From contig NZ_CP053839.1 of NCBI RefSeq assembly GCF_013201625.1, forward strand, positions 1,116,001 through 1,180,000: a DNA stretch of 64,000 bases. The letters run 5' to 3'. A program made the position numbers and the translations under genes. The stretch is from Aliarcobacter lanthieri (GTDB taxonomy: Bacteria; Campylobacterota; Campylobacteria; Campylobacterales; Arcobacteraceae). The notes beneath the pieces are model-generated. The model searched no databases. It saw only the letters and a list, made by a program, of their open reading frames with translations, and was not told where the DNA came from. This document shows positions 1 through 64,000 of this stretch, piece after piece (position 1 is the first letter of the stretch; every line of letters begins with the position of its first letter).

Positions 1-1
1 A

Positions 2-1642
2 GGATTATACCTTGGTGGATTAAATATAGTAGCTGAAGATGTGAGAGATAGTAGTGCTTTATTACACGAAATTGCTCACTGCATTCATATTGGTAATCAA
101 CAAATAAATAACTCAAAATTTGTAAATTACATGATAAGTAAATTATCTAGTAAGATAGATTTTGAGAATATACCAGATAAATTTAAAATTGAAGCTGCTA
201 GAAAAAATAATTACTATAATGATCCAAAAGAAGTTATAGCAAGAGCTTTAGAAATAGCAGCTTTATTTGCTAATGAAACTTCAAGAATTATCTGGAGTGA
301 TGCAGATTTAGATTTAATAAAATCAAGATCTCATTATGAGGAATTTGAAGGGCTTTATTTTAACTTTAACTCTTTTGACAATGAAACAAAAGGTGAGATG
401 TTAAAACTTTGGGAATTATTTTATGAAACTTCTTATTATGAAGTAGTAAACACAGATGTTGATCTGTTTCTAAAAATTGATACTAAATTCAAAAGAGTTG
501 AAAAATCAATCGATGAAATCATCAAAGAGGGAATTAAAATATCTTTAAAAGAGAAAAAAGAGCTTTACTCATTAGTGAAAGCAGATACTATTGATTTAAT
601 CATAAAAAACAAACCTTCAACATTAGGAATTCAGAATTTAGCATTAGTGCTTTTTAAAGATATTTTTATGTGGGGTTGTATGAGTAAAAAGACTAGTGTA
701 GAGAACTGGGTAGATGTAATTGAAAACCAATTTGCAAAAATATTCATAAAGCTAAATTCGGTTGTAAAAGCAGAATTAAGTGATATCGAATATTTTGAGT
801 ATCTTTCAAACTTTCAAAAAAATGTATTTGATAATGTAGATAACATTATTGGTTGTAATGGATTTAAAAATTTAGACTTTAGAGTTAAATTGAAAAATTC
901 TTTAGTCAAAGAGATAAACTGGACTGAATATAAAAATTTTAGAGACTCTCTTGTTCATTTTGGACCTATTTCTTTAATTGAAAGAGATTTGTTATTAGAT
1001 ATAGAATTTGTAAAAAAATACTATAGTGAATATGATGAATATGCTTTAAAGCTTAGAGAATCTAATCTTTTTTCAGAAGAGATTTGTGTCGAGATATACC
1101 AATATCTTTATGACATAGAAAAAACAAGTTTTATTCCAAGTAAAACACTTGAATATATGGTTAAAAAAGAGCGTGTCGAGATGAATTCACATATGATAAA
1201 TATGCTAGAAAGAGACAAAGATATAAACAAAATAATCACTGATTTAGAAGCAAAAGAGCCAGATAAATTAAAAGAAGTTACTAAAGAGTATGAAAAAAGA
1301 AGATCTACTTTGTCTTTTAACGGGACTCTTGGTGATAAAATTGAAGAGATAAAGCATCTCCAAAAACAAGAGTTTGAAGAGTTAATAAAAAACTCAACAA
1401 TTGAAGATTTTGAACATACAAAAACTGGTGAAAAATTAAAAGTAATGAAAATTAGTGAGAGAATTCCTAATTTCAAAGCTTTTAATGAATATTTAATAAA
1501 TAATAAAATCGCATATTATTCAAAATATGCACAAGGTTTTATTATCAAAAACATACAAAGAGTTCAAATTGCAAGTGCTATAGCTATGGCTATTTATAGT
1601 CCAGAATTACTTGAAACTTTTGCAACAGGTACTCTATTTTAA
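2..1642 (+). CDS. Polyvalent-type protein with zincin-like HExxH domain (5' end outside window)
   Basis: The reading frame is open from the first bases of the window, so the gene starts upstream and only its C-terminal part is seen; the GTG at 41 is probably not the real start. Near the beginning is LLHEIAHCIH, an HExxH zinc-metallopeptidase motif, and about 60 residues later DPKEVIARALEIA, which fits the downstream acidic ligand helix of LPD1-like domains in large polyvalent proteins of phages and conjugative elements. The rest is charged and helical, ending in a hydrophobic Ala-rich stretch. In such elements these proteins are thought to be delivered with the DNA or to protect it in the recipient; that role here is inference. 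The LPD1 assignment rests on the two motifs only. Confidence 0.6.
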   Translation, partial: GLYLGGLNIVAEDVRDSSALLHEIAHCIHIGNQQINNSKFVNYMISKLSSKIDFENIPDKFKIEAARKNNYYNDPKEVIARALEIAALFANETSRIIWSDADLDLIKSRSHYEEFEGLYFNFNSFDNETKGEMLKLWELFYETSYYEVVNTDVDLFLKIDTKFKRVEKSIDEIIKEGIKISLKEKKELYSLVKADTIDLIIKNKPSTLGIQNLALVLFKDIFMWGCMSKKTSVENWVDVIENQFAKIFIKLNSVVKAELSDIEYFEYLSNFQKNVFDNVDNIIGCNGFKNLDFRVKLKNSLVKEINWTEYKNFRDSLVHFGPISLIERDLLLDIEFVKKYYSEYDEYALKLRESNLFSEEICVEIYQYLYDIEKTSFIPSKTLEYMVKKERVEMNSHMINMLERDKDINKIITDLEAKEPDKLKEVTKEYEKRRSTLSFNGTLGDKIEEIKHLQKQEFEELIKNSTIEDFEHTKTGEKLKVMKISERIPNFKAFNEYLINNKIAYYSKYAQGFIIKNIQRVQIASAIAMAIYSPELLETFATGTLF

Positions 1643-1767
1643 AAATAAAAAACTAACAAAACTAATCATCTAACAAATTACATATAAATCTTTAATTTGA
1701 CTGCATTGCAGAGGATAAAGTATTGTCTATTTGAATTGATTGGGTTTTGTTTCTAAAAGGAAAAATT

Positions 1768-2529
1768 ATGGCTCAAAAAATAGAAGAAAAATTGTTAAAA
1801 ATTGCAAAAGCAATTATTGAATATAGAGATTTTTTCAGTAGTGAAAAAACACATTTCAAAAGAAATTGGAAAGTTGAACTTCAAGAGAATAGTCTAAAAA
1901 ATACTCAAATTGGAGTTTTAATAAACAACTTTGATATTGAGAAAATCATTGAACAAATAGATGCTAATTCAAGTGAAGAAGAAATATTTTCTTTGCTTAA
2001 AAAAGTGTATCAAGCTAAAAACCAATTCAATATTGGTGATAAGGTTGATTTTGTAAATGATTATGGTGTTATTTTTAAAGATCATACAATCACTAACTTC
2101 ACATTATATGAATTTGGTGGGTATTTATATGATACAGATAAAAATGATACTTCTTGGTGTTGGAAAAAAGAAAAAAATTTACATCTTTCAGGTACCTATG
2201 TAGAACCTAATCCTGATCTTGAATTAAACAATGGTTCAATTGCAAAATACAAAGAGATAAGTTGCTGGGGGAATAGAGTCTATCTAATTGATGATTTGTC
2301 AATAAATGTTGTGATGGTTGATGGGGAACTTCATACTATGAATGGTGAAGATGAGCCTATTGAACCATTAAAAAATGATTGGCAACCAAAAGAACTTGTT
2401 AGATGCATTAATTGCGAATGGCAAGGAGAAGAAGAGGAATTAGATGATTGTGAAGATGATAGGGAACCGATAAAAGGTTGTCCTAATTGTAAAACAGATA
2501 GTTATCTTTCTGATGTAAAACAACATTAA
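1768..2529 (+). CDS. Hypothetical protein with C-terminal zinc ribbon
   Basis: An ATG at 1768 preceded by AAAGGA is preferred to the upstream TTG at 1747. The product is about 253 residues. Its N-terminal half is helical and charged; the C-terminal end carries two CxxC pairs (RCINCEW and GCPNCK) separated by an acidic stretch, a typical zinc ribbon. The function is not recognised. It lies in a plus-strand run with a DNA methyltransferase 19 bases downstream, so co-transcription is likely. Confidence 0.6.
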   Translation: MAQKIEEKLLKIAKAIIEYRDFFSSEKTHFKRNWKVELQENSLKNTQIGVLINNFDIEKIIEQIDANSSEEEIFSLLKKVYQAKNQFNIGDKVDFVNDYGVIFKDHTITNFTLYEFGGYLYDTDKNDTSWCWKKEKNLHLSGTYVEPNPDLELNNGSIAKYKEISCWGNRVYLIDDLSINVVMVDGELHTMNGEDEPIEPLKNDWQPKELVRCINCEWQGEEEELDDCEDDREPIKGCPNCKTDSYLSDVKQH

Positions 2530-2548
2530 TGCCATTCAGGAGAAGAAA

Positions 2549-3436
2549 ATGAAAAGTGTAATGAGTTTTCCTGAAAGAGGTACTTATGGAGATAGTAAAT
2601 GGAGAGGCAATACAAGTGGTTTTGTTATTAAAGAGTTAATTGAACACTTTAATCCAAAACTATTTGTTGATGCTTGTGAAGGTTCTGGAACGAGTAGAGA
2701 TGTTTGCAAAGAAATGGAAGTAGGTTATGTAGGTCTTGATTTATATAAAGGTCAAGATTTTACAAAAGATTATATCTTAAATCAACTACCACATCCAGCA
2801 GATATTTGCTTTACTCACCCTCCTTATCATTCAATGATTAAATATAGTGGAAGTGTTTATGGAAATGAAATAATTCATGGAGATACATCTCATTGTATTA
2901 CTCCAGAAGAGTTTATCTCAAAATCACAAGTTATGTTACTAAACCAAAGAGAAGCTACAAAAGAGGGTGGTATATATTGCACTCTTATTGGAGATCAAAG
3001 AGGTGGAACACTTGGTAGTGGAAAATTTAAAAGCTATCAAGCTGATTTAATTTCTATGATGCCAAAAGATGAACTGTTATCTGTAGCTATTAAACTACAA
3101 CATAATTGCTTATCTGATAATCGTGTATATAATGGGAACTTTGTACCTATTTTACATGAGTATCTTTTAATTTGGAAGAAAAAAAGTAAATCTCTTTTTG
3201 CAGTATCTTTCGATATTGCAAGTGAACTTCAAAGCAGGGTAGCTACTACTTGGAGAAATTGCATAAGAATAGTAATGATGAAGCTTCAAAAAGCTGATTT
3301 AAATACTATCTATGAAGAAATAGAAAAAGTTGCTGGACAGTTAATTGCTAAAAACGAAAACTGGAAAGCTAAGATTCGCCAAACGCTTCAAAAACATTAT
3401 ACAAATGTTGAGAGAGGTGTTTGGGCCTTAAATTAA
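2549..3436 (+). CDS. Putative DNA methyltransferase (N4-cytosine/N6-adenine type)
   Basis: The product is 295 residues. VDACEGSGTSRDV near residue 41 resembles the SAM-binding motif I (D-x-F-x-G-x-G) and CFTHPPYH near residue 88 resembles the catalytic motif IV (D/N/S-PPY) of amino-methyltransferases. The order motif I then motif IV fits a beta-class-like or plasmid-borne enzyme. No restriction partner is adjacent, so it may be an orphan methylase protecting the element. The start follows a CAGGAG ribosome-binding site. The motif IV residue before PPY is H, and motif I has E where F/A is usual, so specificity and activity are uncertain. Confidence 0.6.
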   Translation: MKSVMSFPERGTYGDSKWRGNTSGFVIKELIEHFNPKLFVDACEGSGTSRDVCKEMEVGYVGLDLYKGQDFTKDYILNQLPHPADICFTHPPYHSMIKYSGSVYGNEIIHGDTSHCITPEEFISKSQVMLLNQREATKEGGIYCTLIGDQRGGTLGSGKFKSYQADLISMMPKDELLSVAIKLQHNCLSDNRVYNGNFVPILHEYLLIWKKKSKSLFAVSFDIASELQSRVATTWRNCIRIVMMKLQKADLNTIYEEIEKVAGQLIAKNENWKAKIRQTLQKHYTNVERGVWALN

Positions 3437-3456
3437 TATTTTATAAGGATATTTAT

Positions 3457-4128
3457 ATGAGTAAAATTCAAACAAATATCTTTGATTTTATTGAAGATTT
3501 AAATCATGATACAAAAAATATTGAAGATGTAGAGCTTGTAAATATTGATTATTCTGATATTCCTAATATTGAAATTGATGAATTACTTTCACAAATACAA
3601 GATTTAATTAATAAAAAAGTTTTAGAAAGGACAGATAAATATTTTAGATTATGTCTATCCTTTAAACCATATGTTACTAAATCTGAATTCACTGAAACTT
3701 ATATGCTTATGGCTCTTGCTTGGAGTGATTCTGCTATTTACAATTATATTTTTGAAAATGGTGGTAATAAACTATCTACTGAAGAATATTTGAATATTTG
3801 TGATTCTAACGGTGCTTATACCAAAAGAGCATGGGAAGTATTTAATAAAGATAGAAGTCTTACACCAAAAGATTTAATGAAGAAATTTGATATAAAAGGA
3901 CATATTCGTCCAATTTCTTATGCAAATGGTAGTAAAGAAGATTGTGAAAGAGCATTAAATATTTTAATTGAATGGAATATTAATCATATAAAATCATTAT
4001 CGGAGCTTCAAGCTGATAATAAATACAACTTTATAAGAATTCATCGAAGAAAAGGTGAAATTGAAAGCACTCGTTGTATGAATGGTGAGTGTATTGGTGG
4101 AATTATGACAAGAGAAGTAGCTTTCTAA
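3457..4128 (+). CDS. Hypothetical protein
   Basis: The start at ATG 3457 has AAGGA 8 bases upstream; an in-frame TTG at 3421 would overlap the methyltransferase gene. The protein has 223 residues with an acidic N-terminal third and a basic C-terminal third containing two cysteines (TRCMNGECIGG). No family is recognised. It sits directly behind the methyltransferase gene and probably belongs to the same operon. Confidence 0.55.
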   Translation: MSKIQTNIFDFIEDLNHDTKNIEDVELVNIDYSDIPNIEIDELLSQIQDLINKKVLERTDKYFRLCLSFKPYVTKSEFTETYMLMALAWSDSAIYNYIFENGGNKLSTEEYLNICDSNGAYTKRAWEVFNKDRSLTPKDLMKKFDIKGHIRPISYANGSKEDCERALNILIEWNINHIKSLSELQADNKYNFIRIHRRKGEIESTRCMNGECIGGIMTREVAF

Positions 4129-4168
4129 GTTGATTTTAGAAGTTAATATAAAAATTAAAGGATAAAAA

Positions 4169-4525
4169 ATGCAAAGATATGAAATTACAATAATTGAAAA
4201 AAGAATGCTATCTACTACTGTAGAAGCAAATAATGAAGAAGAAGCAAAAAAACTTTTTTTAGATGACAGAATAAATATGTCTGATTTTAAAGAAGTTGAT
4301 GGTTCTCAAGAAACTTATCATTATGAAACTTGTAAATTTGATGAACCAAATTGGCAAGATGTGCTAATCAAAAAAGCATATGATTTTGGTTTTATTGAGA
4401 TATCTCAAGGAGCTGAAGCAATTAAGATTATCGATAAGTATAATAATGAAGATGAACTTTTTGAAGCACTTAATAATAGTGAAGATAAATTATCACAAGC
4501 TATTGCAAATGCTACTCAAATATAA
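4169..4525 (+). CDS. Small protein, DpnD/PcfM-like N-terminus (tentative)
   Basis: 118 residues. The N-terminus reads RYEITIIEKRML...VEANNEEEAKKLF, which resembles the beta-strand-then-helix pattern of DpnD/PcfM-like domains found on mobile elements (an EITE-type strand, then V-x-A-x-x-x-x-EA). The C-terminal half is helical and has no recognised signature. AAAGGA precedes the ATG. The family link is from memory of the motif only. Confidence 0.5.
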   Translation: MQRYEITIIEKRMLSTTVEANNEEEAKKLFLDDRINMSDFKEVDGSQETYHYETCKFDEPNWQDVLIKKAYDFGFIEISQGAEAIKIIDKYNNEDELFEALNNSEDKLSQAIANATQI

Positions 4526-4535
4526 GGAGCAATAA

Positions 4536-5882
4536 ATGTGCTGCTTAAAAGATGATAATTTAGAAGAATTTGATGATGATTTTTATGATGAAGAGTTTGA
4601 AGAAAAGCCTTCAAAAAGTAAAAAGCCTAAAATTTCAAGTTTTGATACTTTAAAAAAACATTTTGATATTGTTGAAGTAGAAGAACATGAAATTTATGAT
4701 CTATTTATTTGTAAAAACAAAATTAAAGATAAAGTAAGTTTCATTGAATATGAAGCTTGGCTTTGTACAAAAATAAAAAAAGATAGAAAAGAAGGTTTTG
4801 CAGAAGATGTTTTAAAATATATTGATAAATTAATCAATTTTGATAAAACTAATTCTGCTCAATTATCTCTTTTTATTGAAACTGAAATACAAAAAGAAAA
4901 CAAGAGAATATCAATTAAAGATTTAAGTTTTTGGGATTGTATAAATGATTACTATCTTTTTGACCTTGATGATTACTTAAAAGATATTCCTAAAAATAAT
5001 GAAGAAATGATAGCATTTGTAAAAGAATGTATTACTCTTTATTTTGAGAATCCAGAAAAAGAATATGACTCTTTTGACTTTGAGTATGATGAATATTTGA
5101 CATCAGAGCCTATAAGTGATAGAGAAATGTTAAGTCGCTTATATAGTAAATTAAGAATGTATTTTGGATTATCTACATATGTAGAAGATATATATTCAAT
5201 ATATTTAAATGGAGAAGTTCATAAAATTACTAAAAAAGGTGAAGTAAAAAAACGATTTTATGCTTCATATTATGGAGCTAGATTAAAAATAGAACTGTAT
5301 GATGAAGAGTCAAAGTTTTATGATTTATATGATAAAGAATTTTGTTCTTGGTTAAGAGAAAAATTAAATATTCCATATAGAGAGCCATTAACTGATAATG
5401 AAGTAATAAAAGGTTCTTTATTAGATTTTTCAAAAAAATTTGTTAAAGATGAAAAAGAGTTTTATTCTTTTATCAATGATGCAAAAGATGCAGTTGATTT
5501 TAGAAAAAACATTATTTCATATATCAAAAAATCAGGTAATTATACAGGACATCAAGGATGTGGAGGAGGTCCACTTGATGATTGTTATAGTATAAGTTAT
5601 GGATATGATTTGAATCATTTATACTTAGAAATTTCACAATTAAATGAATATAGAAAACAACTTAATAGAGAAATATATTCAAAATCTTCAAGAGAAGATT
5701 ATACATATATTTTTAAAGTTAAGGGAGTTGAAGTATTTGAAAAAATGTATGAATATCTAAGTGATATTTTAGATAATAATTCTACAAAATTAGATTCATT
5801 CAAATCAACACTAAATAATGTTGATGAAACAGGCTATTCAGATGAACAATTAAATTGTTTTATGAATGGTTCTTTGTTTTAA
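4536..5882 (+). CDS. Hypothetical acidic protein, last gene of the left operon
   Basis: 448 residues. The N-terminal 30 residues are extremely acidic (runs of D and E) followed by a Lys/Ser-rich linker. The remainder is rich in D, E, Y and K with a GCGGGPLDDC segment near residue 345. AAGGAG lies 8 bases before the ATG. The gene ends 9 bases before a strong hairpin terminator, so it is probably the last gene of the run that begins upstream of the window. No function is assigned. Confidence 0.55.
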   Translation: MCCLKDDNLEEFDDDFYDEEFEEKPSKSKKPKISSFDTLKKHFDIVEVEEHEIYDLFICKNKIKDKVSFIEYEAWLCTKIKKDRKEGFAEDVLKYIDKLINFDKTNSAQLSLFIETEIQKENKRISIKDLSFWDCINDYYLFDLDDYLKDIPKNNEEMIAFVKECITLYFENPEKEYDSFDFEYDEYLTSEPISDREMLSRLYSKLRMYFGLSTYVEDIYSIYLNGEVHKITKKGEVKKRFYASYYGARLKIELYDEESKFYDLYDKEFCSWLREKLNIPYREPLTDNEVIKGSLLDFSKKFVKDEKEFYSFINDAKDAVDFRKNIISYIKKSGNYTGHQGCGGGPLDDCYSISYGYDLNHLYLEISQLNEYRKQLNREIYSKSSREDYTYIFKVKGVEVFEKMYEYLSDILDNNSTKLDSFKSTLNNVDETGYSDEQLNCFMNGSLF

Positions 5883-5890
5883 AAAAGAAA

Positions 5891-5911
5891 AAAATCTCCT
5901 AGAGAGATTTT
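5891..5911. terminator. Bidirectional hairpin terminator
   Basis: The perfect inverted repeat AAAATCTC / GAGATTTT with a 5-base loop lies between convergent genes. It is flanked by A-rich sequence on the left and T-rich sequence on the right, so it can end transcription from either side. Confidence 0.75.
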
Positions 5912-5926
5912 CCCTTTTGGGTTTTT

Positions 5927-6232
5927 TCAAGTCTTTGTATTTAAGGCTTGGAAAAGTTCAAAAATTTTTAAATATTCTTTGAGTTTGTTTTTATCAACAT
6001 CATAAATATTATTCCCGAATATCTTTATTTCTAAAATTATTTCTGTCTTTGGGTTATAATAAAAATTTAAAACTATATGATTATCAAAAAATATTTGTTT
6101 TATTTTATGAATTCCCATTGTGAACTCATTACAACTTGAGTAAGAAAGAATTTCTTCTATTTTTTTAATGTCTTGAGACACTAAAGACCTTGTAGCCTGA
6201 TATTCCTCGAATGTAAGATTTTTATCATACAT
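5927..6232 (-). CDS. Hypothetical small protein
   Basis: 101 residues on the minus strand. The N-terminal half is helical; the C-terminal half has a strand-rich pattern (HIVLNFYYNPKTEIILEIKIFG). An AAAAGGA-like ribosome-binding site lies just upstream of the ATG. It is separated from the EAL gene by about 140 bases of AT-rich sequence and probably has its own promoter. The family is not recognised. Confidence 0.5.
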   Translation of the reverse strand: MYDKNLTFEEYQATRSLVSQDIKKIEEILSYSSCNEFTMGIHKIKQIFFDNHIVLNFYYNPKTEIILEIKIFGNNIYDVDKNKLKEYLKIFELFQALNTKT

Positions 6233-6371
6233 TTTCTTATCCTTTTTTTGTATTTTAAATTAAAATAGTTTTTTTAAGATGGATAATTGCGAACATCAGT
6301 GTTTAAATTATAGTATAAACTTTTGATTATATCTAAAATTTTAGATTATGTCAAACATATGTTACCGAGGG

Positions 6372-7568
6372 TTAAAAATTAATTTTGCACAAAAATAACT
6401 CTTTAATTAAATTTGGCTTCCCAATATAATATCCTTGAAAATAATCCACTCCTAATTCTTTCATTGAATTAAAAATTTCTTCATTCTCTACATATTCAGC
6501 AACAATTTTAATATCCATTTTTTTTGCTAAATTTACTATGTTTTCTAATAAGATTTTATATCTCATATTTGTCTTGTAGTTTCTTACAAATTCACCATCT
6601 ATTTTGATTGTTTCAATTCTTTCTAAATCTCTTAAAATACCAAAATTTGAATATCCTATACCAAAATCATCTATACTGAATGAAGCTCCTAAATTTGTAA
6701 TTGCATTTATAAAATCTTGTACTTTCTTGTAATCTTTTATTGCATCACTTTCTGTGATTTCAAAATCAACTTTTTTTATATTGGCATATTCTTTTGAAAT
6801 ATTTTTTATATACTCATTTATCTCTTTATTGTCTATATCTTCAAATGATAGATTAATGGATACTTTTTCATCTCTATTTTTAAAATCTTCAAATGCTTGT
6901 AATACAACTTTTTTAGTTAATAGATTATATAACTTGATATTTTTACTAGTTTTTAAAAAACTATCAGGATAGTGTATAAAACCATTATGCTCTATTCTCA
7001 ATAAAGCTTCATACTTTACAATGTTTTTATTTTGATCTGCAATTGGTTGATAATGAACTAAAGGATTTCCTTCTGTAATTATATTTTTTGCAAGGTTGTT
7101 TTTTACTAGTTCTTCAAGAATTGGATCTTCGTAAAAAACAACTTCCAATTTATGATGTCTTGCATATTTAATTGCAAATTCACTTTCTTCTATAAATTTT
7201 GGTCCAGAACTTATTCCAGCTGTAATATTTAGTACTATATTTCCATTAGATGATTTTATTGGCTCTAGTTTTGTGTCATGTATAAATGAATTTAAAAGCT
7301 TATGTAGTTCTTTTTTTGTAAAATTGATTCCTTGAAATAAAAGAATAAAACGATCTCCACTTCTGTATAGTTTTTTTATTTTAAAATAGGTTTTTATTTT
7401 TTTACCAATTTGCTTTAATACTCTATTTCCTATCTTTTCTGAATAGTAATAATTTACAAAATAAAACTCGTTAATATCAAGTAATACTAGAAATTGTGTA
7501 GTTTTTTTAAACATATCTTTGTATAAACGATTTCTATTGTAAAATCCTAAAAAATCTATATCTTTCAT
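6372..7568 (-). CDS. EAL-domain c-di-GMP phosphodiesterase with degenerate GGDEF domain
   Basis: 398 residues. The N-terminal half is a GGDEF fold in which the signature is degenerate (RSGDRF instead of GGDEF), so it should not make c-di-GMP. The C-terminal half is a complete EAL domain: YEALLR, SINLSF, FEITESD, SIDDFGIGYSN, IKIDGEF, VAEYVENEE and the final DYFQGYYIGKP. These supply the metal-binding Glu/Asp residues and the loop-6 DDFG, so hydrolysis of c-di-GMP to pGpG is predicted. There is no transmembrane or PAS segment, so it is probably cytosolic. Its start overlaps the stop of the nuclease gene by four bases, implying translational coupling. On a mobile element it may shift the host between attached and motile states; that is inference. 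Confidence 0.85.
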   Translation of the reverse strand: MKDIDFLGFYNRNRLYKDMFKKTTQFLVLLDINEFYFVNYYYSEKIGNRVLKQIGKKIKTYFKIKKLYRSGDRFILLFQGINFTKKELHKLLNSFIHDTKLEPIKSSNGNIVLNITAGISSGPKFIEESEFAIKYARHHKLEVVFYEDPILEELVKNNLAKNIITEGNPLVHYQPIADQNKNIVKYEALLRIEHNGFIHYPDSFLKTSKNIKLYNLLTKKVVLQAFEDFKNRDEKVSINLSFEDIDNKEINEYIKNISKEYANIKKVDFEITESDAIKDYKKVQDFINAITNLGASFSIDDFGIGYSNFGILRDLERIETIKIDGEFVRNYKTNMRYKILLENIVNLAKKMDIKIVAEYVENEEIFNSMKELGVDYFQGYYIGKPNLIKELFLCKINF

Positions 7569-8080
7569 TTAGATTTTCTCCTATAATTCCAAGGTTCTGT
7601 AGGATTATTATCTGCCCACAATCCTTTTTTGAGATTTCTTGCTTCTTTTTCAGCTTTTAGGTAATTCTTTTTTTTAGAATATTGTCTATATACCCAAGCG
7701 AAACCATCTTCTACTTGCTTTAAATTTATATCTTTATTGTTTAAATATATCGTTCCAAGTATTCTTCCATATTGGTCTTTTTTGTCATAGATAACAGTTA
7801 CATCTTTACCAAAAATATATTTTGATAAATTTTGTTTTGATTTGTTACCAAAAGTTTGAGATTTTTCTGGAGCATCTATATCGTTTAGTCTTATTCGATA
7901 TTGTGTTTTTATATTAACTTTTTCCATTTCAAGTGGTTTTAGAAGTTTGCTTTTATTTTCTAAAACAAGTAATGTTGCTGTATCTCCATCAGCTATTGAA
8001 ATTATTTTCCCTTTTAGTTCTGCTGCTTGAGTTGAAGTTAATAATCCAATGGTAATTAAAAATAATAGTTTTTTAGTCAT
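7565..8080 (-). CDS. Secreted thermonuclease (SNase) homologue
   Basis: 171 residues. The N-terminal hydrophobic signal peptide ends near STQAAEL, so the product is exported. The SNase/OB-fold signature follows: GDTATL, then RIRLNDIDAPE (first catalytic Arg and the DAPE metal region), YGRILGTIYLNN (second catalytic Arg) and GFAWVYRQY near the end, with ARNLKKGLWA as the final helix. It is predicted to cut DNA or RNA in the periplasm or outside the cell. The gene is coupled to the downstream EAL gene. Related nucleases occur on conjugative elements, where their role in transfer is unclear. Confidence 0.85.
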   Translation of the reverse strand: MTKKLLFLITIGLLTSTQAAELKGKIISIADGDTATLLVLENKSKLLKPLEMEKVNIKTQYRIRLNDIDAPEKSQTFGNKSKQNLSKYIFGKDVTVIYDKKDQYGRILGTIYLNNKDINLKQVEDGFAWVYRQYSKKKNYLKAEKEARNLKKGLWADNNPTEPWNYRRKSK

Positions 8081-8087
8081 AATTTGT

Positions 8088-8255
8088 TTATTCCTGTAAT
8101 AGTTTTAATAAGTAATTTTTTATATCTTCTATAGCTAATTCTAAGTAGTTTAAATATTCTAAAATTAATATCTCAATATTTCTAAAAGAGTTAATTTCAA
8201 GTTGAAAATAAGCTATATAGAGTAATGATAAAAGAGTTATTAGTCTAAGTAGCAT
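8088..8255 (-). CDS. Small membrane protein
   Basis: The start at 8255 is chosen because AAAGGA lies 9 bases upstream, right at the end of the preceding gene; alternative upstream starts (8279, TTG 8291) would overlap the WGR gene. The 55 residues contain one N-terminal transmembrane helix (LLRLITLLSLLYIAYF) and an amphipathic Leu/Ile-rich C-terminal helix. No family is known. It is co-transcribed with the flanking genes. Confidence 0.5.
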   Translation of the reverse strand: MLLRLITLLSLLYIAYFQLEINSFRNIEILILEYLNYLELAIEDIKNYLLKLLQE

Positions 8256-8256
8256 T

Positions 8257-8526
8257 TTAGATATTCCTTTTGTGTTCATAATTTGTATCAATGCTTGAGC
8301 TAAATATTTTATATCCTTTTTTTATCTTACTTGATAATATTTTTTCAAGATAAGAGTAAGCTTCTTTTTTATTTGTAAATATAGATTTTAGATGACCAGT
8401 TGGTGATGAATATCTAGTATTGCCAAATATTCTTTCAACTATATAATCTCCGAACAAGTTAGCTAAGATTGATATGTTATAGTATCTTTCATTTTTATTG
8501 ACACTCTTTTTTAACACAACAGTCAT
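8257..8526 (-). CDS. WGR-domain protein
   Basis: 89 residues made almost entirely of one WGR-like domain: RYYNISILANLFGDYIVER, then a variant of the WGR strand (IFGNTRY), then a helix with KKEAYSYLEKIL and the closing K-x-x-KGYK. WGR domains bind nucleic acids in MolR proteins and PARPs, and stand-alone copies are common on plasmids. The W of the WGR triplet is replaced here. The stop codon is two bases before the next start, so the two genes are tightly linked. Confidence 0.7.
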   Translation of the reverse strand: MTVVLKKSVNKNERYYNISILANLFGDYIVERIFGNTRYSSPTGHLKSIFTNKKEAYSYLEKILSSKIKKGYKIFSSSIDTNYEHKRNI

Positions 8527-8529
8527 TTT

Positions 8530-9027
8530 TTAAATTCCTAATTGAATATAAATTGCTATTAGTAAAAATAAGATTGATAAGATAAATATTATATATTCTG
8601 TTATGCTACCAACTGCAAACCTTAATATTATTGGTAATAGCACAAAGTTATAGTTAAATCTTTGCAATGGAAATAATCCATTTTTAATACCTTGATATGT
8701 TATTGAATCTTGCAAAATATGCAATAAAATACCTATATTAACTGCAAACAAATAGTTATAGCCTTGCATAAAAAGAAATATTCCTAAAATAGTAAACAAT
8801 AGTAAGTTATGAGTTATTGTTCTATGACCAAAAATAATATTTATTGGATATGATAAATATTGCATTTTTCTTCCAATTAAACTATTTGGCTCATCAATAT
8901 CAGGCAATATAGAACCTAGAGAAACTAGCCCTAAAAAGATTGAATAGTTTATATTTATTTGTGTACCAAATGCTAATGGAATAGATGCAATAGCAATAGA
9001 ATTTACTATATGAGTTTTTCCTAACAC
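8530..9027 (-). CDS. YdjM-like membrane-bound putative metal-dependent hydrolase
   Basis: 165 residues. The N-terminus LGKTHIV, the motif SILPDIDEPNSLIG and the GHRTITHN motif are those of the YdjM/DUF457 family of inner-membrane proteins with His/Asp metal ligands. Four or five hydrophobic segments fill the rest. In E. coli the YdjM gene is LexA-controlled; no such control is visible here. The substrate is unknown for the family. It is the second gene of the minus-strand run after the ribbon-helix-helix gene. Confidence 0.8.
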   Translation of the reverse strand: MLGKTHIVNSIAIASIPLAFGTQININYSIFLGLVSLGSILPDIDEPNSLIGRKMQYLSYPINIIFGHRTITHNLLLFTILGIFLFMQGYNYLFAVNIGILLHILQDSITYQGIKNGLFPLQRFNYNFVLLPIILRFAVGSITEYIIFILSILFLLIAIYIQLGI

Positions 9028-9046
9028 TTTCTTGCCTTATAAAAGT

Positions 9047-9265
9047 TTACTTTGATATATTATTTTCTTCATCAGAAATTATTCCTGTTGTTATAATAGT
9101 TTTTCTAATTAGATTTGGTATAGAAGTATTTAAACTATTTGCTATATTCTGTAAGCTTTTATATTCATTTTCTGTAAAAGAAAGCATTACTTTTTTATTC
9201 CTCTTTTCTGCCTTTTGAATTCTTTTACTTATCTCTTGCAATAGTTTGTCTTTTTTAGTTGACAT
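9047..9265 (-). CDS. Ribbon-helix-helix DNA-binding protein (MobC/CopG-like)
   Basis: 72 residues: a basic N-terminus, a beta strand (KKVMLSFTENEYKSL) and two helices (NIANSLNTSIPNLIRK), the pattern of RHH proteins. Similar small proteins act as plasmid autoregulators or relaxosome accessory proteins of the MobC kind. It is the first gene of the minus-strand run, beside a 330-base intergenic region, so autoregulation or origin-of-transfer binding is plausible but unproven. Confidence 0.55.
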   Translation of the reverse strand: MSTKKDKLLQEISKRIQKAEKRNKKVMLSFTENEYKSLQNIANSLNTSIPNLIRKTIITTGIISDEENNISK

Positions 9266-9599
9266 TGTTTATATCCTTTATATTTAATATATATGAAGTA
9301 ATTATATAATATGTTTATTAAATATATATTAAGATTAACTTTATATATCTTATTGTAATATTTCTATATATGATTAGTGTATATATTTGATTATAAAGAA
9401 TTGATTTCTTTTCTGAGGAATTAAATTAAATTTAAAATTTATATAAATATTACAGTGTCCAATATATGTAACTACAAAGTAGTGTTTTTGATAAAAAAGG
9501 CTAAAAACATAGCAGTGTCGCTCCATTATATAAATATAATACAGGGGGTAGTTGTTTAAGTAAAAAAGTGTTTTTGAAGAAAGAAAGGAGGTTAAGGCA
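9266..9599. other. Divergent intergenic region, possible regulatory or oriT-like site
   Basis: This 334-base gap separates divergent operons. It holds a small hairpin ACTAC-AAA-GTAGT at 9471-9483, two CAGTGTC motifs (near 9453 and 9514) and two GTGTTTTTGA motifs (near 9482 and 9568). It ends with a strong GGAGG ribosome-binding site before 9600. Promoters for both sides must lie here. An origin of transfer is possible because of the adjacent RHH gene, but no nic consensus was recognised. Confidence 0.35.
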
Positions 9600-10289
9600 A
9601 TGGAACAATCAATTTTAGAGAAGTCTGTAAGAAGTTTGGTAAAGAGACAAGCATTGAAAATTATATATTATGATTTAAAAAAATTCAACCACTATGCTGT
9701 TCATTATACATCAAGAAAGATATTTTTAAGAGGAGACTTTAGTGAAAAAGTGTTTTACATTGTAGTAGCTCGTTTCTACAAAAAAGAAAAAGAAAGGTTA
9801 CAAAAGAAATATTCAAGGATTAAATCTAATCAAACAATTTTAGCAATAAAAAATAGATACCCATTAATTGATGTTGAACTTCTAGCTTACTATTTAAATA
9901 TCATAGAAGTATTAAATTTTAAAACACCAAAACATTATGAAAGCTTAGAGCAAATAATTAGAATAACTTTGCTTTTAGAAAATAAAAATACAACTTGTAA
10001 TAAATATAAAAACTATAAATATATTAAAAAAATACAAGATGAAATAAAAATAGTTGATGTTAACTACTTAGCTTGTTTTATAAATTCTATTAAAGGATTT
10101 AACTTTAAATCAAAAGAAGAAAATGAGATACTAGAAAATATTATAAAGATAATTTTATCTATTCCAATTTCAATAGTAAATAAAACAAAACTTAAGAGTT
10201 GGCAAGTTGATATTAAATTTAATATGCAAATAAAAGAGGAGCAAATTAGAGAGATAATAAAAAACAATTTGACAAAAAATATTTTATAG
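9600..10289 (+). CDS. Hypothetical basic protein
   Basis: 229 residues, strongly basic and helical, with a very good ribosome-binding site (AAAGGAGG) before the ATG. The N-terminal 90 residues are rich in K, R and Y. No motif is recognised. It heads the plus-strand run of unknown genes to 14.5 kb. Confidence 0.5.
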   Translation: MEQSILEKSVRSLVKRQALKIIYYDLKKFNHYAVHYTSRKIFLRGDFSEKVFYIVVARFYKKEKERLQKKYSRIKSNQTILAIKNRYPLIDVELLAYYLNIIEVLNFKTPKHYESLEQIIRITLLLENKNTTCNKYKNYKYIKKIQDEIKIVDVNYLACFINSIKGFNFKSKEENEILENIIKIILSIPISIVNKTKLKSWQVDIKFNMQIKEEQIREIIKNNLTKNIL

Positions 10290-10384
10290 AGAGTAAAAAT
10301 AGATGTTCCTTTCCTTTTTTTTAGACCTAGTTTTTCTACTTCTATCTTTGCTCCCTGTAAAGTATTTAACTTTAAAGGCATAAA

Positions 10385-10549
10385 ATGAATTACGAAGCAT
10401 TGCTTTATATATTAATTTTTATTTTACCAATTAGTGTTGTTTCAGCTTATTGTTTTTTAGCTAACAAACCTAAAAAAATATATGGGCTATTGATTGTTTT
10501 AGTTCCATATATTGTTGGTCTATTTTTAATACATAAAAATTTAATTTAA
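10385..10549 (+). CDS. Small two-helix membrane protein
   Basis: A 54-codon frame with two hydrophobic helices (LLYILIFILPISVVSAYCFL and LLIVLVPYIVGLFLI) joined by a KPKK turn. A weak ribosome-binding site (AAAGG) is upstream. No homologue is recognised; the clear membrane topology supports it being real. Confidence 0.4.
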   Translation: MNYEALLYILIFILPISVVSAYCFLANKPKKIYGLLIVLVPYIVGLFLIHKNLI

Positions 10550-10611
10550 AGGTACATGGATATGAAATACAAAATAAACAAAATATATTCAAAGAATAGG
10601 GATAGATAATT

Positions 10612-10719
10612 ATGAATTCTGATAAAAGATTTTTACTTTTTGGTGGCTTAATATTTTGTTGTTTAGTTTTAACTATTTTCATTATGTATATAACTATTTT
10701 AATTTCAAGTGGGCTTTAA
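10612..10719 (+). CDS. Tiny single-helix membrane protein
   Basis: A 35-codon frame, MNSDKRF followed by a long hydrophobic helix. Its stop TAA overlaps the ATG of the next gene (TAATG), which suggests translational coupling and argues that it is expressed. Confidence 0.35.
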   Translation: MNSDKRFLLFGGLIFCCLVLTIFIMYITILISSGL

Positions 10720-10919
10720 TGAAACTAGAACTAATAGCAAAATTTAGTTTGCTTGATAGAAACAATAAACATATAGCAAATGTTGATATAGGTAAAACAA
10801 TTAAAGATGAAGATTTACAGTTTTCATTAGAAGAACAATATCTTGAATTAAAAAATAAAGTTGCAAATCAAACTCCACATTATGTTGTGATTGATTTTAT
10901 AAATAAGGAAGGAAAATAA
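10719..10919 (+). CDS. Hypothetical small protein
   Basis: 66 residues from the ATG that overlaps the previous stop; a longer frame from 10656 would run through the tiny membrane gene. The pattern is strand-rich (KLELIAKFSLLDRNNKHIANVDIG) with a C-terminal strand (HYVVIDFIN). The next gene begins 1 base after its stop. Function is unknown. Confidence 0.45.
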   Translation: MKLELIAKFSLLDRNNKHIANVDIGKTIKDEDLQFSLEEQYLELKNKVANQTPHYVVIDFINKEGK

Positions 10920-10920
10920 A

Positions 10921-11721
10921 ATGGGATACAGAATATATTTAGGAAGTATTAAAAAAAGTAGGTTAGATAGTATAAAGAATGCTTCTAATTGCAAAGAATT
11001 AAATACTATCTTGCATAGTGATAATCTATTAAAAATTGATAAAGATGAGTTTGAAACTTATACATTTGTTGGAGATATTCCAAATGATAAACATATACAA
11101 GAGTTTGGAAAATATGTTGGTTTTATTGATTTAATAAGAGATAAATATTCTAAACCAATTTTTTTAAATGAAAGGTTCAATGAAGATATAACAAAAGAAC
11201 ACGATTTGTTTATTGTGGATAAAGAAGCATTAAAAGCTATTGCAAATGATTTGAGAAATGATATGTTTGTTTATCTTACAAAACTAAATGCTTTTACTAA
11301 TCTTCTTAAGATTTTAGTAACCAAAAATTATGAAGAAGAACTATATATAAACTCTTTAGACACTATTTTTAAAAATGGGTTTAATAATGAACAATATGAA
11401 TTAGATTTTTTCTTAAAGAGTGAAGAAGAAATTCTAAAAAAGGATAAGAAATTTATAGAATACAAAGCTTTTGAAGAATGCTTTTTAGATGAAGAGGAAT
11501 TACAGAAAACAAAATTACTATTGCTTGGATATTTACAATCAAATCTTGTAAGTGAAATTGGTGATTTTAAAGAAACATATCATTTTATAGATGATTTTGA
11601 ATCAACTAATCCTTATTCTCTTACAAGATGCTGGAAAAAAGATAAAACAATTTTAGAGCTAGTAAATATCTATAAGAACTTTGATTTTGAAAATAATGAA
11701 CTAATAATCTATGGTTATTAG
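10921..11721 (+). CDS. Hypothetical protein
   Basis: 266 residues, beginning MGYRIYLGSI and then acidic and helical throughout, ending in a strand-like LIIYGY. The MGYR(I/L)Y start is reminiscent of proteins seen on phages and plasmids that read out counts or positions, but I cannot name a family. It is packed directly after the preceding small gene in the same operon. Confidence 0.5.
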   Translation: MGYRIYLGSIKKSRLDSIKNASNCKELNTILHSDNLLKIDKDEFETYTFVGDIPNDKHIQEFGKYVGFIDLIRDKYSKPIFLNERFNEDITKEHDLFIVDKEALKAIANDLRNDMFVYLTKLNAFTNLLKILVTKNYEEELYINSLDTIFKNGFNNEQYELDFFLKSEEEILKKDKKFIEYKAFEECFLDEEELQKTKLLLLGYLQSNLVSEIGDFKETYHFIDDFESTNPYSLTRCWKKDKTILELVNIYKNFDFENNELIIYGY

Positions 11722-11761
11722 GAGAAAAAATGATTAAAACAATAAATATGAGGAGAAAAAA

Positions 11762-12190
11762 ATGACTAAAGAACAAAAATTACAGAAGATAGAAGATTAT
11801 AAATTTCATTTACATAGAGAAAGTATAAATCCTATTGGGATTTTGAGTAATTTGGATTTTTGTAAGATAACTGGAACTAATTCAGTAGGACACTATCAAT
11901 ATGATGATTATGGGCAATATTTTACTTTTAGAGAAGTTCTAAATGTAAATAAATTACAGAAAATTGATTTATTAACATTTGTAAATAGGTTAGATGTATT
12001 ACTAAAAGATTTGATGGAACTTGAAACTATTGAGATTGAGTTGAAAGAACAAATTTACTATTTATATTTTACAAAAATAGATCAAGATAAAAGAATTCAT
12101 TTTAATAGAGTAAATAAAAACTTGTTTAAGCTCTTAATGGATTTTTATTCTTATGCAAAAGATAAATCAAATTTAAAAAAAGCTAGTTAA
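11762..12190 (+). CDS. Hypothetical protein
   Basis: 142 residues with GAGGAG upstream of the ATG. The central part contains VGHYQYDDYGQYFTF and a Leu-rich helix (VNRLDVLLKDLMELE). No family is recognised. It is part of the 9.6-14.5 kb operon. Confidence 0.45.
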   Translation: MTKEQKLQKIEDYKFHLHRESINPIGILSNLDFCKITGTNSVGHYQYDDYGQYFTFREVLNVNKLQKIDLLTFVNRLDVLLKDLMELETIEIELKEQIYYLYFTKIDQDKRIHFNRVNKNLFKLLMDFYSYAKDKSNLKKAS

Positions 12191-12201
12191 AAGGAAAATT
12201 T

Positions 12202-12768
12202 ATGTGTTTAATAAAAGTTGGTGATTTGGAAAAGGTAAAACTAAAAGTTTTTAAAGTGTTGTATGTTTGTGAAAAATTAAATATTTGCTTATTGTTTGAA
12301 AAAACATATAGCCCAAACGAAATAGAAGAGTTAGAGCTGTTTAATAAAGATAGCTTTATAGAAGATGTATTATTGAATTTAAAATACTACAAAATGGAGT
12401 TATTAGATAACAATATTCATCTATTTACAAAGCTTTCAAATAATGTAAATTTTTCTCAAAATATAGAAAATAATCAAGATTTTCAAATTCTCTATATTGA
12501 AGATATTGATAATTTTATAGATGAAATAAATCCTTATACAAATATAGCATTTGGAAAAGATGCTTATGGTGTATCAAGATTTCAAATGCTTAATAATATA
12601 AATAGCTATGAGGTTAAAGGAATATTAAATAAATATTCTAAAGAAGATAATTTAGATGATTTAAAAAATCTTTTAAAAACTAATAGTTATGGTTTTACAC
12701 CATTTATTTTATATAAAGATAATGATATAGAAATATTCCCAATAGAAGCTAAAACTAGATATATATAA
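12202..12768 (+). CDS. Hypothetical protein
   Basis: 188 residues preceded by AAAGGA. It starts with a strand-rich region (VGDLEKVKLKVFKVLYVC) and contains FGKDAYGVSRFQMLNN near the middle. The function is unknown. It is spaced 11 bases after the previous gene. Confidence 0.45.
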   Translation: MCLIKVGDLEKVKLKVFKVLYVCEKLNICLLFEKTYSPNEIEELELFNKDSFIEDVLLNLKYYKMELLDNNIHLFTKLSNNVNFSQNIENNQDFQILYIEDIDNFIDEINPYTNIAFGKDAYGVSRFQMLNNINSYEVKGILNKYSKEDNLDDLKNLLKTNSYGFTPFILYKDNDIEIFPIEAKTRYI

Positions 12769-12809
12769 ATCTATGCACATATCTGTTCTAAAATATGCAG
12801 GAGTAAAAA

Positions 12810-13163
12810 ATGTTGGATAGAGAGTTTGTTGAAAAGACTATCAATGAACATAAAAAAGTTTATAAAAAGAGATTGGTTCTTTTATTTAGTAAAGTTTATG
12901 ATTTGCTTAAAGATGGTGAACATAATATATCTTTAGAGATAAATGAATTTGGCTATTTTATTAGAATAAAAGATTATAGTTCATTAATTGGTGATAATTC
13001 ACTAAATAATACTTTTAATCCAGAATCTTATAAGAGGTTAAAAGATTGTTATGGTTGGGATGAAAAAGAATTTATCCAAAAATTAGATGAAAGAATTGAA
13101 CATATTAATCAGCATATAAAAATGGTTATTAATTATGAAGAATCTGCAAGAATTAAAAAATGA
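12810..13163 (+). CDS. Hypothetical protein
   Basis: 117 residues. A basic helical N-terminus precedes an ISLEINEFGYFIRI strand pair and a C-terminal helix (KLDERIEHINQHIKM). CAGGAG is upstream. Its stop overlaps the start of a 25-codon hydrophobic frame (ATGA). No family is recognised. Confidence 0.45.
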   Translation: MLDREFVEKTINEHKKVYKKRLVLLFSKVYDLLKDGEHNISLEINEFGYFIRIKDYSSLIGDNSLNNTFNPESYKRLKDCYGWDEKEFIQKLDERIEHINQHIKMVINYEESARIKK

Positions 13164-13237
13164 GCTTAGAAATATATATATTAGCTATTTTAAATCTTTT
13201 AGCTGTTTTATCAATGATGATTAATGTATTTATATAA
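13160..13237 (+). CDS. Possible 25-residue membrane peptide
   Basis: A short frame coupled by ATGA overlap to the upstream gene. It encodes one hydrophobic helix (LEIYILAILNLLAVLSMM). The support is the overlap and the composition only. Confidence 0.25.
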   Translation: MSLEIYILAILNLLAVLSMMINVFI

Positions 13238-13246
13238 GGAGTAACT

Positions 13247-14497
13247 ATGCAAGGTATAAAACTTATAAGAGAAAATAAAGAAGAGAAGATACTTAGCTTT
13301 AGAACAAAGTTTGAATTAAAAAACAACAGCTTTTATCAAGATATTCTAAAAAACTATCATAGCTATTATAAAAAAGATGGTGCAAAATTAGAGTGCTTAT
13401 GTAATGGTGTTGATATGGCTTGTAAAAAGACAAGTTACTACTTTTTATCAAATCTTCCAAATAACAGTAATAGACATAGTGAAGATTGTATTTACTATGA
13501 ACATTTAGAAAATTTAACAGATAGTGATGATAAATATAAAGTATTAATTTTTAAAGAGCCTATATTAAATTTTTCAACTGCTACTCAAAAAGAGAAAGAT
13601 GAACATAATCAAAAAGAGAGCCATAGAAAAAATACATATGTTAATTTTTGTACTGATATGATAAGTGAAGCTATGTCAATTGCTTTTAATAGAAAGAATA
13701 AAGAGGCAAAGAGTAGGGCTAATTTATCTTATCCTAATTACCAGGAATTTTTAAATTCATTTAATATGCTAATAAATAAAAATGAACTTTTACCAAATGG
13801 ATCTATTAGAAATAGTTTGGATAAGTATTACAACTTTTGCTATGGAGTTATAGATTATGACTTCATAACTCAATTACAACAGGATAAGCAAAAAGAGTAT
13901 GATCTATATTTACCTACTGTTAAAAAGCTATATGATAGTGATAAAAATTTTATAGGATATGATAAAACAACTATAAATTGTAAAATAAATTTTTATACTC
14001 TTAGAGCTGCTAGTGAACTTGTAAAAAACTTTAATAATTACATTAGTGGTCCATACTTTTTTATGGCCATATATAAGCAAAATAAAGACAATAAAAAGAT
14101 TGTTAGATTATTTCTTCATCCAGTTTATTTTGACAATGAGCAAATAGTATTTGTTGATAGTGGATATGAACGAAAATATGCAAAAAATTTGCTTGAGAAT
14201 AAAGTTCCATTTATAAAACCAATATCAGATAGTTGTTTTTATAAAATTAATGGAAGATTTGTAAACTACCAAAAAGAAGATTTGAAATTTACAAGAGCAT
14301 CATTACAGTTCTTGCCAGATTTCATAGAATTTAGTGAAAATAAAATTGATATTGTTGAGGTTAGTGGATATGATAATGCTGAATATCAGAATTTAATGGA
14401 TAGAAAAATTAAGCATTATGATAATGAATCTGTAAAGAGTGGTGGATTATATCAGGTTAAGGTTGTAAATGGGAAGAGGAACTATAATGAAATGTAA
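13247..14497 (+). CDS. DUF1173-like protein with zinc-binding N-terminus and putative nuclease C-terminus
   Basis: 416 residues. The N-terminal part has CLC, a further Cys and NRHSEDCIYY, a Cys/His set like the start of DUF1173-type proteins of conjugative elements. The C-terminal part reads LQFLPDFIEF...KIDIVEVSG...EYQNLMDRKIKHYD, which resembles the D-(x)n-ExK-like core of restriction-endonuclease-fold domains (PDF strand, I-V-E-V strand, K in the following helix). A DNA-related role is therefore likely, but activity is inferred. AAGGAG precedes the ATG, and the gene ends inside a terminator. Confidence 0.55.
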   Translation: MQGIKLIRENKEEKILSFRTKFELKNNSFYQDILKNYHSYYKKDGAKLECLCNGVDMACKKTSYYFLSNLPNNSNRHSEDCIYYEHLENLTDSDDKYKVLIFKEPILNFSTATQKEKDEHNQKESHRKNTYVNFCTDMISEAMSIAFNRKNKEAKSRANLSYPNYQEFLNSFNMLINKNELLPNGSIRNSLDKYYNFCYGVIDYDFITQLQQDKQKEYDLYLPTVKKLYDSDKNFIGYDKTTINCKINFYTLRAASELVKNFNNYISGPYFFMAIYKQNKDNKKIVRLFLHPVYFDNEQIVFVDSGYERKYAKNLLENKVPFIKPISDSCFYKINGRFVNYQKEDLKFTRASLQFLPDFIEFSENKIDIVEVSGYDNAEYQNLMDRKIKHYDNESVKSGGLYQVKVVNGKRNYNEM

Positions 14498-14528
14498 AGG
14501 TAAATAGTATATAACACTATTTACCTTT
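14496..14528 (+). terminator. Hairpin terminator of the 9.6-14.5 kb operon
   Basis: A 13-base perfect stem AAAGGTAAATAGT / ACTATTTACCTTT with a 7-base loop. The left arm includes part of the upstream stop codon and the right arm runs into T-rich sequence. Confidence 0.8.
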
Positions 14529-14772
14529 ATTCTTAAATACTTAATTATTTTAACTAAGATTTTTTAAATCTATAATGTTATTATACGATTGTAGCCAGAT
14601 CAGTATCTCATACAAGAGGATAGTATGGATATAAAATATATTTTAATATAAAGAAAACTTACTTATATAAGTCCAAATGAATTTAAGAATAGATAAAATA
14701 AAAATCTTAAGGGCGTTAACTGGTTATCACTCTTTTTGGTTATTCCATGGTAAATATAAATAGGATAGTATA

Positions 14773-16872
14773 ATGACAGCAAAGGAAACAAAATTATTAA
14801 AGTTTATTGCAAATTCTTCTCAATTTGTAATACCAATTTATCAAAGAACTTACAGTTGGACTGAGCCAGAATGTTTTCAACTTTGGCAAGATATTGTAAG
14901 AGCAGGAAAAAATGAAAAAATCGGTGCCCATTTTATTGGTTCAGTAGTTTATGTACAAGACGGAAATTACTCTGTAACCATACAATCTTCTTTACTGGTT
15001 ATAGATGGTCAACAGAGACTTACGACTGTAGTACTATTACTAGCTGCTCTGTCTAATTTATTAGATGATGAGCAAGAAATTATAGAAGATTTTTCAAAAA
15101 AGAAGCTAACAGGTAGATATTTGATTGATCCTTTGGAAAGTGGAGATAGAAAATATAAGCTTATCCTATCTCAAACGGACAAAGACACTTTAATAGCTCT
15201 TATTAATAAAGACAAAATAAATTTACCAAAAGATTATTCTCTTAGAGTAAAAACTAATTATGAGTTTTTTGAAAATAAACTGGCTGAAAATATAGATGAT
15301 CTTGAAACTATTTGTAAAGGTATAGCAAAACTACTAATCGTAGATATTTCACTTGATAGACAATATGATAATCCTCAATTGATCTTTGAAAGTATGAATT
15401 CAACAGGTAAAGAGTTAACTCAAGCAGATTTAATCAGAAATTACATCCTAATGGACTTGGAACATGAACTTCAATCAAGACTCTATAAAGAGTATTGGCG
15501 ACCAATGGAGCTTGATTTTGGACAAGAAGCTTACCAGACATATTTTGATGCTTTTATGAGACATTATCTTACAGTAAAAACAAAAGAAATTCCGAAAATA
15601 GATAGTATTTATGAAGAATTTAAAAAATATCATAGAGAAGAAAATATATCTATCGAATTATTAGTAGCTGACATTAAAACTTTTTCTCAATATTTTTGTA
15701 AAATGGCTTTAGGGCAAGAAAAGGATAAAGCATTATCTTATGCCTTTAAAGATTTAAAAGAATTAAAAGTTGATGTTGCATATCCATTACTATTAGAGTT
15801 TTATGATGATTATGAAAACAACCATTTATCTAAAGATGATTTTGAAAAAGCTATTAGATTAATAGAAAGTTATGTATTTAGAAGAGCTGTTTGTGCAATC
15901 CCTACAAATTCACTTAACAAAACATTTGCAAATTTTACAAAATCAATCAAAAAAGATAGATATTTAGAGAGTATCCAAGCTACGTTTATGCTTTTAACAT
16001 CTTATAAGAAGTTTCCGACAGATTCAGAATTTAAACTCTCTTTAGTAGAAAAGAATTTATATAATATGCAAAATAAAAGCTATTGGCTGAGAAGATTTGA
16101 AAATTTTAAAAGAAAAGAAAAAGTCAATCTTAATGAATATACAATAGAACACATAATGCCTCAAAATAAGAATTTATCAAAAGAGTGGCAAAACACTTTA
16201 GGAGAAAATTGGCAAGACATTCAAGCTCAATGGATTCATACGATAGGAAACTTAACTCTTACAGGATATAACTCTGAGTATAGTGATAAACCTTTTGAAG
16301 AAAAAAGAGATATGGAAGGTGGTTTTGCTAAAAGTCCTTTAAAATTAAATGAAGGATTGGGAGATATAGAACTTATTTGGAATGAAGATGCTATCAAAAA
16401 TAGAGGTAAAAGATTATCAAATCAAGCAATTGAAGTTTGGAAATTCCCTGAACTTGAAACATCAATTTTAGAGACTTATAAAGCACCTAAAACTTCAAAT
16501 AGCAATTACACTATGGATGATCATCCAAATCTTTTGAAATCTCAAAATAAAAAGCTTTTTGAAGAATTAAGAAAAGAAGTATTGTCCTTAGACTCAAATG
16601 TAACCGAGGAGTTTTTAAAACTTTATATCGCTTATAAAGCTGAGACAAATTTTGTAGATATAGTTCCACAAGCAAATAGTTTAAAACTTTATATAAACAT
16701 AGCATTAAATGAACTAGAAGATCCAAAGAAACTTGGAAGAGATGTATCAAATATAGGAACTTGGGGTAATGGTGATACTGAGGTAATATTAAACTCAACA
16801 GATGGAATTCCATACATAATAGGCTTAGTGAGACAAGCTTTGGAAAAACAATTAGGAAATGATATAGACTAA
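14773..16872 (+). CDS. Single-chain GmrSD-type (DUF262-DUF1524) restriction protein
   Basis: 699 residues. The N-terminal DUF262 domain carries IPIYQRTYSW and VIDGQQRLTTVVLLLA, the conserved ParB/Srx-like nucleotide-binding motifs of GmrS. A middle segment carries FESMNSTGKELTQADLIRN, typical of the family. The DUF1524 HNH-type nuclease follows with YTIEHIMPQNKNLS and HTIGNLTLTGYNSEYSD. The C-terminal 90 residues (VDIVPQANSLKLYIN...DVSNIGTWGNGD) look like a DUF5655 domain. Such proteins cut modified or invading DNA in an NTP-dependent way. The gene stands alone, about 250 bases after the terminator of the previous operon, and starts the defence island. Confidence 0.85.
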   Translation: MTAKETKLLKFIANSSQFVIPIYQRTYSWTEPECFQLWQDIVRAGKNEKIGAHFIGSVVYVQDGNYSVTIQSSLLVIDGQQRLTTVVLLLAALSNLLDDEQEIIEDFSKKKLTGRYLIDPLESGDRKYKLILSQTDKDTLIALINKDKINLPKDYSLRVKTNYEFFENKLAENIDDLETICKGIAKLLIVDISLDRQYDNPQLIFESMNSTGKELTQADLIRNYILMDLEHELQSRLYKEYWRPMELDFGQEAYQTYFDAFMRHYLTVKTKEIPKIDSIYEEFKKYHREENISIELLVADIKTFSQYFCKMALGQEKDKALSYAFKDLKELKVDVAYPLLLEFYDDYENNHLSKDDFEKAIRLIESYVFRRAVCAIPTNSLNKTFANFTKSIKKDRYLESIQATFMLLTSYKKFPTDSEFKLSLVEKNLYNMQNKSYWLRRFENFKRKEKVNLNEYTIEHIMPQNKNLSKEWQNTLGENWQDIQAQWIHTIGNLTLTGYNSEYSDKPFEEKRDMEGGFAKSPLKLNEGLGDIELIWNEDAIKNRGKRLSNQAIEVWKFPELETSILETYKAPKTSNSNYTMDDHPNLLKSQNKKLFEELRKEVLSLDSNVTEEFLKLYIAYKAETNFVDIVPQANSLKLYINIALNELEDPKKLGRDVSNIGTWGNGDTEVILNSTDGIPYIIGLVRQALEKQLGNDID

Positions 16873-16979
16873 AAAATAGGAAGATGAATGATTTAAAAAT
16901 AAACACTTGGAAAAAACTTTAAAAGATTATTATATATAAGTTATACAGAGATTTATTTATGTAAAATATAGGATGTAAT

Positions 16980-17192
16980 ATGAAAATACAAAAAATTCAA
17001 ATTGAAAATTTTAGGCTTCTCAAAAATATAACAATTAATTTGGAAAAAGAGCTTTCAATTATTCTAGGTAAAAATAATGGTGGAAAAACTTATTTTTTAT
17101 CTATACTTGATAAGTTTTTAAATAATTCTAATGGTTTTTTATTTAATGACTTTAATGTGGAATTTACAAAAAGTTTTTTGCCATATAATTAA
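16980..17192 (+). pseudogene. Truncated OLD-like/AAA ATPase, N-terminal stub
   Basis: 70 codons matching only the first part of an SMC/OLD-like ATPase: IQIENFRLLKNITINL, then the Walker A motif LGKNNGGKTYFL. The frame stops soon after and no Walker B or nuclease part follows; the downstream 200 bases are unrelated AT-rich sequence. Probably the remnant of an OLD- or Gabija-like defence gene cut by rearrangement. Confidence 0.7.
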
Positions 17193-17422
17193 GAATAGTT
17201 AAATATTCAAAGAAAATCTATAAAATTAAAACTATATATTGCACATATATAAGCTCAGAAAATATTTTTTCATCAGTGCCTGTTATTTATTTATGGTGGT
17301 TTATTTTAAGAATGGTTGTTAATAACAGTGTTTTAGAATAATTTATATTATTTAACTTTATATAAATATTACAAATTGCAATATTTTTTATTACTCTAAT
17401 ATTTTTTTGTTAATATTCCATT

Positions 17423-17743
17423 ATGAAAAATTCTTTAAACATATTACATGAAATAGACCAGGTATTAATTGGTGATGTCACTTACTATGAATTTAATAGC
17501 ATAGAAAAAAATCTTAGTAATAAATATAGAAAAGGTAGAGTGAATGCTTCAAAATGGTTGAGTGAGCTAATATTTATGTTTATTAAAAAAGAGAGTAATT
17601 TTTTGTTAGAATTCAAAGAACTAATACAACAACAAAAGTTAGATCTGAGTAATTTAGAAAATAGTGACTTTAAAAAAGGCTTATTTGACGAGCTTAATGC
17701 AATTGAGGAAATGGTAAATGATAGAATTAATCGTAATAAGTAG
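17423..17743 (+). CDS. Hypothetical helical protein
   Basis: 106 residues, helical and charged, with no recognised motif. The upstream region lacks a clear ribosome-binding site. A short hydrophobic frame starts inside its 3' end. It lies in the decayed zone between the GmrSD gene and the ubiquitin-like operon, so it may itself be a leftover. Confidence 0.4.
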   Translation: MKNSLNILHEIDQVLIGDVTYYEFNSIEKNLSNKYRKGRVNASKWLSELIFMFIKKESNFLLEFKELIQQQKLDLSNLENSDFKKGLFDELNAIEEMVNDRINRNK

Positions 17744-17837
17744 TTTAATTTTTGTTGTTTCAGTTTTCTTTGTTGTATTTTTAATAGAAAAATCAAAGGA
17801 AAGAGGTAAAATACCTTTTGATGATAGGTTGAAATAA
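17718..17837 (+). CDS. Possible small membrane protein
   Basis: 39 codons starting inside the end of the preceding gene in another frame. It encodes one strong transmembrane helix (LIVISSLIFVVSVFFVVFLI) followed by a charged tail (EKSKERGK). The only support is composition and the overlap. Confidence 0.3.
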   Translation: MIELIVISSLIFVVSVFFVVFLIEKSKERGKIPFDDRLK

Positions 17838-18004
17838 GTTATATATGCAAATCTTTTATAACAAAAACAACTTATAATTTTTAAGACTTAAAAAATAGAA
17901 CAAATATTTTAATAATCCAAAATTTTTTAAAACCTATTATCCAATATACTTCTTATGACATAAATATTTACTAAAGAAATATTGAGTTTGAGTTCATGCA
18001 GATA

Positions 18005-18144
18005 GTAGATATTTTTTATAATAGACAAAGATTAAATTCAATAAATGGATATATTTTGTCAACTGAATTTGAAGATAAAATGTTACGTTTAGAAATGGTT
18101 AGTTAAATTATAAATTTTGTGTCATATAAAGTGTTGACAGATCA
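18005..18144 (+). mobile_element. IS3-family remnant: transposase C-terminus and right terminus
   Basis: Thirty-three in-frame codons from 18005 to the TAA at 18106 read VDIFYNRQRLNSINGY...EFE, the C-terminal end of an IS3-family OrfB transposase (normally FYN-x-x-R-x-H-S). 26 bases after the stop comes TGTTGACAGATCA (18132-18144), which is also found at the end of the second IS3 remnant at 59107-59119, so it is probably the terminal repeat. The rest of the element is gone. Confidence 0.7.
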
Positions 18145-18468
18145 TTTAGTATAAATTCTTTTAATAGATTAAACACTCTCATATTTACTTTAAAAAGAGG
18201 AATAGCTTTTCCCTCAAACTCTTCAAAGTATGTAAATGACCCCAAAATAGTAGTCAATCTTTATTAAAATATTTGCCTAATATTCTAGTAAAAACAATAA
18301 CAGATGAATTATATTCTAGTATTGATAATAGAATGGATGATTTAAAAGAAACTATTAGAAAATAATAATATTATTTATCTTTAAAGAATAAAAATAAAGT
18401 ATACAAATAGTAAATTTTTTATTGTTATGATATAAAAACAGATTTCTTTAAAATTATTTTCTAATATC
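18145..18468. other. Decayed gap between IS remnant and ubiquitin-like operon
   Basis: No intact gene is seen. A short frame ending near 18365 encodes a coiled-coil-like tail (TDELYSSIDNRMDDLKETI) that may be the end of a lost gene. Confidence 0.3.
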
Positions 18469-18498
18469 TTGACAAATATAGACTAAAGGTTGTATAAT
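18469..18498 (+). promoter_or_regulatory. Sigma-70-type promoter of the ubiquitin-like operon
   Basis: TTGACA at 18469-18474 and TATAAT at 18493-18498 with an 18-base spacer. The expected transcription start is near 18505. This makes the ATG at 18511 almost leaderless and supports the start at 18550. Confidence 0.75.
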
Positions 18499-18549
18499 TA
18501 TTAGCACTCTATGTATTTAGATGCTAAAAAAAATAAGGATAGCGTTTTT

Positions 18550-19245
18550 ATGGATAAATATAATATTAATGCAATATACATACCTGCTATTTTCTTAATG
18601 ATACCAATAGTTTTTGTAATTGAAGTTTTAAGAATTGATACTGATAAAATAATAAAAACTATGGGAATGATTAATTATGAATTTGATGGGATAACGATAA
18701 CTGCAGGAATAGTTTTGTGGATTTTTTTCTTTAAAGTGATTAGATACATTGGGAAACATTTTGTTGAAAATCGTATTTTTGAAAATGGGAGTAAATTTCC
18801 AACAACGTTATATTTAACGAAAGATTCAAATGAACTTTCAAGTGCTATTAAAACAAAGATTTTTCAACATTTAGAGTCAGATTTTAAATTCGAACTTTCA
18901 CATTTAGATCAATTAAATGGAAAAGAAGAGCTTAAAGAAATTAATAGTTTAGTTGGTTCAATCCGTAGAAAAGTTAAAGATGGTACTTTAACTTTGAAAA
19001 GAAATATAGATTATGGACAAGTAAGGAATTTTATTGGAGGATTATTTATTGCTTTACCTATTACATTATTATGTAATATTTATTGTATTTATTACTCACA
19101 ATATGGAATTATTGAATATACTTTATTTGGCATAAGTTTAGTATTTATTCTTATCTTACTGTTTCATGTTTCTATTATTAAAAAGTTTGCAGACGAATAT
19201 GCCCGTATGCTATTTGAAGATTATTTAACATTAGAAAGGAATTAA
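18550..19245 (+). CDS. Four-helix membrane protein, first gene of the E2-E1-JAB operon
   Basis: The start at 18550 is chosen because it lies about 45 bases after the predicted transcription start and has AAGGA upstream; ATG 18511 is the alternative. The 231 residues form two pairs of transmembrane helices (AIYIPAIFLMIPIVFVIEV, GIVLWIFFFKVI; then GGLFIALPITLLC..., FGISLVFILILLFHVS). Between them is a 100-residue soluble, charged region likely to be coiled coil or a small domain. This topology is like the 4TM effectors seen beside nucleotide-signalling and ubiquitin-like defence operons, but no cyclase gene is present. It may be the membrane-disrupting effector or a membrane anchor; this is inference. 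The next gene starts 3 bases after its stop. Confidence 0.6.
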   Translation: MDKYNINAIYIPAIFLMIPIVFVIEVLRIDTDKIIKTMGMINYEFDGITITAGIVLWIFFFKVIRYIGKHFVENRIFENGSKFPTTLYLTKDSNELSSAIKTKIFQHLESDFKFELSHLDQLNGKEELKEINSLVGSIRRKVKDGTLTLKRNIDYGQVRNFIGGLFIALPITLLCNIYCIYYSQYGIIEYTLFGISLVFILILLFHVSIIKKFADEYARMLFEDYLTLERN

Positions 19246-19248
19246 TCT

Positions 19249-20391
19249 ATGATTTATACAAAGATTGGATTTTTACCAGTTGACAATGGTAATATGACAT
19301 TTATCAAATTAAATGATGTAAAGGAAACAACGATTTTATACGATATGTATATTAGAGAAAAAGCAACTGACCCTAATGATAAAACATATGATGTTTTACA
19401 ATATTTAAAAGATAATTTAAAAACAGATTCAAACGGTAGACATTTTGTTGATGTATTTATTTTATCTCATCATGATGATGACCATATTAGAGGTTTTGAA
19501 AACTACTTTTATACAGGGGATATAAAAGAGATTCCAGATAAATGTGAAAAAATTTACATTAAAGAGATTTGGGGTTCTTCTCGTTTCTTTAAAAGAGCTA
19601 GTAAGTACAATAAATTAGAAGATGGTGCATTAGCTTTTAATACAGAAATGAAAAGAAGATATGAACTTTATAAAAAACATAAAGAAATACAAGAAGAAGG
19701 CAATAGAATTATCATTTTAGGAGAATCTGAAGACGATAAAACAGATCATGTTGAAGATATTGTTTATGGAATTGGAGAATCTATTCATATGTTAAACAAT
19801 AGAAATTTAGCTTCAAAAATTGATATTAATATATTAGGTCCAATTGAACAACAAGAAAATGAAGCTGATGAATTATATAGAAGAAAAAATAGAGGGAGTG
19901 TAATCTTACAAATCAATATTAAAGAAAGTTATTACATAAATCAAATATTATTAACTGGTGATGCAGGAGCAGATGTATTGGAATATATGCATGATATTTA
20001 TCAAAAAGAACTAAATAAATTTAAGTATGATATTTTACAAGCACCACATCATTGTTCTAAATACTCTATGTTTAATAAAATAAGTGAAGATGAATGTGAG
20101 TTATCTGGAAAAGCATATAAAATGCTTTCTCAAGTAAATCCAGGAGCTAAAATAATTGCTAGCTGTAGAGAATTTGGTAAAGATACACCTCCTCACAAAG
20201 AAGCAAAAAAGGAATATGAAAAAATTGTTGGAGAATCAAACTTTTTATATACTTTAGGTTATAAAAATGGGCTTGAACCAATTGAATTTGAATTAACACA
20301 ATTAGGACATAAAGAGATAGTAAAAGCATCTAAAGCTAAAATGACTACTGCATCTGCAATATCAGTCGGAGAAGCACGTGGACATGGTTAA
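19249..20391 (+). CDS. ComEC-like metallo-beta-lactamase-fold protein with flexible Gly-ended tail
   Basis: 380 residues. SHHDDDHIRG at residues 73-82 gives the HxDxDH metal motif used by ComEC-type MBL domains. A later LLTGDAGAD supplies the bridging Asp and QAPHHCSKYS the distal His. The domain is interrupted by an insertion of about 100 charged residues. After the last predicted strand (IEFELTQLGH) comes a 30-residue low-complexity tail ending SVGEARGHG, with Gly as the final residue. The tail looks like the flexible C-terminus of proteins that are attached through a terminal Gly by E1-E2 enzymes. Its stop overlaps the start of the E2-E1-JAB gene. Whether it is a hydrolase, a nuclease or the conjugated modifier is open. 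Confidence 0.75.
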   Translation: MIYTKIGFLPVDNGNMTFIKLNDVKETTILYDMYIREKATDPNDKTYDVLQYLKDNLKTDSNGRHFVDVFILSHHDDDHIRGFENYFYTGDIKEIPDKCEKIYIKEIWGSSRFFKRASKYNKLEDGALAFNTEMKRRYELYKKHKEIQEEGNRIIILGESEDDKTDHVEDIVYGIGESIHMLNNRNLASKIDINILGPIEQQENEADELYRRKNRGSVILQINIKESYYINQILLTGDAGADVLEYMHDIYQKELNKFKYDILQAPHHCSKYSMFNKISEDECELSGKAYKMLSQVNPGAKIIASCREFGKDTPPHKEAKKEYEKIVGESNFLYTLGYKNGLEPIEFELTQLGHKEIVKASKAKMTTASAISVGEARGHG

Positions 20392-22477
20392 TTCTCATTT
20401 TATTGAATTAGCTCATGAATATACTAATCAATCACATCATATAAGTCATGTAACAGATATACAAGTGGATGAAGTAAATAAAAAAGCTTCATTCACTGCC
20501 ATTTTTAAATTAAACTTTCCAAGTGCAATAACAGGCGATGAAACAGAATTTGGTGTTAGAAAAGAAGAAAAAGTTACATTTGAATTTTGTGAAAAATTTC
20601 CAAGTAAAGCACCTTTTATTACATTAAGAAAAGATTTTCCAAGAGATTTTGAACATATCAATCCAAATAGTGAAGTAGTTAATCCTTGTATATATGAAAG
20701 AAATTTAAGTGAACTATTACAGCAACCAAAATTTTTTGATGAGATATTAGATCAAATGGCTTTTTGGTTAGATAAAACAGTTACTAACACACTATTTGAT
20801 ATTTCTCAAGGGTGGGAACCTATGAGAACAGATGAAAATAAAGGTATTATTGAATATCCAACAAGTTTTGCTGAAAAAAATATTTTAGAAGGAATTAATT
20901 GTATTGGTATTAAATATGATAAATATGATAATAAGATATATGCATCATTAATGAAATTACATACAAGTAATTTGAATAAAACTAATCATTCTATATTAAT
21001 CCCTTTTTTTAGTAAAGGTGTTGCAGACAGATATTATCCTAATAATATATGTGAATTTCGTGATTTAGTAGATTTCTGTAATAAAGTTCATATTTATAAT
21101 TTAGGTGAACAATTAAGTGATGCACATGAACTTTTACAAAAAGTTTCTTATGTGTTTATTACATTATTTATAAAACGTCCTGCAAAATTAATTGGAACTA
21201 ATTCTGAATTTGAAATTGTAAATTTTGTAATAAACGTAAAAACATTAAAAGGTAATAAAATTCAACATGGAGCGGCTGTTTATACATTAGCAACCATTGA
21301 ATCTGCTTCAAAAGAATTATTAGCAAAATTTTCTGGCCTTAATAAAAAGCATATAAATAAAGATATGATAATTACTCAAATTGGTTGCGGTAGTTTAGGT
21401 TCTAAAATAATAATGAATTTATCAAGAACTGGTATTACTAATAATATTAACTTGATAGATAATGGATTATTTAATGCACATAATTATGCTCGACATGCTT
21501 TAAGTAGTTCAATAGGTATTTTTTCATATAAAAGTAAACTTTTAGAATCTTCTTTAATAGCTATGGGATTGCAAAATGTAAAAAGTATAATTGATGATAT
21601 TAGAGATATAAAAGAACAAATTAAAGAAAATCAAATTTTAATCGAATCTACAGCAGATATTTCTGTTAGAAATTTTTTAGTTGATGATGAGATAAAAAGT
21701 GAAGTAATTTATACAGTACTTCATCAACTAGGTACTTTGGGTTTAGTATTTATAGAAGCAAAAAATAGAAGTGTAAGAATTGATGATTTAATGGTTGAAT
21801 TTTATTATCTATGTTTTTGCCATGAGGAATTATCTAAATTAATTAGAACTAATAATATAAAATATGAAGTTATTGGACAAGGATGTGGTTCATTAACAAC
21901 AATTGTTTCTGATGCTACTATTTCTATGCAAGCTGCTTCAATGGCAAATATAATTCAAAAAAGATTAGAGTATGGTTCAAAAGATTTTGGAGAGCTTTAT
22001 ATAGGCCAGATTCAAAATAATATAAATATATCTTGGAAAAATTTAGAAGTACTTCCTCCAGTTATATTAAATGAAAGCACATATAATATGCAAGTAAGAG
22101 TTTCACCAAGAGTAATTAATATGATTAAAGAAGAATCAAAAAAACATCTACCAAATGAAACTGGAGGAGTTTTAATTGGCCATATATCATTAGTAAATAG
22201 AACTTTTACAATTGTAGATTTTATAGATGCACCAGAAGATAGTAAAAGAAGTCCATGTTATTTTGAATTAGGTACAATTGGACTTAAAGATAAAATAGAA
22301 TCTTATGAAGTTAAAACAAATGGTTTATTAACTTACATAGGTACATGGCATACTCATCCTAATGGAGGTGGACCATCTGGAACTGATAAGAAAATGAAAG
22401 AAAAATTAATGAAAGACAGAGGAAATTGTCCATCTGTTTGTTTGATTTATAGTAGTGATAATTTTTTAACTTTTTAA
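20384..22477 (+). CDS. Tripartite E2-E1-JAB ubiquitin-conjugation-like protein
   Basis: About 697 residues from ATG 20384 (GTG 20378 is possible). Residue numbers below use the GTG start. Residues 1-140 form an E2-like domain with the KVTFEF...FPSKAPFITLRKDFP strands and a candidate catalytic Cys104 in VNPCIYE. A linker domain follows. Residues about 328-540 form a ThiF/E1 domain: IGCGSLGS (336-341), LIDNG (Asp361), N-x-x-RH (369-373) and QGCGSLT with Cys503 as candidate E1 cysteine. Residues 571-699 form a JAB/JAMM peptidase: ETGG (Glu594), WHTHPNGGGPSGTD (His658, His660, Ser667, Asp670). One chain thus has activation, conjugation and removal functions. Translation is coupled to the MBL gene by an 8-base overlap. 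No separate ubiquitin-like protein is encoded nearby. Confidence 0.85.
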   Translation: MVNSHFIELAHEYTNQSHHISHVTDIQVDEVNKKASFTAIFKLNFPSAITGDETEFGVRKEEKVTFEFCEKFPSKAPFITLRKDFPRDFEHINPNSEVVNPCIYERNLSELLQQPKFFDEILDQMAFWLDKTVTNTLFDISQGWEPMRTDENKGIIEYPTSFAEKNILEGINCIGIKYDKYDNKIYASLMKLHTSNLNKTNHSILIPFFSKGVADRYYPNNICEFRDLVDFCNKVHIYNLGEQLSDAHELLQKVSYVFITLFIKRPAKLIGTNSEFEIVNFVINVKTLKGNKIQHGAAVYTLATIESASKELLAKFSGLNKKHINKDMIITQIGCGSLGSKIIMNLSRTGITNNINLIDNGLFNAHNYARHALSSSIGIFSYKSKLLESSLIAMGLQNVKSIIDDIRDIKEQIKENQILIESTADISVRNFLVDDEIKSEVIYTVLHQLGTLGLVFIEAKNRSVRIDDLMVEFYYLCFCHEELSKLIRTNNIKYEVIGQGCGSLTTIVSDATISMQAASMANIIQKRLEYGSKDFGELYIGQIQNNINISWKNLEVLPPVILNESTYNMQVRVSPRVINMIKEESKKHLPNETGGVLIGHISLVNRTFTIVDFIDAPEDSKRSPCYFELGTIGLKDKIESYEVKTNGLLTYIGTWHTHPNGGGPSGTDKKMKEKLMKDRGNCPSVCLIYSSDNFLTF

Positions 22478-22556
22478 GAAAATAGCTTTGAAAAGTATTT
22501 TGATTATTTGATTTCATTAATTAGAGTTTAATAATTAAAAGAACTGGGACTGTTAG

Positions 22557-22585
22557 AATACCCACATTTAAGTGGGTATTTTTTA
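22557..22585 (+). terminator. Rho-independent terminator of the E2-E1-JAB operon
   Basis: A 9-base perfect stem AATACCCAC / GTGGGTATT with a 6-base loop followed by a run of T. It lies about 80 bases after the stop of the tripartite gene and closes the three-gene unit. Confidence 0.85.
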
Positions 22586-22677
22586 ATAATTAACGATATA
22601 TAGTGCATTAATTATATCTTTAATTATTTTAGAATTTTCTCAAAATTGTTATTTTAATTAACTGAATAATTTTTTGT

Positions 22678-22934
22678 CTATTTTTGTGGGCTCATTCCAC
22701 TTGTCATAATTCCAAATTCACTAGCTACAGCCCATTTTTACATTTATCAATAAACTGATATAGGTTAATAGACTCTCTACAACAACCACAATCTCTTGGA
22801 TAGCTTAGAATTGTTTCTGTAGATGAAGCATTAATAAGTAAAATATCATCAATAGATGTATTTTTTTGGAATTTAGTATCCATAATTACTTCGATAAGTT
22901 CTTTTGATATTTTTATATCTTCAATTTTCAGCAT
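22678..22934 (-). pseudogene. Frameshifted small gene, function unknown
   Basis: From ATG 22934 the frame runs 69 codons and stops at 22725 (protein contains ILSYPRDCGCCRES). One extra A in the A5 tract at 22735-22739 (minus strand) would instead carry the frame on as CKKWAVASEFGIMTSG to a stop at 22678. The coherent continuation suggests a single-base loss in a homopolymer, either real decay or a read error. No family is recognised. It overlaps the end of the next minus-strand fragment. Confidence 0.45.
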
Positions 22935-23160
22935 TTAATTCCTTTTCTTCTAATAAAAATATTTTATTTTCACATTTAACAATGTATGAATTCTCATTTA
23001 TCTCTAAATCAATTTTAATTTCTAAAATTTTACCTATCTTCCTTTTTCTTATTTGTTCATGTTTTATATTTCCAAATAAGTCAGAAATTGCTATAGGTTC
23101 ACTTAAAATAGTAAAGGCAACAGTATCTCATAAATTAAAAAGTACTTTTTTCAAATTCAC
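22921..23160 (-). pseudogene. Small gene with premature stop, function unknown
   Basis: From a GTG at 23160 (with AAGGTG upstream) the frame reads MNLKKVLFNL, then a TGA at 23128-23130, then continues open as DTVAFTILSEPIAISDLFGN... to a TGA at 22921-22923. The upstream piece and the downstream piece are in the same frame, so a nonsense change (for instance TGG to TGA) in a gene of about 80 codons is the simplest reading. Its end overlaps the start of the 22934 gene, as in an operon. Confidence 0.45.
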
Positions 23161-23184
23161 ACCTTGTTTGAAATAATATGTTTT

Positions 23185-23333
23185 TAGTAACATACTGATA
23201 CAGTATTAATGATATATTGATATTATATCAAATATGTATCAATATCTTAATTAAAATGATACAATAATGTTTAGATAATATCAAGATATTATATTAATAT
23301 AGTATTGATACTTTAATTAATATATATTAATCA
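23185..23333. repeat. Candidate parC centromere / ParR-binding region
   Basis: An AT-rich stretch directly upstream of the parM-like gene with many copies of a TATTGATA/TATCAATA-type motif in both orientations (for example near 23216-23226, 23236-23246 and 23302-23311). Type II partition loci have such repeat arrays at this position, bound by the ParR protein. Exact repeat units were not resolved by eye. Confidence 0.55.
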
Positions 23334-23362
23334 TTGACAAATAAATAAAAATATATTAATAT
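23334..23362 (+). promoter_or_regulatory. Promoter of the parMR-like operon
   Basis: TTGACA at 23334-23339 and TAATAT at 23357-23362 with a 17-base spacer. An AAGGA ribosome-binding site follows 8 bases before the ATG at 23395. The promoter sits beside the repeat array, as expected for ParR autoregulation. Confidence 0.7.
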
Positions 23363-23394
23363 TTCATCATTAAAACATTAATAAGGATGAAAAA

Positions 23395-24315
23395 ATGGAA
23401 ATAGCAATAGATATAGGTTATGGACACACAAAGATAAAAACAAATGAAACAGAGTTTAAATTTCCAACAGCAGTAGAATTAGCAAAAACTCAAATGGTTG
23501 AAACCGATACTTATAACTTTGAAGGAAAAAAGTTTTATGTTGGAGAAGATGCTACTAGAAATGCTTTATTAACAAGAGATTATGAATTTTTATATAAATA
23601 TGCCCCTTTGTTAATCGTAGAATCTCTTAAAATGGCCAATATAGATTTTAGTGAAGATATAACAATTAAAACAGGGTTGAGTTTATATGATTTAGAAAAA
23701 GCTGCAATATTTGATAAAGATGCAGCAAATAGAAGAGATGAATTTTCTAAAAGGATTTCAAAGTTTTATGTTAATGATCAAGAATATAAATTTAATATTA
23801 AATTATTTGCTCAAGGGCAAGGTGTTTGGCAAGATTATTGTTTAGATAATGGAATAATTGAAGATGGTTATGATGTTGTTGTAGATATAGGTTATAGAAC
23901 TAATGATGTAATTGTTTTCAAAAATGGAAAAACAAATAGAGCTGAATCAAGTGCAGATGATAAAGGTATTAACCAAATTACAACAGAACTTCAAACTATA
24001 ATTAATAAGAGATTTGATGTTGTCTTAACAGAACAAGAAGTAGCTGCTATATTAAAAAATAAATATATAACAATATCTGGTGCAAAAAAAGATTTAACAA
24101 ATTTAATTTTTGAAGTAGTTGAGGGGTATATCGAATCATTTTTCAACCTACTAAAAGCTAAACATGGAAATATACTTAAAATAGCACAAAGGGTAATTAT
24201 AAGTGGTGGTGGGGCTTATATTATACAAGAGTATGCACAAACTTTACCAGGAAATGTTGTTTTCTCTCAAGCACCTTTAGAATATGCGAATGTTAGAGGA
24301 TATTATAATGCCTAA
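23395..24315 (+). CDS. parM: ParM-like plasmid segregation actin
   Basis: 306 residues with the actin-like ATPase layout: phosphate-1 motif AIDIGYGHTKIK at the N-terminus, phosphate-2 motif VVVDIGYRTNDVIVF in the middle and the adenosine motif VIISGGGAYII near the C-terminus. Length and motif spacing fit the ParM/StbA/Alp group. It is expected to form filaments that push sister plasmids apart when capped by ParR on the upstream centromere. The stop overlaps the start of the RHH gene. The symbol is used for the family; the subgroup was not determined. Confidence 0.8.
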   Translation: MEIAIDIGYGHTKIKTNETEFKFPTAVELAKTQMVETDTYNFEGKKFYVGEDATRNALLTRDYEFLYKYAPLLIVESLKMANIDFSEDITIKTGLSLYDLEKAAIFDKDAANRRDEFSKRISKFYVNDQEYKFNIKLFAQGQGVWQDYCLDNGIIEDGYDVVVDIGYRTNDVIVFKNGKTNRAESSADDKGINQITTELQTIINKRFDVVLTEQEVAAILKNKYITISGAKKDLTNLIFEVVEGYIESFFNLLKAKHGNILKIAQRVIISGGGAYIIQEYAQTLPGNVVFSQAPLEYANVRGYYNA

Positions 24316-24559
24316 AAGAATGACAATTACATTTGATGATGAGTGTGTTGATATTTTAGATAGATTAATATCTAAACCATCAAAAACTATATTTATTAAC
24401 CTAGCAGTTAAGAATTTTTCAGAAAATGCAGAGGGTAAAAAATTTTTAGTTCCAGGTAATAGTATTCAAACAAATAAACCTAAAGCTAAACAAAATAGTA
24501 GAAAAGATAATCACTTTTTACCAAAAGACAAAAAAGTTAGAATAGAGGAGTGGTCGTAA
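24308..24559 (+). CDS. ParR-like ribbon-helix-helix adaptor
   Basis: 83 residues from the ATG that overlaps the parM stop. The first 45 residues form an RHH fold (KRMTITFDDECVDILDRLI, then a second helix). The remaining 40 are basic and disordered, as in ParR proteins, where the tail contacts the ParM filament. Position and overlap with parM strongly suggest the ParR role. Confidence 0.65.
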   Translation: MPKRMTITFDDECVDILDRLISKPSKTIFINLAVKNFSENAEGKKFLVPGNSIQTNKPKAKQNSRKDNHFLPKDKKVRIEEWS

Positions 24560-24560
24560 T

Positions 24561-25172
24561 ATGAAAAAATTTCTTAAACTAGAAAAAAATAATTCGAGAG
24601 TTATTTATAATAAATATTGTTGTCCTGTAGGTAAAACAAGACCTACATTAGAGCAAGTTGAAGACTACTTTAAACAAGCTAAACAAACAGTAGCGGTAAA
24701 TATATTGGGACTAAAAATGGAAGATAAATTATCTAAAATTATTTTATATAATTGTAATTGTAAAGTTTTTATAAAAGATATTAATGATGGACATAATATT
24801 TCTATTGGAGCAACCAAACATATGATTTCAACAGAATTATTTGGGACTAAAACAATTGTTTTAGACTCTTATGATGAAGATAAAATTAAAAAAGCTATTT
24901 ATGAACAAATGTTTGTGGATGTAAAAAATCTCAATGATGATGATCTTAAAAAAGTAGCATTTTTTCTTGTTCAATATGGATATGAAAAAGATGAATTACC
25001 ACTGTACCAAAATATAGATGCATTTCTTTTTAATCCATTTAATACTCAAATCGAAAGTAGAAAATTTACTTTTGATGAAGCTCACAAGATAATGAAAAAC
25101 TCTCAATACAAAAAGAAAAAGAGAGATTTTAGAAAATTAGAGTTCAAACATAATAATCAAAAATTTAGATAG
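24561..25172 (+). CDS. Hypothetical protein behind the partition genes
   Basis: 203 residues starting 1 base after the previous stop, so co-transcribed with parMR. It has a cysteine-containing N-terminus (NKYCCPVGKTRPT), a central strand-rich part and a strongly basic tail. It may be an accessory partition or replication protein, but no family is recognised. Confidence 0.5.
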   Translation: MKKFLKLEKNNSRVIYNKYCCPVGKTRPTLEQVEDYFKQAKQTVAVNILGLKMEDKLSKIILYNCNCKVFIKDINDGHNISIGATKHMISTELFGTKTIVLDSYDEDKIKKAIYEQMFVDVKNLNDDDLKKVAFFLVQYGYEKDELPLYQNIDAFLFNPFNTQIESRKFTFDEAHKIMKNSQYKKKKRDFRKLEFKHNNQKFR

Positions 25173-25184
25173 GAGAAAAATTAA

Positions 25185-25570
25185 ATGGAGAATACATTAT
25201 CAAATGACGAAATCCTAGATATGCTAAAAAATATAGTATCTATTTAACAGATAATCAAAAGAAAAACATGACAAAAGAAGATTTCAAAGAACTTTGTAAA
25301 TTTGTTAGAGAAAAAAGAAATAATGAAGTTTATAGAATGGTTACAGTATTCGATAAAAAGTTATTCCTTAGTTTAGCTATTTTAATACCTATTATTTTAT
25401 ACTTATTAATTACTTCAGTTATGTCTTTTATTTATTTTGAGCCAACAATGGTAAATATTTCTAAATGGGATAACAAAGATAGAGCAACATATCTAACTAT
25501 TACAATAATTCTTTGGATAATCACTTTTTGCTTTAGTTTTTTTAAGGTTGAAAAGAATGAAACTAATTGA
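25185..25570 (+). pseudogene. Small membrane protein gene with apparent A-tract frameshift
   Basis: From ATG 25185 (AGGAG upstream) the frame encodes MENTLSNDEILDMLKN and stops at 25247. Adding one A to the A6 tract near 25229 gives a continuous product, MLKKYSIYLTDNQKK..., that joins the downstream frame 25268-25570. That frame encodes two transmembrane helices and a Lys-rich C-terminus. The gene is either a recent pseudogene, a sequencing error, or uses slippage on the A tract. The start at ATG 25268 could also make a 100-residue protein alone. Confidence 0.5.
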
Positions 25571-25820
25571 ATTTATTTTTGCTTTTTTGTTCTGTTGGGC
25601 TGTTGTGTCTCTTATATTTTCAGGGATAGAGAGGTTGGTTTGGGTTAATACAGATTATGCATTTTTTGAAAGTAAAATCTATCTAGTAACAGAAAACTCT
25701 GATTGGACAAAAGAAGTTAGATGTTCTGGTGGTTGGGAAATTATTGAAAGAGATAAAATTAAAAAATATAGATGTGGTACATGGTATCCAGAAGCTGTAA
25801 ATTTTAGAAGTAGGATGTAA
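25557..25820 (+). CDS. Small membrane protein
   Basis: ATG 25557 is chosen because AAGG lies 9 bases upstream, and it overlaps the end of the previous frame. The 87 residues have one N-terminal transmembrane helix (IFAFLFCWAVVSLIF) and an exported-looking domain with two Cys (VRCSGGWE and YRCGTWYPE) that may form a disulfide outside the cytoplasm. Unknown function. Confidence 0.5.
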   Translation: MKLIEFIFAFLFCWAVVSLIFSGIERLVWVNTDYAFFESKIYLVTENSDWTKEVRCSGGWEIIERDKIKKYRCGTWYPEAVNFRSRM

Positions 25821-25823
25821 AAG

Positions 25824-26079
25824 ATGAACATGATAGATATTAACGTTTGATATAGGAAGATATATTATAGCTTCAGGTTCAGTTTTGGTTTTAATGGTAA
25901 GGCTTTTTGTTGCAGGAATAGGTGTACAAAAAAATGAAAAATATATATCTTTAGATTTTTCAATTATATTTATTGCTGTGGGAATATTTGTAATGAGTGG
26001 TGTATTTTCTGATATTCTTTTAATGGTAATAATAGAAGATGCAAATAAATTTAAGAATTGGGAGATATATATTAAATGA
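25824..26079 (+). pseudogene. Small membrane protein gene with apparent frameshift
   Basis: From ATG 25824 the frame stops after MNMIDINV. Removing one base (the G near 25848) continues it as FDIGRYIIASGSVLVLMV... into the open frame that ends at 26079 and encodes two hydrophobic helices. A TTG at 25885 could also start a shorter protein. It ends with an overlap into the next gene (ATGA). Confidence 0.4.
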
Positions 26080-26315
26080 ATATTAATATTTTAAAAATAA
26101 AAGGATTTGTTAAAAAATCTGGAATTATTGACTTTGTAGGTTTTATGTTGATTTTCTTAATTTGTATAATTATGTTTTCAGCATATTCTGATATGGATAA
26201 ATTAAAAGAAGATTGTGGGAATCCATTTTCAAGAGATTGTATAGAAAATATTATTTGGTATAGTTTTCAGGCAACACCTTTTGGATATGTAATAGACTCT
26301 AAAAATTATAAATAA
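26076..26315 (+). CDS. Small membrane protein
   Basis: 79 residues, overlapping the previous gene by 4 bases. It has one transmembrane helix (FVGFMLIFLICIIMFSAY) and a short outer part with two Cys (KEDCGNPFSRDCIEN). Unknown function. Confidence 0.45.
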   Translation: MNINILKIKGFVKKSGIIDFVGFMLIFLICIIMFSAYSDMDKLKEDCGNPFSRDCIENIIWYSFQATPFGYVIDSKNYK

Positions 26316-26347
26316 AATATACATATATTAACAAATAAGGAGTAAAT

Positions 26348-26557
26348 ATGGGATTACCATTTTTAATGATAACTTGGATTTTTTGGTCTTTTGCAAGTTT
26401 TTTTATTGTAAGAATGAAACATAAATCCGATGTAGATACTCATGGTGATAGTATTTTTAGTGATTTTACTTTTATACAAATTTTATTACTTTGTATTGTT
26501 GTGGGAGTTGTATGTACTTTTCTTATAAATTTATTTTATATCTCTTTTTTTAAATAA
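26348..26557 (+). CDS. Small two-helix membrane protein
   Basis: 69 residues with an AAGGAG ribosome-binding site. Two transmembrane helices flank a short charged loop (MKHKSDVDTHGDS). Unknown function; part of the run of small membrane proteins. Confidence 0.5.
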   Translation: MGLPFLMITWIFWSFASFFIVRMKHKSDVDTHGDSIFSDFTFIQILLLCIVVGVVCTFLINLFYISFFK

Positions 26558-26573
26558 TACTTTAGGAAAACAA

Positions 26574-26927
26574 ATGAAACAATGCACAAAGTGTGGATAT
26601 CCTACTTTAAATGATAATGCTGAAAAATGTACTTGTGGAGCAACTAAAGAAAAATTTATTCGTAATCCAAATTTTGATAATTATGGAGAAGATGCAATGA
26701 CTTCTATAGAAAATGATACTTTTCCTATGTTTTTTTGGTTTGCAATTTCTATTATTTCTTTATTTGCAGGTTTGTTTTATTATTATGGCGATTGCAACTG
26801 TTTTATAGTTGATACTAAAAAAGATAGAACAGCTGAATTTCATTTCTATATTCTTTCTTTTTTCTCTTTTGTTATAGGAGTCTTGTATCCTCTTAGGTTT
26901 AAAAAAGATAAAGAAAATAGGATATAA
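26574..26927 (+). CDS. Zinc-ribbon membrane protein
   Basis: 117 residues. The N-terminus CTKCGYPTLNDNAEKCTCG is a four-Cys zinc ribbon, followed by a linker and two transmembrane helices (MFFWFAISIISLFAGLFYYY and FYILSFFSFVIGVLYPL). Architecture resembles many small ribbon-plus-membrane proteins without known function. Confidence 0.55.
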   Translation: MKQCTKCGYPTLNDNAEKCTCGATKEKFIRNPNFDNYGEDAMTSIENDTFPMFFWFAISIISLFAGLFYYYGDCNCFIVDTKKDRTAEFHFYILSFFSFVIGVLYPLRFKKDKENRI

Positions 26928-26929
26928 AA

Positions 26930-27331
26930 ATGAAAAAAATACCAATTTCAGAGTATTATGAGAATGAAGCAAAAGAGTATGATGATTTTCTTATAGACAA
27001 TGAAGCTCTTACTTGCATAAGAAGAGTTTTTACTATTGAATTTGAAGCTTGGAGTGGCAAGGCTATATGTGTAATAGGAGATGATATTGCACTTAAATTT
27101 TGGAGAATGAATGGATTTCAAACAGGAATGCTTGTCTATGAAGAATTCTTAGATATAGCTACTTTTTGTGCATTATTTAATTGCAATGTAAATGATTTAG
27201 ATTATTCTAATATTCGTGGGTATCATGATAAATCTATTGAAGGAATATATAGAGCCTTTAATAATGATTTATCTCTTGATAAATATGAAAACTTAGCTAA
27301 AAATTTTGGTTATAAAACAATTGGAGAATAA
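26930..27331 (+). CDS. Hypothetical soluble protein
   Basis: 133 residues beginning 2 bases after the previous stop. No membrane segment. It contains an ICVIGDDIALKFWRMNGFQTG segment and a C-terminal YRAFNNDLSLDKYENLAKNFG helix. Not recognised. Confidence 0.45.
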   Translation: MKKIPISEYYENEAKEYDDFLIDNEALTCIRRVFTIEFEAWSGKAICVIGDDIALKFWRMNGFQTGMLVYEEFLDIATFCALFNCNVNDLDYSNIRGYHDKSIEGIYRAFNNDLSLDKYENLAKNFGYKTIGE

Positions 27332-27332
27332 T

Positions 27333-27431
27333 ATGAAAAATACAATATTAATACTATTTATAGTTTTATTATTTGTGGGGTGTGGTTCAGTTAATCCATT
27401 AGAAGGAACTGGAAATAATTTTGTTTTTTAA
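27333..27431 (+). CDS. Tiny lipoprotein
   Basis: A 32-codon frame whose product is MKNTILILFIVLLFVGCGS plus 13 residues: a signal peptide with a lipobox (FVGC). Small lipoproteins of this type are entry-exclusion or lysis-like candidates on plasmids; the role here is unknown. The gene starts 1 base after the previous stop and ends in a terminator. Confidence 0.5.
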   Translation: MKNTILILFIVLLFVGCGSVNPLEGTGNNFVF

Positions 27432-27460
27432 GAAATAAGAACACGATGTTCCTATTTCTT
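27430..27460. terminator. Terminator between convergent genes
   Basis: Inverted repeat AAGAAATAAGAACA / TGTTCCTATTTCTT (14 bases each, one mismatch, 3-base loop). It overlaps the ends of the tiny lipoprotein gene and the convergent HTH gene, and serves both. Confidence 0.75.
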
Positions 27461-27697
27461 GTTAAAACAGGATAAGTTAATATTGATACCTTCAATTTTA
27501 AAAACTTTACTTTTTAAATCTTCATAGATTTTGGCTTTTGAATAATTATCTAACCAACTTTCTACCCAAGGTGGAATTGGTCTATTTTCGTCATTCCAAT
27601 TATTGACAGTATTGTATGAGATATTAGATAGTTCTGCAAATTCTCTTTTGCTTAAGTTTATGTTTTTTAAAAATTCAGTAAATTCTAGTTTATTCAT
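27452..27697 (-). CDS. Small HTH regulator
   Basis: 81 residues. The pattern LSKREFAELSNISYNTVNNWNDE is an XRE-like helix-turn-helix, followed by PPWVESWLDNYSKAKI. A paralogue with the same arrangement lies at 55528-55752. It is divergent from the 27816 gene, with operator-like repeats between them, so it probably represses both directions. Confidence 0.65.
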   Translation of the reverse strand: MNKLEFTEFLKNINLSKREFAELSNISYNTVNNWNDENRPIPPWVESWLDNYSKAKIYEDLKSKVFKIEGININLSCFNKK

Positions 27698-27710
27698 ATT
27701 TTATACCTAA

Positions 27711-27804
27711 ATGTTGTAATTTTATATAAAATTTTATCTGTATGTTGCTTAAAATCTTGACATTAGAGTCAATATGTTGTATAATAATCATTCAAAAACA
27801 ACAT
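27711..27804. promoter_or_regulatory. Promoter with palindromic operators
   Basis: TTGACA (27757-27762) and TATAAT (27780-27785) with an ideal 17-base spacer read toward the 27816 gene. The -35 box is inside the palindrome TTGAC-ATTAGA-GTCAA. ATGTTGT-type repeats occur at 27711 and 27774, with ATGTTGC at 27742 and the inverse ACAACAT at 27798-27804. They are candidate sites for the divergent HTH protein. Confidence 0.7.
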
Positions 27805-27815
27805 AAAGGGGTAAA

Positions 27816-28004
27816 GTGAACATAGAAAAAATAAATAATAATATAACTGAACTAGAAAAAGTTGAAGGTATATTATGTATATGTATAAATAACTTATATG
27901 ATGAAAAATCAGATAAATTAAATGTTGCTTATGTGTTAGAAATGACAAATGATAAGATAACATCAATTAAACAAGAATTTGATAGTATAACTCAATTAAA
28001 ATAA
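27816..28004 (+). CDS. Hypothetical small protein
   Basis: 62 residues from a GTG start preceded by AAAGGGG, right behind a strong promoter. Helical and charged, with two Cys in ILCICINN. It is the first gene of a two-gene unit with the lipoprotein at 28020. Unknown function. Confidence 0.5.
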   Translation: MNIEKINNNITELEKVEGILCICINNLYDEKSDKLNVAYVLEMTNDKITSIKQEFDSITQLK

Positions 28005-28019
28005 ACATTAGGAGATATA

Positions 28020-28706
28020 ATGAATAAAATAACATTAGTTGGTACAATTTTAGCTGTAACTCTTTTTACTGGGTGTGCAGGGGGAAGTTTTAAACAATTT
28101 GTTGATAAGCAATTAGGTGTTCCTCAATCAAAACAAGAAATGGTTGCACAAAATAGTGATAAAGAAATGGCTGAAGCTTTTAGCATTTTACTAGATCCAG
28201 TAAATCAAGCTAAAAAAGATAGAACAGTTGATGTTAGAGGAGTTAAAGAAGGTAGTATTGAACTAAGTGCATATAATTTTATTAGATATTCGGATAATAT
28301 AAATAGTGATAAATATAAAGAACTGTACTTAACTTTAATAGAAGAATCTCAACCAGCAAAAATATTTGTTGATGTAGCTACAAAAAGAGGGAATAAAGTT
28401 AAAGCATTTAAAGGAGCAATAAATTATATAGTTTTTGGAAATGATATAGATACATACAGATTAGGAACAAATGGAGTTTCATATCACTATGAAACATCAC
28501 CAACATATATTGAATTTGATTTAAATAATAGAATAGTTTCAATTATGGCATATATGGCTGAAACTCAATTTCAATCAAACCTTCCAAAATCAGAACTTAC
28601 AAAAGATTTAACATTTTTTATAGTAACTGGTTCAAAAGCAAAAGCTAAACAAGGACAATTAACAAATAAATATTTAGAAGATAACTTTTTATTTAATGTT
28701 AATTGA
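28020..28706 (+). CDS. Lipoprotein of unknown function
   Basis: 228 residues. The signal peptide ends in the lipobox LFTGCAGG, so the protein is lipid-anchored. The mature part has alternating strands and an FIVTGSKAKAK segment near the end. It is followed by a hairpin terminator and lies in the plasmid core, 15 bases after the previous gene; surface exclusion is a possibility but nothing in the sequence shows it. Confidence 0.6.
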   Translation: MNKITLVGTILAVTLFTGCAGGSFKQFVDKQLGVPQSKQEMVAQNSDKEMAEAFSILLDPVNQAKKDRTVDVRGVKEGSIELSAYNFIRYSDNINSDKYKELYLTLIEESQPAKIFVDVATKRGNKVKAFKGAINYIVFGNDIDTYRLGTNGVSYHYETSPTYIEFDLNNRIVSIMAYMAETQFQSNLPKSELTKDLTFFIVTGSKAKAKQGQLTNKYLEDNFLFNVN

Positions 28707-28743
28707 TTTATTTGGTAGTTCTAATATGGAACTACTAAATAAA
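28707..28743. terminator. Terminator between lipoprotein and repressor genes
   Basis: 15-base arms TTTATTTGGTAGTTC / GAACTACTAAATAAA with one G-T pair and a 7-base loop. It is shared by the convergent genes on both sides. Confidence 0.75.
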
Positions 28744-29334
28744 AGTTTCTCTTATTAATCTAAAACTAATTTTACCAATAATTTCAAATTTTTTAAATTC
28801 ATCAGATGTTAATTTTGTAGTATTATCTTCATCATCTCTTAATGAATAAGTTCCATCTAAATCAATAGATATAACTACAGGAAAATATATATTATTTGAT
28901 TTGATTAAACAATAAGTATTGTGTGAAATTTCTTTACTTTTTGTATCAATTATATATATTTTTTTATCATTAATATAAGCTCTGTACTCTTCTTTAGATA
29001 AGTTGCTAGTAGGAATAGAAATTGAATAATTTTCATTGTCTAATAATTTGATTGATGAAAAATCTTTGCTACATTCAATTTTATTTTCTGAAATATTAAT
29101 TTTAGTGTTGCTATTGTTTTCTTCTGTATTTAAAAAAATTTCATCTAAACTAATATTCGTTTTTTTACAAAAATTAATAATCTTCTCATACGGAAGCAAA
29201 CCCCTTTTTAGTGTTGCTGATAATGAAGAAGGAGATAACTCTAACTTACCTGCAAGTTGTCTATCACTCGTTATTTGAAGTTTTGTTTTTAACTTACTTA
29301 TAACTCCACTTATATATTCATTATTGTTTTCCAA
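28735..29334 (-). CDS. CI/S24-like repressor without visible self-cleavage residues
   Basis: 199 residues. Residues 15-65 form a CI-type helix-turn-helix (ITSDRQLAGKLELSPSSLSATLKRG, then a KIINFCKKTNISLDEIF helix). After a polar linker comes a strand-rich C-terminal domain like the S24/LexA fold (YRAYINDKKIYIIDTKSKEIS...). I do not see the usual G-D-S-M-x-P serine, so it is probably not self-cleaving. It is divergent from the UvrD-like helicase and Rep genes and may control them. Confidence 0.65.
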   Translation of the reverse strand: MENNNEYISGVISKLKTKLQITSDRQLAGKLELSPSSLSATLKRGLLPYEKIINFCKKTNISLDEIFLNTEENNSNTKINISENKIECSKDFSSIKLLDNENYSISIPTSNLSKEEYRAYINDKKIYIIDTKSKEISHNTYCLIKSNNIYFPVVISIDLDGTYSLRDDEDNTTKLTSDEFKKFEIIGKISFRLIRETFI

Positions 29335-29634
29335 TATATATCCTTACTGTATAAGTTCTATATATATTTAATATTAGAAAAAGAATATTCATATTAAATA
29401 TTTAATAATACTTTTGAGTAATAATATAAATTTGTATATGTAACATTAATAAATATTTAAGTAATAATATATTAATATCAATACAATATATACACTTTGT
29501 AGATGTTCAGAATACAGTGTATATTAAATGTAAACATAAAAGCCTATATACATATTTATATATATCGCATTTAACACAAAAGTATAAGTATTATATAGGT
29601 TTTTCTATAAAAAAGCAACAAATAGAGGTATTTT
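29335..29634. promoter_or_regulatory. Divergent AT-rich control region
   Basis: A 300-base gap between the repressor and the helicase gene. It contains the inverted repeat ATACACT / AGTGTAT (29490-29496 and 29516-29522), a likely repressor operator, and long AT runs. Just before 29635 is AGAGG as ribosome-binding site for a GTG start. Confidence 0.5.
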
Positions 29635-30999
29635 GTGATTTTATCAGAAGAGCAAATAAATATTATAAATATAGCTAAAAAATTAAATGAAAATGAAATA
29701 CTTAAAATTAATGCCTTTGCTGGAACAGGTAAAACTACTACATTAAATGAAATTTCAAAAAATATTTATGACAAAACTTTTTTGTATTTAGCGTTTAATA
29801 ATGATATTGTAAAAGATGCAAAAAAGAAATTTAAGGGTAATGTTGTTCCTACAACTGTAAATTCTTTAGCTTATAAAAATGTAATTATTCCTAATGGCTA
29901 TAACCTTGCAAAGCAATCATTTTCTGCATTTTATGTTGGTGAGATTCTTTCAATAGATTTTAGTGATGCATATGATGTATTAAGAATATATTCAATGTTT
30001 TGTAATTCAGATTATAAGACTATAGATGAAATAAAAAGTAAATATATTCCTAAACGATTAGATAGTTTTGAATATGCTCAAATTTTATATGACAAAATTA
30101 AGAATAAAGAACTTGAGTGTGATCACTCTTTTTATTTAAAAGAGTATGAATTAAGTAACCTAGCAAAAAAATTTAATTATGACTATATATTGTTAGATGA
30201 GGCACAAGATACAAATCCTGTAACTTTGAGTATTTTTAATCAATTATCAGGTAGAAAAATTCTTGTAGGAGATACACATCAAACAATTTATCAGTTTAGA
30301 GATAGTGTAAATGCAATGGAAACTATTTGTAGTGATTATACTTGCTATTTATCAACAACTTACAGATGTAATCAAAAGATTGTTGATTATGCGAATATAG
30401 TTCTAAAAAAATTTAAAAAAGAAAATGTTGAATTGGTTTCTGGAATTTTAAATCAGGACTTAACAACTATAAATGAAACAGCTTACATTACAAGAACAAA
30501 TTCAGAAATTATAAAATTAATACAAAAACTTGATAACTTTGATTGTAAAAAGAATCTTGAGGACATTTTTGGATTAAGTTTAGATATTTATAAAACATTC
30601 ATAAGTGATAAAAAAGATGATTTTAAAAGCAAGAAGTATGAATTTTTAAATAAATTTAATTATTTAAAAGATTTAAAAGAATATGCAAAAAAAGTAGATG
30701 ATGTTGAATTAACAGGTGCAGTAAGAAATGCTGAAATGTTTAAAGGATATTTGTTTGTTCTATTTAACAAAGCAAAAACAAAACAAGACACAAATTCAAA
30801 AAATAAATTAATAACAGCTCATAAATCAAAAGGTTTAGAATATGATGAAGTAAAAATTTGTGAAGATTTCAAGAACCCTGAAAATTGTGATACATCGTCT
30901 GATTTTATTTGTGAATCCAACCTTTTATATGTAGCTATAACTAGAGCTAAAAAAAATATAGAATTTTTAGGCGAAGGGATACTAGATGCGATTTATTAA
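29635..30999 (+). CDS. UvrD/Rep-like SF1 helicase
   Basis: 454 residues from a GTG start. Motif Q/I: LSEEQINII and INAFAGTGKTTTL (Walker A). Motif II: ILLDEAQDTNPVTL. Motif III: LVGDTHQTIYQFRDS. Motif IV: STTYRCN. Motif V/VI: ITAHKSKGLEYDEVK and LLYVAITRAKKNIEF. The enzyme is compact, similar to plasmid or phage UvrD-like/FBH1-like helicases, and is expected to unwind DNA 3'-5'. It is the first gene of a unit leading to the initiator gene, so a role in plasmid replication or recombination is plausible. Confidence 0.85.
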   Translation: MILSEEQINIINIAKKLNENEILKINAFAGTGKTTTLNEISKNIYDKTFLYLAFNNDIVKDAKKKFKGNVVPTTVNSLAYKNVIIPNGYNLAKQSFSAFYVGEILSIDFSDAYDVLRIYSMFCNSDYKTIDEIKSKYIPKRLDSFEYAQILYDKIKNKELECDHSFYLKEYELSNLAKKFNYDYILLDEAQDTNPVTLSIFNQLSGRKILVGDTHQTIYQFRDSVNAMETICSDYTCYLSTTYRCNQKIVDYANIVLKKFKKENVELVSGILNQDLTTINETAYITRTNSEIIKLIQKLDNFDCKKNLEDIFGLSLDIYKTFISDKKDDFKSKKYEFLNKFNYLKDLKEYAKKVDDVELTGAVRNAEMFKGYLFVLFNKAKTKQDTNSKNKLITAHKSKGLEYDEVKICEDFKNPENCDTSSDFICESNLLYVAITRAKKNIEFLGEGILDAIY

Positions 31000-31468
31000 T
31001 CCAGAAGAGTTTGATTTTGTTGAACATTGGCAATTTGATGATAAAAAATATATAGCAGCTTTTTTTTACAAACTCAAAAATAGTTATCCGAATATAGAGG
31101 ATGAAGAGTATGTTTCTTATATAAAATACAGAATATTTATTGAATACAAGAAAAAAGATAAAAATTTAGTTGTTAATTCATCTCTTATTGGTAAATTAAG
31201 AATGGAATTATATAGAACTAATAAACGAAATTTAGAAAATAACTATAATATTGAAGCATATTCTATTTGCTTTATTGAAAAATTTATGATTGATGAACAT
31301 TATGATGAAAATGATTTTACAGATTTTTTAATAGATATTGAAAGAATTTGTTGTTCAAAAACAAAAGATGCTTTATTAAAAAAAATCAATGGAGAAAATT
31401 TAACAAGAAATGATTTCAAAATATTAAAAAACAATAGAGATAAAATAGTTGAATACCTTAATATTTGA
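30986..31468 (+). CDS. Hypothetical protein
   Basis: 160 residues, overlapping the helicase gene by 14 bases. The product is helical and charged with no recognised motif. The overlap on both sides shows it belongs to the replication operon. Confidence 0.5.
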   Translation: MRFINPEEFDFVEHWQFDDKKYIAAFFYKLKNSYPNIEDEEYVSYIKYRIFIEYKKKDKNLVVNSSLIGKLRMELYRTNKRNLENNYNIEAYSICFIEKFMIDEHYDENDFTDFLIDIERICCSKTKDALLKKINGENLTRNDFKILKNNRDKIVEYLNI

Positions 31469-32123
31469 ACAAATTATTAAAGAACTATCAATTAAGTATT
31501 GTATGCAAGATATTGATATTATAAATTTATTAATTAAAAGTGCTGAATCAGTTTTTAACACTTCTTTACAACTTTCAAATAAAGAAGGAATAGTTTTTTT
31601 ACTAAAAGTATCAAACAATAAAAGAATAAATTTAACACAAAATACACTAAAAAAAATATCTATAATTTTTGAAAATAATTTAAAAGATACAAATAAAATA
31701 ATACAAATAAATAGTGCTAAAAAATTATTAAAAAATAGGGATATTGTTAGTTTTGAGATATTAAAAAAGATGGATAACTATTTCATTTGTGGATTTAATA
31801 ATTTAATATCAAAACTTCCATTTAAAAATATTCCTGAACCAGATATGGAAACTTTTATCATAGGAACAAGACACTATGGAATTATACACTCATATTCTTA
31901 TTCTAAGGATGAAATTGTTTTGAATTGTAAGCACAATCTTGTGGAAATAAAAAAAGCAAGTTCTATACTATTAGATTTGGAGATAACTAGAATTAATAGA
32001 TTTTATGGAAAAAGAATAAAAATTTATGCAAACGAAATTCCAGATAAAGTAATTATAAAAAATCTTAAGATTATATATCCAAAAGAGAAGATTATCTTTT
32101 TTAAGGACAAAAATGGAAACTAA
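31449..32123 (+). CDS. Hypothetical protein, replication operon
   Basis: 224 residues from a TTG at 31449 that overlaps the previous gene. The C-terminal 100 residues are strand-rich with FIIGTRHYGIIHSYSYSKDEIVL, which looks like a small barrel (S1/KOW-like), then a basic end (RINRFYGKRIKIY). Its end overlaps the initiator gene by 11 bases. A nucleic-acid-binding role is only an impression. Confidence 0.45.
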   Translation: MNTLIFEQIIKELSIKYCMQDIDIINLLIKSAESVFNTSLQLSNKEGIVFLLKVSNNKRINLTQNTLKKISIIFENNLKDTNKIIQINSAKKLLKNRDIVSFEILKKMDNYFICGFNNLISKLPFKNIPEPDMETFIIGTRHYGIIHSYSYSKDEIVLNCKHNLVEIKKASSILLDLEITRINRFYGKRIKIYANEIPDKVIIKNLKIIYPKEKIIFFKDKNGN

Positions 32124-32859
32124 AAAAACTATAGTTTTTGAAAAAAGTAGAAATTTAGAACCTGAAATATTTAAACAAAATAATCTCATTGAATGCTCTT
32201 TTAAAGAGCTCGATACTTGGAGTGAAATACATCATGATTTATTCAATGAGTTGATAGCTATTTATCAGCATTATGAACATAAGGAAGGGTTATTTGAGGA
32301 ACTAAATAGAAGAATTTATGTTAGAAGGAGCACCTTAGAAAAAAATGCAAATATAAGAAGAAAAAATAATAAAGAAATATTTGAACTTCTTAAAAAAATG
32401 AGAGATACATCATTCACAATTAAAGGTATTTATCAGTCAAATGGTTACAAAACAACAGCAGTTATAAGTTTTTTTAATTCCGTTTACTTACATGAAAAAC
32501 CAGGAAAAGAATCATATTTTGAGATTGAATACACTGAATTATTTGCAATGTTATGTGATAAATCATATTCTTTAAAATATGGTAATTATTCAAAGCTAAA
32601 TTTACTCAATACAACTAGTTTGAGAAGTAAATATGCAAAAGCTCTGTACGAGCTAATTGAATTATATAAATACAAAGGACAAGTTACACTTAGGGAAGAA
32701 AACCTAAAAACACTTCTTAAATATGATGTTAAAAATTATAGATTTTCATACCTTCTTAGAGAAATTGATAAAGTATATGAAACTGTAAATAGTCACACTA
32801 AGTTCTCATATATACCTCATAAGAATACAAAATCTATAACTTTCATAATAGAAAAGTAA
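32113..32859 (+). CDS. Rep_3-type plasmid replication initiator
   Basis: 248 residues with the two winged-helix domains of Rep_3 (RepB/RepE-like) initiators: the first around residues 60-125 and the second ending in a basic region. Signature pieces are YTELFAMLCDKSYSLKY and LRSKYAKALYELIELYKYKG. It is directly followed by a cluster of seven 16-bp iterons, the expected binding sites. It is expected to bind the iterons, open the AT-rich region and load the helicase. A Rep gene on an integrated element suggests a plasmid origin or a replicating excised form. Confidence 0.8.
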   Translation: METKKTIVFEKSRNLEPEIFKQNNLIECSFKELDTWSEIHHDLFNELIAIYQHYEHKEGLFEELNRRIYVRRSTLEKNANIRRKNNKEIFELLKKMRDTSFTIKGIYQSNGYKTTAVISFFNSVYLHEKPGKESYFEIEYTELFAMLCDKSYSLKYGNYSKLNLLNTTSLRSKYAKALYELIELYKYKGQVTLREENLKTLLKYDVKNYRFSYLLREIDKVYETVNSHTKFSYIPHKNTKSITFIIEK

Positions 32860-33487
32860 GCAAAATTCATTTAAGCTTATTTTTTAGAAAAATAATTTTT
32901 ATACCAAAATTTAATCAATTTAAGAAGAAATAAAGTAATAGAAGCCGATTTCAAGGCTCTTATAATGGTGTACCAAAAAATCACAAATAATTTTGCCATA
33001 AAATGGGACTTCCAGAAAATCTATTCACATGTGGGTGTACCGAAAAATCACCAAATTTTAACTCTTTTCTTTATAAAACTCCTTTTTAATGGTATCTGTA
33101 TATACTTATTCACTACCTATTTAAAAAAAGTAGTTTTTTGATGAGTTTATTAAACTTTAAGTTTAGGGGTGTACCCAAAAATCACAATAAAAATAAATAA
33201 TGCCGTATTTATAGGATTTTCTATTTTTAGGGGTGTAACCAAAAATCACCAAATTTCATTTTGACCTGTACAAATAAATCACAAAACCTGTACCCAAAAA
33301 TCACTAATGTGAATAAACCTGTACCGAAAAATCACAAATAATTGGAAAAATTATCACACTATAAGCACTATATAGTCGAAACATTAAGCTATATATAAGC
33401 TACTTATTCACACCCCTAACTTATATTAACTAAGACAATTTTTTACTATATAAGGAAAAAGTGAGAAAAAAATACTTTAAGTTTTCA
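32860..33487. other. Iteron-type replication origin (oriV)
   Basis: Seven direct copies of a 16-base iteron, consensus TGTACC(C/G)AAAAATCAC, start at 32969, 33036, 33170, 33234, 33267, 33289 and 33320. The copies at 32969, 33234 and 33267 deviate in one to three bases. Two DnaA-box-like sites are present: TTATTCACT (33106) and TTATTCACA (33404). The flanks are AT-rich and would serve as the unwinding region. No gene is seen in the stretch. Confidence 0.85.
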
Positions 33488-33605
33488 AATCAAAAATATA
33501 CAAAATCCAAAATTTACAAAAAAACTATTCATAAAAAGTGCCTTTTATTGTTTTAATTATCTTGAATAAAGAAATTAAAATTAAAAAGGATGAAAATGAA
33601 AAAAA
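33488..33605 (+). repeat. 118-bp duplicated leader, copy 1
   Basis: Identical base for base to 39165-39282. It covers an upstream region, the ribosome-binding site AAAAAGGA and the first codons (ATGAAAATGAAAAAAA) of the downstream gene, so it is a promoter-leader cassette for the first transfer operon. A clear -10/-35 pair was not assigned. Confidence 0.85.
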
Positions 33606-34384
33606 CTCTTATTGGATTGGCACTATTAACATCAACTCTTTTACATGCAAATGAAAATGTTAAAAAAGATTTAAATTCAAATTCAGGAGTAAATTACGAA
33701 TTGCAGCTTATAAGTTCTGTAATTCCAAATACAGCTATTTCAAAATATGAATTGAGTGAGATACAAGGCTTTTACAAAGTTTATTTGGATAATGGAAATA
33801 TTTTTTATGTTAATCCATTTAGTAAATTATTAGTATTTGGAGAAATATGGACTAATGGTGGTTTTTCTATAACTCAAAATGATAGAAGCAAATGGCAAAG
33901 CGAACTATCTCAAACAATTTTAAAAAGTTTAAATGAGGATTATAAAGTAGAAGATTTAACAAAAGTAGCAAAAAAAGTTAATTATGGAACAGGAAGTAGT
34001 AAATATGAATTTATATTATTTACAGATCCAAACTGCTCTTATTGCAAAATAACAGAGGAATATTTTGAAGATAACAAAAATGTAGATTTACATATCGTTT
34101 TTACACCATTTCTTCAAAATTCTGAAGAGATTAGCTTAAAAGCTTTATCTTCAAAAAACTTAAAACAGACAATTAAAGATATTAAAAACAATAAGATACC
34201 AAATGTTTCAGTAACTGAAAAAGCTAAAGAAGAGTTAAAAGTTATGCAAGAGTTAGTTATGAAATTAAAAATAACTGGTACTCCTAAGATAATTGTTGTT
34301 GATAAAACAGAAAATAAAATTATAGAAAGCATTGATGGTGCAAATATTGAACTAATTGATAAATACCAAAAGGAAAATAAATAA
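33596..34384 (+). CDS. DsbC-like thiol-disulfide isomerase of the transfer system
   Basis: 262 residues from ATG 33596 (ATG 33590 is adjacent but too close to the ribosome-binding site). Signal peptide MKKTLIGLALLTSTLLHA. A DsbC-like N-terminal dimerisation part precedes a thioredoxin fold with FTDPNCSYCKITEEYFE (CxxC, active site CSYC) and a later ITGTPKIIVVD (cis-Pro loop). It acts in the periplasm, probably helping fold the Cys-rich TraN/TraU/TraH/TrbC proteins encoded downstream. F plasmids carry TrbB for this role. The gene is first in its operon. Confidence 0.75.
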   Translation: MKKTLIGLALLTSTLLHANENVKKDLNSNSGVNYELQLISSVIPNTAISKYELSEIQGFYKVYLDNGNIFYVNPFSKLLVFGEIWTNGGFSITQNDRSKWQSELSQTILKSLNEDYKVEDLTKVAKKVNYGTGSSKYEFILFTDPNCSYCKITEEYFEDNKNVDLHIVFTPFLQNSEEISLKALSSKNLKQTIKDIKNNKIPNVSVTEKAKEELKVMQELVMKLKITGTPKIIVVDKTENKIIESIDGANIELIDKYQKENK

Positions 34385-34704
34385 TGCATTTTGATACGAA
34401 TAATAAAAAATGTGATATTTGCGATGCGAGAATGTTTAATAAAATGTCTTTTAGTCCAACATTAAATATTTGTTCAAAAGATTGTTTAGAAGAGCTATTT
34501 AGAGTATGTAAAAAAATTAAAATCAAAAAAAAACATTTAAGAGAGTTGCTATTTAAACCAAAATATAAAACCAGACAACTAAAAAAGAGAATAGCTAAGA
34601 AAAATCAAATTAGTAAAAAAATATTGTCTTTTGAGATTGAGACTAGAAAATTTGATATCCAACAATATCCAAATAAAAATAAAGGGGAAGAAAATGTTCT
34701 TTGA
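34384..34704 (+). CDS. Hypothetical basic protein with Cys-pair motif
   Basis: 106 residues; ATG overlaps the preceding stop (TAATG). The N-terminus CDICDARMFNKMSFSP...CSKDC has four Cys, probably a zinc finger, followed by a Lys-rich C-terminal half. It overlaps the next gene by 11 bases. Function in the transfer operon is unknown. Confidence 0.5.
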   Translation: MHFDTNNKKCDICDARMFNKMSFSPTLNICSKDCLEELFRVCKKIKIKKKHLRELLFKPKYKTRQLKKRIAKKNQISKKILSFEIETRKFDIQQYPNKNKGEENVL

Positions 34705-35152
34705 GATGCTTTTGCCAGTTGATTATGAAATTATAAGCAATAAACATATTATTGAAAGAGATAGAGTAGTTGAAGAAAAAACTTTAGAATTAAAATATTC
34801 TGATGTAAATTTTAATAAATCTATTGTCAACAATAAAACTCTAAAAGAAAATAGTTTTTCAAAAGCTGAAAGTATGAGTAAATTTCAACAATTAAATTTT
34901 AAATATGCTAATCCTTTTTTTGTAAATTTAACAAAAGAACAAAAAGCTAACTTGTCAAAAATAATAGATCAAAAAGATTTAAAACATTTGGTTTTACAAA
35001 CTTATTCAAATGATAATGAAATGGCAATAAAAAGACTTGAAAAAATTTATGATGCTCTACCTCCAAAATTAAGAGTAAACACTATATACAAACAAGATTT
35101 ATGTTATGAGGGAAATCTATGCAACACTACAAACATAAAGCTTATTTATTAA
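34694..35152 (+). CDS. Hypothetical protein of the transfer operon
   Basis: 152 residues from ATG 34694, chosen because GGGGAAG lies 7 bases upstream; a frame from 34631 is open but unsupported. The C-terminal 70 residues (FVNLTKEQKANL...LVLQTYSNDNEMAIKRLEKIYDALP) resemble part of an OmpA-like peptidoglycan-binding fold, but the match is loose and it has no signal peptide. It overlaps traF-like 35119. Confidence 0.4.
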   Translation: MFFEMLLPVDYEIISNKHIIERDRVVEEKTLELKYSDVNFNKSIVNNKTLKENSFSKAESMSKFQQLNFKYANPFFVNLTKEQKANLSKIIDQKDLKHLVLQTYSNDNEMAIKRLEKIYDALPPKLRVNTIYKQDLCYEGNLCNTTNIKLIY

Positions 35153-35967
35153 CCTTAGTTGCTCTTATTTGTTCTTTTAATTTAGAAGCAAATGATGGGT
35201 CATACTTTGGTGATTCAAAAAGAGGGTGGTTTTGGGGAGAAGTAAAAGTCATTGAAAAAGATGAAAAAAAAGAGGAATTAGAAGAACAACCAAAAAATAA
35301 AAACAACTTAGTATTTGATGGTAAAGAGTATAAAACTATTCCAAATGAAACTAAAGTTCCTTGGAAAATACTAGATAAGCTTCATCCAGATGAAATTGTT
35401 AATCTTGAAACTGAAACAAAAAATATATCTGTTATGTATCCTACTAATGAAAATATACTTGAGTACAAGAAACTTCAAAAATACATAGCAGAAAAAGCTA
35501 TGGGATTTACTGATGTTAGTTATTTTGTTTCAAGACAAGATTCTGAAATATCAAATTGGGTTAGCGATTCTTCTATGAATAGTAGATTAACAATTAGTTC
35601 TAAAAGGACTAATTTGTGGGAATCTCAAAAGAAAATAATATCTGAACACAAAAAAGATATGATTATTTTAGTTGCTACTTTGCCTACTTGTCCTTACTGT
35701 AAAGAACAAATGCCTTTGTTAAAAAATTTTGAAGAGGAGTTCGGAGTAGAATTTAAAGAAGTTGATATCTCAAAAAATAAAGAGTTTGCAATTAACTATA
35801 AAGTTGAAAGAACACCTGATCTGTTTTTATTATACAGAGATAAAAGCAATGAACCTCTACTTACTAGATTTGGAAATGGATTACACACAATTCAAGATTT
35901 AAAATCAGGTGTTCTTGCTGGACTTTATACATTTAAAAAAATTTCAAAAGATTATTTAGAATATTAG
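35119..35967 (+). CDS. traF: TraF-like conjugative pilus assembly protein
   Basis: 282 residues. Signal peptide ending near LICSFNLEA; then an aromatic GWFWGE segment typical of F-type TraF, a middle domain (EIVNLETETKNISVMYPT) and a thioredoxin fold near the C-terminus with LPTCPYCKEQMPLL (CPYC). F plasmid TraF is periplasmic and needed for pilus assembly, and some relatives keep the CxxC. A DsbC-like gene lies in the same unit, so disulfide chemistry is well provided for. The next gene, traH-like, begins 9 bases later. Confidence 0.8.
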   Translation: MQHYKHKAYLLTLVALICSFNLEANDGSYFGDSKRGWFWGEVKVIEKDEKKEELEEQPKNKNNLVFDGKEYKTIPNETKVPWKILDKLHPDEIVNLETETKNISVMYPTNENILEYKKLQKYIAEKAMGFTDVSYFVSRQDSEISNWVSDSSMNSRLTISSKRTNLWESQKKIISEHKKDMIILVATLPTCPYCKEQMPLLKNFEEEFGVEFKEVDISKNKEFAINYKVERTPDLFLLYRDKSNEPLLTRFGNGLHTIQDLKSGVLAGLYTFKKISKDYLEY

Positions 35968-35976
35968 GATTAAAAT

Positions 35977-37464
35977 ATGAAGAAAATTATTATAACTATT
36001 GCATTATTAGTAAGTTTTTCTAATGCAAGTTTAAAAGATTTTGCAGATGGAGTTGTAAATGTCAAAGAGAGTGGAGGCACTATAAATACAAGAGATAGAA
36101 CAATACTTTATGGTGGTGGTTATACTATGAAAGTTCCAAATGTAACTCTAACACCGTTTCAAGTTAAAGCACCTAGTTTAAAAGCAGGTTGTGGTGGTAT
36201 AGATATGGTTTTTGGTTCTTTAGGATTTTTAGATAAAGAGCAATTTGTAAAATTTGCAGAGGGAATAATGGCAGCAGCTCCAGGAGTTGCTTTTGATTTA
36301 GCTTTAAAAACTTTATGTCCATCTTGTTCAGAAACTTTAAAAGCTTTACAATCTATGGCAAATCAGATTAATAATATGAGTTTAGATAGTTGTCAAGCAG
36401 CAACTGCATTAGGTAATTCAGCTTTAGAAGCTATTGTTGGAAATAATACAAAAGAAGAACTTTCAAATAATTCTGTAAATAATTTTTTTAAAGGTGTAAA
36501 TGAACAATATTTAAAACCAGCAACTGATTCTTTATCAAAAGGAAATAGTTGGTTATCATCTTTAGGAGCTGACATTAATAAGCCTAAAGTAATTCAATTT
36601 ATAACACAAACAAGTGGAAATTATCAAGATTCTTTACTTAGATATTTGATAAAAGATATATCGTATATAAATGGGCTTGATAATGATATCTTAAGAACAA
36701 TAACTGGGGATATAGTTATTGCATCAATAGCAAGTGGAGATAATCCTACAATATTAAATTTTTTACCTAGTTTAAATGCAGAATCATATAATGAATCATA
36801 TGCATTAGTTAGTAGTGCTAATTTAAAATCAAATACTGAAAAAATTATTAATAGACTTATGGGGTATGGTGATGATATTCCTTATACATATAACAGTTCA
36901 GGCAAGATGGTTTCAAATTCTTTTTCTAAAGGACATTTAAAAGAAGCATATACAAAAAAAGTAAATGATATTGCCACAAAAATTGTAAATAGAATAGCTT
37001 TATCAGAAAGTGAACTTCAATTTCTGGGATATTTTAATTTTCCTGTTTACAAGATTTTTAATACTTTAGGTAATAATGAATACACTCAACAAATTTTGCT
37101 TGAAAGTAGTGAGAAGTTGGCACAAATGCTTTCTGCACAAATTATTTATGAATTACTTATAAAAGTTAATCATGTGATTCAACTTCAATCAGGAGGGGTT
37201 CTTACTTATGGAGATAGAATAAGTAAACTTGCATTTACACCTAAAGAACATTTAAAAGAAATGCTAGATCTTTTATCACAACATTCAAGAATAGGTGCAG
37301 GGGTAGCTTATAGAATTTATGTAAAAGCTTACAGAGATTTTATAAGTAACTTAAATCAAAATGAATCTATACAAAAAGCTAGAGAATTAAAAAATCTTGT
37401 GATGATTAGAACAAACCCTAGTTTTTTAGATAATTTAATGTTTTTAGAAACAATAAATAAATAG
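35977..37464 (+). CDS. traH: TraH-like pilus assembly protein
   Basis: 495 residues. Signal peptide, then the conserved pieces GGYTMKVPNVTLTPFQVKAPSLKAGCGGIDMVFGSLGFLD and a Cys pair CPSC, matching TraH of F-type systems (length usually about 450-480). TraH is a periplasmic/outer-membrane-associated component needed for pilus extension. Location after TraF and before a TraN-like gene agrees with the F order of the distal genes. Confidence 0.85.
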   Translation: MKKIIITIALLVSFSNASLKDFADGVVNVKESGGTINTRDRTILYGGGYTMKVPNVTLTPFQVKAPSLKAGCGGIDMVFGSLGFLDKEQFVKFAEGIMAAAPGVAFDLALKTLCPSCSETLKALQSMANQINNMSLDSCQAATALGNSALEAIVGNNTKEELSNNSVNNFFKGVNEQYLKPATDSLSKGNSWLSSLGADINKPKVIQFITQTSGNYQDSLLRYLIKDISYINGLDNDILRTITGDIVIASIASGDNPTILNFLPSLNAESYNESYALVSSANLKSNTEKIINRLMGYGDDIPYTYNSSGKMVSNSFSKGHLKEAYTKKVNDIATKIVNRIALSESELQFLGYFNFPVYKIFNTLGNNEYTQQILLESSEKLAQMLSAQIIYELLIKVNHVIQLQSGGVLTYGDRISKLAFTPKEHLKEMLDLLSQHSRIGAGVAYRIYVKAYRDFISNLNQNESIQKARELKNLVMIRTNPSFLDNLMFLETINK

Positions 37465-37474
37465 GTATTACCCA

Positions 37475-39076
37475 ATGAAAATATTATTAAGTTTAATTTT
37501 CATAATAATAGGTTTAAATGCAAATGATAAAAATAATGCAAAAAATAGTGGTTCAATAGCTGGACAAAGTGCAATTACTAAATATGGTTCAAAAAGTAAA
37601 GTTAATTCCAATATGTCTATTCCTTTACAAAGTACAGGGCAAATGACTTCTATTGATGGAAGTAAAACCTTTAACGCAAAAATAGAAAGTTGTGCTGAAA
37701 ACAACGATGGAATACGACTTGTTTTTGGACCACAATCAAATGGATTGTTAAATGTTCAGATAAATCAAGATTTAAATGCTACAGGGAATTATAATTATTC
37801 TATAAATTTATCTGGCATAGAAAATATTTGTAGTGGAGGATATGGTGCAAATAATGGAAAATATTATAGATATAAATTTGACCCATCAACAAAAAAAATA
37901 TCAACTTATGAAATAGCAAAAAGTGATATAGGTGGTTGTTTTTGCATAACTACTGCTTGTAAATATGGTTCTTATAGTCAAAATATTGCAGATAAAATTG
38001 CTGGAGATTTAATAGGAACTATAGGCTCTTCAGGAATTGCAAATTATCAGGTTGGGATTAATAGATATGAAGAATTAAGCAAAACATATTTTTTATATGT
38101 TAAAAATAATAGTAGTTGTAAAGATTCTAATTTAGGAAATAACTACACAAATACAAATCCGACATCGTACTATTCTTCACAAAATATTCCTCCTTTAGAT
38201 ATAAGTGATGTTTCATTAAAAGATGGAAATAAAAGTGACAGTTTATATTACATTACAAATAACCAAAATAGTACTGTAATTAATTCTTTGAATGGTGGTG
38301 CTAATCACAACATAACAATTAATAATATGCAAATTTGTACAATAATTAAAATACCTTATACTGATACAGATGGAAGTATTAAAGTTGATGTAAAAGATGG
38401 TTGTATAGCAAATTATAGCTGTATATTAGACCGTGAAGAGATATGCGATAATTCTGGTAGAAACTGTATAGATAAAATATTAAATAGAAAATTAACTACA
38501 TTTAATATACCTATTCAATGTCAAAATTTTAATGAAAATTATCAAGTTTGTGCAAATGGAAATAATATTAACACTGTTACGAAAAATGGATCAACTTCTA
38601 ATATTTATCTATCAGCTAACAATAGTTATTTTTATACAAAAAGACATTATGATTGTGGAACACAAACTATTAATCATGATGCAAGTAAAACAAACAATAC
38701 GCTTGATTCGGTTAATAAAAATGGTTCAAAAATAAATTATCAAGATTTTGAAGGAAAATCTCAGAATATAGAATTAGGTGAATTTGAAAATTGTCAAATA
38801 CGATATTGCCGAGTTAAAATAAATACAAAACATACACAAGTTTATACAGATGGAACATCTAATGCTTCAACAAAAGATGGTGTAAGTACAGTTGAATATG
38901 AATTTAAAAAATGTAATCAACTAGCAAATCAATCGTATATATGCCCTTTGGAAAGCGGAGAAACATTACTTGATGATTGTAGTTGTAATATTGGGATGGG
39001 TGCAGCTAGTATGGCTATTGGTTATGCCAGTGCTATTGAAGATGCTGTAAAAGATTTTACTTGTTCTTCTAATTAA
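37475..39076 (+). CDS. TraN-like cysteine-rich mating-pair protein (tentative)
   Basis: 533 residues with an N-terminal signal sequence. More than 20 cysteines occur in pairs (for example GCFCITTAC, LDDCSCNIG), and the middle has Asn/Ser/Thr-rich repeats. This fits a TraN-type outer-membrane adhesin that stabilises mating pairs and needs periplasmic disulfide formation. Direct sequence motifs of TraN were not confirmed; the assignment rests on Cys content, size and place after TraH. The gene ends inside a terminator. Confidence 0.5.
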   Translation: MKILLSLIFIIIGLNANDKNNAKNSGSIAGQSAITKYGSKSKVNSNMSIPLQSTGQMTSIDGSKTFNAKIESCAENNDGIRLVFGPQSNGLLNVQINQDLNATGNYNYSINLSGIENICSGGYGANNGKYYRYKFDPSTKKISTYEIAKSDIGGCFCITTACKYGSYSQNIADKIAGDLIGTIGSSGIANYQVGINRYEELSKTYFLYVKNNSSCKDSNLGNNYTNTNPTSYYSSQNIPPLDISDVSLKDGNKSDSLYYITNNQNSTVINSLNGGANHNITINNMQICTIIKIPYTDTDGSIKVDVKDGCIANYSCILDREEICDNSGRNCIDKILNRKLTTFNIPIQCQNFNENYQVCANGNNINTVTKNGSTSNIYLSANNSYFYTKRHYDCGTQTINHDASKTNNTLDSVNKNGSKINYQDFEGKSQNIELGEFENCQIRYCRVKINTKHTQVYTDGTSNASTKDGVSTVEYEFKKCNQLANQSYICPLESGETLLDDCSCNIGMGAASMAIGYASAIEDAVKDFTCSSN

Positions 39077-39101
39077 CTAGTTTATTTTTTAACTAGTTAA
39101 T
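39072..39101 (+). terminator. Terminator between the two transfer operons
   Basis: Stem ATTAACTAG / CTAGTTAAT with a 12-base loop, followed by TTTATA. It overlaps the stop codon of the TraN-like gene and separates it from the second leader copy. Confidence 0.65.
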
Positions 39102-39164
39102 TTTATATATGTTTACTAAATAACAAATACTCACAAATAATCAACTAAAGATACATAAAAAATC

Positions 39165-39282
39165 AATCAAAAATATACAAAATCCAAAATTTACAAAAAA
39201 ACTATTCATAAAAAGTGCCTTTTATTGTTTTAATTATCTTGAATAAAGAAATTAAAATTAAAAAGGATGAAAATGAAAAAAA
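39165..39282 (+). repeat. 118-bp duplicated leader, copy 2
   Basis: Identical to 33488-33605, including the ribosome-binding site and the double ATG. It starts the second transfer operon beginning with traK. Confidence 0.85.
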
Positions 39283-40205
39283 ATAAAAAACTCTTAGTAA
39301 GTTCTTTATTTTTGATTGCTTCTAGTTTGTATTCAAATGAAATAGATGCAAATCTAAAAAAGATCGAACACTCTTTATCATTTAAATTTGTTGATGTTTC
39401 AAAAACAGATGTAAATAGGATAGTTTGTGAAAATGGTGAGATAGGAAAAATTGTTTATTCAAAAGACAAAGAACTAACAATACAAAAAGATGGTGAAAAT
39501 GCTTTTGTAAAGCTATCTCCTGTAACAACTAGATCAAATGGAATCATAGTTGATACCATAGTAAATGATTTCATAAGAGATGTTTATGTTGAATGTAGCA
39601 AGAAAATATACTCATTAAATTTAACTCCTAAAGATATATCGGCACAAACTATACTTCTTTTTGACAATAACACAAAAAAAGACAATCAGGAAGCTAAGAG
39701 ATTTGAAAAATCAAATTCTTTTGAAAAAACACTCATTGATATTATTAAATCAATCTATAAAGAAAAAGAACCTGATGGATATATATCAAAACTTTTGCCT
39801 CCAAAAACTATTAAATTTAGTGAATTAGAACTTACTCCTACAAAAACTTATTCAGGGAATGATTATTTTGTTTATGAATATAGAATAAAAGCTCTTAAAG
39901 ACTTAGACCTTGATGAAAAAATGTTTATAAATTTTGTTGCTAGTAATCCATTAGCTTTAGCTTTAACTCAATTAAATATTGAGAAAAATAAAGAGGCAAG
40001 ATTATTTGTTATTTCAAATGCTAGTCCTGATCCGATAAGTATAGAAGAAAAAACAAATAATTACTTTAAATCTTTGGAAGAACTAAAAATTGATGAAGAA
40101 AATATAAAAAAAGAGACTAGCCATGTAATTTCTCCAAATGAAAGTATCGAAACAAATATTAAAGATACTTCAAATGAAATATTAGACGAGGAGTGGATGA
40201 AATGA
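39273..40205 (+). CDS. traK: TraK-like secretin-associated protein
   Basis: 310 residues from ATG 39273. Signal peptide MKKNKKLLVSSLFLIASSLYS, then a strand-rich N-terminal domain (SFKFVDVSKTDVNRIVC...) that fits the TraK secretin-like domain, and a C-terminal domain with EEKTNNYF. TraK forms the outer-membrane core with TraB and TraV (VirB9 counterpart). It is directly followed by traB with an ATGA overlap, the canonical order. Confidence 0.75.
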   Translation: MKKNKKLLVSSLFLIASSLYSNEIDANLKKIEHSLSFKFVDVSKTDVNRIVCENGEIGKIVYSKDKELTIQKDGENAFVKLSPVTTRSNGIIVDTIVNDFIRDVYVECSKKIYSLNLTPKDISAQTILLFDNNTKKDNQEAKRFEKSNSFEKTLIDIIKSIYKEKEPDGYISKLLPPKTIKFSELELTPTKTYSGNDYFVYEYRIKALKDLDLDEKMFINFVASNPLALALTQLNIEKNKEARLFVISNASPDPISIEEKTNNYFKSLEELKIDEENIKKETSHVISPNESIETNIKDTSNEILDEEWMK

Positions 40206-41419
40206 AAGAAAAATTTGAATCCTCTAAAAAAAAGCAATGGATTATAAGTGCAACTGCCTTAGCAGCTGGATTTATAGTTATTGTTTTAGGTAGTTCTTTG
40301 CTAAGTGGAGATGCACAAAAAGAAAGAGAAAAGAAAATATTAGAAATGCCTCAAGTAAAGTATCTTGACGCTGATAAACTTGAGAAAGACTCGTTTAAAG
40401 AGACTTATGGAAAGCAATTAACTTCTGTTCAACAAAAACAAGATCAACTAGATAAACAACTTAAAGATCTAAATAGATTATTGGAAGAAAATAAAAGAAA
40501 TGAGATTGACAAAATACATGATGAAAAACAAAAAGTAGATAATTTTTCATCAAATAATATTTTAAATAATTTAGTTACACAAATTCCGCCATTAGAAGAT
40601 ATGCAAAGAGATATAAATTCACAAGAAAACTCTACAGAATCATCAAAAATAGAAGTTAAAGTAGAAGATGGATTTTTAATGATTGATGGAAAAGAAAGTA
40701 ATGAAGATGATTTGAATTTATCACAAAATCAAAATAAAAACTCACAAAATATAACTAAAAAGAAAAAGATAACTATTCCTGCAGGAAGTTTTGCGAAAGT
40801 TATTTTATTAAATGGACTTGATGCCCCAGCTGGTGCTAATGCAAAAAGCGAACCTCACCCAGTTATTTTAAGAATAACAAATAATGCAAATTTACCAAAT
40901 AACTTTAAATCTGACATAAAAGAGTGTAGGGCTGTTGCTGGTGGTTATGGAGAATTATCAAGTGAAAGAGCAATTATTAGAGTAGAAGGACTTGTATGTA
41001 TTGCAAATGATGGAACTACCTATGAAAGTAAACCTGATACTTTTGGATTTGTAACTGGTGAAGATGGAAAAATAGGTCTTGCAGGAAGAGTTGTTACAAA
41101 ACAAGGAGCAATTCTTGCAAGAACAATGGCGGCTGGATTCGTAGAAGGTTTAGGAGAAGTTTTTAAAGAGTCATCATCTACTGTTAATACTTCAGGAATA
41201 GGTGTAACTTCTACAATAGATCCAAATAAGGCAACTCAAGTTGGTCTTTACTCTGGAGTAGGTAAAGGATCTGAAAAGCTTAGTGAATATTATCTGAAAC
41301 TAAATGATCAAATGTTTTCAATTATTGAAATTAATGTGGGTAGAGAAGGTGATGTTTTATTTAATAAAACTGTTGTTTTAGAAGAAATTAAAGAAGGAGA
41401 AACAGCAAATGAAGGCTAA
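40202..41419 (+). CDS. traB: TraB-like core-complex protein (VirB10 family)
   Basis: 405 residues. The start at ATG 40202 is supported by GAGGAG 8 bases upstream; a GTG at 40193 is alternative. A cytoplasmic N-terminus, one transmembrane helix (WIISATALAAGFIVIVLGSS), a coiled-coil and linker region, then the VirB10-like barrel: IPAGSFAKVILLNGLDAP, ILRITNNANLP and RVVTKQGAILARTMAAGF. It spans the envelope and links the inner ATPases to the outer-membrane pore. Confidence 0.85.
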   Translation: MKEKFESSKKKQWIISATALAAGFIVIVLGSSLLSGDAQKEREKKILEMPQVKYLDADKLEKDSFKETYGKQLTSVQQKQDQLDKQLKDLNRLLEENKRNEIDKIHDEKQKVDNFSSNNILNNLVTQIPPLEDMQRDINSQENSTESSKIEVKVEDGFLMIDGKESNEDDLNLSQNQNKNSQNITKKKKITIPAGSFAKVILLNGLDAPAGANAKSEPHPVILRITNNANLPNNFKSDIKECRAVAGGYGELSSERAIIRVEGLVCIANDGTTYESKPDTFGFVTGEDGKIGLAGRVVTKQGAILARTMAAGFVEGLGEVFKESSSTVNTSGIGVTSTIDPNKATQVGLYSGVGKGSEKLSEYYLKLNDQMFSIIEINVGREGDVLFNKTVVLEEIKEGETANEG

Positions 41420-41591
41420 AGCATTATTCATAATCTTAATATCAAATATATTCTTTTTTACGGGTTGTAGCAATAAAATTTTTATGCCTTATGAAGAAGA
41501 ACCTTTATGTAATTCAGGAAAAGGAACAGGCTATTGCGGAAGTGTATCTGATGTTTATGAGATAAAAATTAAAGAACAAAAATGGAGATAA
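41409..41591 (+). CDS. TraV-like small lipoprotein
   Basis: 60 residues overlapping traB by 11 bases. Lipobox FFTGCSNK, then two Cys in LCNSGKGTGYCGSV as in the N-terminal part of TraV. It is shorter than a normal TraV (about 170), whose C-terminal portion may be supplied by the next gene, which has its own lipobox. Confidence 0.6.
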   Translation: MKAKALFIILISNIFFFTGCSNKIFMPYEEEPLCNSGKGTGYCGSVSDVYEIKIKEQKWR

Positions 41592-41593
41592 AA

Positions 41594-41968
41594 ATGATAA
41601 GAAAAACATTATTGATAGGATTAGTTTCAAGTATATTTATTTTAACAGGGTGTGCAGAGAAAAACAATACTGAAAATGTTGGCTTAAAAAAAGTTTCACA
41701 AGAAGAAAAATTTATAAAAATTGATTCTTTATATGAAAAAGAGAGAAAAGCTTTTCTTAGTGAGACTATGTACTCTCCAAAAATACCAGTAAAGACACCA
41801 GATAAAATTCTTAGAATACTTTTTATGCCTTATGTTGATGAGGATATGAACCTACAAACAGAGAATTTTCATTTTGTAAAAGTTGATGATGGAAGATGGA
41901 TTTTGGGTGAATATCTTAATGGGCAAGATAGAACAAATAGTCCAAAGAATTTAACACCATTAAAGTAA
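41594..41968 (+). CDS. Second TraV-like lipoprotein
   Basis: 124 residues from ATG 41594 (with GGAG upstream; ATG 41582 is also possible). Lipobox ILTGCAEK, then a C-terminal region KTPDKILRILFMPYVDEDMN...FHFVKV that resembles the end of TraV, where a proline- and Asp-containing RI-x-x-x-PYVD-D motif occurs. Together with the preceding gene it may form a split TraV. Confidence 0.55.
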   Translation: MIRKTLLIGLVSSIFILTGCAEKNNTENVGLKKVSQEEKFIKIDSLYEKERKAFLSETMYSPKIPVKTPDKILRILFMPYVDEDMNLQTENFHFVKVDDGRWILGEYLNGQDRTNSPKNLTPLK

Positions 41969-41977
41969 AGGTTTAAT

Positions 41978-44560
41978 ATGAGCAACTTACCTTTAAATGA
42001 ATGGTCAAAAATGTATGATAGAGAGAAAATTACAGATTATCTCTCTATTATAGATTATGACAATAAAAATAAAGTTTGGATAACAAATGATGGTGGCTTT
42101 GGATTAATTTATGATTGTAGCCCTTTAATTTATGCTAGTGACAATACAGCTAGTTCATTATTGTCAGCCTTGCAAGTTTTACCACAAAATGCTTATGTTC
42201 AAGTGATTTTATTTGCAAGTCCAAATGTAACATCAATAGTTGATAAATGGGAGTTTTTCAATACTAGGGATGAAGCATTATCAAAAGAGCTCACAAAAAC
42301 ATATAAGGAGTTTTTAGAGCAAAAAGTAAAAGAAGACATTACTCCTTCGTATAACTCTCCTCTTAGAAATTTTAAACTTCTTTTAACAGTTAAAATCGGT
42401 GGAAAAGAGAAATTAACACCTCTTTTTTCTGATATTTTTAAATTAAATGTTAAATCGTTTACTCAAATATTTAAAAAAGAAAAATCAGATGAAGAGATTG
42501 AAAATGATAGAAAAATTAATAATTTAGAGTTAAGAAAGAAATATTTAGATTTATTGACAATCAAATCTCAACTTGCTGGTTCTTTAAGACAAGCTGGTTT
42601 AGCACCTGAACATATAAAGCCAAATGAGTTAATTAAATTTTACTATGAAGTTTTAAATCAAAATCATGATTTTAGAGATACACCAAAATGGGATGGAAGT
42701 GATTTTAATAACTTTCTTTTTGCAAACGATAATACTGTAGAAGTTAAAAGTAAGGAAATTATTTGTGATAAAAAATATATAAAAACATTAAGTGTGAAAG
42801 AATATCCTGAAAACTGGAAATTTGGCGATATTATTAAATATACTGGGGATATTCTAACAAACCAAAATCATACAACACCTTTTATCATTACTATGAATAT
42901 CAAAAAATTAAATGATATTGAAGGAAAAGATAAAATTTTTAGATCAGCTGCTGCAACAAATTCACAACAAATGCCTTACTCTTTATTCCCAAAATTGAGA
43001 TTAATACATAAAGATCTTAATTATGGAATGGATAAATTACAAAAAGGAGCTGTTCCATATTATTTTACTATGCAAATAGCAATATATGGAGAAGATAGTG
43101 AGCAAGTTAATACTTCTTTTGGTCGAACAAAATCATATTTTAAAACATTAAGTTTTGGTTTAGAAGAGGATAACTATGTAGTTTTACCTGCATTATTGTC
43201 TATGTTGCCTCTTGGTTATGATAGTACTATTCAAGAATTTTTAGGCAATGAAAGAGGAAGAGTAGTATTTGCAGAAAATATTTCAGAATTAATGCCAGTT
43301 GCAGGTGAATTTTTAGGTCAAAAAATGCAAGTTCCTTTGGTATCAGCAAAAGGACAATTATTTGGAATAGATTTATTTGCAAATAAAGCAGGTGGTTTTA
43401 ATGCTTTTACTATTGGAATGACTGGTTCTGGAAAATCTGTTTGGATGCAATGGTTAGCTTTAAATTACTATATTTCTAATAATAAAATTTGGATTATTGA
43501 TATTGGAGGTTCTTATAAAAATATGTGTGAGTCCTTTGGTGGACAATATATTGAATTTGATAAAACCAATCCTATCTCTCTAAATCCTTTTACATCAATT
43601 ACAGATAAAGAGATGCTTGATGAGTATATGGAATTTATAGTATCTCTTTACCTTTTAATTGGATTACCTAAGTCTAAAACATTATCTGATGAATGGGAAA
43701 AGTTAATGAAACTTCATCTTAATAATGCAATTGAATCAAGTTATATTAAATATGGGACTGATAGTTGTGTTGATACAGTAATAGAAAGTCTTGAGGGTAT
43801 ATATAGTAATACACAAGATAATAGGCTTAGAGATATTATTAGTCATTTATCTCTTTTTGCAACTGGAAAAATTTATGGAAAAGTATTAAATGGAAGATCT
43901 TCTGTTAATTTTAATTCAGATTTGATTGTATTAGAGTGTGGGCAATTAGAAATGATGCCTGATTTATTAAATCCTGTTCTTATGGTTCTTACTTTTCAAA
44001 TATCTAAAGAAATATATCTAGCTGAATTAAATAAAACCAATCAAGACAAAAAGAATATTGTAATTATGGATGAAGCTCATAAGTTTTTAGGTAAATCTGA
44101 ACATATAGAGATGTTTATTGAACAAGCGTATAGAAGATTTAGAAAACATGGAGCTTCTATGATTGTTGGTACTCAATCATATGAAGATTTACTTGGAGAT
44201 GGTGGTTCTTATTCAAAAGCAGGTCGTGTAATTATAGATAATAGCTACTATAACTTCTTTTTGATGCAAAAATCTACTTCTAGAGAGAAGATTAAGAAAT
44301 CTGGTTTGTATCCAATGAGTGATTATGAAAATCTTATATTTGATAGCTTAGCACCAGTCGATGGAGAATATGGAGAAGTTTATGTAATTACAGATAGATT
44401 TAGGGCTAAAGCGAGAGTTGTTTTAAATAAATTCTTACAAGCAATGTTATTTACAAATGCTGATGATAGGATGATTATTAACTCTTATATCGAACAAGGA
44501 TTAAGTAGATTAGAAGCTGTAAAAGCTTTAGAAGAATATAAAAAAAGAGAAGGAAGATAA
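41978..44560 (+). CDS. traC: TraC-like type IV secretion ATPase (VirB4 family)
   Basis: 860 residues. The N-terminal part (WSKMYDREKITDYLS, LIYDCSPL) matches TraC. Walker A IGMTGSGKSVWMQW lies near residue 480 and Walker B IVIMDEAHKFLG near 697, followed by RRFRKHGASMIVGTQ. It is expected to be a cytoplasmic-face hexameric ATPase that powers pilus assembly and substrate transfer. Size fits F TraC (875). Confidence 0.9.
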   Translation: MSNLPLNEWSKMYDREKITDYLSIIDYDNKNKVWITNDGGFGLIYDCSPLIYASDNTASSLLSALQVLPQNAYVQVILFASPNVTSIVDKWEFFNTRDEALSKELTKTYKEFLEQKVKEDITPSYNSPLRNFKLLLTVKIGGKEKLTPLFSDIFKLNVKSFTQIFKKEKSDEEIENDRKINNLELRKKYLDLLTIKSQLAGSLRQAGLAPEHIKPNELIKFYYEVLNQNHDFRDTPKWDGSDFNNFLFANDNTVEVKSKEIICDKKYIKTLSVKEYPENWKFGDIIKYTGDILTNQNHTTPFIITMNIKKLNDIEGKDKIFRSAAATNSQQMPYSLFPKLRLIHKDLNYGMDKLQKGAVPYYFTMQIAIYGEDSEQVNTSFGRTKSYFKTLSFGLEEDNYVVLPALLSMLPLGYDSTIQEFLGNERGRVVFAENISELMPVAGEFLGQKMQVPLVSAKGQLFGIDLFANKAGGFNAFTIGMTGSGKSVWMQWLALNYYISNNKIWIIDIGGSYKNMCESFGGQYIEFDKTNPISLNPFTSITDKEMLDEYMEFIVSLYLLIGLPKSKTLSDEWEKLMKLHLNNAIESSYIKYGTDSCVDTVIESLEGIYSNTQDNRLRDIISHLSLFATGKIYGKVLNGRSSVNFNSDLIVLECGQLEMMPDLLNPVLMVLTFQISKEIYLAELNKTNQDKKNIVIMDEAHKFLGKSEHIEMFIEQAYRRFRKHGASMIVGTQSYEDLLGDGGSYSKAGRVIIDNSYYNFFLMQKSTSREKIKKSGLYPMSDYENLIFDSLAPVDGEYGEVYVITDRFRAKARVVLNKFLQAMLFTNADDRMIINSYIEQGLSRLEAVKALEEYKKREGR

Positions 44561-44562
44561 AA

Positions 44563-44916
44563 ATGAGAAAAAATGAATGGATTAGTATTGTTGCAATAAT
44601 GTTTTTTATATCAGTTGTTAGTGCTTTTACTACATTATTTATTTCCAATAAGTATTTTATTACAAAAATTAAAACAGTTTCAATGGTTGAAGTTTTGAAA
44701 GATACTAACGATGATAGCTATCAAAAGTTTTTAGATGGAACAATATCTCAAGATGAATATTCAAAATTAGTAGAAACTAAGATGATTAAAATTCAAAGTG
44801 CTTTAAATTACTTCTCTTCAAAGAACGATATTATACTTGTTGAAGAAGCATTAATAAAAACTGATAAAAATAGTTATATCTCTATAACTGAAGCTGTGAA
44901 GCGTTATGTTAAATAA
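44563..44916 (+). CDS. TrbI-like small membrane protein
   Basis: 117 residues starting 2 bases after traC. One N-terminal transmembrane helix (WISIVAIMFFISVVSAFTTLFIS) and a periplasmic helical part with charged residues. Position between traC and the S26 peptidase gene matches trbI of F-type clusters, where TrbI affects pilus retraction. Sequence similarity cannot be confirmed here. Confidence 0.55.
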   Translation: MRKNEWISIVAIMFFISVVSAFTTLFISNKYFITKIKTVSMVEVLKDTNDDSYQKFLDGTISQDEYSKLVETKMIKIQSALNYFSSKNDIILVEEALIKTDKNSYISITEAVKRYVK

Positions 44917-45397
44917 TATTAGAACAGTTTTAAAAAGCAAACTATTTTATACATTAGTTGTATTAATTTTTATAGTACCTTTTTTATATGAAAAACTACC
45001 TATTAGAGTTGATATAACTCAACAAAATAGTTTACCTCAAAAAATATGGCTAACTTATAGTGATTTAACTGTAGAGAGCGATTATGTTCTATTTATTCCT
45101 CCTAAAACAAAATATACATTGAGTTCTAATATAGAATATTTAAAAAAGATTTCTTGTAATGAAGATGATTTATTAGTTGTTGATGAGAATAGAGATTATT
45201 TTTGTAATGATAAATATATTGGAACAGCAAGTAAATATGATGGTAATAAAAACCTGATAGAGAATTTTGTGTTTAATGGAATTATTCCTAAAAATAAATA
45301 TTTTGTTACAGGAACACATCCATTAAGCCATGATAGTAAATATTTTGGATTTATTGATAAATCTCAAATATTAAGAAAAGCTATACCAATTTATTGA
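44906..45397 (+). CDS. S26-family signal peptidase (TrhF/TraF-type)
   Basis: 163 residues, overlapping the previous gene by 11 bases. One N-terminal transmembrane segment, then TQQNSLPQKIWLTY with the catalytic Ser (NSLP), LKKISCNEDD holding the general-base Lys, and TGTHPLSHDSKYFGFIDKSQI (box E). It is predicted to process a pilin or another exported substrate during transfer. In SXT/R391-type clusters such a gene sits between traC and traW. Confidence 0.75.
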   Translation: MLNNIRTVLKSKLFYTLVVLIFIVPFLYEKLPIRVDITQQNSLPQKIWLTYSDLTVESDYVLFIPPKTKYTLSSNIEYLKKISCNEDDLLVVDENRDYFCNDKYIGTASKYDGNKNLIENFVFNGIIPKNKYFVTGTHPLSHDSKYFGFIDKSQILRKAIPIY

Positions 45398-45408
45398 AAG
45401 GATAATTT

Positions 45409-46038
45409 ATGGTTTTAAATAAAATTGTAATAGTAATAATATCATTATCAGCTATACTATTATCTACTACTTATGAAATTAAAGAGCAAGATTTAATTTT
45501 AGAAATAGAAAATAAAGCTCCAGAATTAGAGAAAAAAATAGAAGAACAAAAAAAAGTTATTATTGAAAAGATTGATAATTTAACTGGTGAGACACTTTTT
45601 AGAGCTAAGGAAAATAGGACTAAATATATAGACCCAACTTATGTATTAGATAAAGATATTCCAAAATACAATAAGTTTGGCAATAAAGAGGGAGTATTAT
45701 ATAAAAAAGGTTATACCTTTAACCCTATAGATTTTATGAGTGTACTTCCACCTGATTTTATAGTGTTTAATGCTTGTGATTCATCTGAAAGTGAATATGT
45801 AAAAAATATAATGAAAGAGTATGAAGAAAAATCTAAAGATTATATGCTTGTAAATTCTGGTTGTAAAAATAAAGATCTTAAAAAAACAGAATTTAACTCT
45901 AAAGTATATTTTTTAACAAAAGAGATGAAAGATAAATTTGAAATAGAACATACAGTTTCTATTATATATATAGATAAAGATAAAAAAAGAATAGCAGTTA
46001 AGGAGGTTGTAGCAAATGATGAAAAAGATAATAATTAG
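45409..46038 (+). CDS. traW: TraW-like pilus assembly protein
   Basis: 209 residues. Hydrophobic N-terminus, then a coiled-coil region, DKDIPKYNKFGNKEGVLYKKGYTFNPIDFM, the sequence typical of TraW (D-x-x-G-N-x-x-Y-x-x-G-x-x-x-NP). TraW works with TraU and TrbC in the periplasm. Its end overlaps the start of traU. Confidence 0.75.
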   Translation: MVLNKIVIVIISLSAILLSTTYEIKEQDLILEIENKAPELEKKIEEQKKVIIEKIDNLTGETLFRAKENRTKYIDPTYVLDKDIPKYNKFGNKEGVLYKKGYTFNPIDFMSVLPPDFIVFNACDSSESEYVKNIMKEYEEKSKDYMLVNSGCKNKDLKKTEFNSKVYFLTKEMKDKFEIEHTVSIIYIDKDKKRIAVKEVVANDEKDNN

Positions 46039-47047
46039 TCTATTTTTTGTTATTGTAATGTCTTTAAAATTACAAGCTGCTGCTGGAACACCTGCAGCAG
46101 TTGCTGCTTGTAGTGCAGCAACAAAAGGAGCAACAAGTGCTGTTCAAATTCTAACAAGTACAATTACAACAATTTATAATATATTGCCAATAAAAATTGC
46201 AGGAATATCTTTGACACCATCTATGGGACTTGAAGATATAGGAGGTAAATCTTCTCCAGTTTGTATGTGTATGACACCATTTCCAAGAATAGGAATCCCT
46301 TTAGAACTATGGGAACCGAATGCTTTAATTGATGTTTCTAGTATTCCAAATTGTGTACCAACACTAGGAATGAGTTTACCAATTGGAGTAGTTGCAGGTA
46401 GTTCATTTCAAGAAATAAATAAAGAAAACACTCAAAATAAAGAGTCTTATCAAATTACATATATAAAATATCCTTTATTTAAAATGTTAAGTTTATTTCT
46501 TGATATTCTATGTTTAGATTTAGATGGAAGTATAGATATTGCATATTTATCTACAATAGATCCATTATGGCAAAATGATATGTGGTCGATAATAGTTAAT
46601 CCAGATGCGTTTTTATTTGCAAATCCAATAGCACAGTTTGCTTGTATCCCTGATGCAGTTACCTCTCAGCTAGGTTTCCCTTTAGATCCTTTATATTGGT
46701 GTTTTGGAAGTTGGAATCAAACTTTTCCATTAACAAAATCAACAAGTGGGGTAACATCACCAGAAGCAGCTATGGCAATAGCATCAAAAACTCTATTTAA
46801 ATTGCATAGACAATTTATGTTATGGGGAAGTATTGGTGATTTAGGTCTTTGTGGTAAATATCCAATGCCAATTATGAGAAAAAGTCAATATACAATGTAT
46901 CCTGTTTATCCATTAATGACTCATCCCTTTAGAATTCCAATAGGAAGAACTGGAATGATTTGGAGTCCAGGTCAAGATGTTCCAGTTATTAATTCTCATG
47001 TTTGGTCTATTATGACTTATAAAAAAAGGAATTGTTGTGCACTATAA
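46016..47047 (+). CDS. traU: TraU-like DNA-transfer protein
   Basis: 343 residues from ATG 46016, with AAGGAGG 9 bases upstream inside traW. Signal peptide, then the TraU signatures: PVCMCMTPFPRIGIPLELWEPN, an internal DPLWQNDMWS, YWCFGSWNQTFPLT and the Cys-rich C-terminus ending NCCAL. TraU is needed for DNA transfer more than for pilus formation. Confidence 0.9.
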   Translation: MMKKIIISLFFVIVMSLKLQAAAGTPAAVAACSAATKGATSAVQILTSTITTIYNILPIKIAGISLTPSMGLEDIGGKSSPVCMCMTPFPRIGIPLELWEPNALIDVSSIPNCVPTLGMSLPIGVVAGSSFQEINKENTQNKESYQITYIKYPLFKMLSLFLDILCLDLDGSIDIAYLSTIDPLWQNDMWSIIVNPDAFLFANPIAQFACIPDAVTSQLGFPLDPLYWCFGSWNQTFPLTKSTSGVTSPEAAMAIASKTLFKLHRQFMLWGSIGDLGLCGKYPMPIMRKSQYTMYPVYPLMTHPFRIPIGRTGMIWSPGQDVPVINSHVWSIMTYKKRNCCAL

Positions 47048-47804
47048 AATACTTATAATAGGTTTATTTTTATCTAATTTTTTATTTGCTGATAAGTTTG
47101 ATGCAATTAAACAAATAGAGGATAATGCTTTTAAAAAAGGGCAAAAAATGGATTTGAGTTCTCTTAAAGAAAATATGAATAACCAAAATTTCAAGGATAG
47201 TATTTCAGAAATATATTCAAATGCTCTAAAAAATGTTGAAATAGAAACAAAGAGAATGCAAGGTGAGAATGTATTTCTTGAAAATATGAAACAAGACAGT
47301 ACTAGGCTTACAAAAAAAGAGTTAGATTTTCAAAAATTTTTAGAAACTAATAGAATCTATATTTTTATGAGCGAAAGTGTTCCTATGAATATATGGCACA
47401 CTTACGGTAAATTGATGAATGATCATAAACTTTATAATACGAGTATGGTACTAAGAGGTTGTATTGGTGGTAATTGTACAAAGATTGGTCCTACTGCTTC
47501 TTTTATCTTAAATTTAAAGCAATATGATAAACAAAATGAAATAAATCCAAATGTAATAATAGATCCATTGTTATTTAGAAAATATAATATTGAAAAAGCT
47601 CCTTGTGTTGTTTTTGCAGAAAATACACAAACTAGAGATTTATCACAATCAGAAGGAAATGATGAAAATTTCAATGCTAAAAACACATATAAATCTTGTG
47701 GTGCTTGGGATCTTATTTGGCATTTAAAAGAGATTCAAAAAAAGGCAAATAACCTTGAATTAGAACAAATAATAAAATATCTTGAACCTAAAGCGAGTTT
47801 ATAA
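47037..47804 (+). CDS. trbC: TrbC-like pilus assembly protein
   Basis: 255 residues from a GTG overlapping traU. Signal peptide, helical N-terminal half, then a thioredoxin-like TrbC domain: IYIFMSESVPMNIWHTYG, VLRGCIGGN and VIIDPLLFRKYNIEKAPCVVFAE. F TrbC interacts with TraW and is needed for pilus assembly. Its stop overlaps the ATG of traG. Confidence 0.8.
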   Translation: MHYKILIIGLFLSNFLFADKFDAIKQIEDNAFKKGQKMDLSSLKENMNNQNFKDSISEIYSNALKNVEIETKRMQGENVFLENMKQDSTRLTKKELDFQKFLETNRIYIFMSESVPMNIWHTYGKLMNDHKLYNTSMVLRGCIGGNCTKIGPTASFILNLKQYDKQNEINPNVIIDPLLFRKYNIEKAPCVVFAENTQTRDLSQSEGNDENFNAKNTYKSCGAWDLIWHLKEIQKKANNLELEQIIKYLEPKASL

Positions 47805-50800
47805 TGATAAAAAAGATAATTTTACTATCACTTTTATTTTCAGGATATCTTTTTGCAGTAGAAACCACTTATGCTTGGGGTTATGGAGATTTATTGGTAG
47901 AAACTCTTAAAATGGTTAAGTATGTTTTTTCTATAAATGAATTTAAAGATATTTGGAAAGTTGCAGTTCTTGTTTCAATGATTGCAGCAGTTATTTCTAT
48001 GTTATTCCCAAATCCTGATTATTTTAAGATACCAAAAGTTTTTTTCTTTAGTATGTTGATTTGGACTATTTTTGCTACTGCTAGAATAGATGTATATGTT
48101 GATGATAAAGTAGATAATAATAATTCTGGATTAATTAGAGATGTTCCTTGGGCTGTTGGTTGGCCACTTTCATTATTTTCAACTTTAGAGTATAGATTAG
48201 GAGTAGGATATGAAGTTGCAACTTCTATACCAAATGGTATGAAATATAGTAATAGTGGGTTTCTTACTCCAATATCTATTTTTAAACAATCAACTGGGCA
48301 CAATATAATTACACCTTTTATTTTTACTAATCTAAATAATTATATTCATGAGTGTGTTATGCCTGACTTGGAAAATGGGTATAAAGATTATAAAACTCTT
48401 GTTGATTCTGAAAATGTTTGGGCATATATGGGAAATACTTCTCCTGCAACATTTATGTTATATTCTGATTCAGATAATAATACAAGCTTACAAACTTGTC
48501 CAAATGTTTATGTAACCTTAAATACTGCCTTACAAAATTATGTAGGAGTAGGTGGTGAAGGAATGGAAAGCTTAGGAAAATCTTTAGGACTATTAAGTGG
48601 AGCAGCAATTTCATCTCAACTAGGAGTTGCAAACCAATATTTACTAGGTACTTCAAAAACTGCTTCTCAAATGTTACTTCAAAGTACAGCAATAAATACA
48701 TTTAGTGAGAGTTTTAGGAATTATACACTCATGAATGGAGCAGATTTGAATAATACTGCTTTTCATAGTGCAAGTGCTTCACAAGCTGCTGCTGCACAAA
48801 TGATTGTATCAGGTGTATTAGGCAGTAGATATATCCCTGTTATAAAAGGGATTTTAACAAGTATAATTATGGGATTAACTCCCATATTGGCTTTAATGAT
48901 GGTAACCCCTATGTTTTGGCAAGTTTTAAAAGGATATATTATGATACTTGCATGGTTGTCTTTTTGGCACTTAGGAGATACAATATTAAATCATATTATT
49001 ATAACTAAAACACAAACTGCATTATCTAGCTATGGAGATGTTAAGTTTAATACAATAGGAATGATTAACTCAACAACAACAGATTATGTTAATATGGCGG
49101 CATCAATGTACTGGACCATACCAACAATAGCTTTATTAATAGTAACAGGGTTTAGCTTAGCTGCATTTGCTAGTTTAAATAATGCTATGACTACTAAACT
49201 CGATAGAACTGCTAGTGCTGTTGGTGGAGATATGGGTAAAGGTAATATGAGTTTTGGAAATGTTGGACATAATAGCTACAGTGCAAATAATGTTAGTGCG
49301 TTAGCCAGTCAAACTATGGGTAATTCTACTGAATGGAGAGATAATCACAATTCTTTTAAGTCAGGAAATGAAGCAAGTAGAGTTAATAATTTAAGTCAAT
49401 CAAGTGGAACACAAGCAATGACTGGAGGTATAGCAGGAAATGAATCTTTTAACAATTTAATGGGTGGAATGGGCAACAATCTTGATTTTAATAATATAAC
49501 AGGAAACTCTCAAGCAGCAGGAAAAGATATAAATGGAAATCAAATTTATCAAGCAACTAGTGCAATGACTCTTGGAGGAAATGGAGTAAATGGAACTCTT
49601 GCTTCTGGTGGAAGATATACACAAGATAAAGATGGAAAAGTATCTTTAATTGATGCTCAATTAGAAGCTACAAAATCGGATGGAACTTCTATTGTTTCTA
49701 AATTTAAAGGCGGAATTGAACAAGAAAGAACAATGACTGATCTTAATAAAAATACGATGGAAAGTACTACTATGGAAAATGGAATTGACAAAAGCTTTAA
49801 ATGGACTTCAGGACAAGATTCTGGAACATTAATATCAGGTATTTATAAAGCAAAATCAAATCAAATATCAGAAATAACTGATGCCAAAATAAGTGGTTCA
49901 GATTTGTCAAAAACAGATAGTGGAATGACTACTTATTCATTAAATGATGTAAGGTCAAGTTTATCAGCACTTGGAAGACAAAATCAAGATACTAAAACAA
50001 ATTCTATACAAGAGCAAGAACAAGACAGTAAAACAAAAGAAAGCTCTACTAGTGACTCAAAACAAGAATCTACGAAAGGTTCAATTACAGGACAAGCTTC
50101 TGTTGGACTTAGTACTCCTTTTGGTGGAGCTAAAGTTACTGCTGCAGCAGAGAAAGCAATTCAAGATGGACATACTGAAGTTTCTCTTGATAAGAATAGT
50201 AATACTATTACTTTCTCTGGAGGTAAAACAGAAGCACAAACATATACTGTATCTAATTCTGATATGGATCAATTACAGTCTAGCTTTGGTAAACAAACTT
50301 CAAATTCTTCTGGAATAAATGCTTCAAGAGATGTTAATCCTGAAAGAGTTAAGGAAATAGCAAATAATGCTCTTGCAAATGGTGAAAATTTAAATGATGT
50401 ATTTAAATCTATTGTAGGAAATAAAGATACTTATCATAGTGGTAGCATAAAATCAACAGCAAATGAAGCACCAGTGTATGTTAATCGTATCCTTGAAGAA
50501 CAAAAACCTAGCAGAAATTTTTCAGAAAATGAAATTTCTTCTGTAGATAAAAAAGAGTTGGAGTTAAAAAATCAAGGAAGTACTAATGAAAACAATAAAA
50601 TTATAGATAAGGCTCTTTCATCTATATCTGCTGATGGAACTATTAAGAATCCAGATGGAGATTCTTCAAGTAGGTGGTCTAATGGAGGGAATAAAGTTTC
50701 ATCTACACCTAGAGATTTGGTTTATAAATTAGAAGAGAATGGAGTTTTAACATATAATAGGACAAGTGGTAATAGTACAATAAATGATTGGAATTCTATA

Positions 50801-51037
50801 CAAAAATTAGAAAAAGAAGAAATAAAACAACTCATTGATTTTAATGATTGGGGCAAAAATACAAATAATAGATTAAATGAACTTTATCAACAAAAACCTG
50901 ATGGTAGCAATTTTAAAACAGATGCAAATTCTGGAGATATTGATCAAGCTAATAAAGGTTTAGTTGATGTAACTAAAACAATGGAAGTGAAAAAGAATCA
51001 AAATAATCAACCAGTTGAACAAGTTAAAGAAAAATAG
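47804..51037 (+). CDS. traG: TraG-like mating-pair stabilisation and entry-exclusion protein
   Basis: 1077 residues. Signal-like N-terminus; transmembrane segments near residues 47-64, 74-90, 345-375, 380-400 and 438-460 form the N-terminal membrane domain. The remaining 600 residues are hydrophilic, rich in Ser, Gly, Asn, Thr and Gln, and probably extend into the periplasm or recipient. This is the TraG architecture; in F it works with TraN and is the target of entry exclusion. The last gene of the second transfer operon; it ends in a hairpin terminator. Confidence 0.8.
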   Translation: MIKKIILLSLLFSGYLFAVETTYAWGYGDLLVETLKMVKYVFSINEFKDIWKVAVLVSMIAAVISMLFPNPDYFKIPKVFFFSMLIWTIFATARIDVYVDDKVDNNNSGLIRDVPWAVGWPLSLFSTLEYRLGVGYEVATSIPNGMKYSNSGFLTPISIFKQSTGHNIITPFIFTNLNNYIHECVMPDLENGYKDYKTLVDSENVWAYMGNTSPATFMLYSDSDNNTSLQTCPNVYVTLNTALQNYVGVGGEGMESLGKSLGLLSGAAISSQLGVANQYLLGTSKTASQMLLQSTAINTFSESFRNYTLMNGADLNNTAFHSASASQAAAAQMIVSGVLGSRYIPVIKGILTSIIMGLTPILALMMVTPMFWQVLKGYIMILAWLSFWHLGDTILNHIIITKTQTALSSYGDVKFNTIGMINSTTTDYVNMAASMYWTIPTIALLIVTGFSLAAFASLNNAMTTKLDRTASAVGGDMGKGNMSFGNVGHNSYSANNVSALASQTMGNSTEWRDNHNSFKSGNEASRVNNLSQSSGTQAMTGGIAGNESFNNLMGGMGNNLDFNNITGNSQAAGKDINGNQIYQATSAMTLGGNGVNGTLASGGRYTQDKDGKVSLIDAQLEATKSDGTSIVSKFKGGIEQERTMTDLNKNTMESTTMENGIDKSFKWTSGQDSGTLISGIYKAKSNQISEITDAKISGSDLSKTDSGMTTYSLNDVRSSLSALGRQNQDTKTNSIQEQEQDSKTKESSTSDSKQESTKGSITGQASVGLSTPFGGAKVTAAAEKAIQDGHTEVSLDKNSNTITFSGGKTEAQTYTVSNSDMDQLQSSFGKQTSNSSGINASRDVNPERVKEIANNALANGENLNDVFKSIVGNKDTYHSGSIKSTANEAPVYVNRILEEQKPSRNFSENEISSVDKKELELKNQGSTNENNKIIDKALSSISADGTIKNPDGDSSSRWSNGGNKVSSTPRDLVYKLEENGVLTYNRTSGNSTINDWNSIQKLEKEEIKQLIDFNDWGKNTNNRLNELYQQKPDGSNFKTDANSGDIDQANKGLVDVTKTMEVKKNQNNQPVEQVKEK

Positions 51038-51055
51038 GAGTAAACCTCCTATTTT
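51031..51055. terminator. Bidirectional terminator after traG
   Basis: Perfect 10-base stem AAAATAGGAG / CTCCTATTTT with a 5-base loop, placed between traG and the convergent helicase gene. Confidence 0.85.
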
Positions 51056-51063
51056 ATAGACAC

Positions 51064-54000
51064 TTAAGTTAGATTTATTATTTTCTCTTTTTGGAATTTT
51101 TCAATATGTTTAACCATAATACCAGAATATGTATTTTCATCATTTAGAACTTCTTTATTTCCAAATAGTATAAATATTTCTTTGGCTCTTGTAACTGCAA
51201 CATTTATCATATCAGGATCTTCTCTATTAAAAAATAGATTTGGTGTTTTTCCTATTTTTTCTTTATTATAAACAGAAGAAAATATAATTGTTTCTCTTTC
51301 AGAACCTTGATATTTATGTACAGTTCCTACTTTTATTATTGGTTCATTAGAATTATCTTTAGTTGAACCAAAAATTTCAATTATTTTTTGTTTTAAAAGA
51401 TATTCTTGATTTGAAAATGGTGTGATAATACCAATTGAATTATAAAAATCTTCATCAGATATTTCTGGAATTATTTCATCTTTTGTGTTTAACACTTTTA
51501 AAAATCTATTAATATAGTTTTGTTTATGGTTTTTAAGAAAACTTATAATTTCTTCAATTTCTCCTATGTTTGTATTATTACTATAGGCTTCATGTTCATG
51601 TTCAATAAATTGAAGATTCTCCCAAGTCCTATCTTTATGTTGTTTTTTATAAGGTATAACTTCATTTGAATAAGAAATTTCATTAGAAATATTTATTATA
51701 GGAGTTTGGCATCTAAAATGTTCTTTAAGCCAAATATCACCTTCCATTTTACTTTCATTGTATGGTAAAAAATAGCTACAACAAGAATTTCCAATATGCA
51801 TAGCATTGTTATTTTTCTTTAAGAATAATTCATTTTTTGTTTTAGAAGCACAAGAAAAAAATCTAGCAACATAATCAATAGCACTTTTTTCTTCAAAAAA
51901 ATCTTTTAAAATTCTATTCTCAATTTTAGTATCATATGAAAAAACTGGTTTGAGCTGTTTTGTATCACCAAAGAACATAACTCTTTTTGCACAATTTAAA
52001 ATTATCATTTTAGATGGAGGAATAGTCCCAGCTTCATCTATTAGCATAAAATTAAATATATTTTCTTGAATTTTATTATTTTCTTTATTTGATACAATTG
52101 TTCCAAAGCTATTACAAGTAATATTAATCAATGGAAATATTGGATAAATGTCATTAAAAGAAAAATCTGGATTACTATGTTTTTCTTCAACGATATTAAT
52201 AAAATTATTATTAATTTTTATATAATACATTTTTCCATTTATTAAGGATTTTTCATTTTTAATAATATGTTCAACTTCGTATTTATTTAACTCTTTAGGA
52301 TTGAATTGATTGTTAAAAGAATATATTGCATTACAACTACTACTAGAGCATTTAAAAGTTTCTTTTTCTTCAGTATAAGAAATAGATGATTTCTTGCAAA
52401 CTGGGCACATAATAGTTTTGTTGCTAAACTGGTTGCTAATAATATTTGCATTCCACATATTTTGATTTGCAATAAAAAACATTGCTTCTAAAAGATGTAG
52501 TGCATAATAAAAATTATCTGTTCTTATTTTGGTGTCAAGTTCTGCATTTCTTTCTTTTAATGATTCTAAATTAAAATATAAATCTTTATATGAAAATAAT
52601 TCTTTAATGTCTTTATATTCTAAAATATTTTCAGAAAGAATTTCAAAATCTGTGTCTATTTTAAACTCTATATTTCTTTTTTTATTCTCAAGTATATTTA
52701 TAGACTCTTCATGTTGAGAAATTTTGATTTTACTTATATTTACATCACATATAATATTTGAAATTTTACTTTCTAATATTTCTAAATTATTTCTTAAATC
52801 CTTGATATTGTTATTATGATTTTTCTGAATAGTTTCTTCCAAATCATCTAAAAAGAATTTTTGCTCCCAAAATGTTTTATCTAAAAGTATAATGTCTTGT
52901 GTTGAAACTTCTCTTAGTTTTTCAATTTTCTCTTTTATTTTACCTTTTCTTAAAATTCCATAAGCAATTTTGTCAATTATATTAGATTCTTTTCTTATCT
53001 TAAAAATTGAGTTTTTTAAGTCTTCATTAATCTTTTCTTGCTCTTTTGTAAAAGTATCATTGTATTTAATTTTTAATAATTTATTGACTTCTTCGTACAA
53101 TGGAGATTTAATAAAATCAATCAAGTAAGTCTCTTCTAATTCTATTTTATTGTTGATTGATTGAAGTTTATTTGTTTTATTTAAAATTATATTTTCAAAA
53201 TTGAAATATTCTCCTTTTTTTAAATTTATTTCTTTTTTGTGATTTGATATTAAATCTTCAATATTTTTGTATTCATTTTGTAGTTTCTCAAATTCATTTA
53301 AAATGCTATTAGACTTAATTGATTCAGTTCTAATAAAATTTAATGTTGCTTTTATAAGATCTTCTTGAATTCCTTTTTGAATATATTTAACGATAATGCT
53401 TTTTTCAGCTTTTTCAAGGGCAACAACTTCAGCTTTAATATATTTTGTTAAGCTATTAATTTCTTTTATATTTTCATTAATCTTATTGAAGAAATATTTA
53501 GCTGCATCTTGTAAATCATCTAAAGTTCTTTTATTTGGTTTATCAAAAGATATTTGATTTCCACGAAATTTAAAATATTCATTAATAAATTTAGTTGGAT
53601 TTTGAGAAATTAAATTACAAAAGCTTGAAATATCAGATTTTGTTAATTCATATTGAGTCTTTCCTTTACCTTTTATTGATGGGACAAACATAGTTTTTGT
53701 AAAATCAATTTTTTTATTTGTTATTTCAATATCATCAATCCATCTACAATATAAATTAGTATCCGAATATTTTTTTATTACGTCTGAAAATCCTTTTTCT
53801 ATACCTTCAGAAACATTAGAAAGTGCTTGATTATTTGTTGATGAACAAACAATTGGCGTTGTAAATAAAATATTTTTGTTATCTAAATAATTTTTATATG
53901 TTTCAAGAGCTGATTTTACAGTATAATCACCAAATATAGATCTTAATAATGATGTTTTCCCAGTTCCAGGAGCTCCATTTACAGGAACTATTTCTTTTCC

Positions 54001-55011
54001 TTCTAAATAGCAACTTAAAGCTTCTCTTTGTGTCTTTGCAAGTGGGTAATCTTTATCAAAAGAGCCAAAATGATTTGAATATGAGTTGATTATTTTATTA
54101 GTAGATATTATTTCATTTTCATCAATTGTAATCGAAGGAAAATCCATTTCCTTTCTTTTATGTACATTGAAATAAGATTTTATCAAACTATTTATATTTT
54201 TATTTTCAAAAATAGAATTATATATTTTAGTTAATCCCATATTTAAATTTTGTGGGATTCCAATGATAAATTCATTTTGTAAAAATTTAACATTACTTTT
54301 ATTTTTTAAAATATTGGTTTCTGGTAAATTATTAAAATAAGTATATATCTCTTTTTTAACTTCACAATGTGTTTTAGTGTTAATTTCAGGTGTGTCTAGT
54401 GAATATGGTTCAAGTAATTTTGAATTAAATATCAAATATGGTGATATTTCAATGTCTAATGCTATCTTATTTTCATCAGGAGTTAGTTCAATTTCTAGAT
54501 ATTCTTTTATTTTTATAAAAATATTTTCTGGTGTTAATAGTTTAAAATTATTGTCATAAGATGGAAAAAGCATTACAAAACAAGGCACTAGATTACTATA
54601 TTTATTGAATGGATTTTCATCTATTAAGTTATATATTATTCCATATTGAAACAAATTATTATCACTAGAAAATGCAAATTTTTTATGTTCGTATATCTCT
54701 TTATCTGAACTGTTTTTATTTAATTTTTCTCCATCAAGATTTGTAGCTTTTTCTAAAAAACAAATTTTTTCAACAAAAATATCAAGATTATTACCATATG
54801 CAATATCTATAGGAAAATAATCATTTTTTATATCTTTATCAAGATTAAAATAATGATTCTTTTCTAAAGCATCACTATATGTTTTTTCAATAGAATCTAT
54901 TAAGCCATACTGCGACAATGATTTTTCTTTTAATGAAATTCCTAAAATATTATCTATCTTTAAAGTTAAATCATAATATTTAAATAGATTATTTAAAAAT
55001 ACTTCGTTCAA
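51064..55011 (-). CDS. Large Upf1/DNA2-like SF1 helicase with zinc insert
   Basis: 1315 residues. The first 340 residues are an unknown N-terminal domain. Walker A VNGAPGTGKTSLL at residues 346-353. A long coiled-coil region of about 350 residues follows, then a four-Cys zinc element (CPVCKKSS...CSSSSCN). The later motifs are FMLIDEAGTIPPSKM (II), VMFFGDTKQLKPV (III), HFRCQTPI (IV), VGTVHKYQGSERE (V) and INVAVTRAKEIFIL (VI). It thus belongs to the Upf1/DNA2 group. With a coiled coil between the RecA motifs it resembles large helicases found in defence islands. It is preceded by a small membrane-anchored gene 21 bases upstream. Confidence 0.8.
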   Translation of the reverse strand: MNEVFLNNLFKYYDLTLKIDNILGISLKEKSLSQYGLIDSIEKTYSDALEKNHYFNLDKDIKNDYFPIDIAYGNNLDIFVEKICFLEKATNLDGEKLNKNSSDKEIYEHKKFAFSSDNNLFQYGIIYNLIDENPFNKYSNLVPCFVMLFPSYDNNFKLLTPENIFIKIKEYLEIELTPDENKIALDIEISPYLIFNSKLLEPYSLDTPEINTKTHCEVKKEIYTYFNNLPETNILKNKSNVKFLQNEFIIGIPQNLNMGLTKIYNSIFENKNINSLIKSYFNVHKRKEMDFPSITIDENEIISTNKIINSYSNHFGSFDKDYPLAKTQREALSCYLEGKEIVPVNGAPGTGKTSLLRSIFGDYTVKSALETYKNYLDNKNILFTTPIVCSSTNNQALSNVSEGIEKGFSDVIKKYSDTNLYCRWIDDIEITNKKIDFTKTMFVPSIKGKGKTQYELTKSDISSFCNLISQNPTKFINEYFKFRGNQISFDKPNKRTLDDLQDAAKYFFNKINENIKEINSLTKYIKAEVVALEKAEKSIIVKYIQKGIQEDLIKATLNFIRTESIKSNSILNEFEKLQNEYKNIEDLISNHKKEINLKKGEYFNFENIILNKTNKLQSINNKIELEETYLIDFIKSPLYEEVNKLLKIKYNDTFTKEQEKINEDLKNSIFKIRKESNIIDKIAYGILRKGKIKEKIEKLREVSTQDIILLDKTFWEQKFFLDDLEETIQKNHNNNIKDLRNNLEILESKISNIICDVNISKIKISQHEESINILENKKRNIEFKIDTDFEILSENILEYKDIKELFSYKDLYFNLESLKERNAELDTKIRTDNFYYALHLLEAMFFIANQNMWNANIISNQFSNKTIMCPVCKKSSISYTEEKETFKCSSSSCNAIYSFNNQFNPKELNKYEVEHIIKNEKSLINGKMYYIKINNNFINIVEEKHSNPDFSFNDIYPIFPLINITCNSFGTIVSNKENNKIQENIFNFMLIDEAGTIPPSKMIILNCAKRVMFFGDTKQLKPVFSYDTKIENRILKDFFEEKSAIDYVARFFSCASKTKNELFLKKNNNAMHIGNSCCSYFLPYNESKMEGDIWLKEHFRCQTPIINISNEISYSNEVIPYKKQHKDRTWENLQFIEHEHEAYSNNTNIGEIEEIISFLKNHKQNYINRFLKVLNTKDEIIPEISDEDFYNSIGIITPFSNQEYLLKQKIIEIFGSTKDNSNEPIIKVGTVHKYQGSERETIIFSSVYNKEKIGKTPNLFFNREDPDMINVAVTRAKEIFILFGNKEVLNDENTYSGIMVKHIEKFQKEKIINLT

Positions 55012-55032
55012 TTATTTTCCTTGTTAATTTTA

Positions 55033-55311
55033 TTATTCGTTGCTAGATGTACCATATTCATTTCCGCCAACATCAATTAACCCTCCATCAACCATTGACA
55101 AACCAGTTGTTGGATTTATGATCATATCCATAGTACTATTTTCATCATCAAGAATATTATAATTAGATACTTGGTTAGTATTATTTTCATCATTATTTCT
55201 TTTTTTTATTTCATTGTATTTTTTTATTACTTCATCTTCTTCGTTTGAAGTACCATTAAGAACAATAATAATTAATAAAATAAAGCAAAGTGCTATTGTA
55301 GTTAAAACCAT
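55033..55311 (-). CDS. Small membrane-anchored protein with NPTTG/GGNEYGTS tail
   Basis: 92 residues. One N-terminal transmembrane helix (VLTTIALCFILLIIIVL), an acidic/Asn-rich linker, then a conserved-looking tail with INPTTGLSMVDGG and DVGGNEYGTS. The tail is reminiscent of short C-terminal motifs I believe occur in other small bacterial proteins, but this could not be checked. It is 21 bases upstream of the SF1 helicase gene and probably co-transcribed from the promoter at 55437-55465. Confidence 0.55.
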   Translation of the reverse strand: MVLTTIALCFILLIIIVLNGTSNEEDEVIKKYNEIKKRNNDENNTNQVSNYNILDDENSTMDMIINPTTGLSMVDGGLIDVGGNEYGTSSNE

Positions 55312-55411
55312 AATAATTCCCCTAGATTTTTAATTGACTTATACTATCAAATTCTTGTTTAATTGATGTTATCTTACCAATTGTCATATTTACCTCTTAA
55401 ATCTAAATATA

Positions 55412-55520
55412 TTACTAAATAAGTAATTTATTTGTAATATTATTATAAATAAAGTAAAATGTCAAGAGTTAATTTACTTATTAAGTATTTTTAGGTAATA
55501 TTACTTACTTAATAAGTAAG
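55412..55520. promoter_or_regulatory. Operator cluster and minus-strand promoter
   Basis: Three related palindromes: TTACTAAATAAGTAA (55412-55426), ACTTATTAAGT (55476-55486) and CTTACTTAATAAGTAAG (55504-55520). On the minus strand TTGACA (55465-55460) and TAATAT (55442-55437) with a 17-base spacer form a promoter toward the helicase unit. They are the likely sites of the adjacent HTH protein. Confidence 0.7.
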
Positions 55521-55527
55521 GTTTAAA

Positions 55528-55752
55528 ATGCATAATGAGATATTTGTAGAATTATTAAAAAAATCAGAATTAAATAAAAAAGAATTTTCTGAAAAAACAA
55601 AACTTGCATATAGTACGGTGGCTAATTGGAGTACAACAAACAATGTACCAGAATGGGTAGAATCTTGGTTAGAAAATTATGCTAAAGCAAAACTTGCAGA
55701 TAGAATAATAAATGCAATTGAGCCCTATGTACCTATTAAAAATAAAAAATGA
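55528..55752 (+). CDS. Small HTH regulator, paralogue of 27452-27697
   Basis: 74 residues. LNKKEFSEKTKLAYSTVANWSTTN is the helix-turn-helix, followed by VPEWVESWLENYAKAKLADRI, matching the 27.5 kb protein (WVESWL-x-NY-x-KAK) residue for residue over the core. It is divergent from the helicase operon and stands beside three palindromes; autoregulation and control of that operon are likely. Confidence 0.65.
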   Translation: MHNEIFVELLKKSELNKKEFSEKTKLAYSTVANWSTTNNVPEWVESWLENYAKAKLADRIINAIEPYVPIKNKK

Positions 55753-55822
55753 TATAACTTCATAGCAACAAAAATTATTTAGATATTATGCTAACTTTAG
55801 AATCAAAAAGGAAATATTTATA

Positions 55823-56350
55823 TTGAACAGTTTAAAATTTTTTTCAGCAAAAAGATTATCAAGTTACACAAATGAAGAGCAACATAAGAATAACTTTATA
55901 TTAGTACAAAAAATTACTCCTAAAATTGGTATATTAGAAATTTCTACAAGAAATATTGTATCTTCAATTTTAGGAATAAGTAATGATACTTTTATCTCAA
56001 AGCAGACTTTTGGTTTTTGGGCCAAGATAATAGAAGATGAAAAAATTCATAATCAAGTTTTGAATTTATATAAAATTTCATTAAAGAAATATTCAAAATT
56101 CAATAGAAAAGATAAGTTGCTAAATTATCAAAAAGTAAAGATTGTATATAATCTTTTAGTTATGCTTAGAAATAGGGCTTTTCATTTTGAAAATCTTTAT
56201 AAATTAAATCCAAGTAATACTCCAAGAATATCTACAAAAGTTGGAAAGACAATTGTGGGTATAGACCCTGATAAAATAGAAATTTTTATAGATGATATCT
56301 TAGATTCTTTTGATGAAAATTTGAAAAGTTATATAGAAAGTGGCGGATAA
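55823..56350 (+). CDS. HEPN/Abi-like protein
   Basis: 175 residues from a TTG start with AAAAGGA upstream. All-helical. The motif MLRNRAFHFENLYKLN carries R-x4-H, the catalytic signature of HEPN ribonucleases in the Abi-like family, and FGFWAKIIED fits the family's middle helix. It may be an abortive-infection RNase. The upstream HTH gene could be its controller. It ends with a GC-rich hairpin. Confidence 0.65.
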   Translation: MNSLKFFSAKRLSSYTNEEQHKNNFILVQKITPKIGILEISTRNIVSSILGISNDTFISKQTFGFWAKIIEDEKIHNQVLNLYKISLKKYSKFNRKDKLLNYQKVKIVYNLLVMLRNRAFHFENLYKLNPSNTPRISTKVGKTIVGIDPDKIEIFIDDILDSFDENLKSYIESGG

Positions 56351-56361
56351 TAAGCTCCGCC
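56342..56361 (+). terminator. GC-rich hairpin after the HEPN gene
   Basis: GGCGGA / TCCGCC with an 8-base loop straddling the stop codon. It stands out in the AT-rich surroundings. No clear T run follows, so termination is only likely. Confidence 0.45.
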
Positions 56362-56403
56362 GTGAATTTCATTAGAATTATAACATAAAATATTAAAATA
56401 ATG

Positions 56404-57321
56404 CTAAAACACTTCAATCACTGCACTTTTAATTCTTTTTCTTGATGGATTTGTATAAATAGCTGTTGTTTGTATAGAACTGTGTCCTAATAATTCTTTT
56501 ATTACAGTAATATCTACATTTTTGTAAGATAAAGATTTTGCAAAAGTATGTCTTAGATCATGAACATTAGCTTTTATATTTAGTTTATTGTAAATAGATT
56601 TTAGCATTCTATAAATTTGTGATCCATCCATTTGTTTTCCTGATGAAGTTTCACATATAAATTTATATTCTTTTTCAATTAATTCATTAAGTTCAAAGTT
56701 TATAAGAGATTTCTTTATAAAAACCTCTCTTTCTTTATCACCTTTTCCAATTAAATAAATAACATATGTTTCTTCATCTTCTTCTTTAAAATCAGATATT
56801 TTGAGATTAATCATTTCTTGTTCTCTAAGCCCACAAAATAAAAATATTTTAATAATTAGAGAATTTCTATAATCTGTTATTTTATTGCTATTTATAAGCA
56901 AATTATCTAAATATTTTAATAACATATCCTTTTCATTCTGTTCTAAGCCTTTTGGTATTCTTTTAGGTATATTTATATTTAAATCAAATATTTTACTAAA
57001 ATCGTATAATTTATCTTCATTTTCACTTTCTATATATTTAAAAAATGTTTTTAGGTGTACAAATAGAAGTTTTTTTGTAAATGGAGATATTTCTCCTTGT
57101 TTTTTCAAATTACTGTTTTTATATTCAAAATAATTTAAAATTGTTGATTTTTTTGTTTCTTTTATATTAAAACATTCAAATTCTTCTTTTATATAGCAAA
57201 TAAATGAATTTATAGTATTTTTATAAGATATTATTGTGTTTCTTGATTTATTTGTTATTTGTAGAAGAGATATAAATTCTTTTAGATACTTTTCTAACTC
57301 TTTAGTTCCAATATTTTGCAT
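56404..57321 (-). CDS. Tyrosine recombinase/integrase
   Basis: 305 residues. An N-terminal SAM-like core-binding domain and a catalytic domain with FLFCGLREQEMINL (first Arg), GKGDKER (Lys region), HDLRHTFAKSL (H-x-x-R), LLGHSSIQTTAIYTN (His and nucleophile Tyr). It has the length and look of XerC/D-type or element integrases. Together with the excisionase-like gene on the other side of a divergent region it is probably the integration/excision module of the element. Confidence 0.9.
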   Translation of the reverse strand: MQNIGTKELEKYLKEFISLLQITNKSRNTIISYKNTINSFICYIKEEFECFNIKETKKSTILNYFEYKNSNLKKQGEISPFTKKLLFVHLKTFFKYIESENEDKLYDFSKIFDLNINIPKRIPKGLEQNEKDMLLKYLDNLLINSNKITDYRNSLIIKIFLFCGLREQEMINLKISDFKEEDEETYVIYLIGKGDKEREVFIKKSLINFELNELIEKEYKFICETSSGKQMDGSQIYRMLKSIYNKLNIKANVHDLRHTFAKSLSYKNVDITVIKELLGHSSIQTTAIYTNPSRKRIKSAVIEVF

Positions 57322-57566
57322 TTTTTACTTCCTTTATTTTGTATATTTGTCTAAATACAATATTATGTATAGTAATAATGTATATGGTTTTACTACTTTA
57401 AATAAATTATATATATTTAATATTGATTTTATAGCTTATATAAACATAATATAATATTGTATTATATATAAAATATTCTAAAATATATATAATAAGTATA
57501 CAATTTAAAGAAATATTAATAAACTATACATTAATATTGTATATATTAAATATATAAAGGATATTA

Positions 57567-57809
57567 ATGGAAAATATACATAATGGTGAAGTTAATATAC
57601 AAAAGCTTGAATCATTAAATAAAGTTAGTATAAATAAAGAAAATGAAATGAAAGTTATAAAAATATGTATAAATGAGGATACATATAGAAAAATCAAGTC
57701 TTTTGGAATTTTATTAGGTTTAGAAGATAAAGAACCTATTTTATTAGGAACTTCAATAACAAAGCTATATGATATGTCAAAAGAAAAGATATATCAAGAT
57801 TTTGTGTAA
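57567..57809 (+). CDS. Hypothetical small protein
   Basis: 80 residues with AAAGGA before the ATG, divergent from the integrase across a 245-base AT-rich region. The middle (KICINEDTYRKIKSFGILLGLEDKEPI) has an RHH-like strand-helix pattern, so it may be a DNA-binding protein. Not recognised. Confidence 0.45.
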   Translation: MENIHNGEVNIQKLESLNKVSINKENEMKVIKICINEDTYRKIKSFGILLGLEDKEPILLGTSITKLYDMSKEKIYQDFV

Positions 57810-57832
57810 ATATATATGTAGAAGATGTTAAT

Positions 57833-58093
57833 ATGATTGAAGAAAAAGAAAGTTTATATAATATAATGCTCAATGCTTTAATTAGAAAATATGGTTTGAT
57901 GTTATCTTCTTCTCAAGTAGCTGAAGCACTTTCTATTAGTACTAGGACATTAGATGAAAGAAGAAAATCTGGAAGAGATTGTCCTGAATATATAGAAACA
58001 AATGGTGGAAGAGGAATATTCTTTCCTGTTCAAAAAGTTGTTGAATATCAAATCCAAAAATCTGAAAGATGTGTAAAAATTATAATAAATTAA
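57833..58093 (+). CDS. Excisionase-like HTH protein
   Basis: 86 residues. LSSSQVAEALSISTRTLDERRKSGRDCPEYIETNGG is a MerR/excisionase-type winged helix (helix, turn, helix, wing with GGRGIFFP). Its position near the integrase suggests it directs excision. It follows the previous gene by 23 bases. Confidence 0.65.
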   Translation: MIEEKESLYNIMLNALIRKYGLMLSSSQVAEALSISTRTLDERRKSGRDCPEYIETNGGRGIFFPVQKVVEYQIQKSERCVKIIIN

Positions 58094-58306
58094 TTATGTT
58101 TTATTGTTTAATCAGTGATGTATTTTTTTAACCCTATCTTTTAAAATAAGAACATTAAGAAACATATAACATAATAGAATTTTATGTTTATTGTGTAATT
58201 TTAACCATTGATGTGTAAATATAAACAAAAAAATAACGAAATGTGACAAGAATGTGACTATATTTATGTACAATGATTAAATAATTAATTACACAAGAAT
58301 TTAAAT

Positions 58307-58813
58307 ATGAAACTATTACATAGCTCAGATTGGTATCTTGGTCAAAATTTTATGGGGAAAAGTAGGGCTGACGAGCATGAAGCTTTTCTTTTTTGGCTTT
58401 TAAATATTATAAAAGAAAAACAAGTTGAAGTATTACTAGTGTCTGGAGATATTTTTGATACAGGAACTCCACCAAATTATGATTTAGAACTTTATTATAA
58501 TTTTTTAAAAGAACTATCGAATATTAAAACACTTATTACTACTATTATAACTGCTGGAAATTATGATTCAGTTTCAACTCTAAAAGCACCAAAACAACTT
58601 TTAGAAGTTTTAAATGTTCATGTTATAACAACTGGTGATGAAGATGAAAATGTAATTATTCCTATAAATAAAAATGATGATTTAATATCTATTGTTTGTG
58701 CTGTTCCATTCTTAAGAGATAGTGTTATTCGAGAATCATTAAGTGGAATAACAATAAGCGAAAAAGAGAAATTAACAAATAGTGGAATTAAAGCTTATTA
58801 TGAACATAACTAT
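58307..58813 (+). pseudogene. sbcD: sbcD (DNA repair exonuclease) N-terminal fragment
   Basis: About 169 codons of SbcD/Mre11: [38 protein letters not shown] and [13 protein letters not shown]. Two metal-binding His of the Mre11 nuclease (SDWH and GNHD) are both replaced by Tyr (SDWY, GNYD). The frame then runs into an IS3 transposase tail near 58805-58815, so the C-terminal half is lost. With both the ligands and the C-terminus gone it cannot be a working nuclease. It may be the original gene at this locus. Confidence 0.75.
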
Positions 58814-59119
58814 TTGCTAAAAGAATATGGAATTGTACAAAGTATGAGTCGAAAAGGGAATTGTCATGATAATGCAGTAGCAGAGAGTTTTTTTCATACT
58901 TTAAAAACAGAATTAATTAATCATGAAATATACCATACAAAAGAACAGGCAAAAAGATCAATATTTGAATATATAGAAGTGTTTTATAATAGAGAAAGAT
59001 TACATAGTTCAAATGATAATTTGTCTCCAGTAGAATTTGAAGAGAAACAAAAATTGTTACAAAAAGAAATGGTGGCTTAATCCTTTATCTTTTTTGTATG
59101 TTTTTCTGTTGACAGATCA
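58814..59119 (+). mobile_element. IS3-family remnant fused to sbcD
   Basis: The frame continues from the sbcD piece as [20 protein letters not shown]...[13 protein letters not shown]...[12 protein letters not shown]...PVEFEE, the C-terminal third of an IS3-family OrfB with the DDE catalytic Glu (ESFF region). After the stop at 59080 the terminal sequence TGTTGACAGATCA (59107-59119) matches the remnant at 18132-18144. The left part of the IS is missing. Confidence 0.8.
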
Positions 59120-59155
59120 ATAATGATGTTACAAAATAAAAATAGAGGAAAAAGT

Positions 59156-61045
59156 ATGGAATTAGTTTATTTATGGGTTGAAGAATATAAAAATATAAAA
59201 AATCAAGGTTTTAACTTTTCTACAAAATTTAATTGTAATTTTTATGCAAAGTTTGATGAGAATAATCAATTAGAAAACTTTTGTAAATTAGAAATTAATC
59301 GAACTAATATTAATAGTATTTTTCCTGAAAAAATAAATCTAACTGCAATAGTTGGAAGAAATGGCTCAGGTAAAAGTAGTTTACTTGAAATTTTATCTAA
59401 TAAATATAGTTTAGTTGAATATCAACGCCTATTTTTTGTTTTTTTTGACTCAGATAAAAATTTGTTACAATTATGTGGTGCTAAAAAAGAACATAAAGGT
59501 TGGATTGAACTTTCTGAATTAGATAATCAAAATAAATTTAATATTTCAGTGATTGAGGATATTAGTGTAATAGATGATACAAAAACAATTTATTTTAGTA
59601 ATTTACTCAATGAAAATGATTTAGGATTGCCATCTTTTTTTGTAGATAGAAGTTATAGTAATATGGTTAATATCTCTACAAGTCATTTATTAAATCAAAG
59701 AAAATTAATAGAAACAAAAATACAAGCTATAAATTCAGAATCAATGACAGGGTTCGATAAAGTATATCGTTCTTATAGAATACAACAAATTCAATCTGCC
59801 ATAATTGCAATTCAAAATGGATTAAAACTACCTTTTGATATTCCAGAGGAACTTGTAATAAGAAATATTAATTTTGAAGGCTTATTTGAAAGATTGATAA
59901 ATGATTCAGATAATGAAAGTTTTAGAAGAATATTAGAAGTAATCAAAAATAATAATAGCAAAAAAACAATATTTAAAAACTATTTAAAAATGAATTTAGT
60001 TGTTGATTTATTATTAGAGAATAGAGAAGCAATCAATCCAATGTCTAGTATATTATCTGAGATTGTGCTTAACCAGAAAATGGGAAGTAGTTTAGAACAA
60101 TTTTATGATAATGTAGAATCAAGTTTAAAAATGTATTTTGAAACTTATCCTTACATAAGAGATTTCTTTAAAAATGCTAATAAGTTAATATCTCAAATAG
60201 ATGAAGTAACTAAAAATATTCAATTGAAACATAAAAATTATGAAATAGTATTAGACATACAATCAACAGATTTTAGTTTTTTAGAAACATATGAAAAAAT
60301 AATACAACAATCAGAATATTTCTGGAATATTAGTTGGAGAGGTTTAAGTAGTGGAGAAGAGACTTTTTTATACCAATTTAGTAGATTTTATTTTTTAAAA
60401 CAAAATTATAAAGATAATCCATTTATGAATTTAAAAATAGATAATAAACTAGTTAATAATATTATCTTATTGATTGATGAAGGAGAAGTTACTCTACATC
60501 CTGAGTGGCAAAAAAATTATATAAGCTATTTAGTTGAGTTTTTGAAAGAAAACTTTACTCAAAATATACATTTAATATTAACGACGCATTCTCCATTTAT
60601 TTTATCTGATATTCCAAATGAAAATTTAATTTTTTTAGATAAAGTAGATAAGGATACAAAAGAAAAATATCCTAATTTGGATATTGATAATTTAGAATAT
60701 GGGATGTGTGTTAATGTTAGCAAAGACATTGAAATAAAAACTTTTGGTGCAAATATTCATACTTTACTCACACATGGCTTTTTTATGGAAAATGGACTTA
60801 TGGGTAAGTTTGCAAAAGAAAAATTAGAAAGTATTTTAAAATATTTAACAAAAGAAAAAGATTCTATAGATTTATCTAAAGTTGAAATAAAATATATAAT
60901 AAATTCAGTAGGAGAAGAATTATTAACAAAGAAGCTTCAAAGTTTATATAATGATTTTTATCAAGTAGATAAAACAAATGAAGAATTTTATTTGGAACGA
61001 ATTGCTGAACTTGAAGCTAAGTTAAAAGTAAAAAATCATGATTAA
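59156..61045 (+). CDS. AAA ATPase of a Septu-like defence pair
   Basis: 629 residues from ATG 59156 (AGAGGA upstream; ATG 59123 is unsupported and overlaps the IS end). Walker A AIVGRNGSGKSSLLEIL near residue 66, signature RGLSSGEETFLYQF, Walker B NIILLIDEGEVTLHPEWQ and the H-loop LILTTHSPFILSDIP. This is an ABC/SMC-like ATPase as in PtuA. It overlaps the HNH gene by 8 bases, matching the two-gene layout of Septu (ATPase + HNH). The gene begins 37 bases after the IS terminus. Confidence 0.75.
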   Translation: MELVYLWVEEYKNIKNQGFNFSTKFNCNFYAKFDENNQLENFCKLEINRTNINSIFPEKINLTAIVGRNGSGKSSLLEILSNKYSLVEYQRLFFVFFDSDKNLLQLCGAKKEHKGWIELSELDNQNKFNISVIEDISVIDDTKTIYFSNLLNENDLGLPSFFVDRSYSNMVNISTSHLLNQRKLIETKIQAINSESMTGFDKVYRSYRIQQIQSAIIAIQNGLKLPFDIPEELVIRNINFEGLFERLINDSDNESFRRILEVIKNNNSKKTIFKNYLKMNLVVDLLLENREAINPMSSILSEIVLNQKMGSSLEQFYDNVESSLKMYFETYPYIRDFFKNANKLISQIDEVTKNIQLKHKNYEIVLDIQSTDFSFLETYEKIIQQSEYFWNISWRGLSSGEETFLYQFSRFYFLKQNYKDNPFMNLKIDNKLVNNIILLIDEGEVTLHPEWQKNYISYLVEFLKENFTQNIHLILTTHSPFILSDIPNENLIFLDKVDKDTKEKYPNLDIDNLEYGMCVNVSKDIEIKTFGANIHTLLTHGFFMENGLMGKFAKEKLESILKYLTKEKDSIDLSKVEIKYIINSVGEELLTKKLQSLYNDFYQVDKTNEEFYLERIAELEAKLKVKNHD

Positions 61046-62141
61046 TATTCCTATTGATACTAATAATATAAACTTAAGAAACATTCACTATAGAAATATA
61101 AAAACTCAACTTGAGAATTTTTTAATTGATAAAATAAATTTACAAGCTATTGGACCAAATGAATATCAGTTCTTTCAATGGTTAATAATTAATTTAGATG
61201 ATATATTAATAGGAAGTGTTACAAGATTACGGGAATTAATTAATGAATATAACACTTTACTATCAACATTTAATATCCGTCAAGGATTTAATTATAGAAA
61301 ATTGACGATTAAGGAAATTTGTAAAATTCTTGATGAAAATAGTATTAATTATTCAAAAAAAGAAAAAAAAAGATACTATAGAAAACTTTTGATACAAAAC
61401 AGACGTCAACAGCAAATAATAAGTTTAAATTATATTTTGAAATTACAATACAATAGTTACTTTTACAATGATTTGGAAGAAATATTTATAAAATTTTATG
61501 AAAAAGAATGGGATAAAATTAGTGTTTATACTAGATACACTTTTGTAGAAGCCCATAATTTAAATACATGTCCATATTGTAATAGAAATTATATATTTAT
61601 AGTAAACAAAACAAACAACAGATTACGACCTGAAATAGACCATTTTTTTCCTAAATCTTTATATCCATTTTTAGCAATGAGTTTTTATAACTTAATTCCA
61701 AGTTGTCAAATTTGCAATCATACTAAAAAGGATAAGGATGCATTTGAAGATAATCTTATAAGTCCTTATGAGATTAATTTTCAAGATTTTAAATTTAAAT
61801 ATAAACCTAATAATATTAATTTTTATCAAATTCAAAAGAAAACATATGATGAAAAAAGATTTGAAATTATTCTTGATAAATTAAATGGAGTAAATACAAA
61901 TGATGAATATTTTAAATTAGAATTACTTTATAAACAACATAAAGATATTGTATTGGATTTGCTAGTAAAAAAGGTTATTTACAATAAAACATATATCAAA
62001 GAGTTGAAAGAGAATTTTAAATTTACAGATTATGAAATTTACAGGTTTTTACTATGTAATTATTTAAAGGAAAAAGATTTTCATAAGAGACCTCTAAGTA
62101 AGTTAATCAAAGATATTAGTGAAGATATTGGATTATTGTGA
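61038..62141 (+). CDS. HNH endonuclease of a Septu-like defence pair
   Basis: 367 residues. The central HNH element reads LNTCPYCNRNYIF...EIDHFFPKSLYP...NLIPSCQICNHTKKDKD, with two CxxC zinc pairs around the catalytic DH. N- and C-terminal parts are helical and charged. As the PtuB-like partner it would be the DNA-cutting effector controlled by the ATPase. It is longer than typical PtuB, so it could also belong to another ATPase-HNH family. Confidence 0.75.
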   Translation: MINIPIDTNNINLRNIHYRNIKTQLENFLIDKINLQAIGPNEYQFFQWLIINLDDILIGSVTRLRELINEYNTLLSTFNIRQGFNYRKLTIKEICKILDENSINYSKKEKKRYYRKLLIQNRRQQQIISLNYILKLQYNSYFYNDLEEIFIKFYEKEWDKISVYTRYTFVEAHNLNTCPYCNRNYIFIVNKTNNRLRPEIDHFFPKSLYPFLAMSFYNLIPSCQICNHTKKDKDAFEDNLISPYEINFQDFKFKYKPNNINFYQIQKKTYDEKRFEIILDKLNGVNTNDEYFKLELLYKQHKDIVLDLLVKKVIYNKTYIKELKENFKFTDYEIYRFLLCNYLKEKDFHKRPLSKLIKDISEDIGLL

Positions 62142-62266
62142 ACCTATACAAATCCCTCTACACAAAAGGCATTGAATACCCCAAAGCACTTTGGCTTAAA
62201 AATATAAGCCAAGTGTACTTGCACAACCTTATGAGTCAATTAAAGCCATATTTGATACTAGTATAA
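62138..62266 (+). pseudogene. DUF2779-type protein, N-terminal stub
   Basis: A 42-codon frame from GTG 62138, overlapping the HNH stop, reads LYKSLYTKGIEYPKALWLKN, the typical beginning of DUF2779-containing proteins (S-x-Y-x-x-G-x-x-C-P-K-x-L-W-L; Cys replaced by Tyr). Then it diverges and stops. It is probably the remains of a gene cut at the edge of the insertion. Confidence 0.5.
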
Positions 62267-62316
62267 TACTAATATTTTTATTATATAGGTAGTTATAGGG
62301 TATATAAGAAAAGAAT

Positions 62317-63123
62317 TTATTCTTCTTTTAAACCTTTTCTCATTGCTTCAACTACCCTATTATCAGCCTTTGTATTTGTAAATAATTCAAATGCTAAAAC
62401 ACCTTGATACAAAAGCATATCTTCACCATCTTTTATTTTATTATCTAAATTTTTGGCAAGAGCTAGGAATGGTGTCATTTTCCCATATATACAATCAAAA
62501 GCAAAAGATGATTTACTTAATATATTTTCTAAAATCTCTTTTGGTACTGGTAGAAAATCATCTTTTAACCCAGCACTTGTAGAGTTTACAACTAAATCAA
62601 ACTTTTCATTTTTGAAATTGTTTTTTTCAAAATCATCAAAAGAGAAAGATTTTATATTGTGATTTTTAAAAAACTCTAATTTCCCTTGACTTCTATTTAA
62701 AACTGTTACATTGATGTTTTTTTCTTGTAAAGCTAAGGCTATTGCTTTTGCTGTTCCTCCAGCACCTAATATTAGTACATTATATATTTGTCCAAAACTT
62801 TCAATAGCTTTTAAAAATCCAGGTGCATCAGTATTATATGCTACAATCTTACCATCCTCTAAAATATAAGTATTTACAGCTTCTATTTTTTGTGCTATTC
62901 CTTTTACAATGTCAGCATTTTTAAATGCTTTTTCTTTGTGAGGAACAGTAATATTCGCTCCACTATAAGCATTTTTTAGAAACTCTTCTTTTATTAAATC
63001 ACCATTTTTTAAGTGATACTTTTCATAAAATCCATTAAAATTTAAGTATTCAAAACCTGCGTTTTGCATTTGTGGAGATTTTGAGTGAGCAACTGGGTCA
63101 CCAAATATACAAAACTTTTTCAT
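62317..63123 (-). CDS. aroE: Shikimate dehydrogenase
   Basis: 268 residues. FCIFGDPVAHSKSPQMQNAGF is the shikimate-binding N-terminus, NITVPHKEKAF holds the catalytic Lys, NTDAPGF the Asp, VLILGAGGTAKAIALAL the NADP-binding loop, and LLYQGVLAFELFT the C-terminal signature. It reduces 3-dehydroshikimate to shikimate in aromatic amino-acid synthesis. Its 5' end overlaps the upstream methyltransferase gene by 4 bases. It is the first clear chromosomal gene. Confidence 0.95.
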   Translation of the reverse strand: MKKFCIFGDPVAHSKSPQMQNAGFEYLNFNGFYEKYHLKNGDLIKEEFLKNAYSGANITVPHKEKAFKNADIVKGIAQKIEAVNTYILEDGKIVAYNTDAPGFLKAIESFGQIYNVLILGAGGTAKAIALALQEKNINVTVLNRSQGKLEFFKNHNIKSFSFDDFEKNNFKNEKFDLVVNSTSAGLKDDFLPVPKEILENILSKSSFAFDCIYGKMTPFLALAKNLDNKIKDGEDMLLYQGVLAFELFTNTKADNRVVEAMRKGLKEE

Positions 63124-63755
63124 AAATTACCTTTCTTTGCATAAAAATTAAATATTGGAAAATCTCCATAATCTCTTTTATAAATAAAAACTCTTTCATA
63201 TAAGAATTTAATAAATCCTACTTTTAAAGATATTTTTTCTAATTCCTCTTGTGTAAATCCAAAGTGATAAACTCCAGTATTATTGTGTTTTTTATGAAAA
63301 GTTCCATCTTCTTTTTCTAAATCATTTACACAAAGATAGCCACCTTTTCTCAAAGCTTTAAAGCTCTTTTCAAAAAATATTTCAAGATTTTCTATATGGT
63401 GAAGAGACATAGAAATAACTATTAAATCAAAACTATTTTCTTCCAAATTATCATTTGAAATATCATGTATTTGAGCCTTTATATTTAATAAGTTTTTATC
63501 TTTTGCTTTTTTATTAAACTCTTCTACCATTCCAGTTGAACTATCAAGACCTAAAACTTCATTTGAACTATTTACTAAATCAAAAGCTATTAGTCCTGTT
63601 CCACAACCATAATCGAGTATATTCTTTATTTTTGAAAAATCTATAGTATCTTTTAGATGTTTTAAACAAGCTTCGCTTTTATCAAGACTTATTTGTTTCT
63701 TATCCCAGTCTTTTGCTCTTTCATCAAATCTACTCAAAATCTTATCCTTAAACAA
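63120..63755 (-). CDS. Class I SAM-dependent methyltransferase
   Basis: 211 residues. ILDYGCGTGLIAFDL (motif I), EVLGLDSSTGMVEEF (motif II region), FDLIVISMSLHHIENLE (motif IV/post-I) and GFTQEELEKISLKVGF near the end fit UbiE/BioC-like class I enzymes. The substrate is unknown. It is co-transcribed with aroE (4-base overlap). Confidence 0.85.
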   Translation of the reverse strand: MFKDKILSRFDERAKDWDKKQISLDKSEACLKHLKDTIDFSKIKNILDYGCGTGLIAFDLVNSSNEVLGLDSSTGMVEEFNKKAKDKNLLNIKAQIHDISNDNLEENSFDLIVISMSLHHIENLEIFFEKSFKALRKGGYLCVNDLEKEDGTFHKKHNNTGVYHFGFTQEELEKISLKVGFIKFLYERVFIYKRDYGDFPIFNFYAKKGNL

Positions 63756-63798
63756 ATTTTGGCTAAATTATATCTAAAGCAAATAAAAAGAAGAAAAA

Positions 63799-64000
63799 AT
63801 GAAAATAATTTATGATTTTACAACATCAAATGATGGAAATTTAGCTTTTCATGTTGGTGATGATGAAAAAAATGTAATAAGAAATAGACAAAACTTAGCT
63901 TTGAAAATGGGATATGACTATAATAAATTAATTTATATGAATCAAACACATGGAAACAATATTCAAATAGTTGATAAAAACTCTTTTAACCTTATGGAAA
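63799..64000 (+). CDS. PgeF-like (YfiH/laccase-domain) protein, 3' end outside window
   Basis: The frame from ATG 63799 runs to the window end. It starts MKIIYDFTTSNDGNLAFHVGDD, then IRNRQNLALKMGYD and MNQTHGNNIQIVD, matching the N-terminal region of the PgeF/YfiH family of peptidoglycan-editing or purine-related Cu/Zn proteins (Q-x-H-G motif). The rest is missing, so subfamily and function cannot be judged. Confidence 0.75.
   Translation, partial: MKIIYDFTTSNDGNLAFHVGDDEKNVIRNRQNLALKMGYDYNKLIYMNQTHGNNIQIVDKNSFNLME

What the first reader, a model, noticed from the sequence alone, without database searches (positions are those of the whole stretch)
19249..20391. MBL protein may be the modifier itself: flexible tail ending in Gly
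Seen: after the last MBL strand there is a 30-residue low-complexity tail ending SVGEARGHG, immediately before the stop that overlaps the E2-E1-JAB start. No separate ubiquitin-like gene is present. Known: in type II CBASS the CD-NTase is attached via its C-terminal Gly by Cap2 and released by Cap3. Inference: here the MBL could be the protein conjugated through its terminal Gly and released by the JAB domain, making conjugation a regulator of an MBL enzyme.
Basis: inference. Interest (0 to 1): 0.75.

Follow-up and report, generated by a model that had tools for sequence, protein, structure and literature searches.

The report
Hydrolase with ubiquitin-like conjugatable tail
A phage-defence operon on a conjugative element encodes a metal-dependent hydrolase whose floppy tail ends in a glycine kept across very distant bacteria, which strongly suggests that its neighbouring ubiquitin-type enzymes attach this hydrolase itself to other proteins, as happens to the signalling enzyme in type II CBASS.

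Summary
In detail: MBL protein 19249-20391 (380 aa) ends ...SVGEARGHG and its stop overlaps the start of an E2-E1-JAB gene (20378-22477). Both genes match NCBIfam's 'anti-phage 6A-MBL' equivalog models well above cut-off, so the system is known; Iyer et al. 2006 listed the gene pair. The new part is the tail. In 35 clusters (60% identity) of 6A-MBL proteins from several phyla, 34 carry a Gly motif (HG, RAG/RVG, G[FY]G, QG, YG) at, or 1-6 residues before, the C-terminus; one ends in Ala. Gly is the exact last residue in 18/35, against 0/24 clusters of other MBL proteins (Fisher p=8e-6). In 17 of 32 testable clusters the downstream start cannot overlap the Gly codon, so gene overlap does not explain it. 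The tail is predicted disordered. E2 and E1 cysteines and JAMM residues are invariant in 24 partners. A third gene is usually a TM protein (the window's 18511-19245 belongs to one such family) or a patatin phospholipase. Best reading: the MBL hydrolase fills the CD-NTase's place in a type II CBASS-like system and is conjugated through its Gly, with JAB trimming precursors and releasing it. No biochemistry was done; the MBL's chemistry and targets are unknown.

The parts
18511..19245 (+). Four-TM protein (244 aa; 2 TM - about 95 aa soluble part - 2 TM), candidate membrane effector of the system
   Evidence: Hydropathy; hit by an HMM built from the third gene of alphaproteobacterial/Nostoc 6A-MBL operons, E 3e-11 at Z=1000, nearly full length; same gene in the same place in the 82%-identical relative L004
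19249..20391 (+). 6A-MBL hydrolase, ComEC-like MBL fold, proposed conjugated protein
   Evidence: NF058524 E 9e-93, 311 bits vs cut-off 220; ComEC domain 9ic4 Z 22.4
19468..19485 (+). MBL metal motif HHDDDH, residues 74-79 (HxDxDH)
   Evidence: H74, D76, D78, H79 invariant in 30 homologues, with D238, H267, H268
20317..20388 (+). Disordered C-terminal tail, residues 357-380, ending RGHG
   Evidence: Residues 361-380 pLDDT <50; tail follows last strand 353-356
20386..20388 (+). Terminal Gly380 codon, proposed point of activation and conjugation
   Evidence: Gly in 34 of 35 clusters, Ala in one
20378..22477 (+). E2-E1-JAB fusion (Cap2+Cap3-like), activating, conjugating and releasing enzyme
   Evidence: NF058523 E 7e-145, 484 bits vs cut-off 320; Prok-E2_A, ThiF, Prok-JAB; PDB Cap2 7tsq/7to3
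20687..20689 (+). Candidate E2 catalytic Cys104
   Evidence: Invariant in 24 homologues
21383..21400 (+). E1 nucleotide-binding GxGxxG (residues 336-341)
   Evidence: G336, G338, G341, R350, D361, R372, K385 invariant
21884..21886 (+). Candidate E1 catalytic Cys503
   Evidence: Invariant in 24 homologues
22157..22387 (+). JAB domain JAMM residues E594, H658, H660, S667, D670
   Evidence: All invariant in 24 homologues

Best explanation
This is a 6A-MBL anti-phage operon in which the MBL hydrolase takes the place that the CD-NTase has in type II CBASS. The E1 domain adenylates the MBL's C-terminal Gly and passes it via E1 Cys503 and E2 Cys104 to lysines of target proteins; the JAB domain removes the 0-6 residues that follow the Gly in many homologues (none in this window) and releases the MBL from its targets. 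Conjugation primes or places the MBL enzyme, whose phosphodiesterase/nuclease-type activity then leads to activation of a membrane-attacking partner (here the 4-TM protein; elsewhere a patatin lipase), ending in abortive infection. Shown: conserved Gly tail, intact catalytic residues on both sides, operon linkage, membrane-partner gene. Inferred: conjugation, trimming by JAB, priming, the MBL's substrate, the link to the effector.
For: C-terminal Gly motif in 34/35 clusters, Ala in one; exact terminal Gly 18/35 vs 0/24 in other MBLs, including second MBLs in the same neighbourhoods. All four Gly codons occur at the position, and in 17/32 clusters no start codon of the partner gene can overlap it. 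The preceding tail varies in sequence and length. Extension present/absent changes at least 8 times on a tree built without the tail, yet the Gly stays. The tail is disordered. E2 Cys, E1 Cys, E1 nucleotide site and JAMM are invariant. No ubiquitin-like domain in the small ORFs scanned. Precedent: in type II CBASS the CD-NTase C-terminal Gly/Ala is conserved only with full Cap2+Cap3, is required for conjugation, and Cap3 cleaves after it (PMC10097602); a CBASS cyclase is conjugated to PspA (PMC11153139). Membrane-type third genes in most operons.
Against: No conjugate has been observed. In 16 of 34 clusters the Gly is not the last residue, so a trimming step must be assumed. The motif classes were defined after looking at the data; a Gly somewhere in the last 7 residues is weak evidence by itself in Gly-rich tails (only the exact-last-residue test is free of this). 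In the window itself the HG codons contain the possible ATG 20384 of the next gene. How an MBL hydrolase would activate a TM or patatin effector is unknown. The E2-E1-JAB model was too poor to use (mean pLDDT 49).
Confidence: 0.78

Rival explanations
1. The E2-E1-JAB protein uses an endogenous ThiS/MoaD or other host ubiquitin-like protein as modifier, and the MBL is only its target or an effector (the 2006 proposal).
For: Iyer et al. 2006 proposed this for operons lacking a Ubl gene; E1 is ThiF-like.
Against: Does not explain a Gly kept at the MBL C-terminus in 34/35 clusters on a tail that otherwise varies; the analogous proposal for row 6b fell when CBASS CD-NTases were shown to be the modifier (PMC10097602).
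Confidence: 0.08
2. The Gly tail is activated and transferred, but to a membrane lipid or a small amine (Atg8-like lipidation) or only to the membrane effector, placing the hydrolase at the membrane.
For: Third genes are membrane proteins or phospholipases; two loci fuse E2-E1-JAB to a patatin (L098, L113); a CBASS cyclase is conjugated to membrane-associated PspA.
Against: No direct evidence; the CBASS relative modifies many protein lysines (PMC10097602).
Confidence: 0.1
3. The terminal motif is a non-covalent docking or degradation signal, or a by-product of the overlapping start of the next gene, and no conjugation through Gly occurs.
For: In the window HG is encoded by CATGGT, which contains the possible ATG 20384; a start codon at or before the Gly cannot be excluded in 15 clusters.
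Against: 17 clusters without possible overlap keep the Gly; motif classes without ATG (RAG, GFG, QG); the partner carries a complete catalytic E1/E2/JAMM set.
Confidence: 0.04

Closest known systems
6A-MBL anti-phage system (NCBIfam NF058524 / NF058523; 'row 6a' of Iyer et al. 2006; [quoted passage not shown]
   Same: Both genes match the equivalog models above cut-off; same gene order and overlap.
   Different: Nothing found that separates the window's operon from this family. The NCBIfam MBL model ends before the tail (346 positions, residues 8-353), and no paper in the searched library discusses the terminal Gly.
Type II CBASS (CD-NTase, Cap2, Cap3, effector)
   Same: E2-E1 and JAB enzymes, partner enzyme with conserved C-terminal Gly/Ala, membrane or patatin effectors, WYL-type regulator nearby in several relatives.
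   Different: An MBL hydrolase replaces the nucleotide cyclase; Cap2 and Cap3 are fused; about half of the partner proteins carry 1-6 residues beyond the Gly; the penultimate residue is restricted by clade (H, A, F/Y).
Bil and Bub bacterial ubiquitination-like systems
   Same: E1, E2, JAB deconjugase; precursor trimming to expose Gly is known for BilA (PMC11354881).
   Different: They encode a beta-grasp modifier; none found here.
ComEC metallo-beta-lactamase domain
   Same: Fold (9ic4, Z 22.4) and HxDxDH motif.
   Different: No membrane channel part; extra C-terminal Gly tail; different operon.

Membership tests
6A-MBL system | MBL protein above NF058524 cut-off (220 bits) | tested here: met
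   311.1 bits
6A-MBL system | E2-E1-JAB protein above NF058523 cut-off (320 bits) | tested here: met
   484.2 bits
6A-MBL system | The two genes adjacent in one operon | tested here: met
   Overlapping ORFs 19249-20391 and 20378-22477
6A-MBL system | Anti-phage activity | not testable with these tools
   Needs a phage challenge
Type II CBASS | CD-NTase gene in the operon | tested here: not met
   The slot holds an MBL protein; no nucleotidyltransferase match among the operon's proteins and neighbours scanned
Type II CBASS | Cap2-like E2-E1 with catalytic cysteines, and Cap3-like JAB | tested here: met
   C104, C503 and JAMM residues invariant in 24 homologues; Cap2 7tsq/7to3 hits
Type II CBASS | Partner enzyme ends in Gly or Ala | tested here: met
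   Window ends HG; family 18/35 clusters exact Gly, 2 exact Ala, 34/35 with a Gly motif within 6 residues
Bil/Bub systems | Own ubiquitin-like (beta-grasp) gene | tested here: not met
   No ubiquitin-like Pfam match in the six small ORFs scanned around the operon
ComEC-like MBL fold | Fold and HxDxDH metal motif | tested here: met
   Z 22.4, 257 residues, rmsd 3.3 to 9ic4; motif invariant
Ubiquitin-like conjugation through the MBL | Isopeptide adducts dependent on Gly380, C104, C503 | not testable with these tools
   Needs biochemistry

The most novel reading that the evidence does not exclude
A metal hydrolase goes through a full ubiquitin-like life cycle: it is made as a precursor with a short extension in about half of its family, trimmed by the JAB domain to expose Gly, activated, conjugated to targets and released. 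That would be a second enzyme, unrelated to CD-NTases, used as a protein modifier in bacterial immunity, with its enzymatic output controlled by being conjugated.
Probability: 0.55. Interest if true: 0.78.

Novelty: new member of a known kind. Interest (0 to 1): 0.62.

Why it matters
If true, ubiquitin-type machinery in bacteria is a general way to handle immune enzymes by their C-terminal Gly rather than something special to CD-NTases or beta-grasp modifiers. It gives the poorly understood 6A-MBL systems a concrete, directly testable biochemistry (one residue to delete, two cysteines and one JAMM motif to mutate), predicts a maturation step absent from the published CBASS account read here, and names the likely effectors (4-TM protein, patatin). 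Homologues on E. coli and Klebsiella plasmids (29 of 5,426 complete E. coli genomes carry near copies of one MBL gene; 242 plasmid records have a match) make laboratory tests easy.

Tried and rejected
Start-codon overlap as the cause of the Gly: rejected by 17 clusters without possible overlap. Tail composition as the cause: rejected for the exact last residue (binomial 1e-8), but 'Gly somewhere in the last 7 residues' would be weak alone and is not relied on. Hidden ubiquitin-like gene: none by Pfam in the small ORFs scanned. AlphaFold model of E2-E1-JAB: mean pLDDT 49 with 7 sequences, not used. The genome-contig scan, made with a too narrow alignment, found one close relative and several distant MBLs; phage records held none, viral contigs seven once a broad alignment was used. 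Literature: no paper in the open library names '6A-MBL' or discusses the MBL C-terminus; subscription papers and preprints are not held, so prior description cannot be excluded. Locus L078 was counted as unlinked but lies at a contig end (its tail ...EYGR would fit the motif); this does not change the exact-Gly test.

Full report
What is there. The window lies in a 2.28-Mb single-contig genome whose closest hit with a named record is Arcobacter caeni. The MBL ORF 19249-20391 and the E2-E1-JAB ORF 20378-22477 overlap. NCBIfam names both: NF058524 '6A-MBL_enzyme' (E 9e-93) and NF058523 '6A-MBL_cap2_3' (E 7e-145), each above its equivalog cut-off. The same models name the divergent homologues used below. 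The gene pair was described as row 6a of Iyer et al. [quoted passage not shown] So the operon is a new member of a known kind; the question is the tail.

The C-terminal Gly. Homologues came from the window's genus, plasmids (and the regions), Pseudomonadota and Bacteroidota genomes and viral contigs. Host groups include the window's own phylum, Pseudomonadota, Bacteroidota, Actinomycetota, Cyanobacteriota, Deinococcota and Abditibacteriota. The MBL proteins next to E2-E1(-JAB) fall into 35 clusters at 60% identity. Thirty-four carry HG, RAG/RVG, GFG/GYG, QG or YG at the C-terminus or 1-6 residues before it; the remaining one, from an Aeromonas plasmid where E2-E1 and JAB are separate genes, ends in Ala, as do some CBASS CD-NTases. 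Gly is the exact last residue in 18/35 clusters against 0/24 clusters of other MBLs (Fisher p=8e-6) and against 12% Gly in the tails (binomial 1e-8). Aligned on the motif, the Gly column has an entropy of 0.19 bits while the 14 positions before it have 2.1-3.1 bits (the motif was chosen after seeing the data, so this profile is descriptive).

Could it be an artefact? In the window the HG codons CATGGT contain a possible start of the next gene. In 17 of 32 testable clusters no start codon of the next gene can overlap the Gly codon, and the Gly is still there; all four Gly codons are used. The presence of an extension after the Gly changes at least 8 times on a tree built without the tail, so stop codons move while the Gly stays. 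Motif classes follow the tree: GFG/GYG is one clade (100/99 support), RAG and HG need five changes each.

Machinery. In 24 aligned E2-E1-JAB proteins the E2 Cys104, the E1 nucleotide-binding residues, E1 Cys503 and the five JAMM residues are invariant. The nearest solved structures by sequence are Cap2 (7tsq, 7to3) and a JAB peptidase. The AlphaFold model of the fusion was too poor to use.

The MBL. The model (mean pLDDT 80, tail <50) is closest to the MBL domain of ComEC (9ic4, Z 22.4, rmsd 3.3, 257 residues). The metal residues H74, D76, D78, H79, D238 and H267/H268 are invariant, so it is probably an active phosphodiesterase or nuclease (inference from the fold); the substrate is unknown.

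The third gene. The 4-TM protein just upstream (18511-19245) is homologous to the third gene of alphaproteobacterial and Nostoc 6A-MBL operons (E 3e-11, Z=1000). In other operons the third gene is another small TM protein or a patatin phospholipase, and in two loci the patatin is fused to the E2-E1-JAB protein. These are typical membrane-attack effectors, as in CBASS (general knowledge). A WYL-domain regulator sits next to several of the operons.

Mechanism. In type II CBASS the C-terminal residue of the CD-NTase is Gly or Ala only when full Cap2 and Cap3 are present; the Gly forms the thioester with Cap2 and the isopeptide bond with targets, Cap3 cleaves after it, and conjugation raises cGAMP output (PMC10097602). 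A CBASS cyclase is conjugated to PspA (PMC11153139). The same pattern with an MBL in the cyclase's place makes conjugation of the MBL the most economical reading (0.78). What the 6A-MBL tail adds is that about half of the family would need trimming first, which the fused JAB could do, as is known for BilA and its JAB protease (PMC11354881). How the hydrolase then triggers the effector is open: it could produce or destroy a nucleotide signal, or be brought to the membrane.

Novelty. The operon class is known and carries an anti-phage name. I found no description of the MBL C-terminus in the open library, but subscription papers and preprints are not held, so it may have been described.

Noticed in passing
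window 35977-51037: F-type conjugation genes (TraH, TrbI, TraC/TraG P-loop, TraG_N) and an actin-like segregation protein at 23395-24315: the defence operon sits on what looks like an integrated conjugative element.
   Followed up: partly
window 14773-16872: GmrSD type IV restriction protein with a C-terminal DUF5655, upstream of the operon: a second defence gene on the element.
   Followed up: no
window 16980-17192: 70-aa ORF matching only the first 54 positions of AAA_15: likely remnant of an OLD-type ATPase gene.
   Followed up: no
window 59123-62141: Overlapping gene pair matching PADLOC candidates PDC-M62A/PDC-M62B, related to Septu PtuA/PtuB.
   Followed up: no
window 51064-55011 (-): 1315-aa SF1 helicase-type protein, best PADLOC match MkoC.
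   Followed up: no
L098 587-4618; L113 6469-10005: E2-E1-JAB proteins fused in one frame to a patatin phospholipase: conjugation machinery and effector in one polypeptide.
   Followed up: partly
L035 7486-8556; L093 9486-10556; L041 7710-8062; L047 7014-7823; L048 1581-2624 (-): A second, different MBL gene lies next to several 6A-MBL operons; those whose C-terminus was read lack the Gly motif. Role unknown.
   Followed up: no
L046: Decayed 6A-MBL operon on an Acinetobacter ursingii plasmid: MBL and E2-E1-JAB broken into several frames.
   Followed up: no
plasmids collection: 242 plasmid records hold a 6A-MBL homologue, 127 of them Klebsiella, many conjugative.
   Followed up: no
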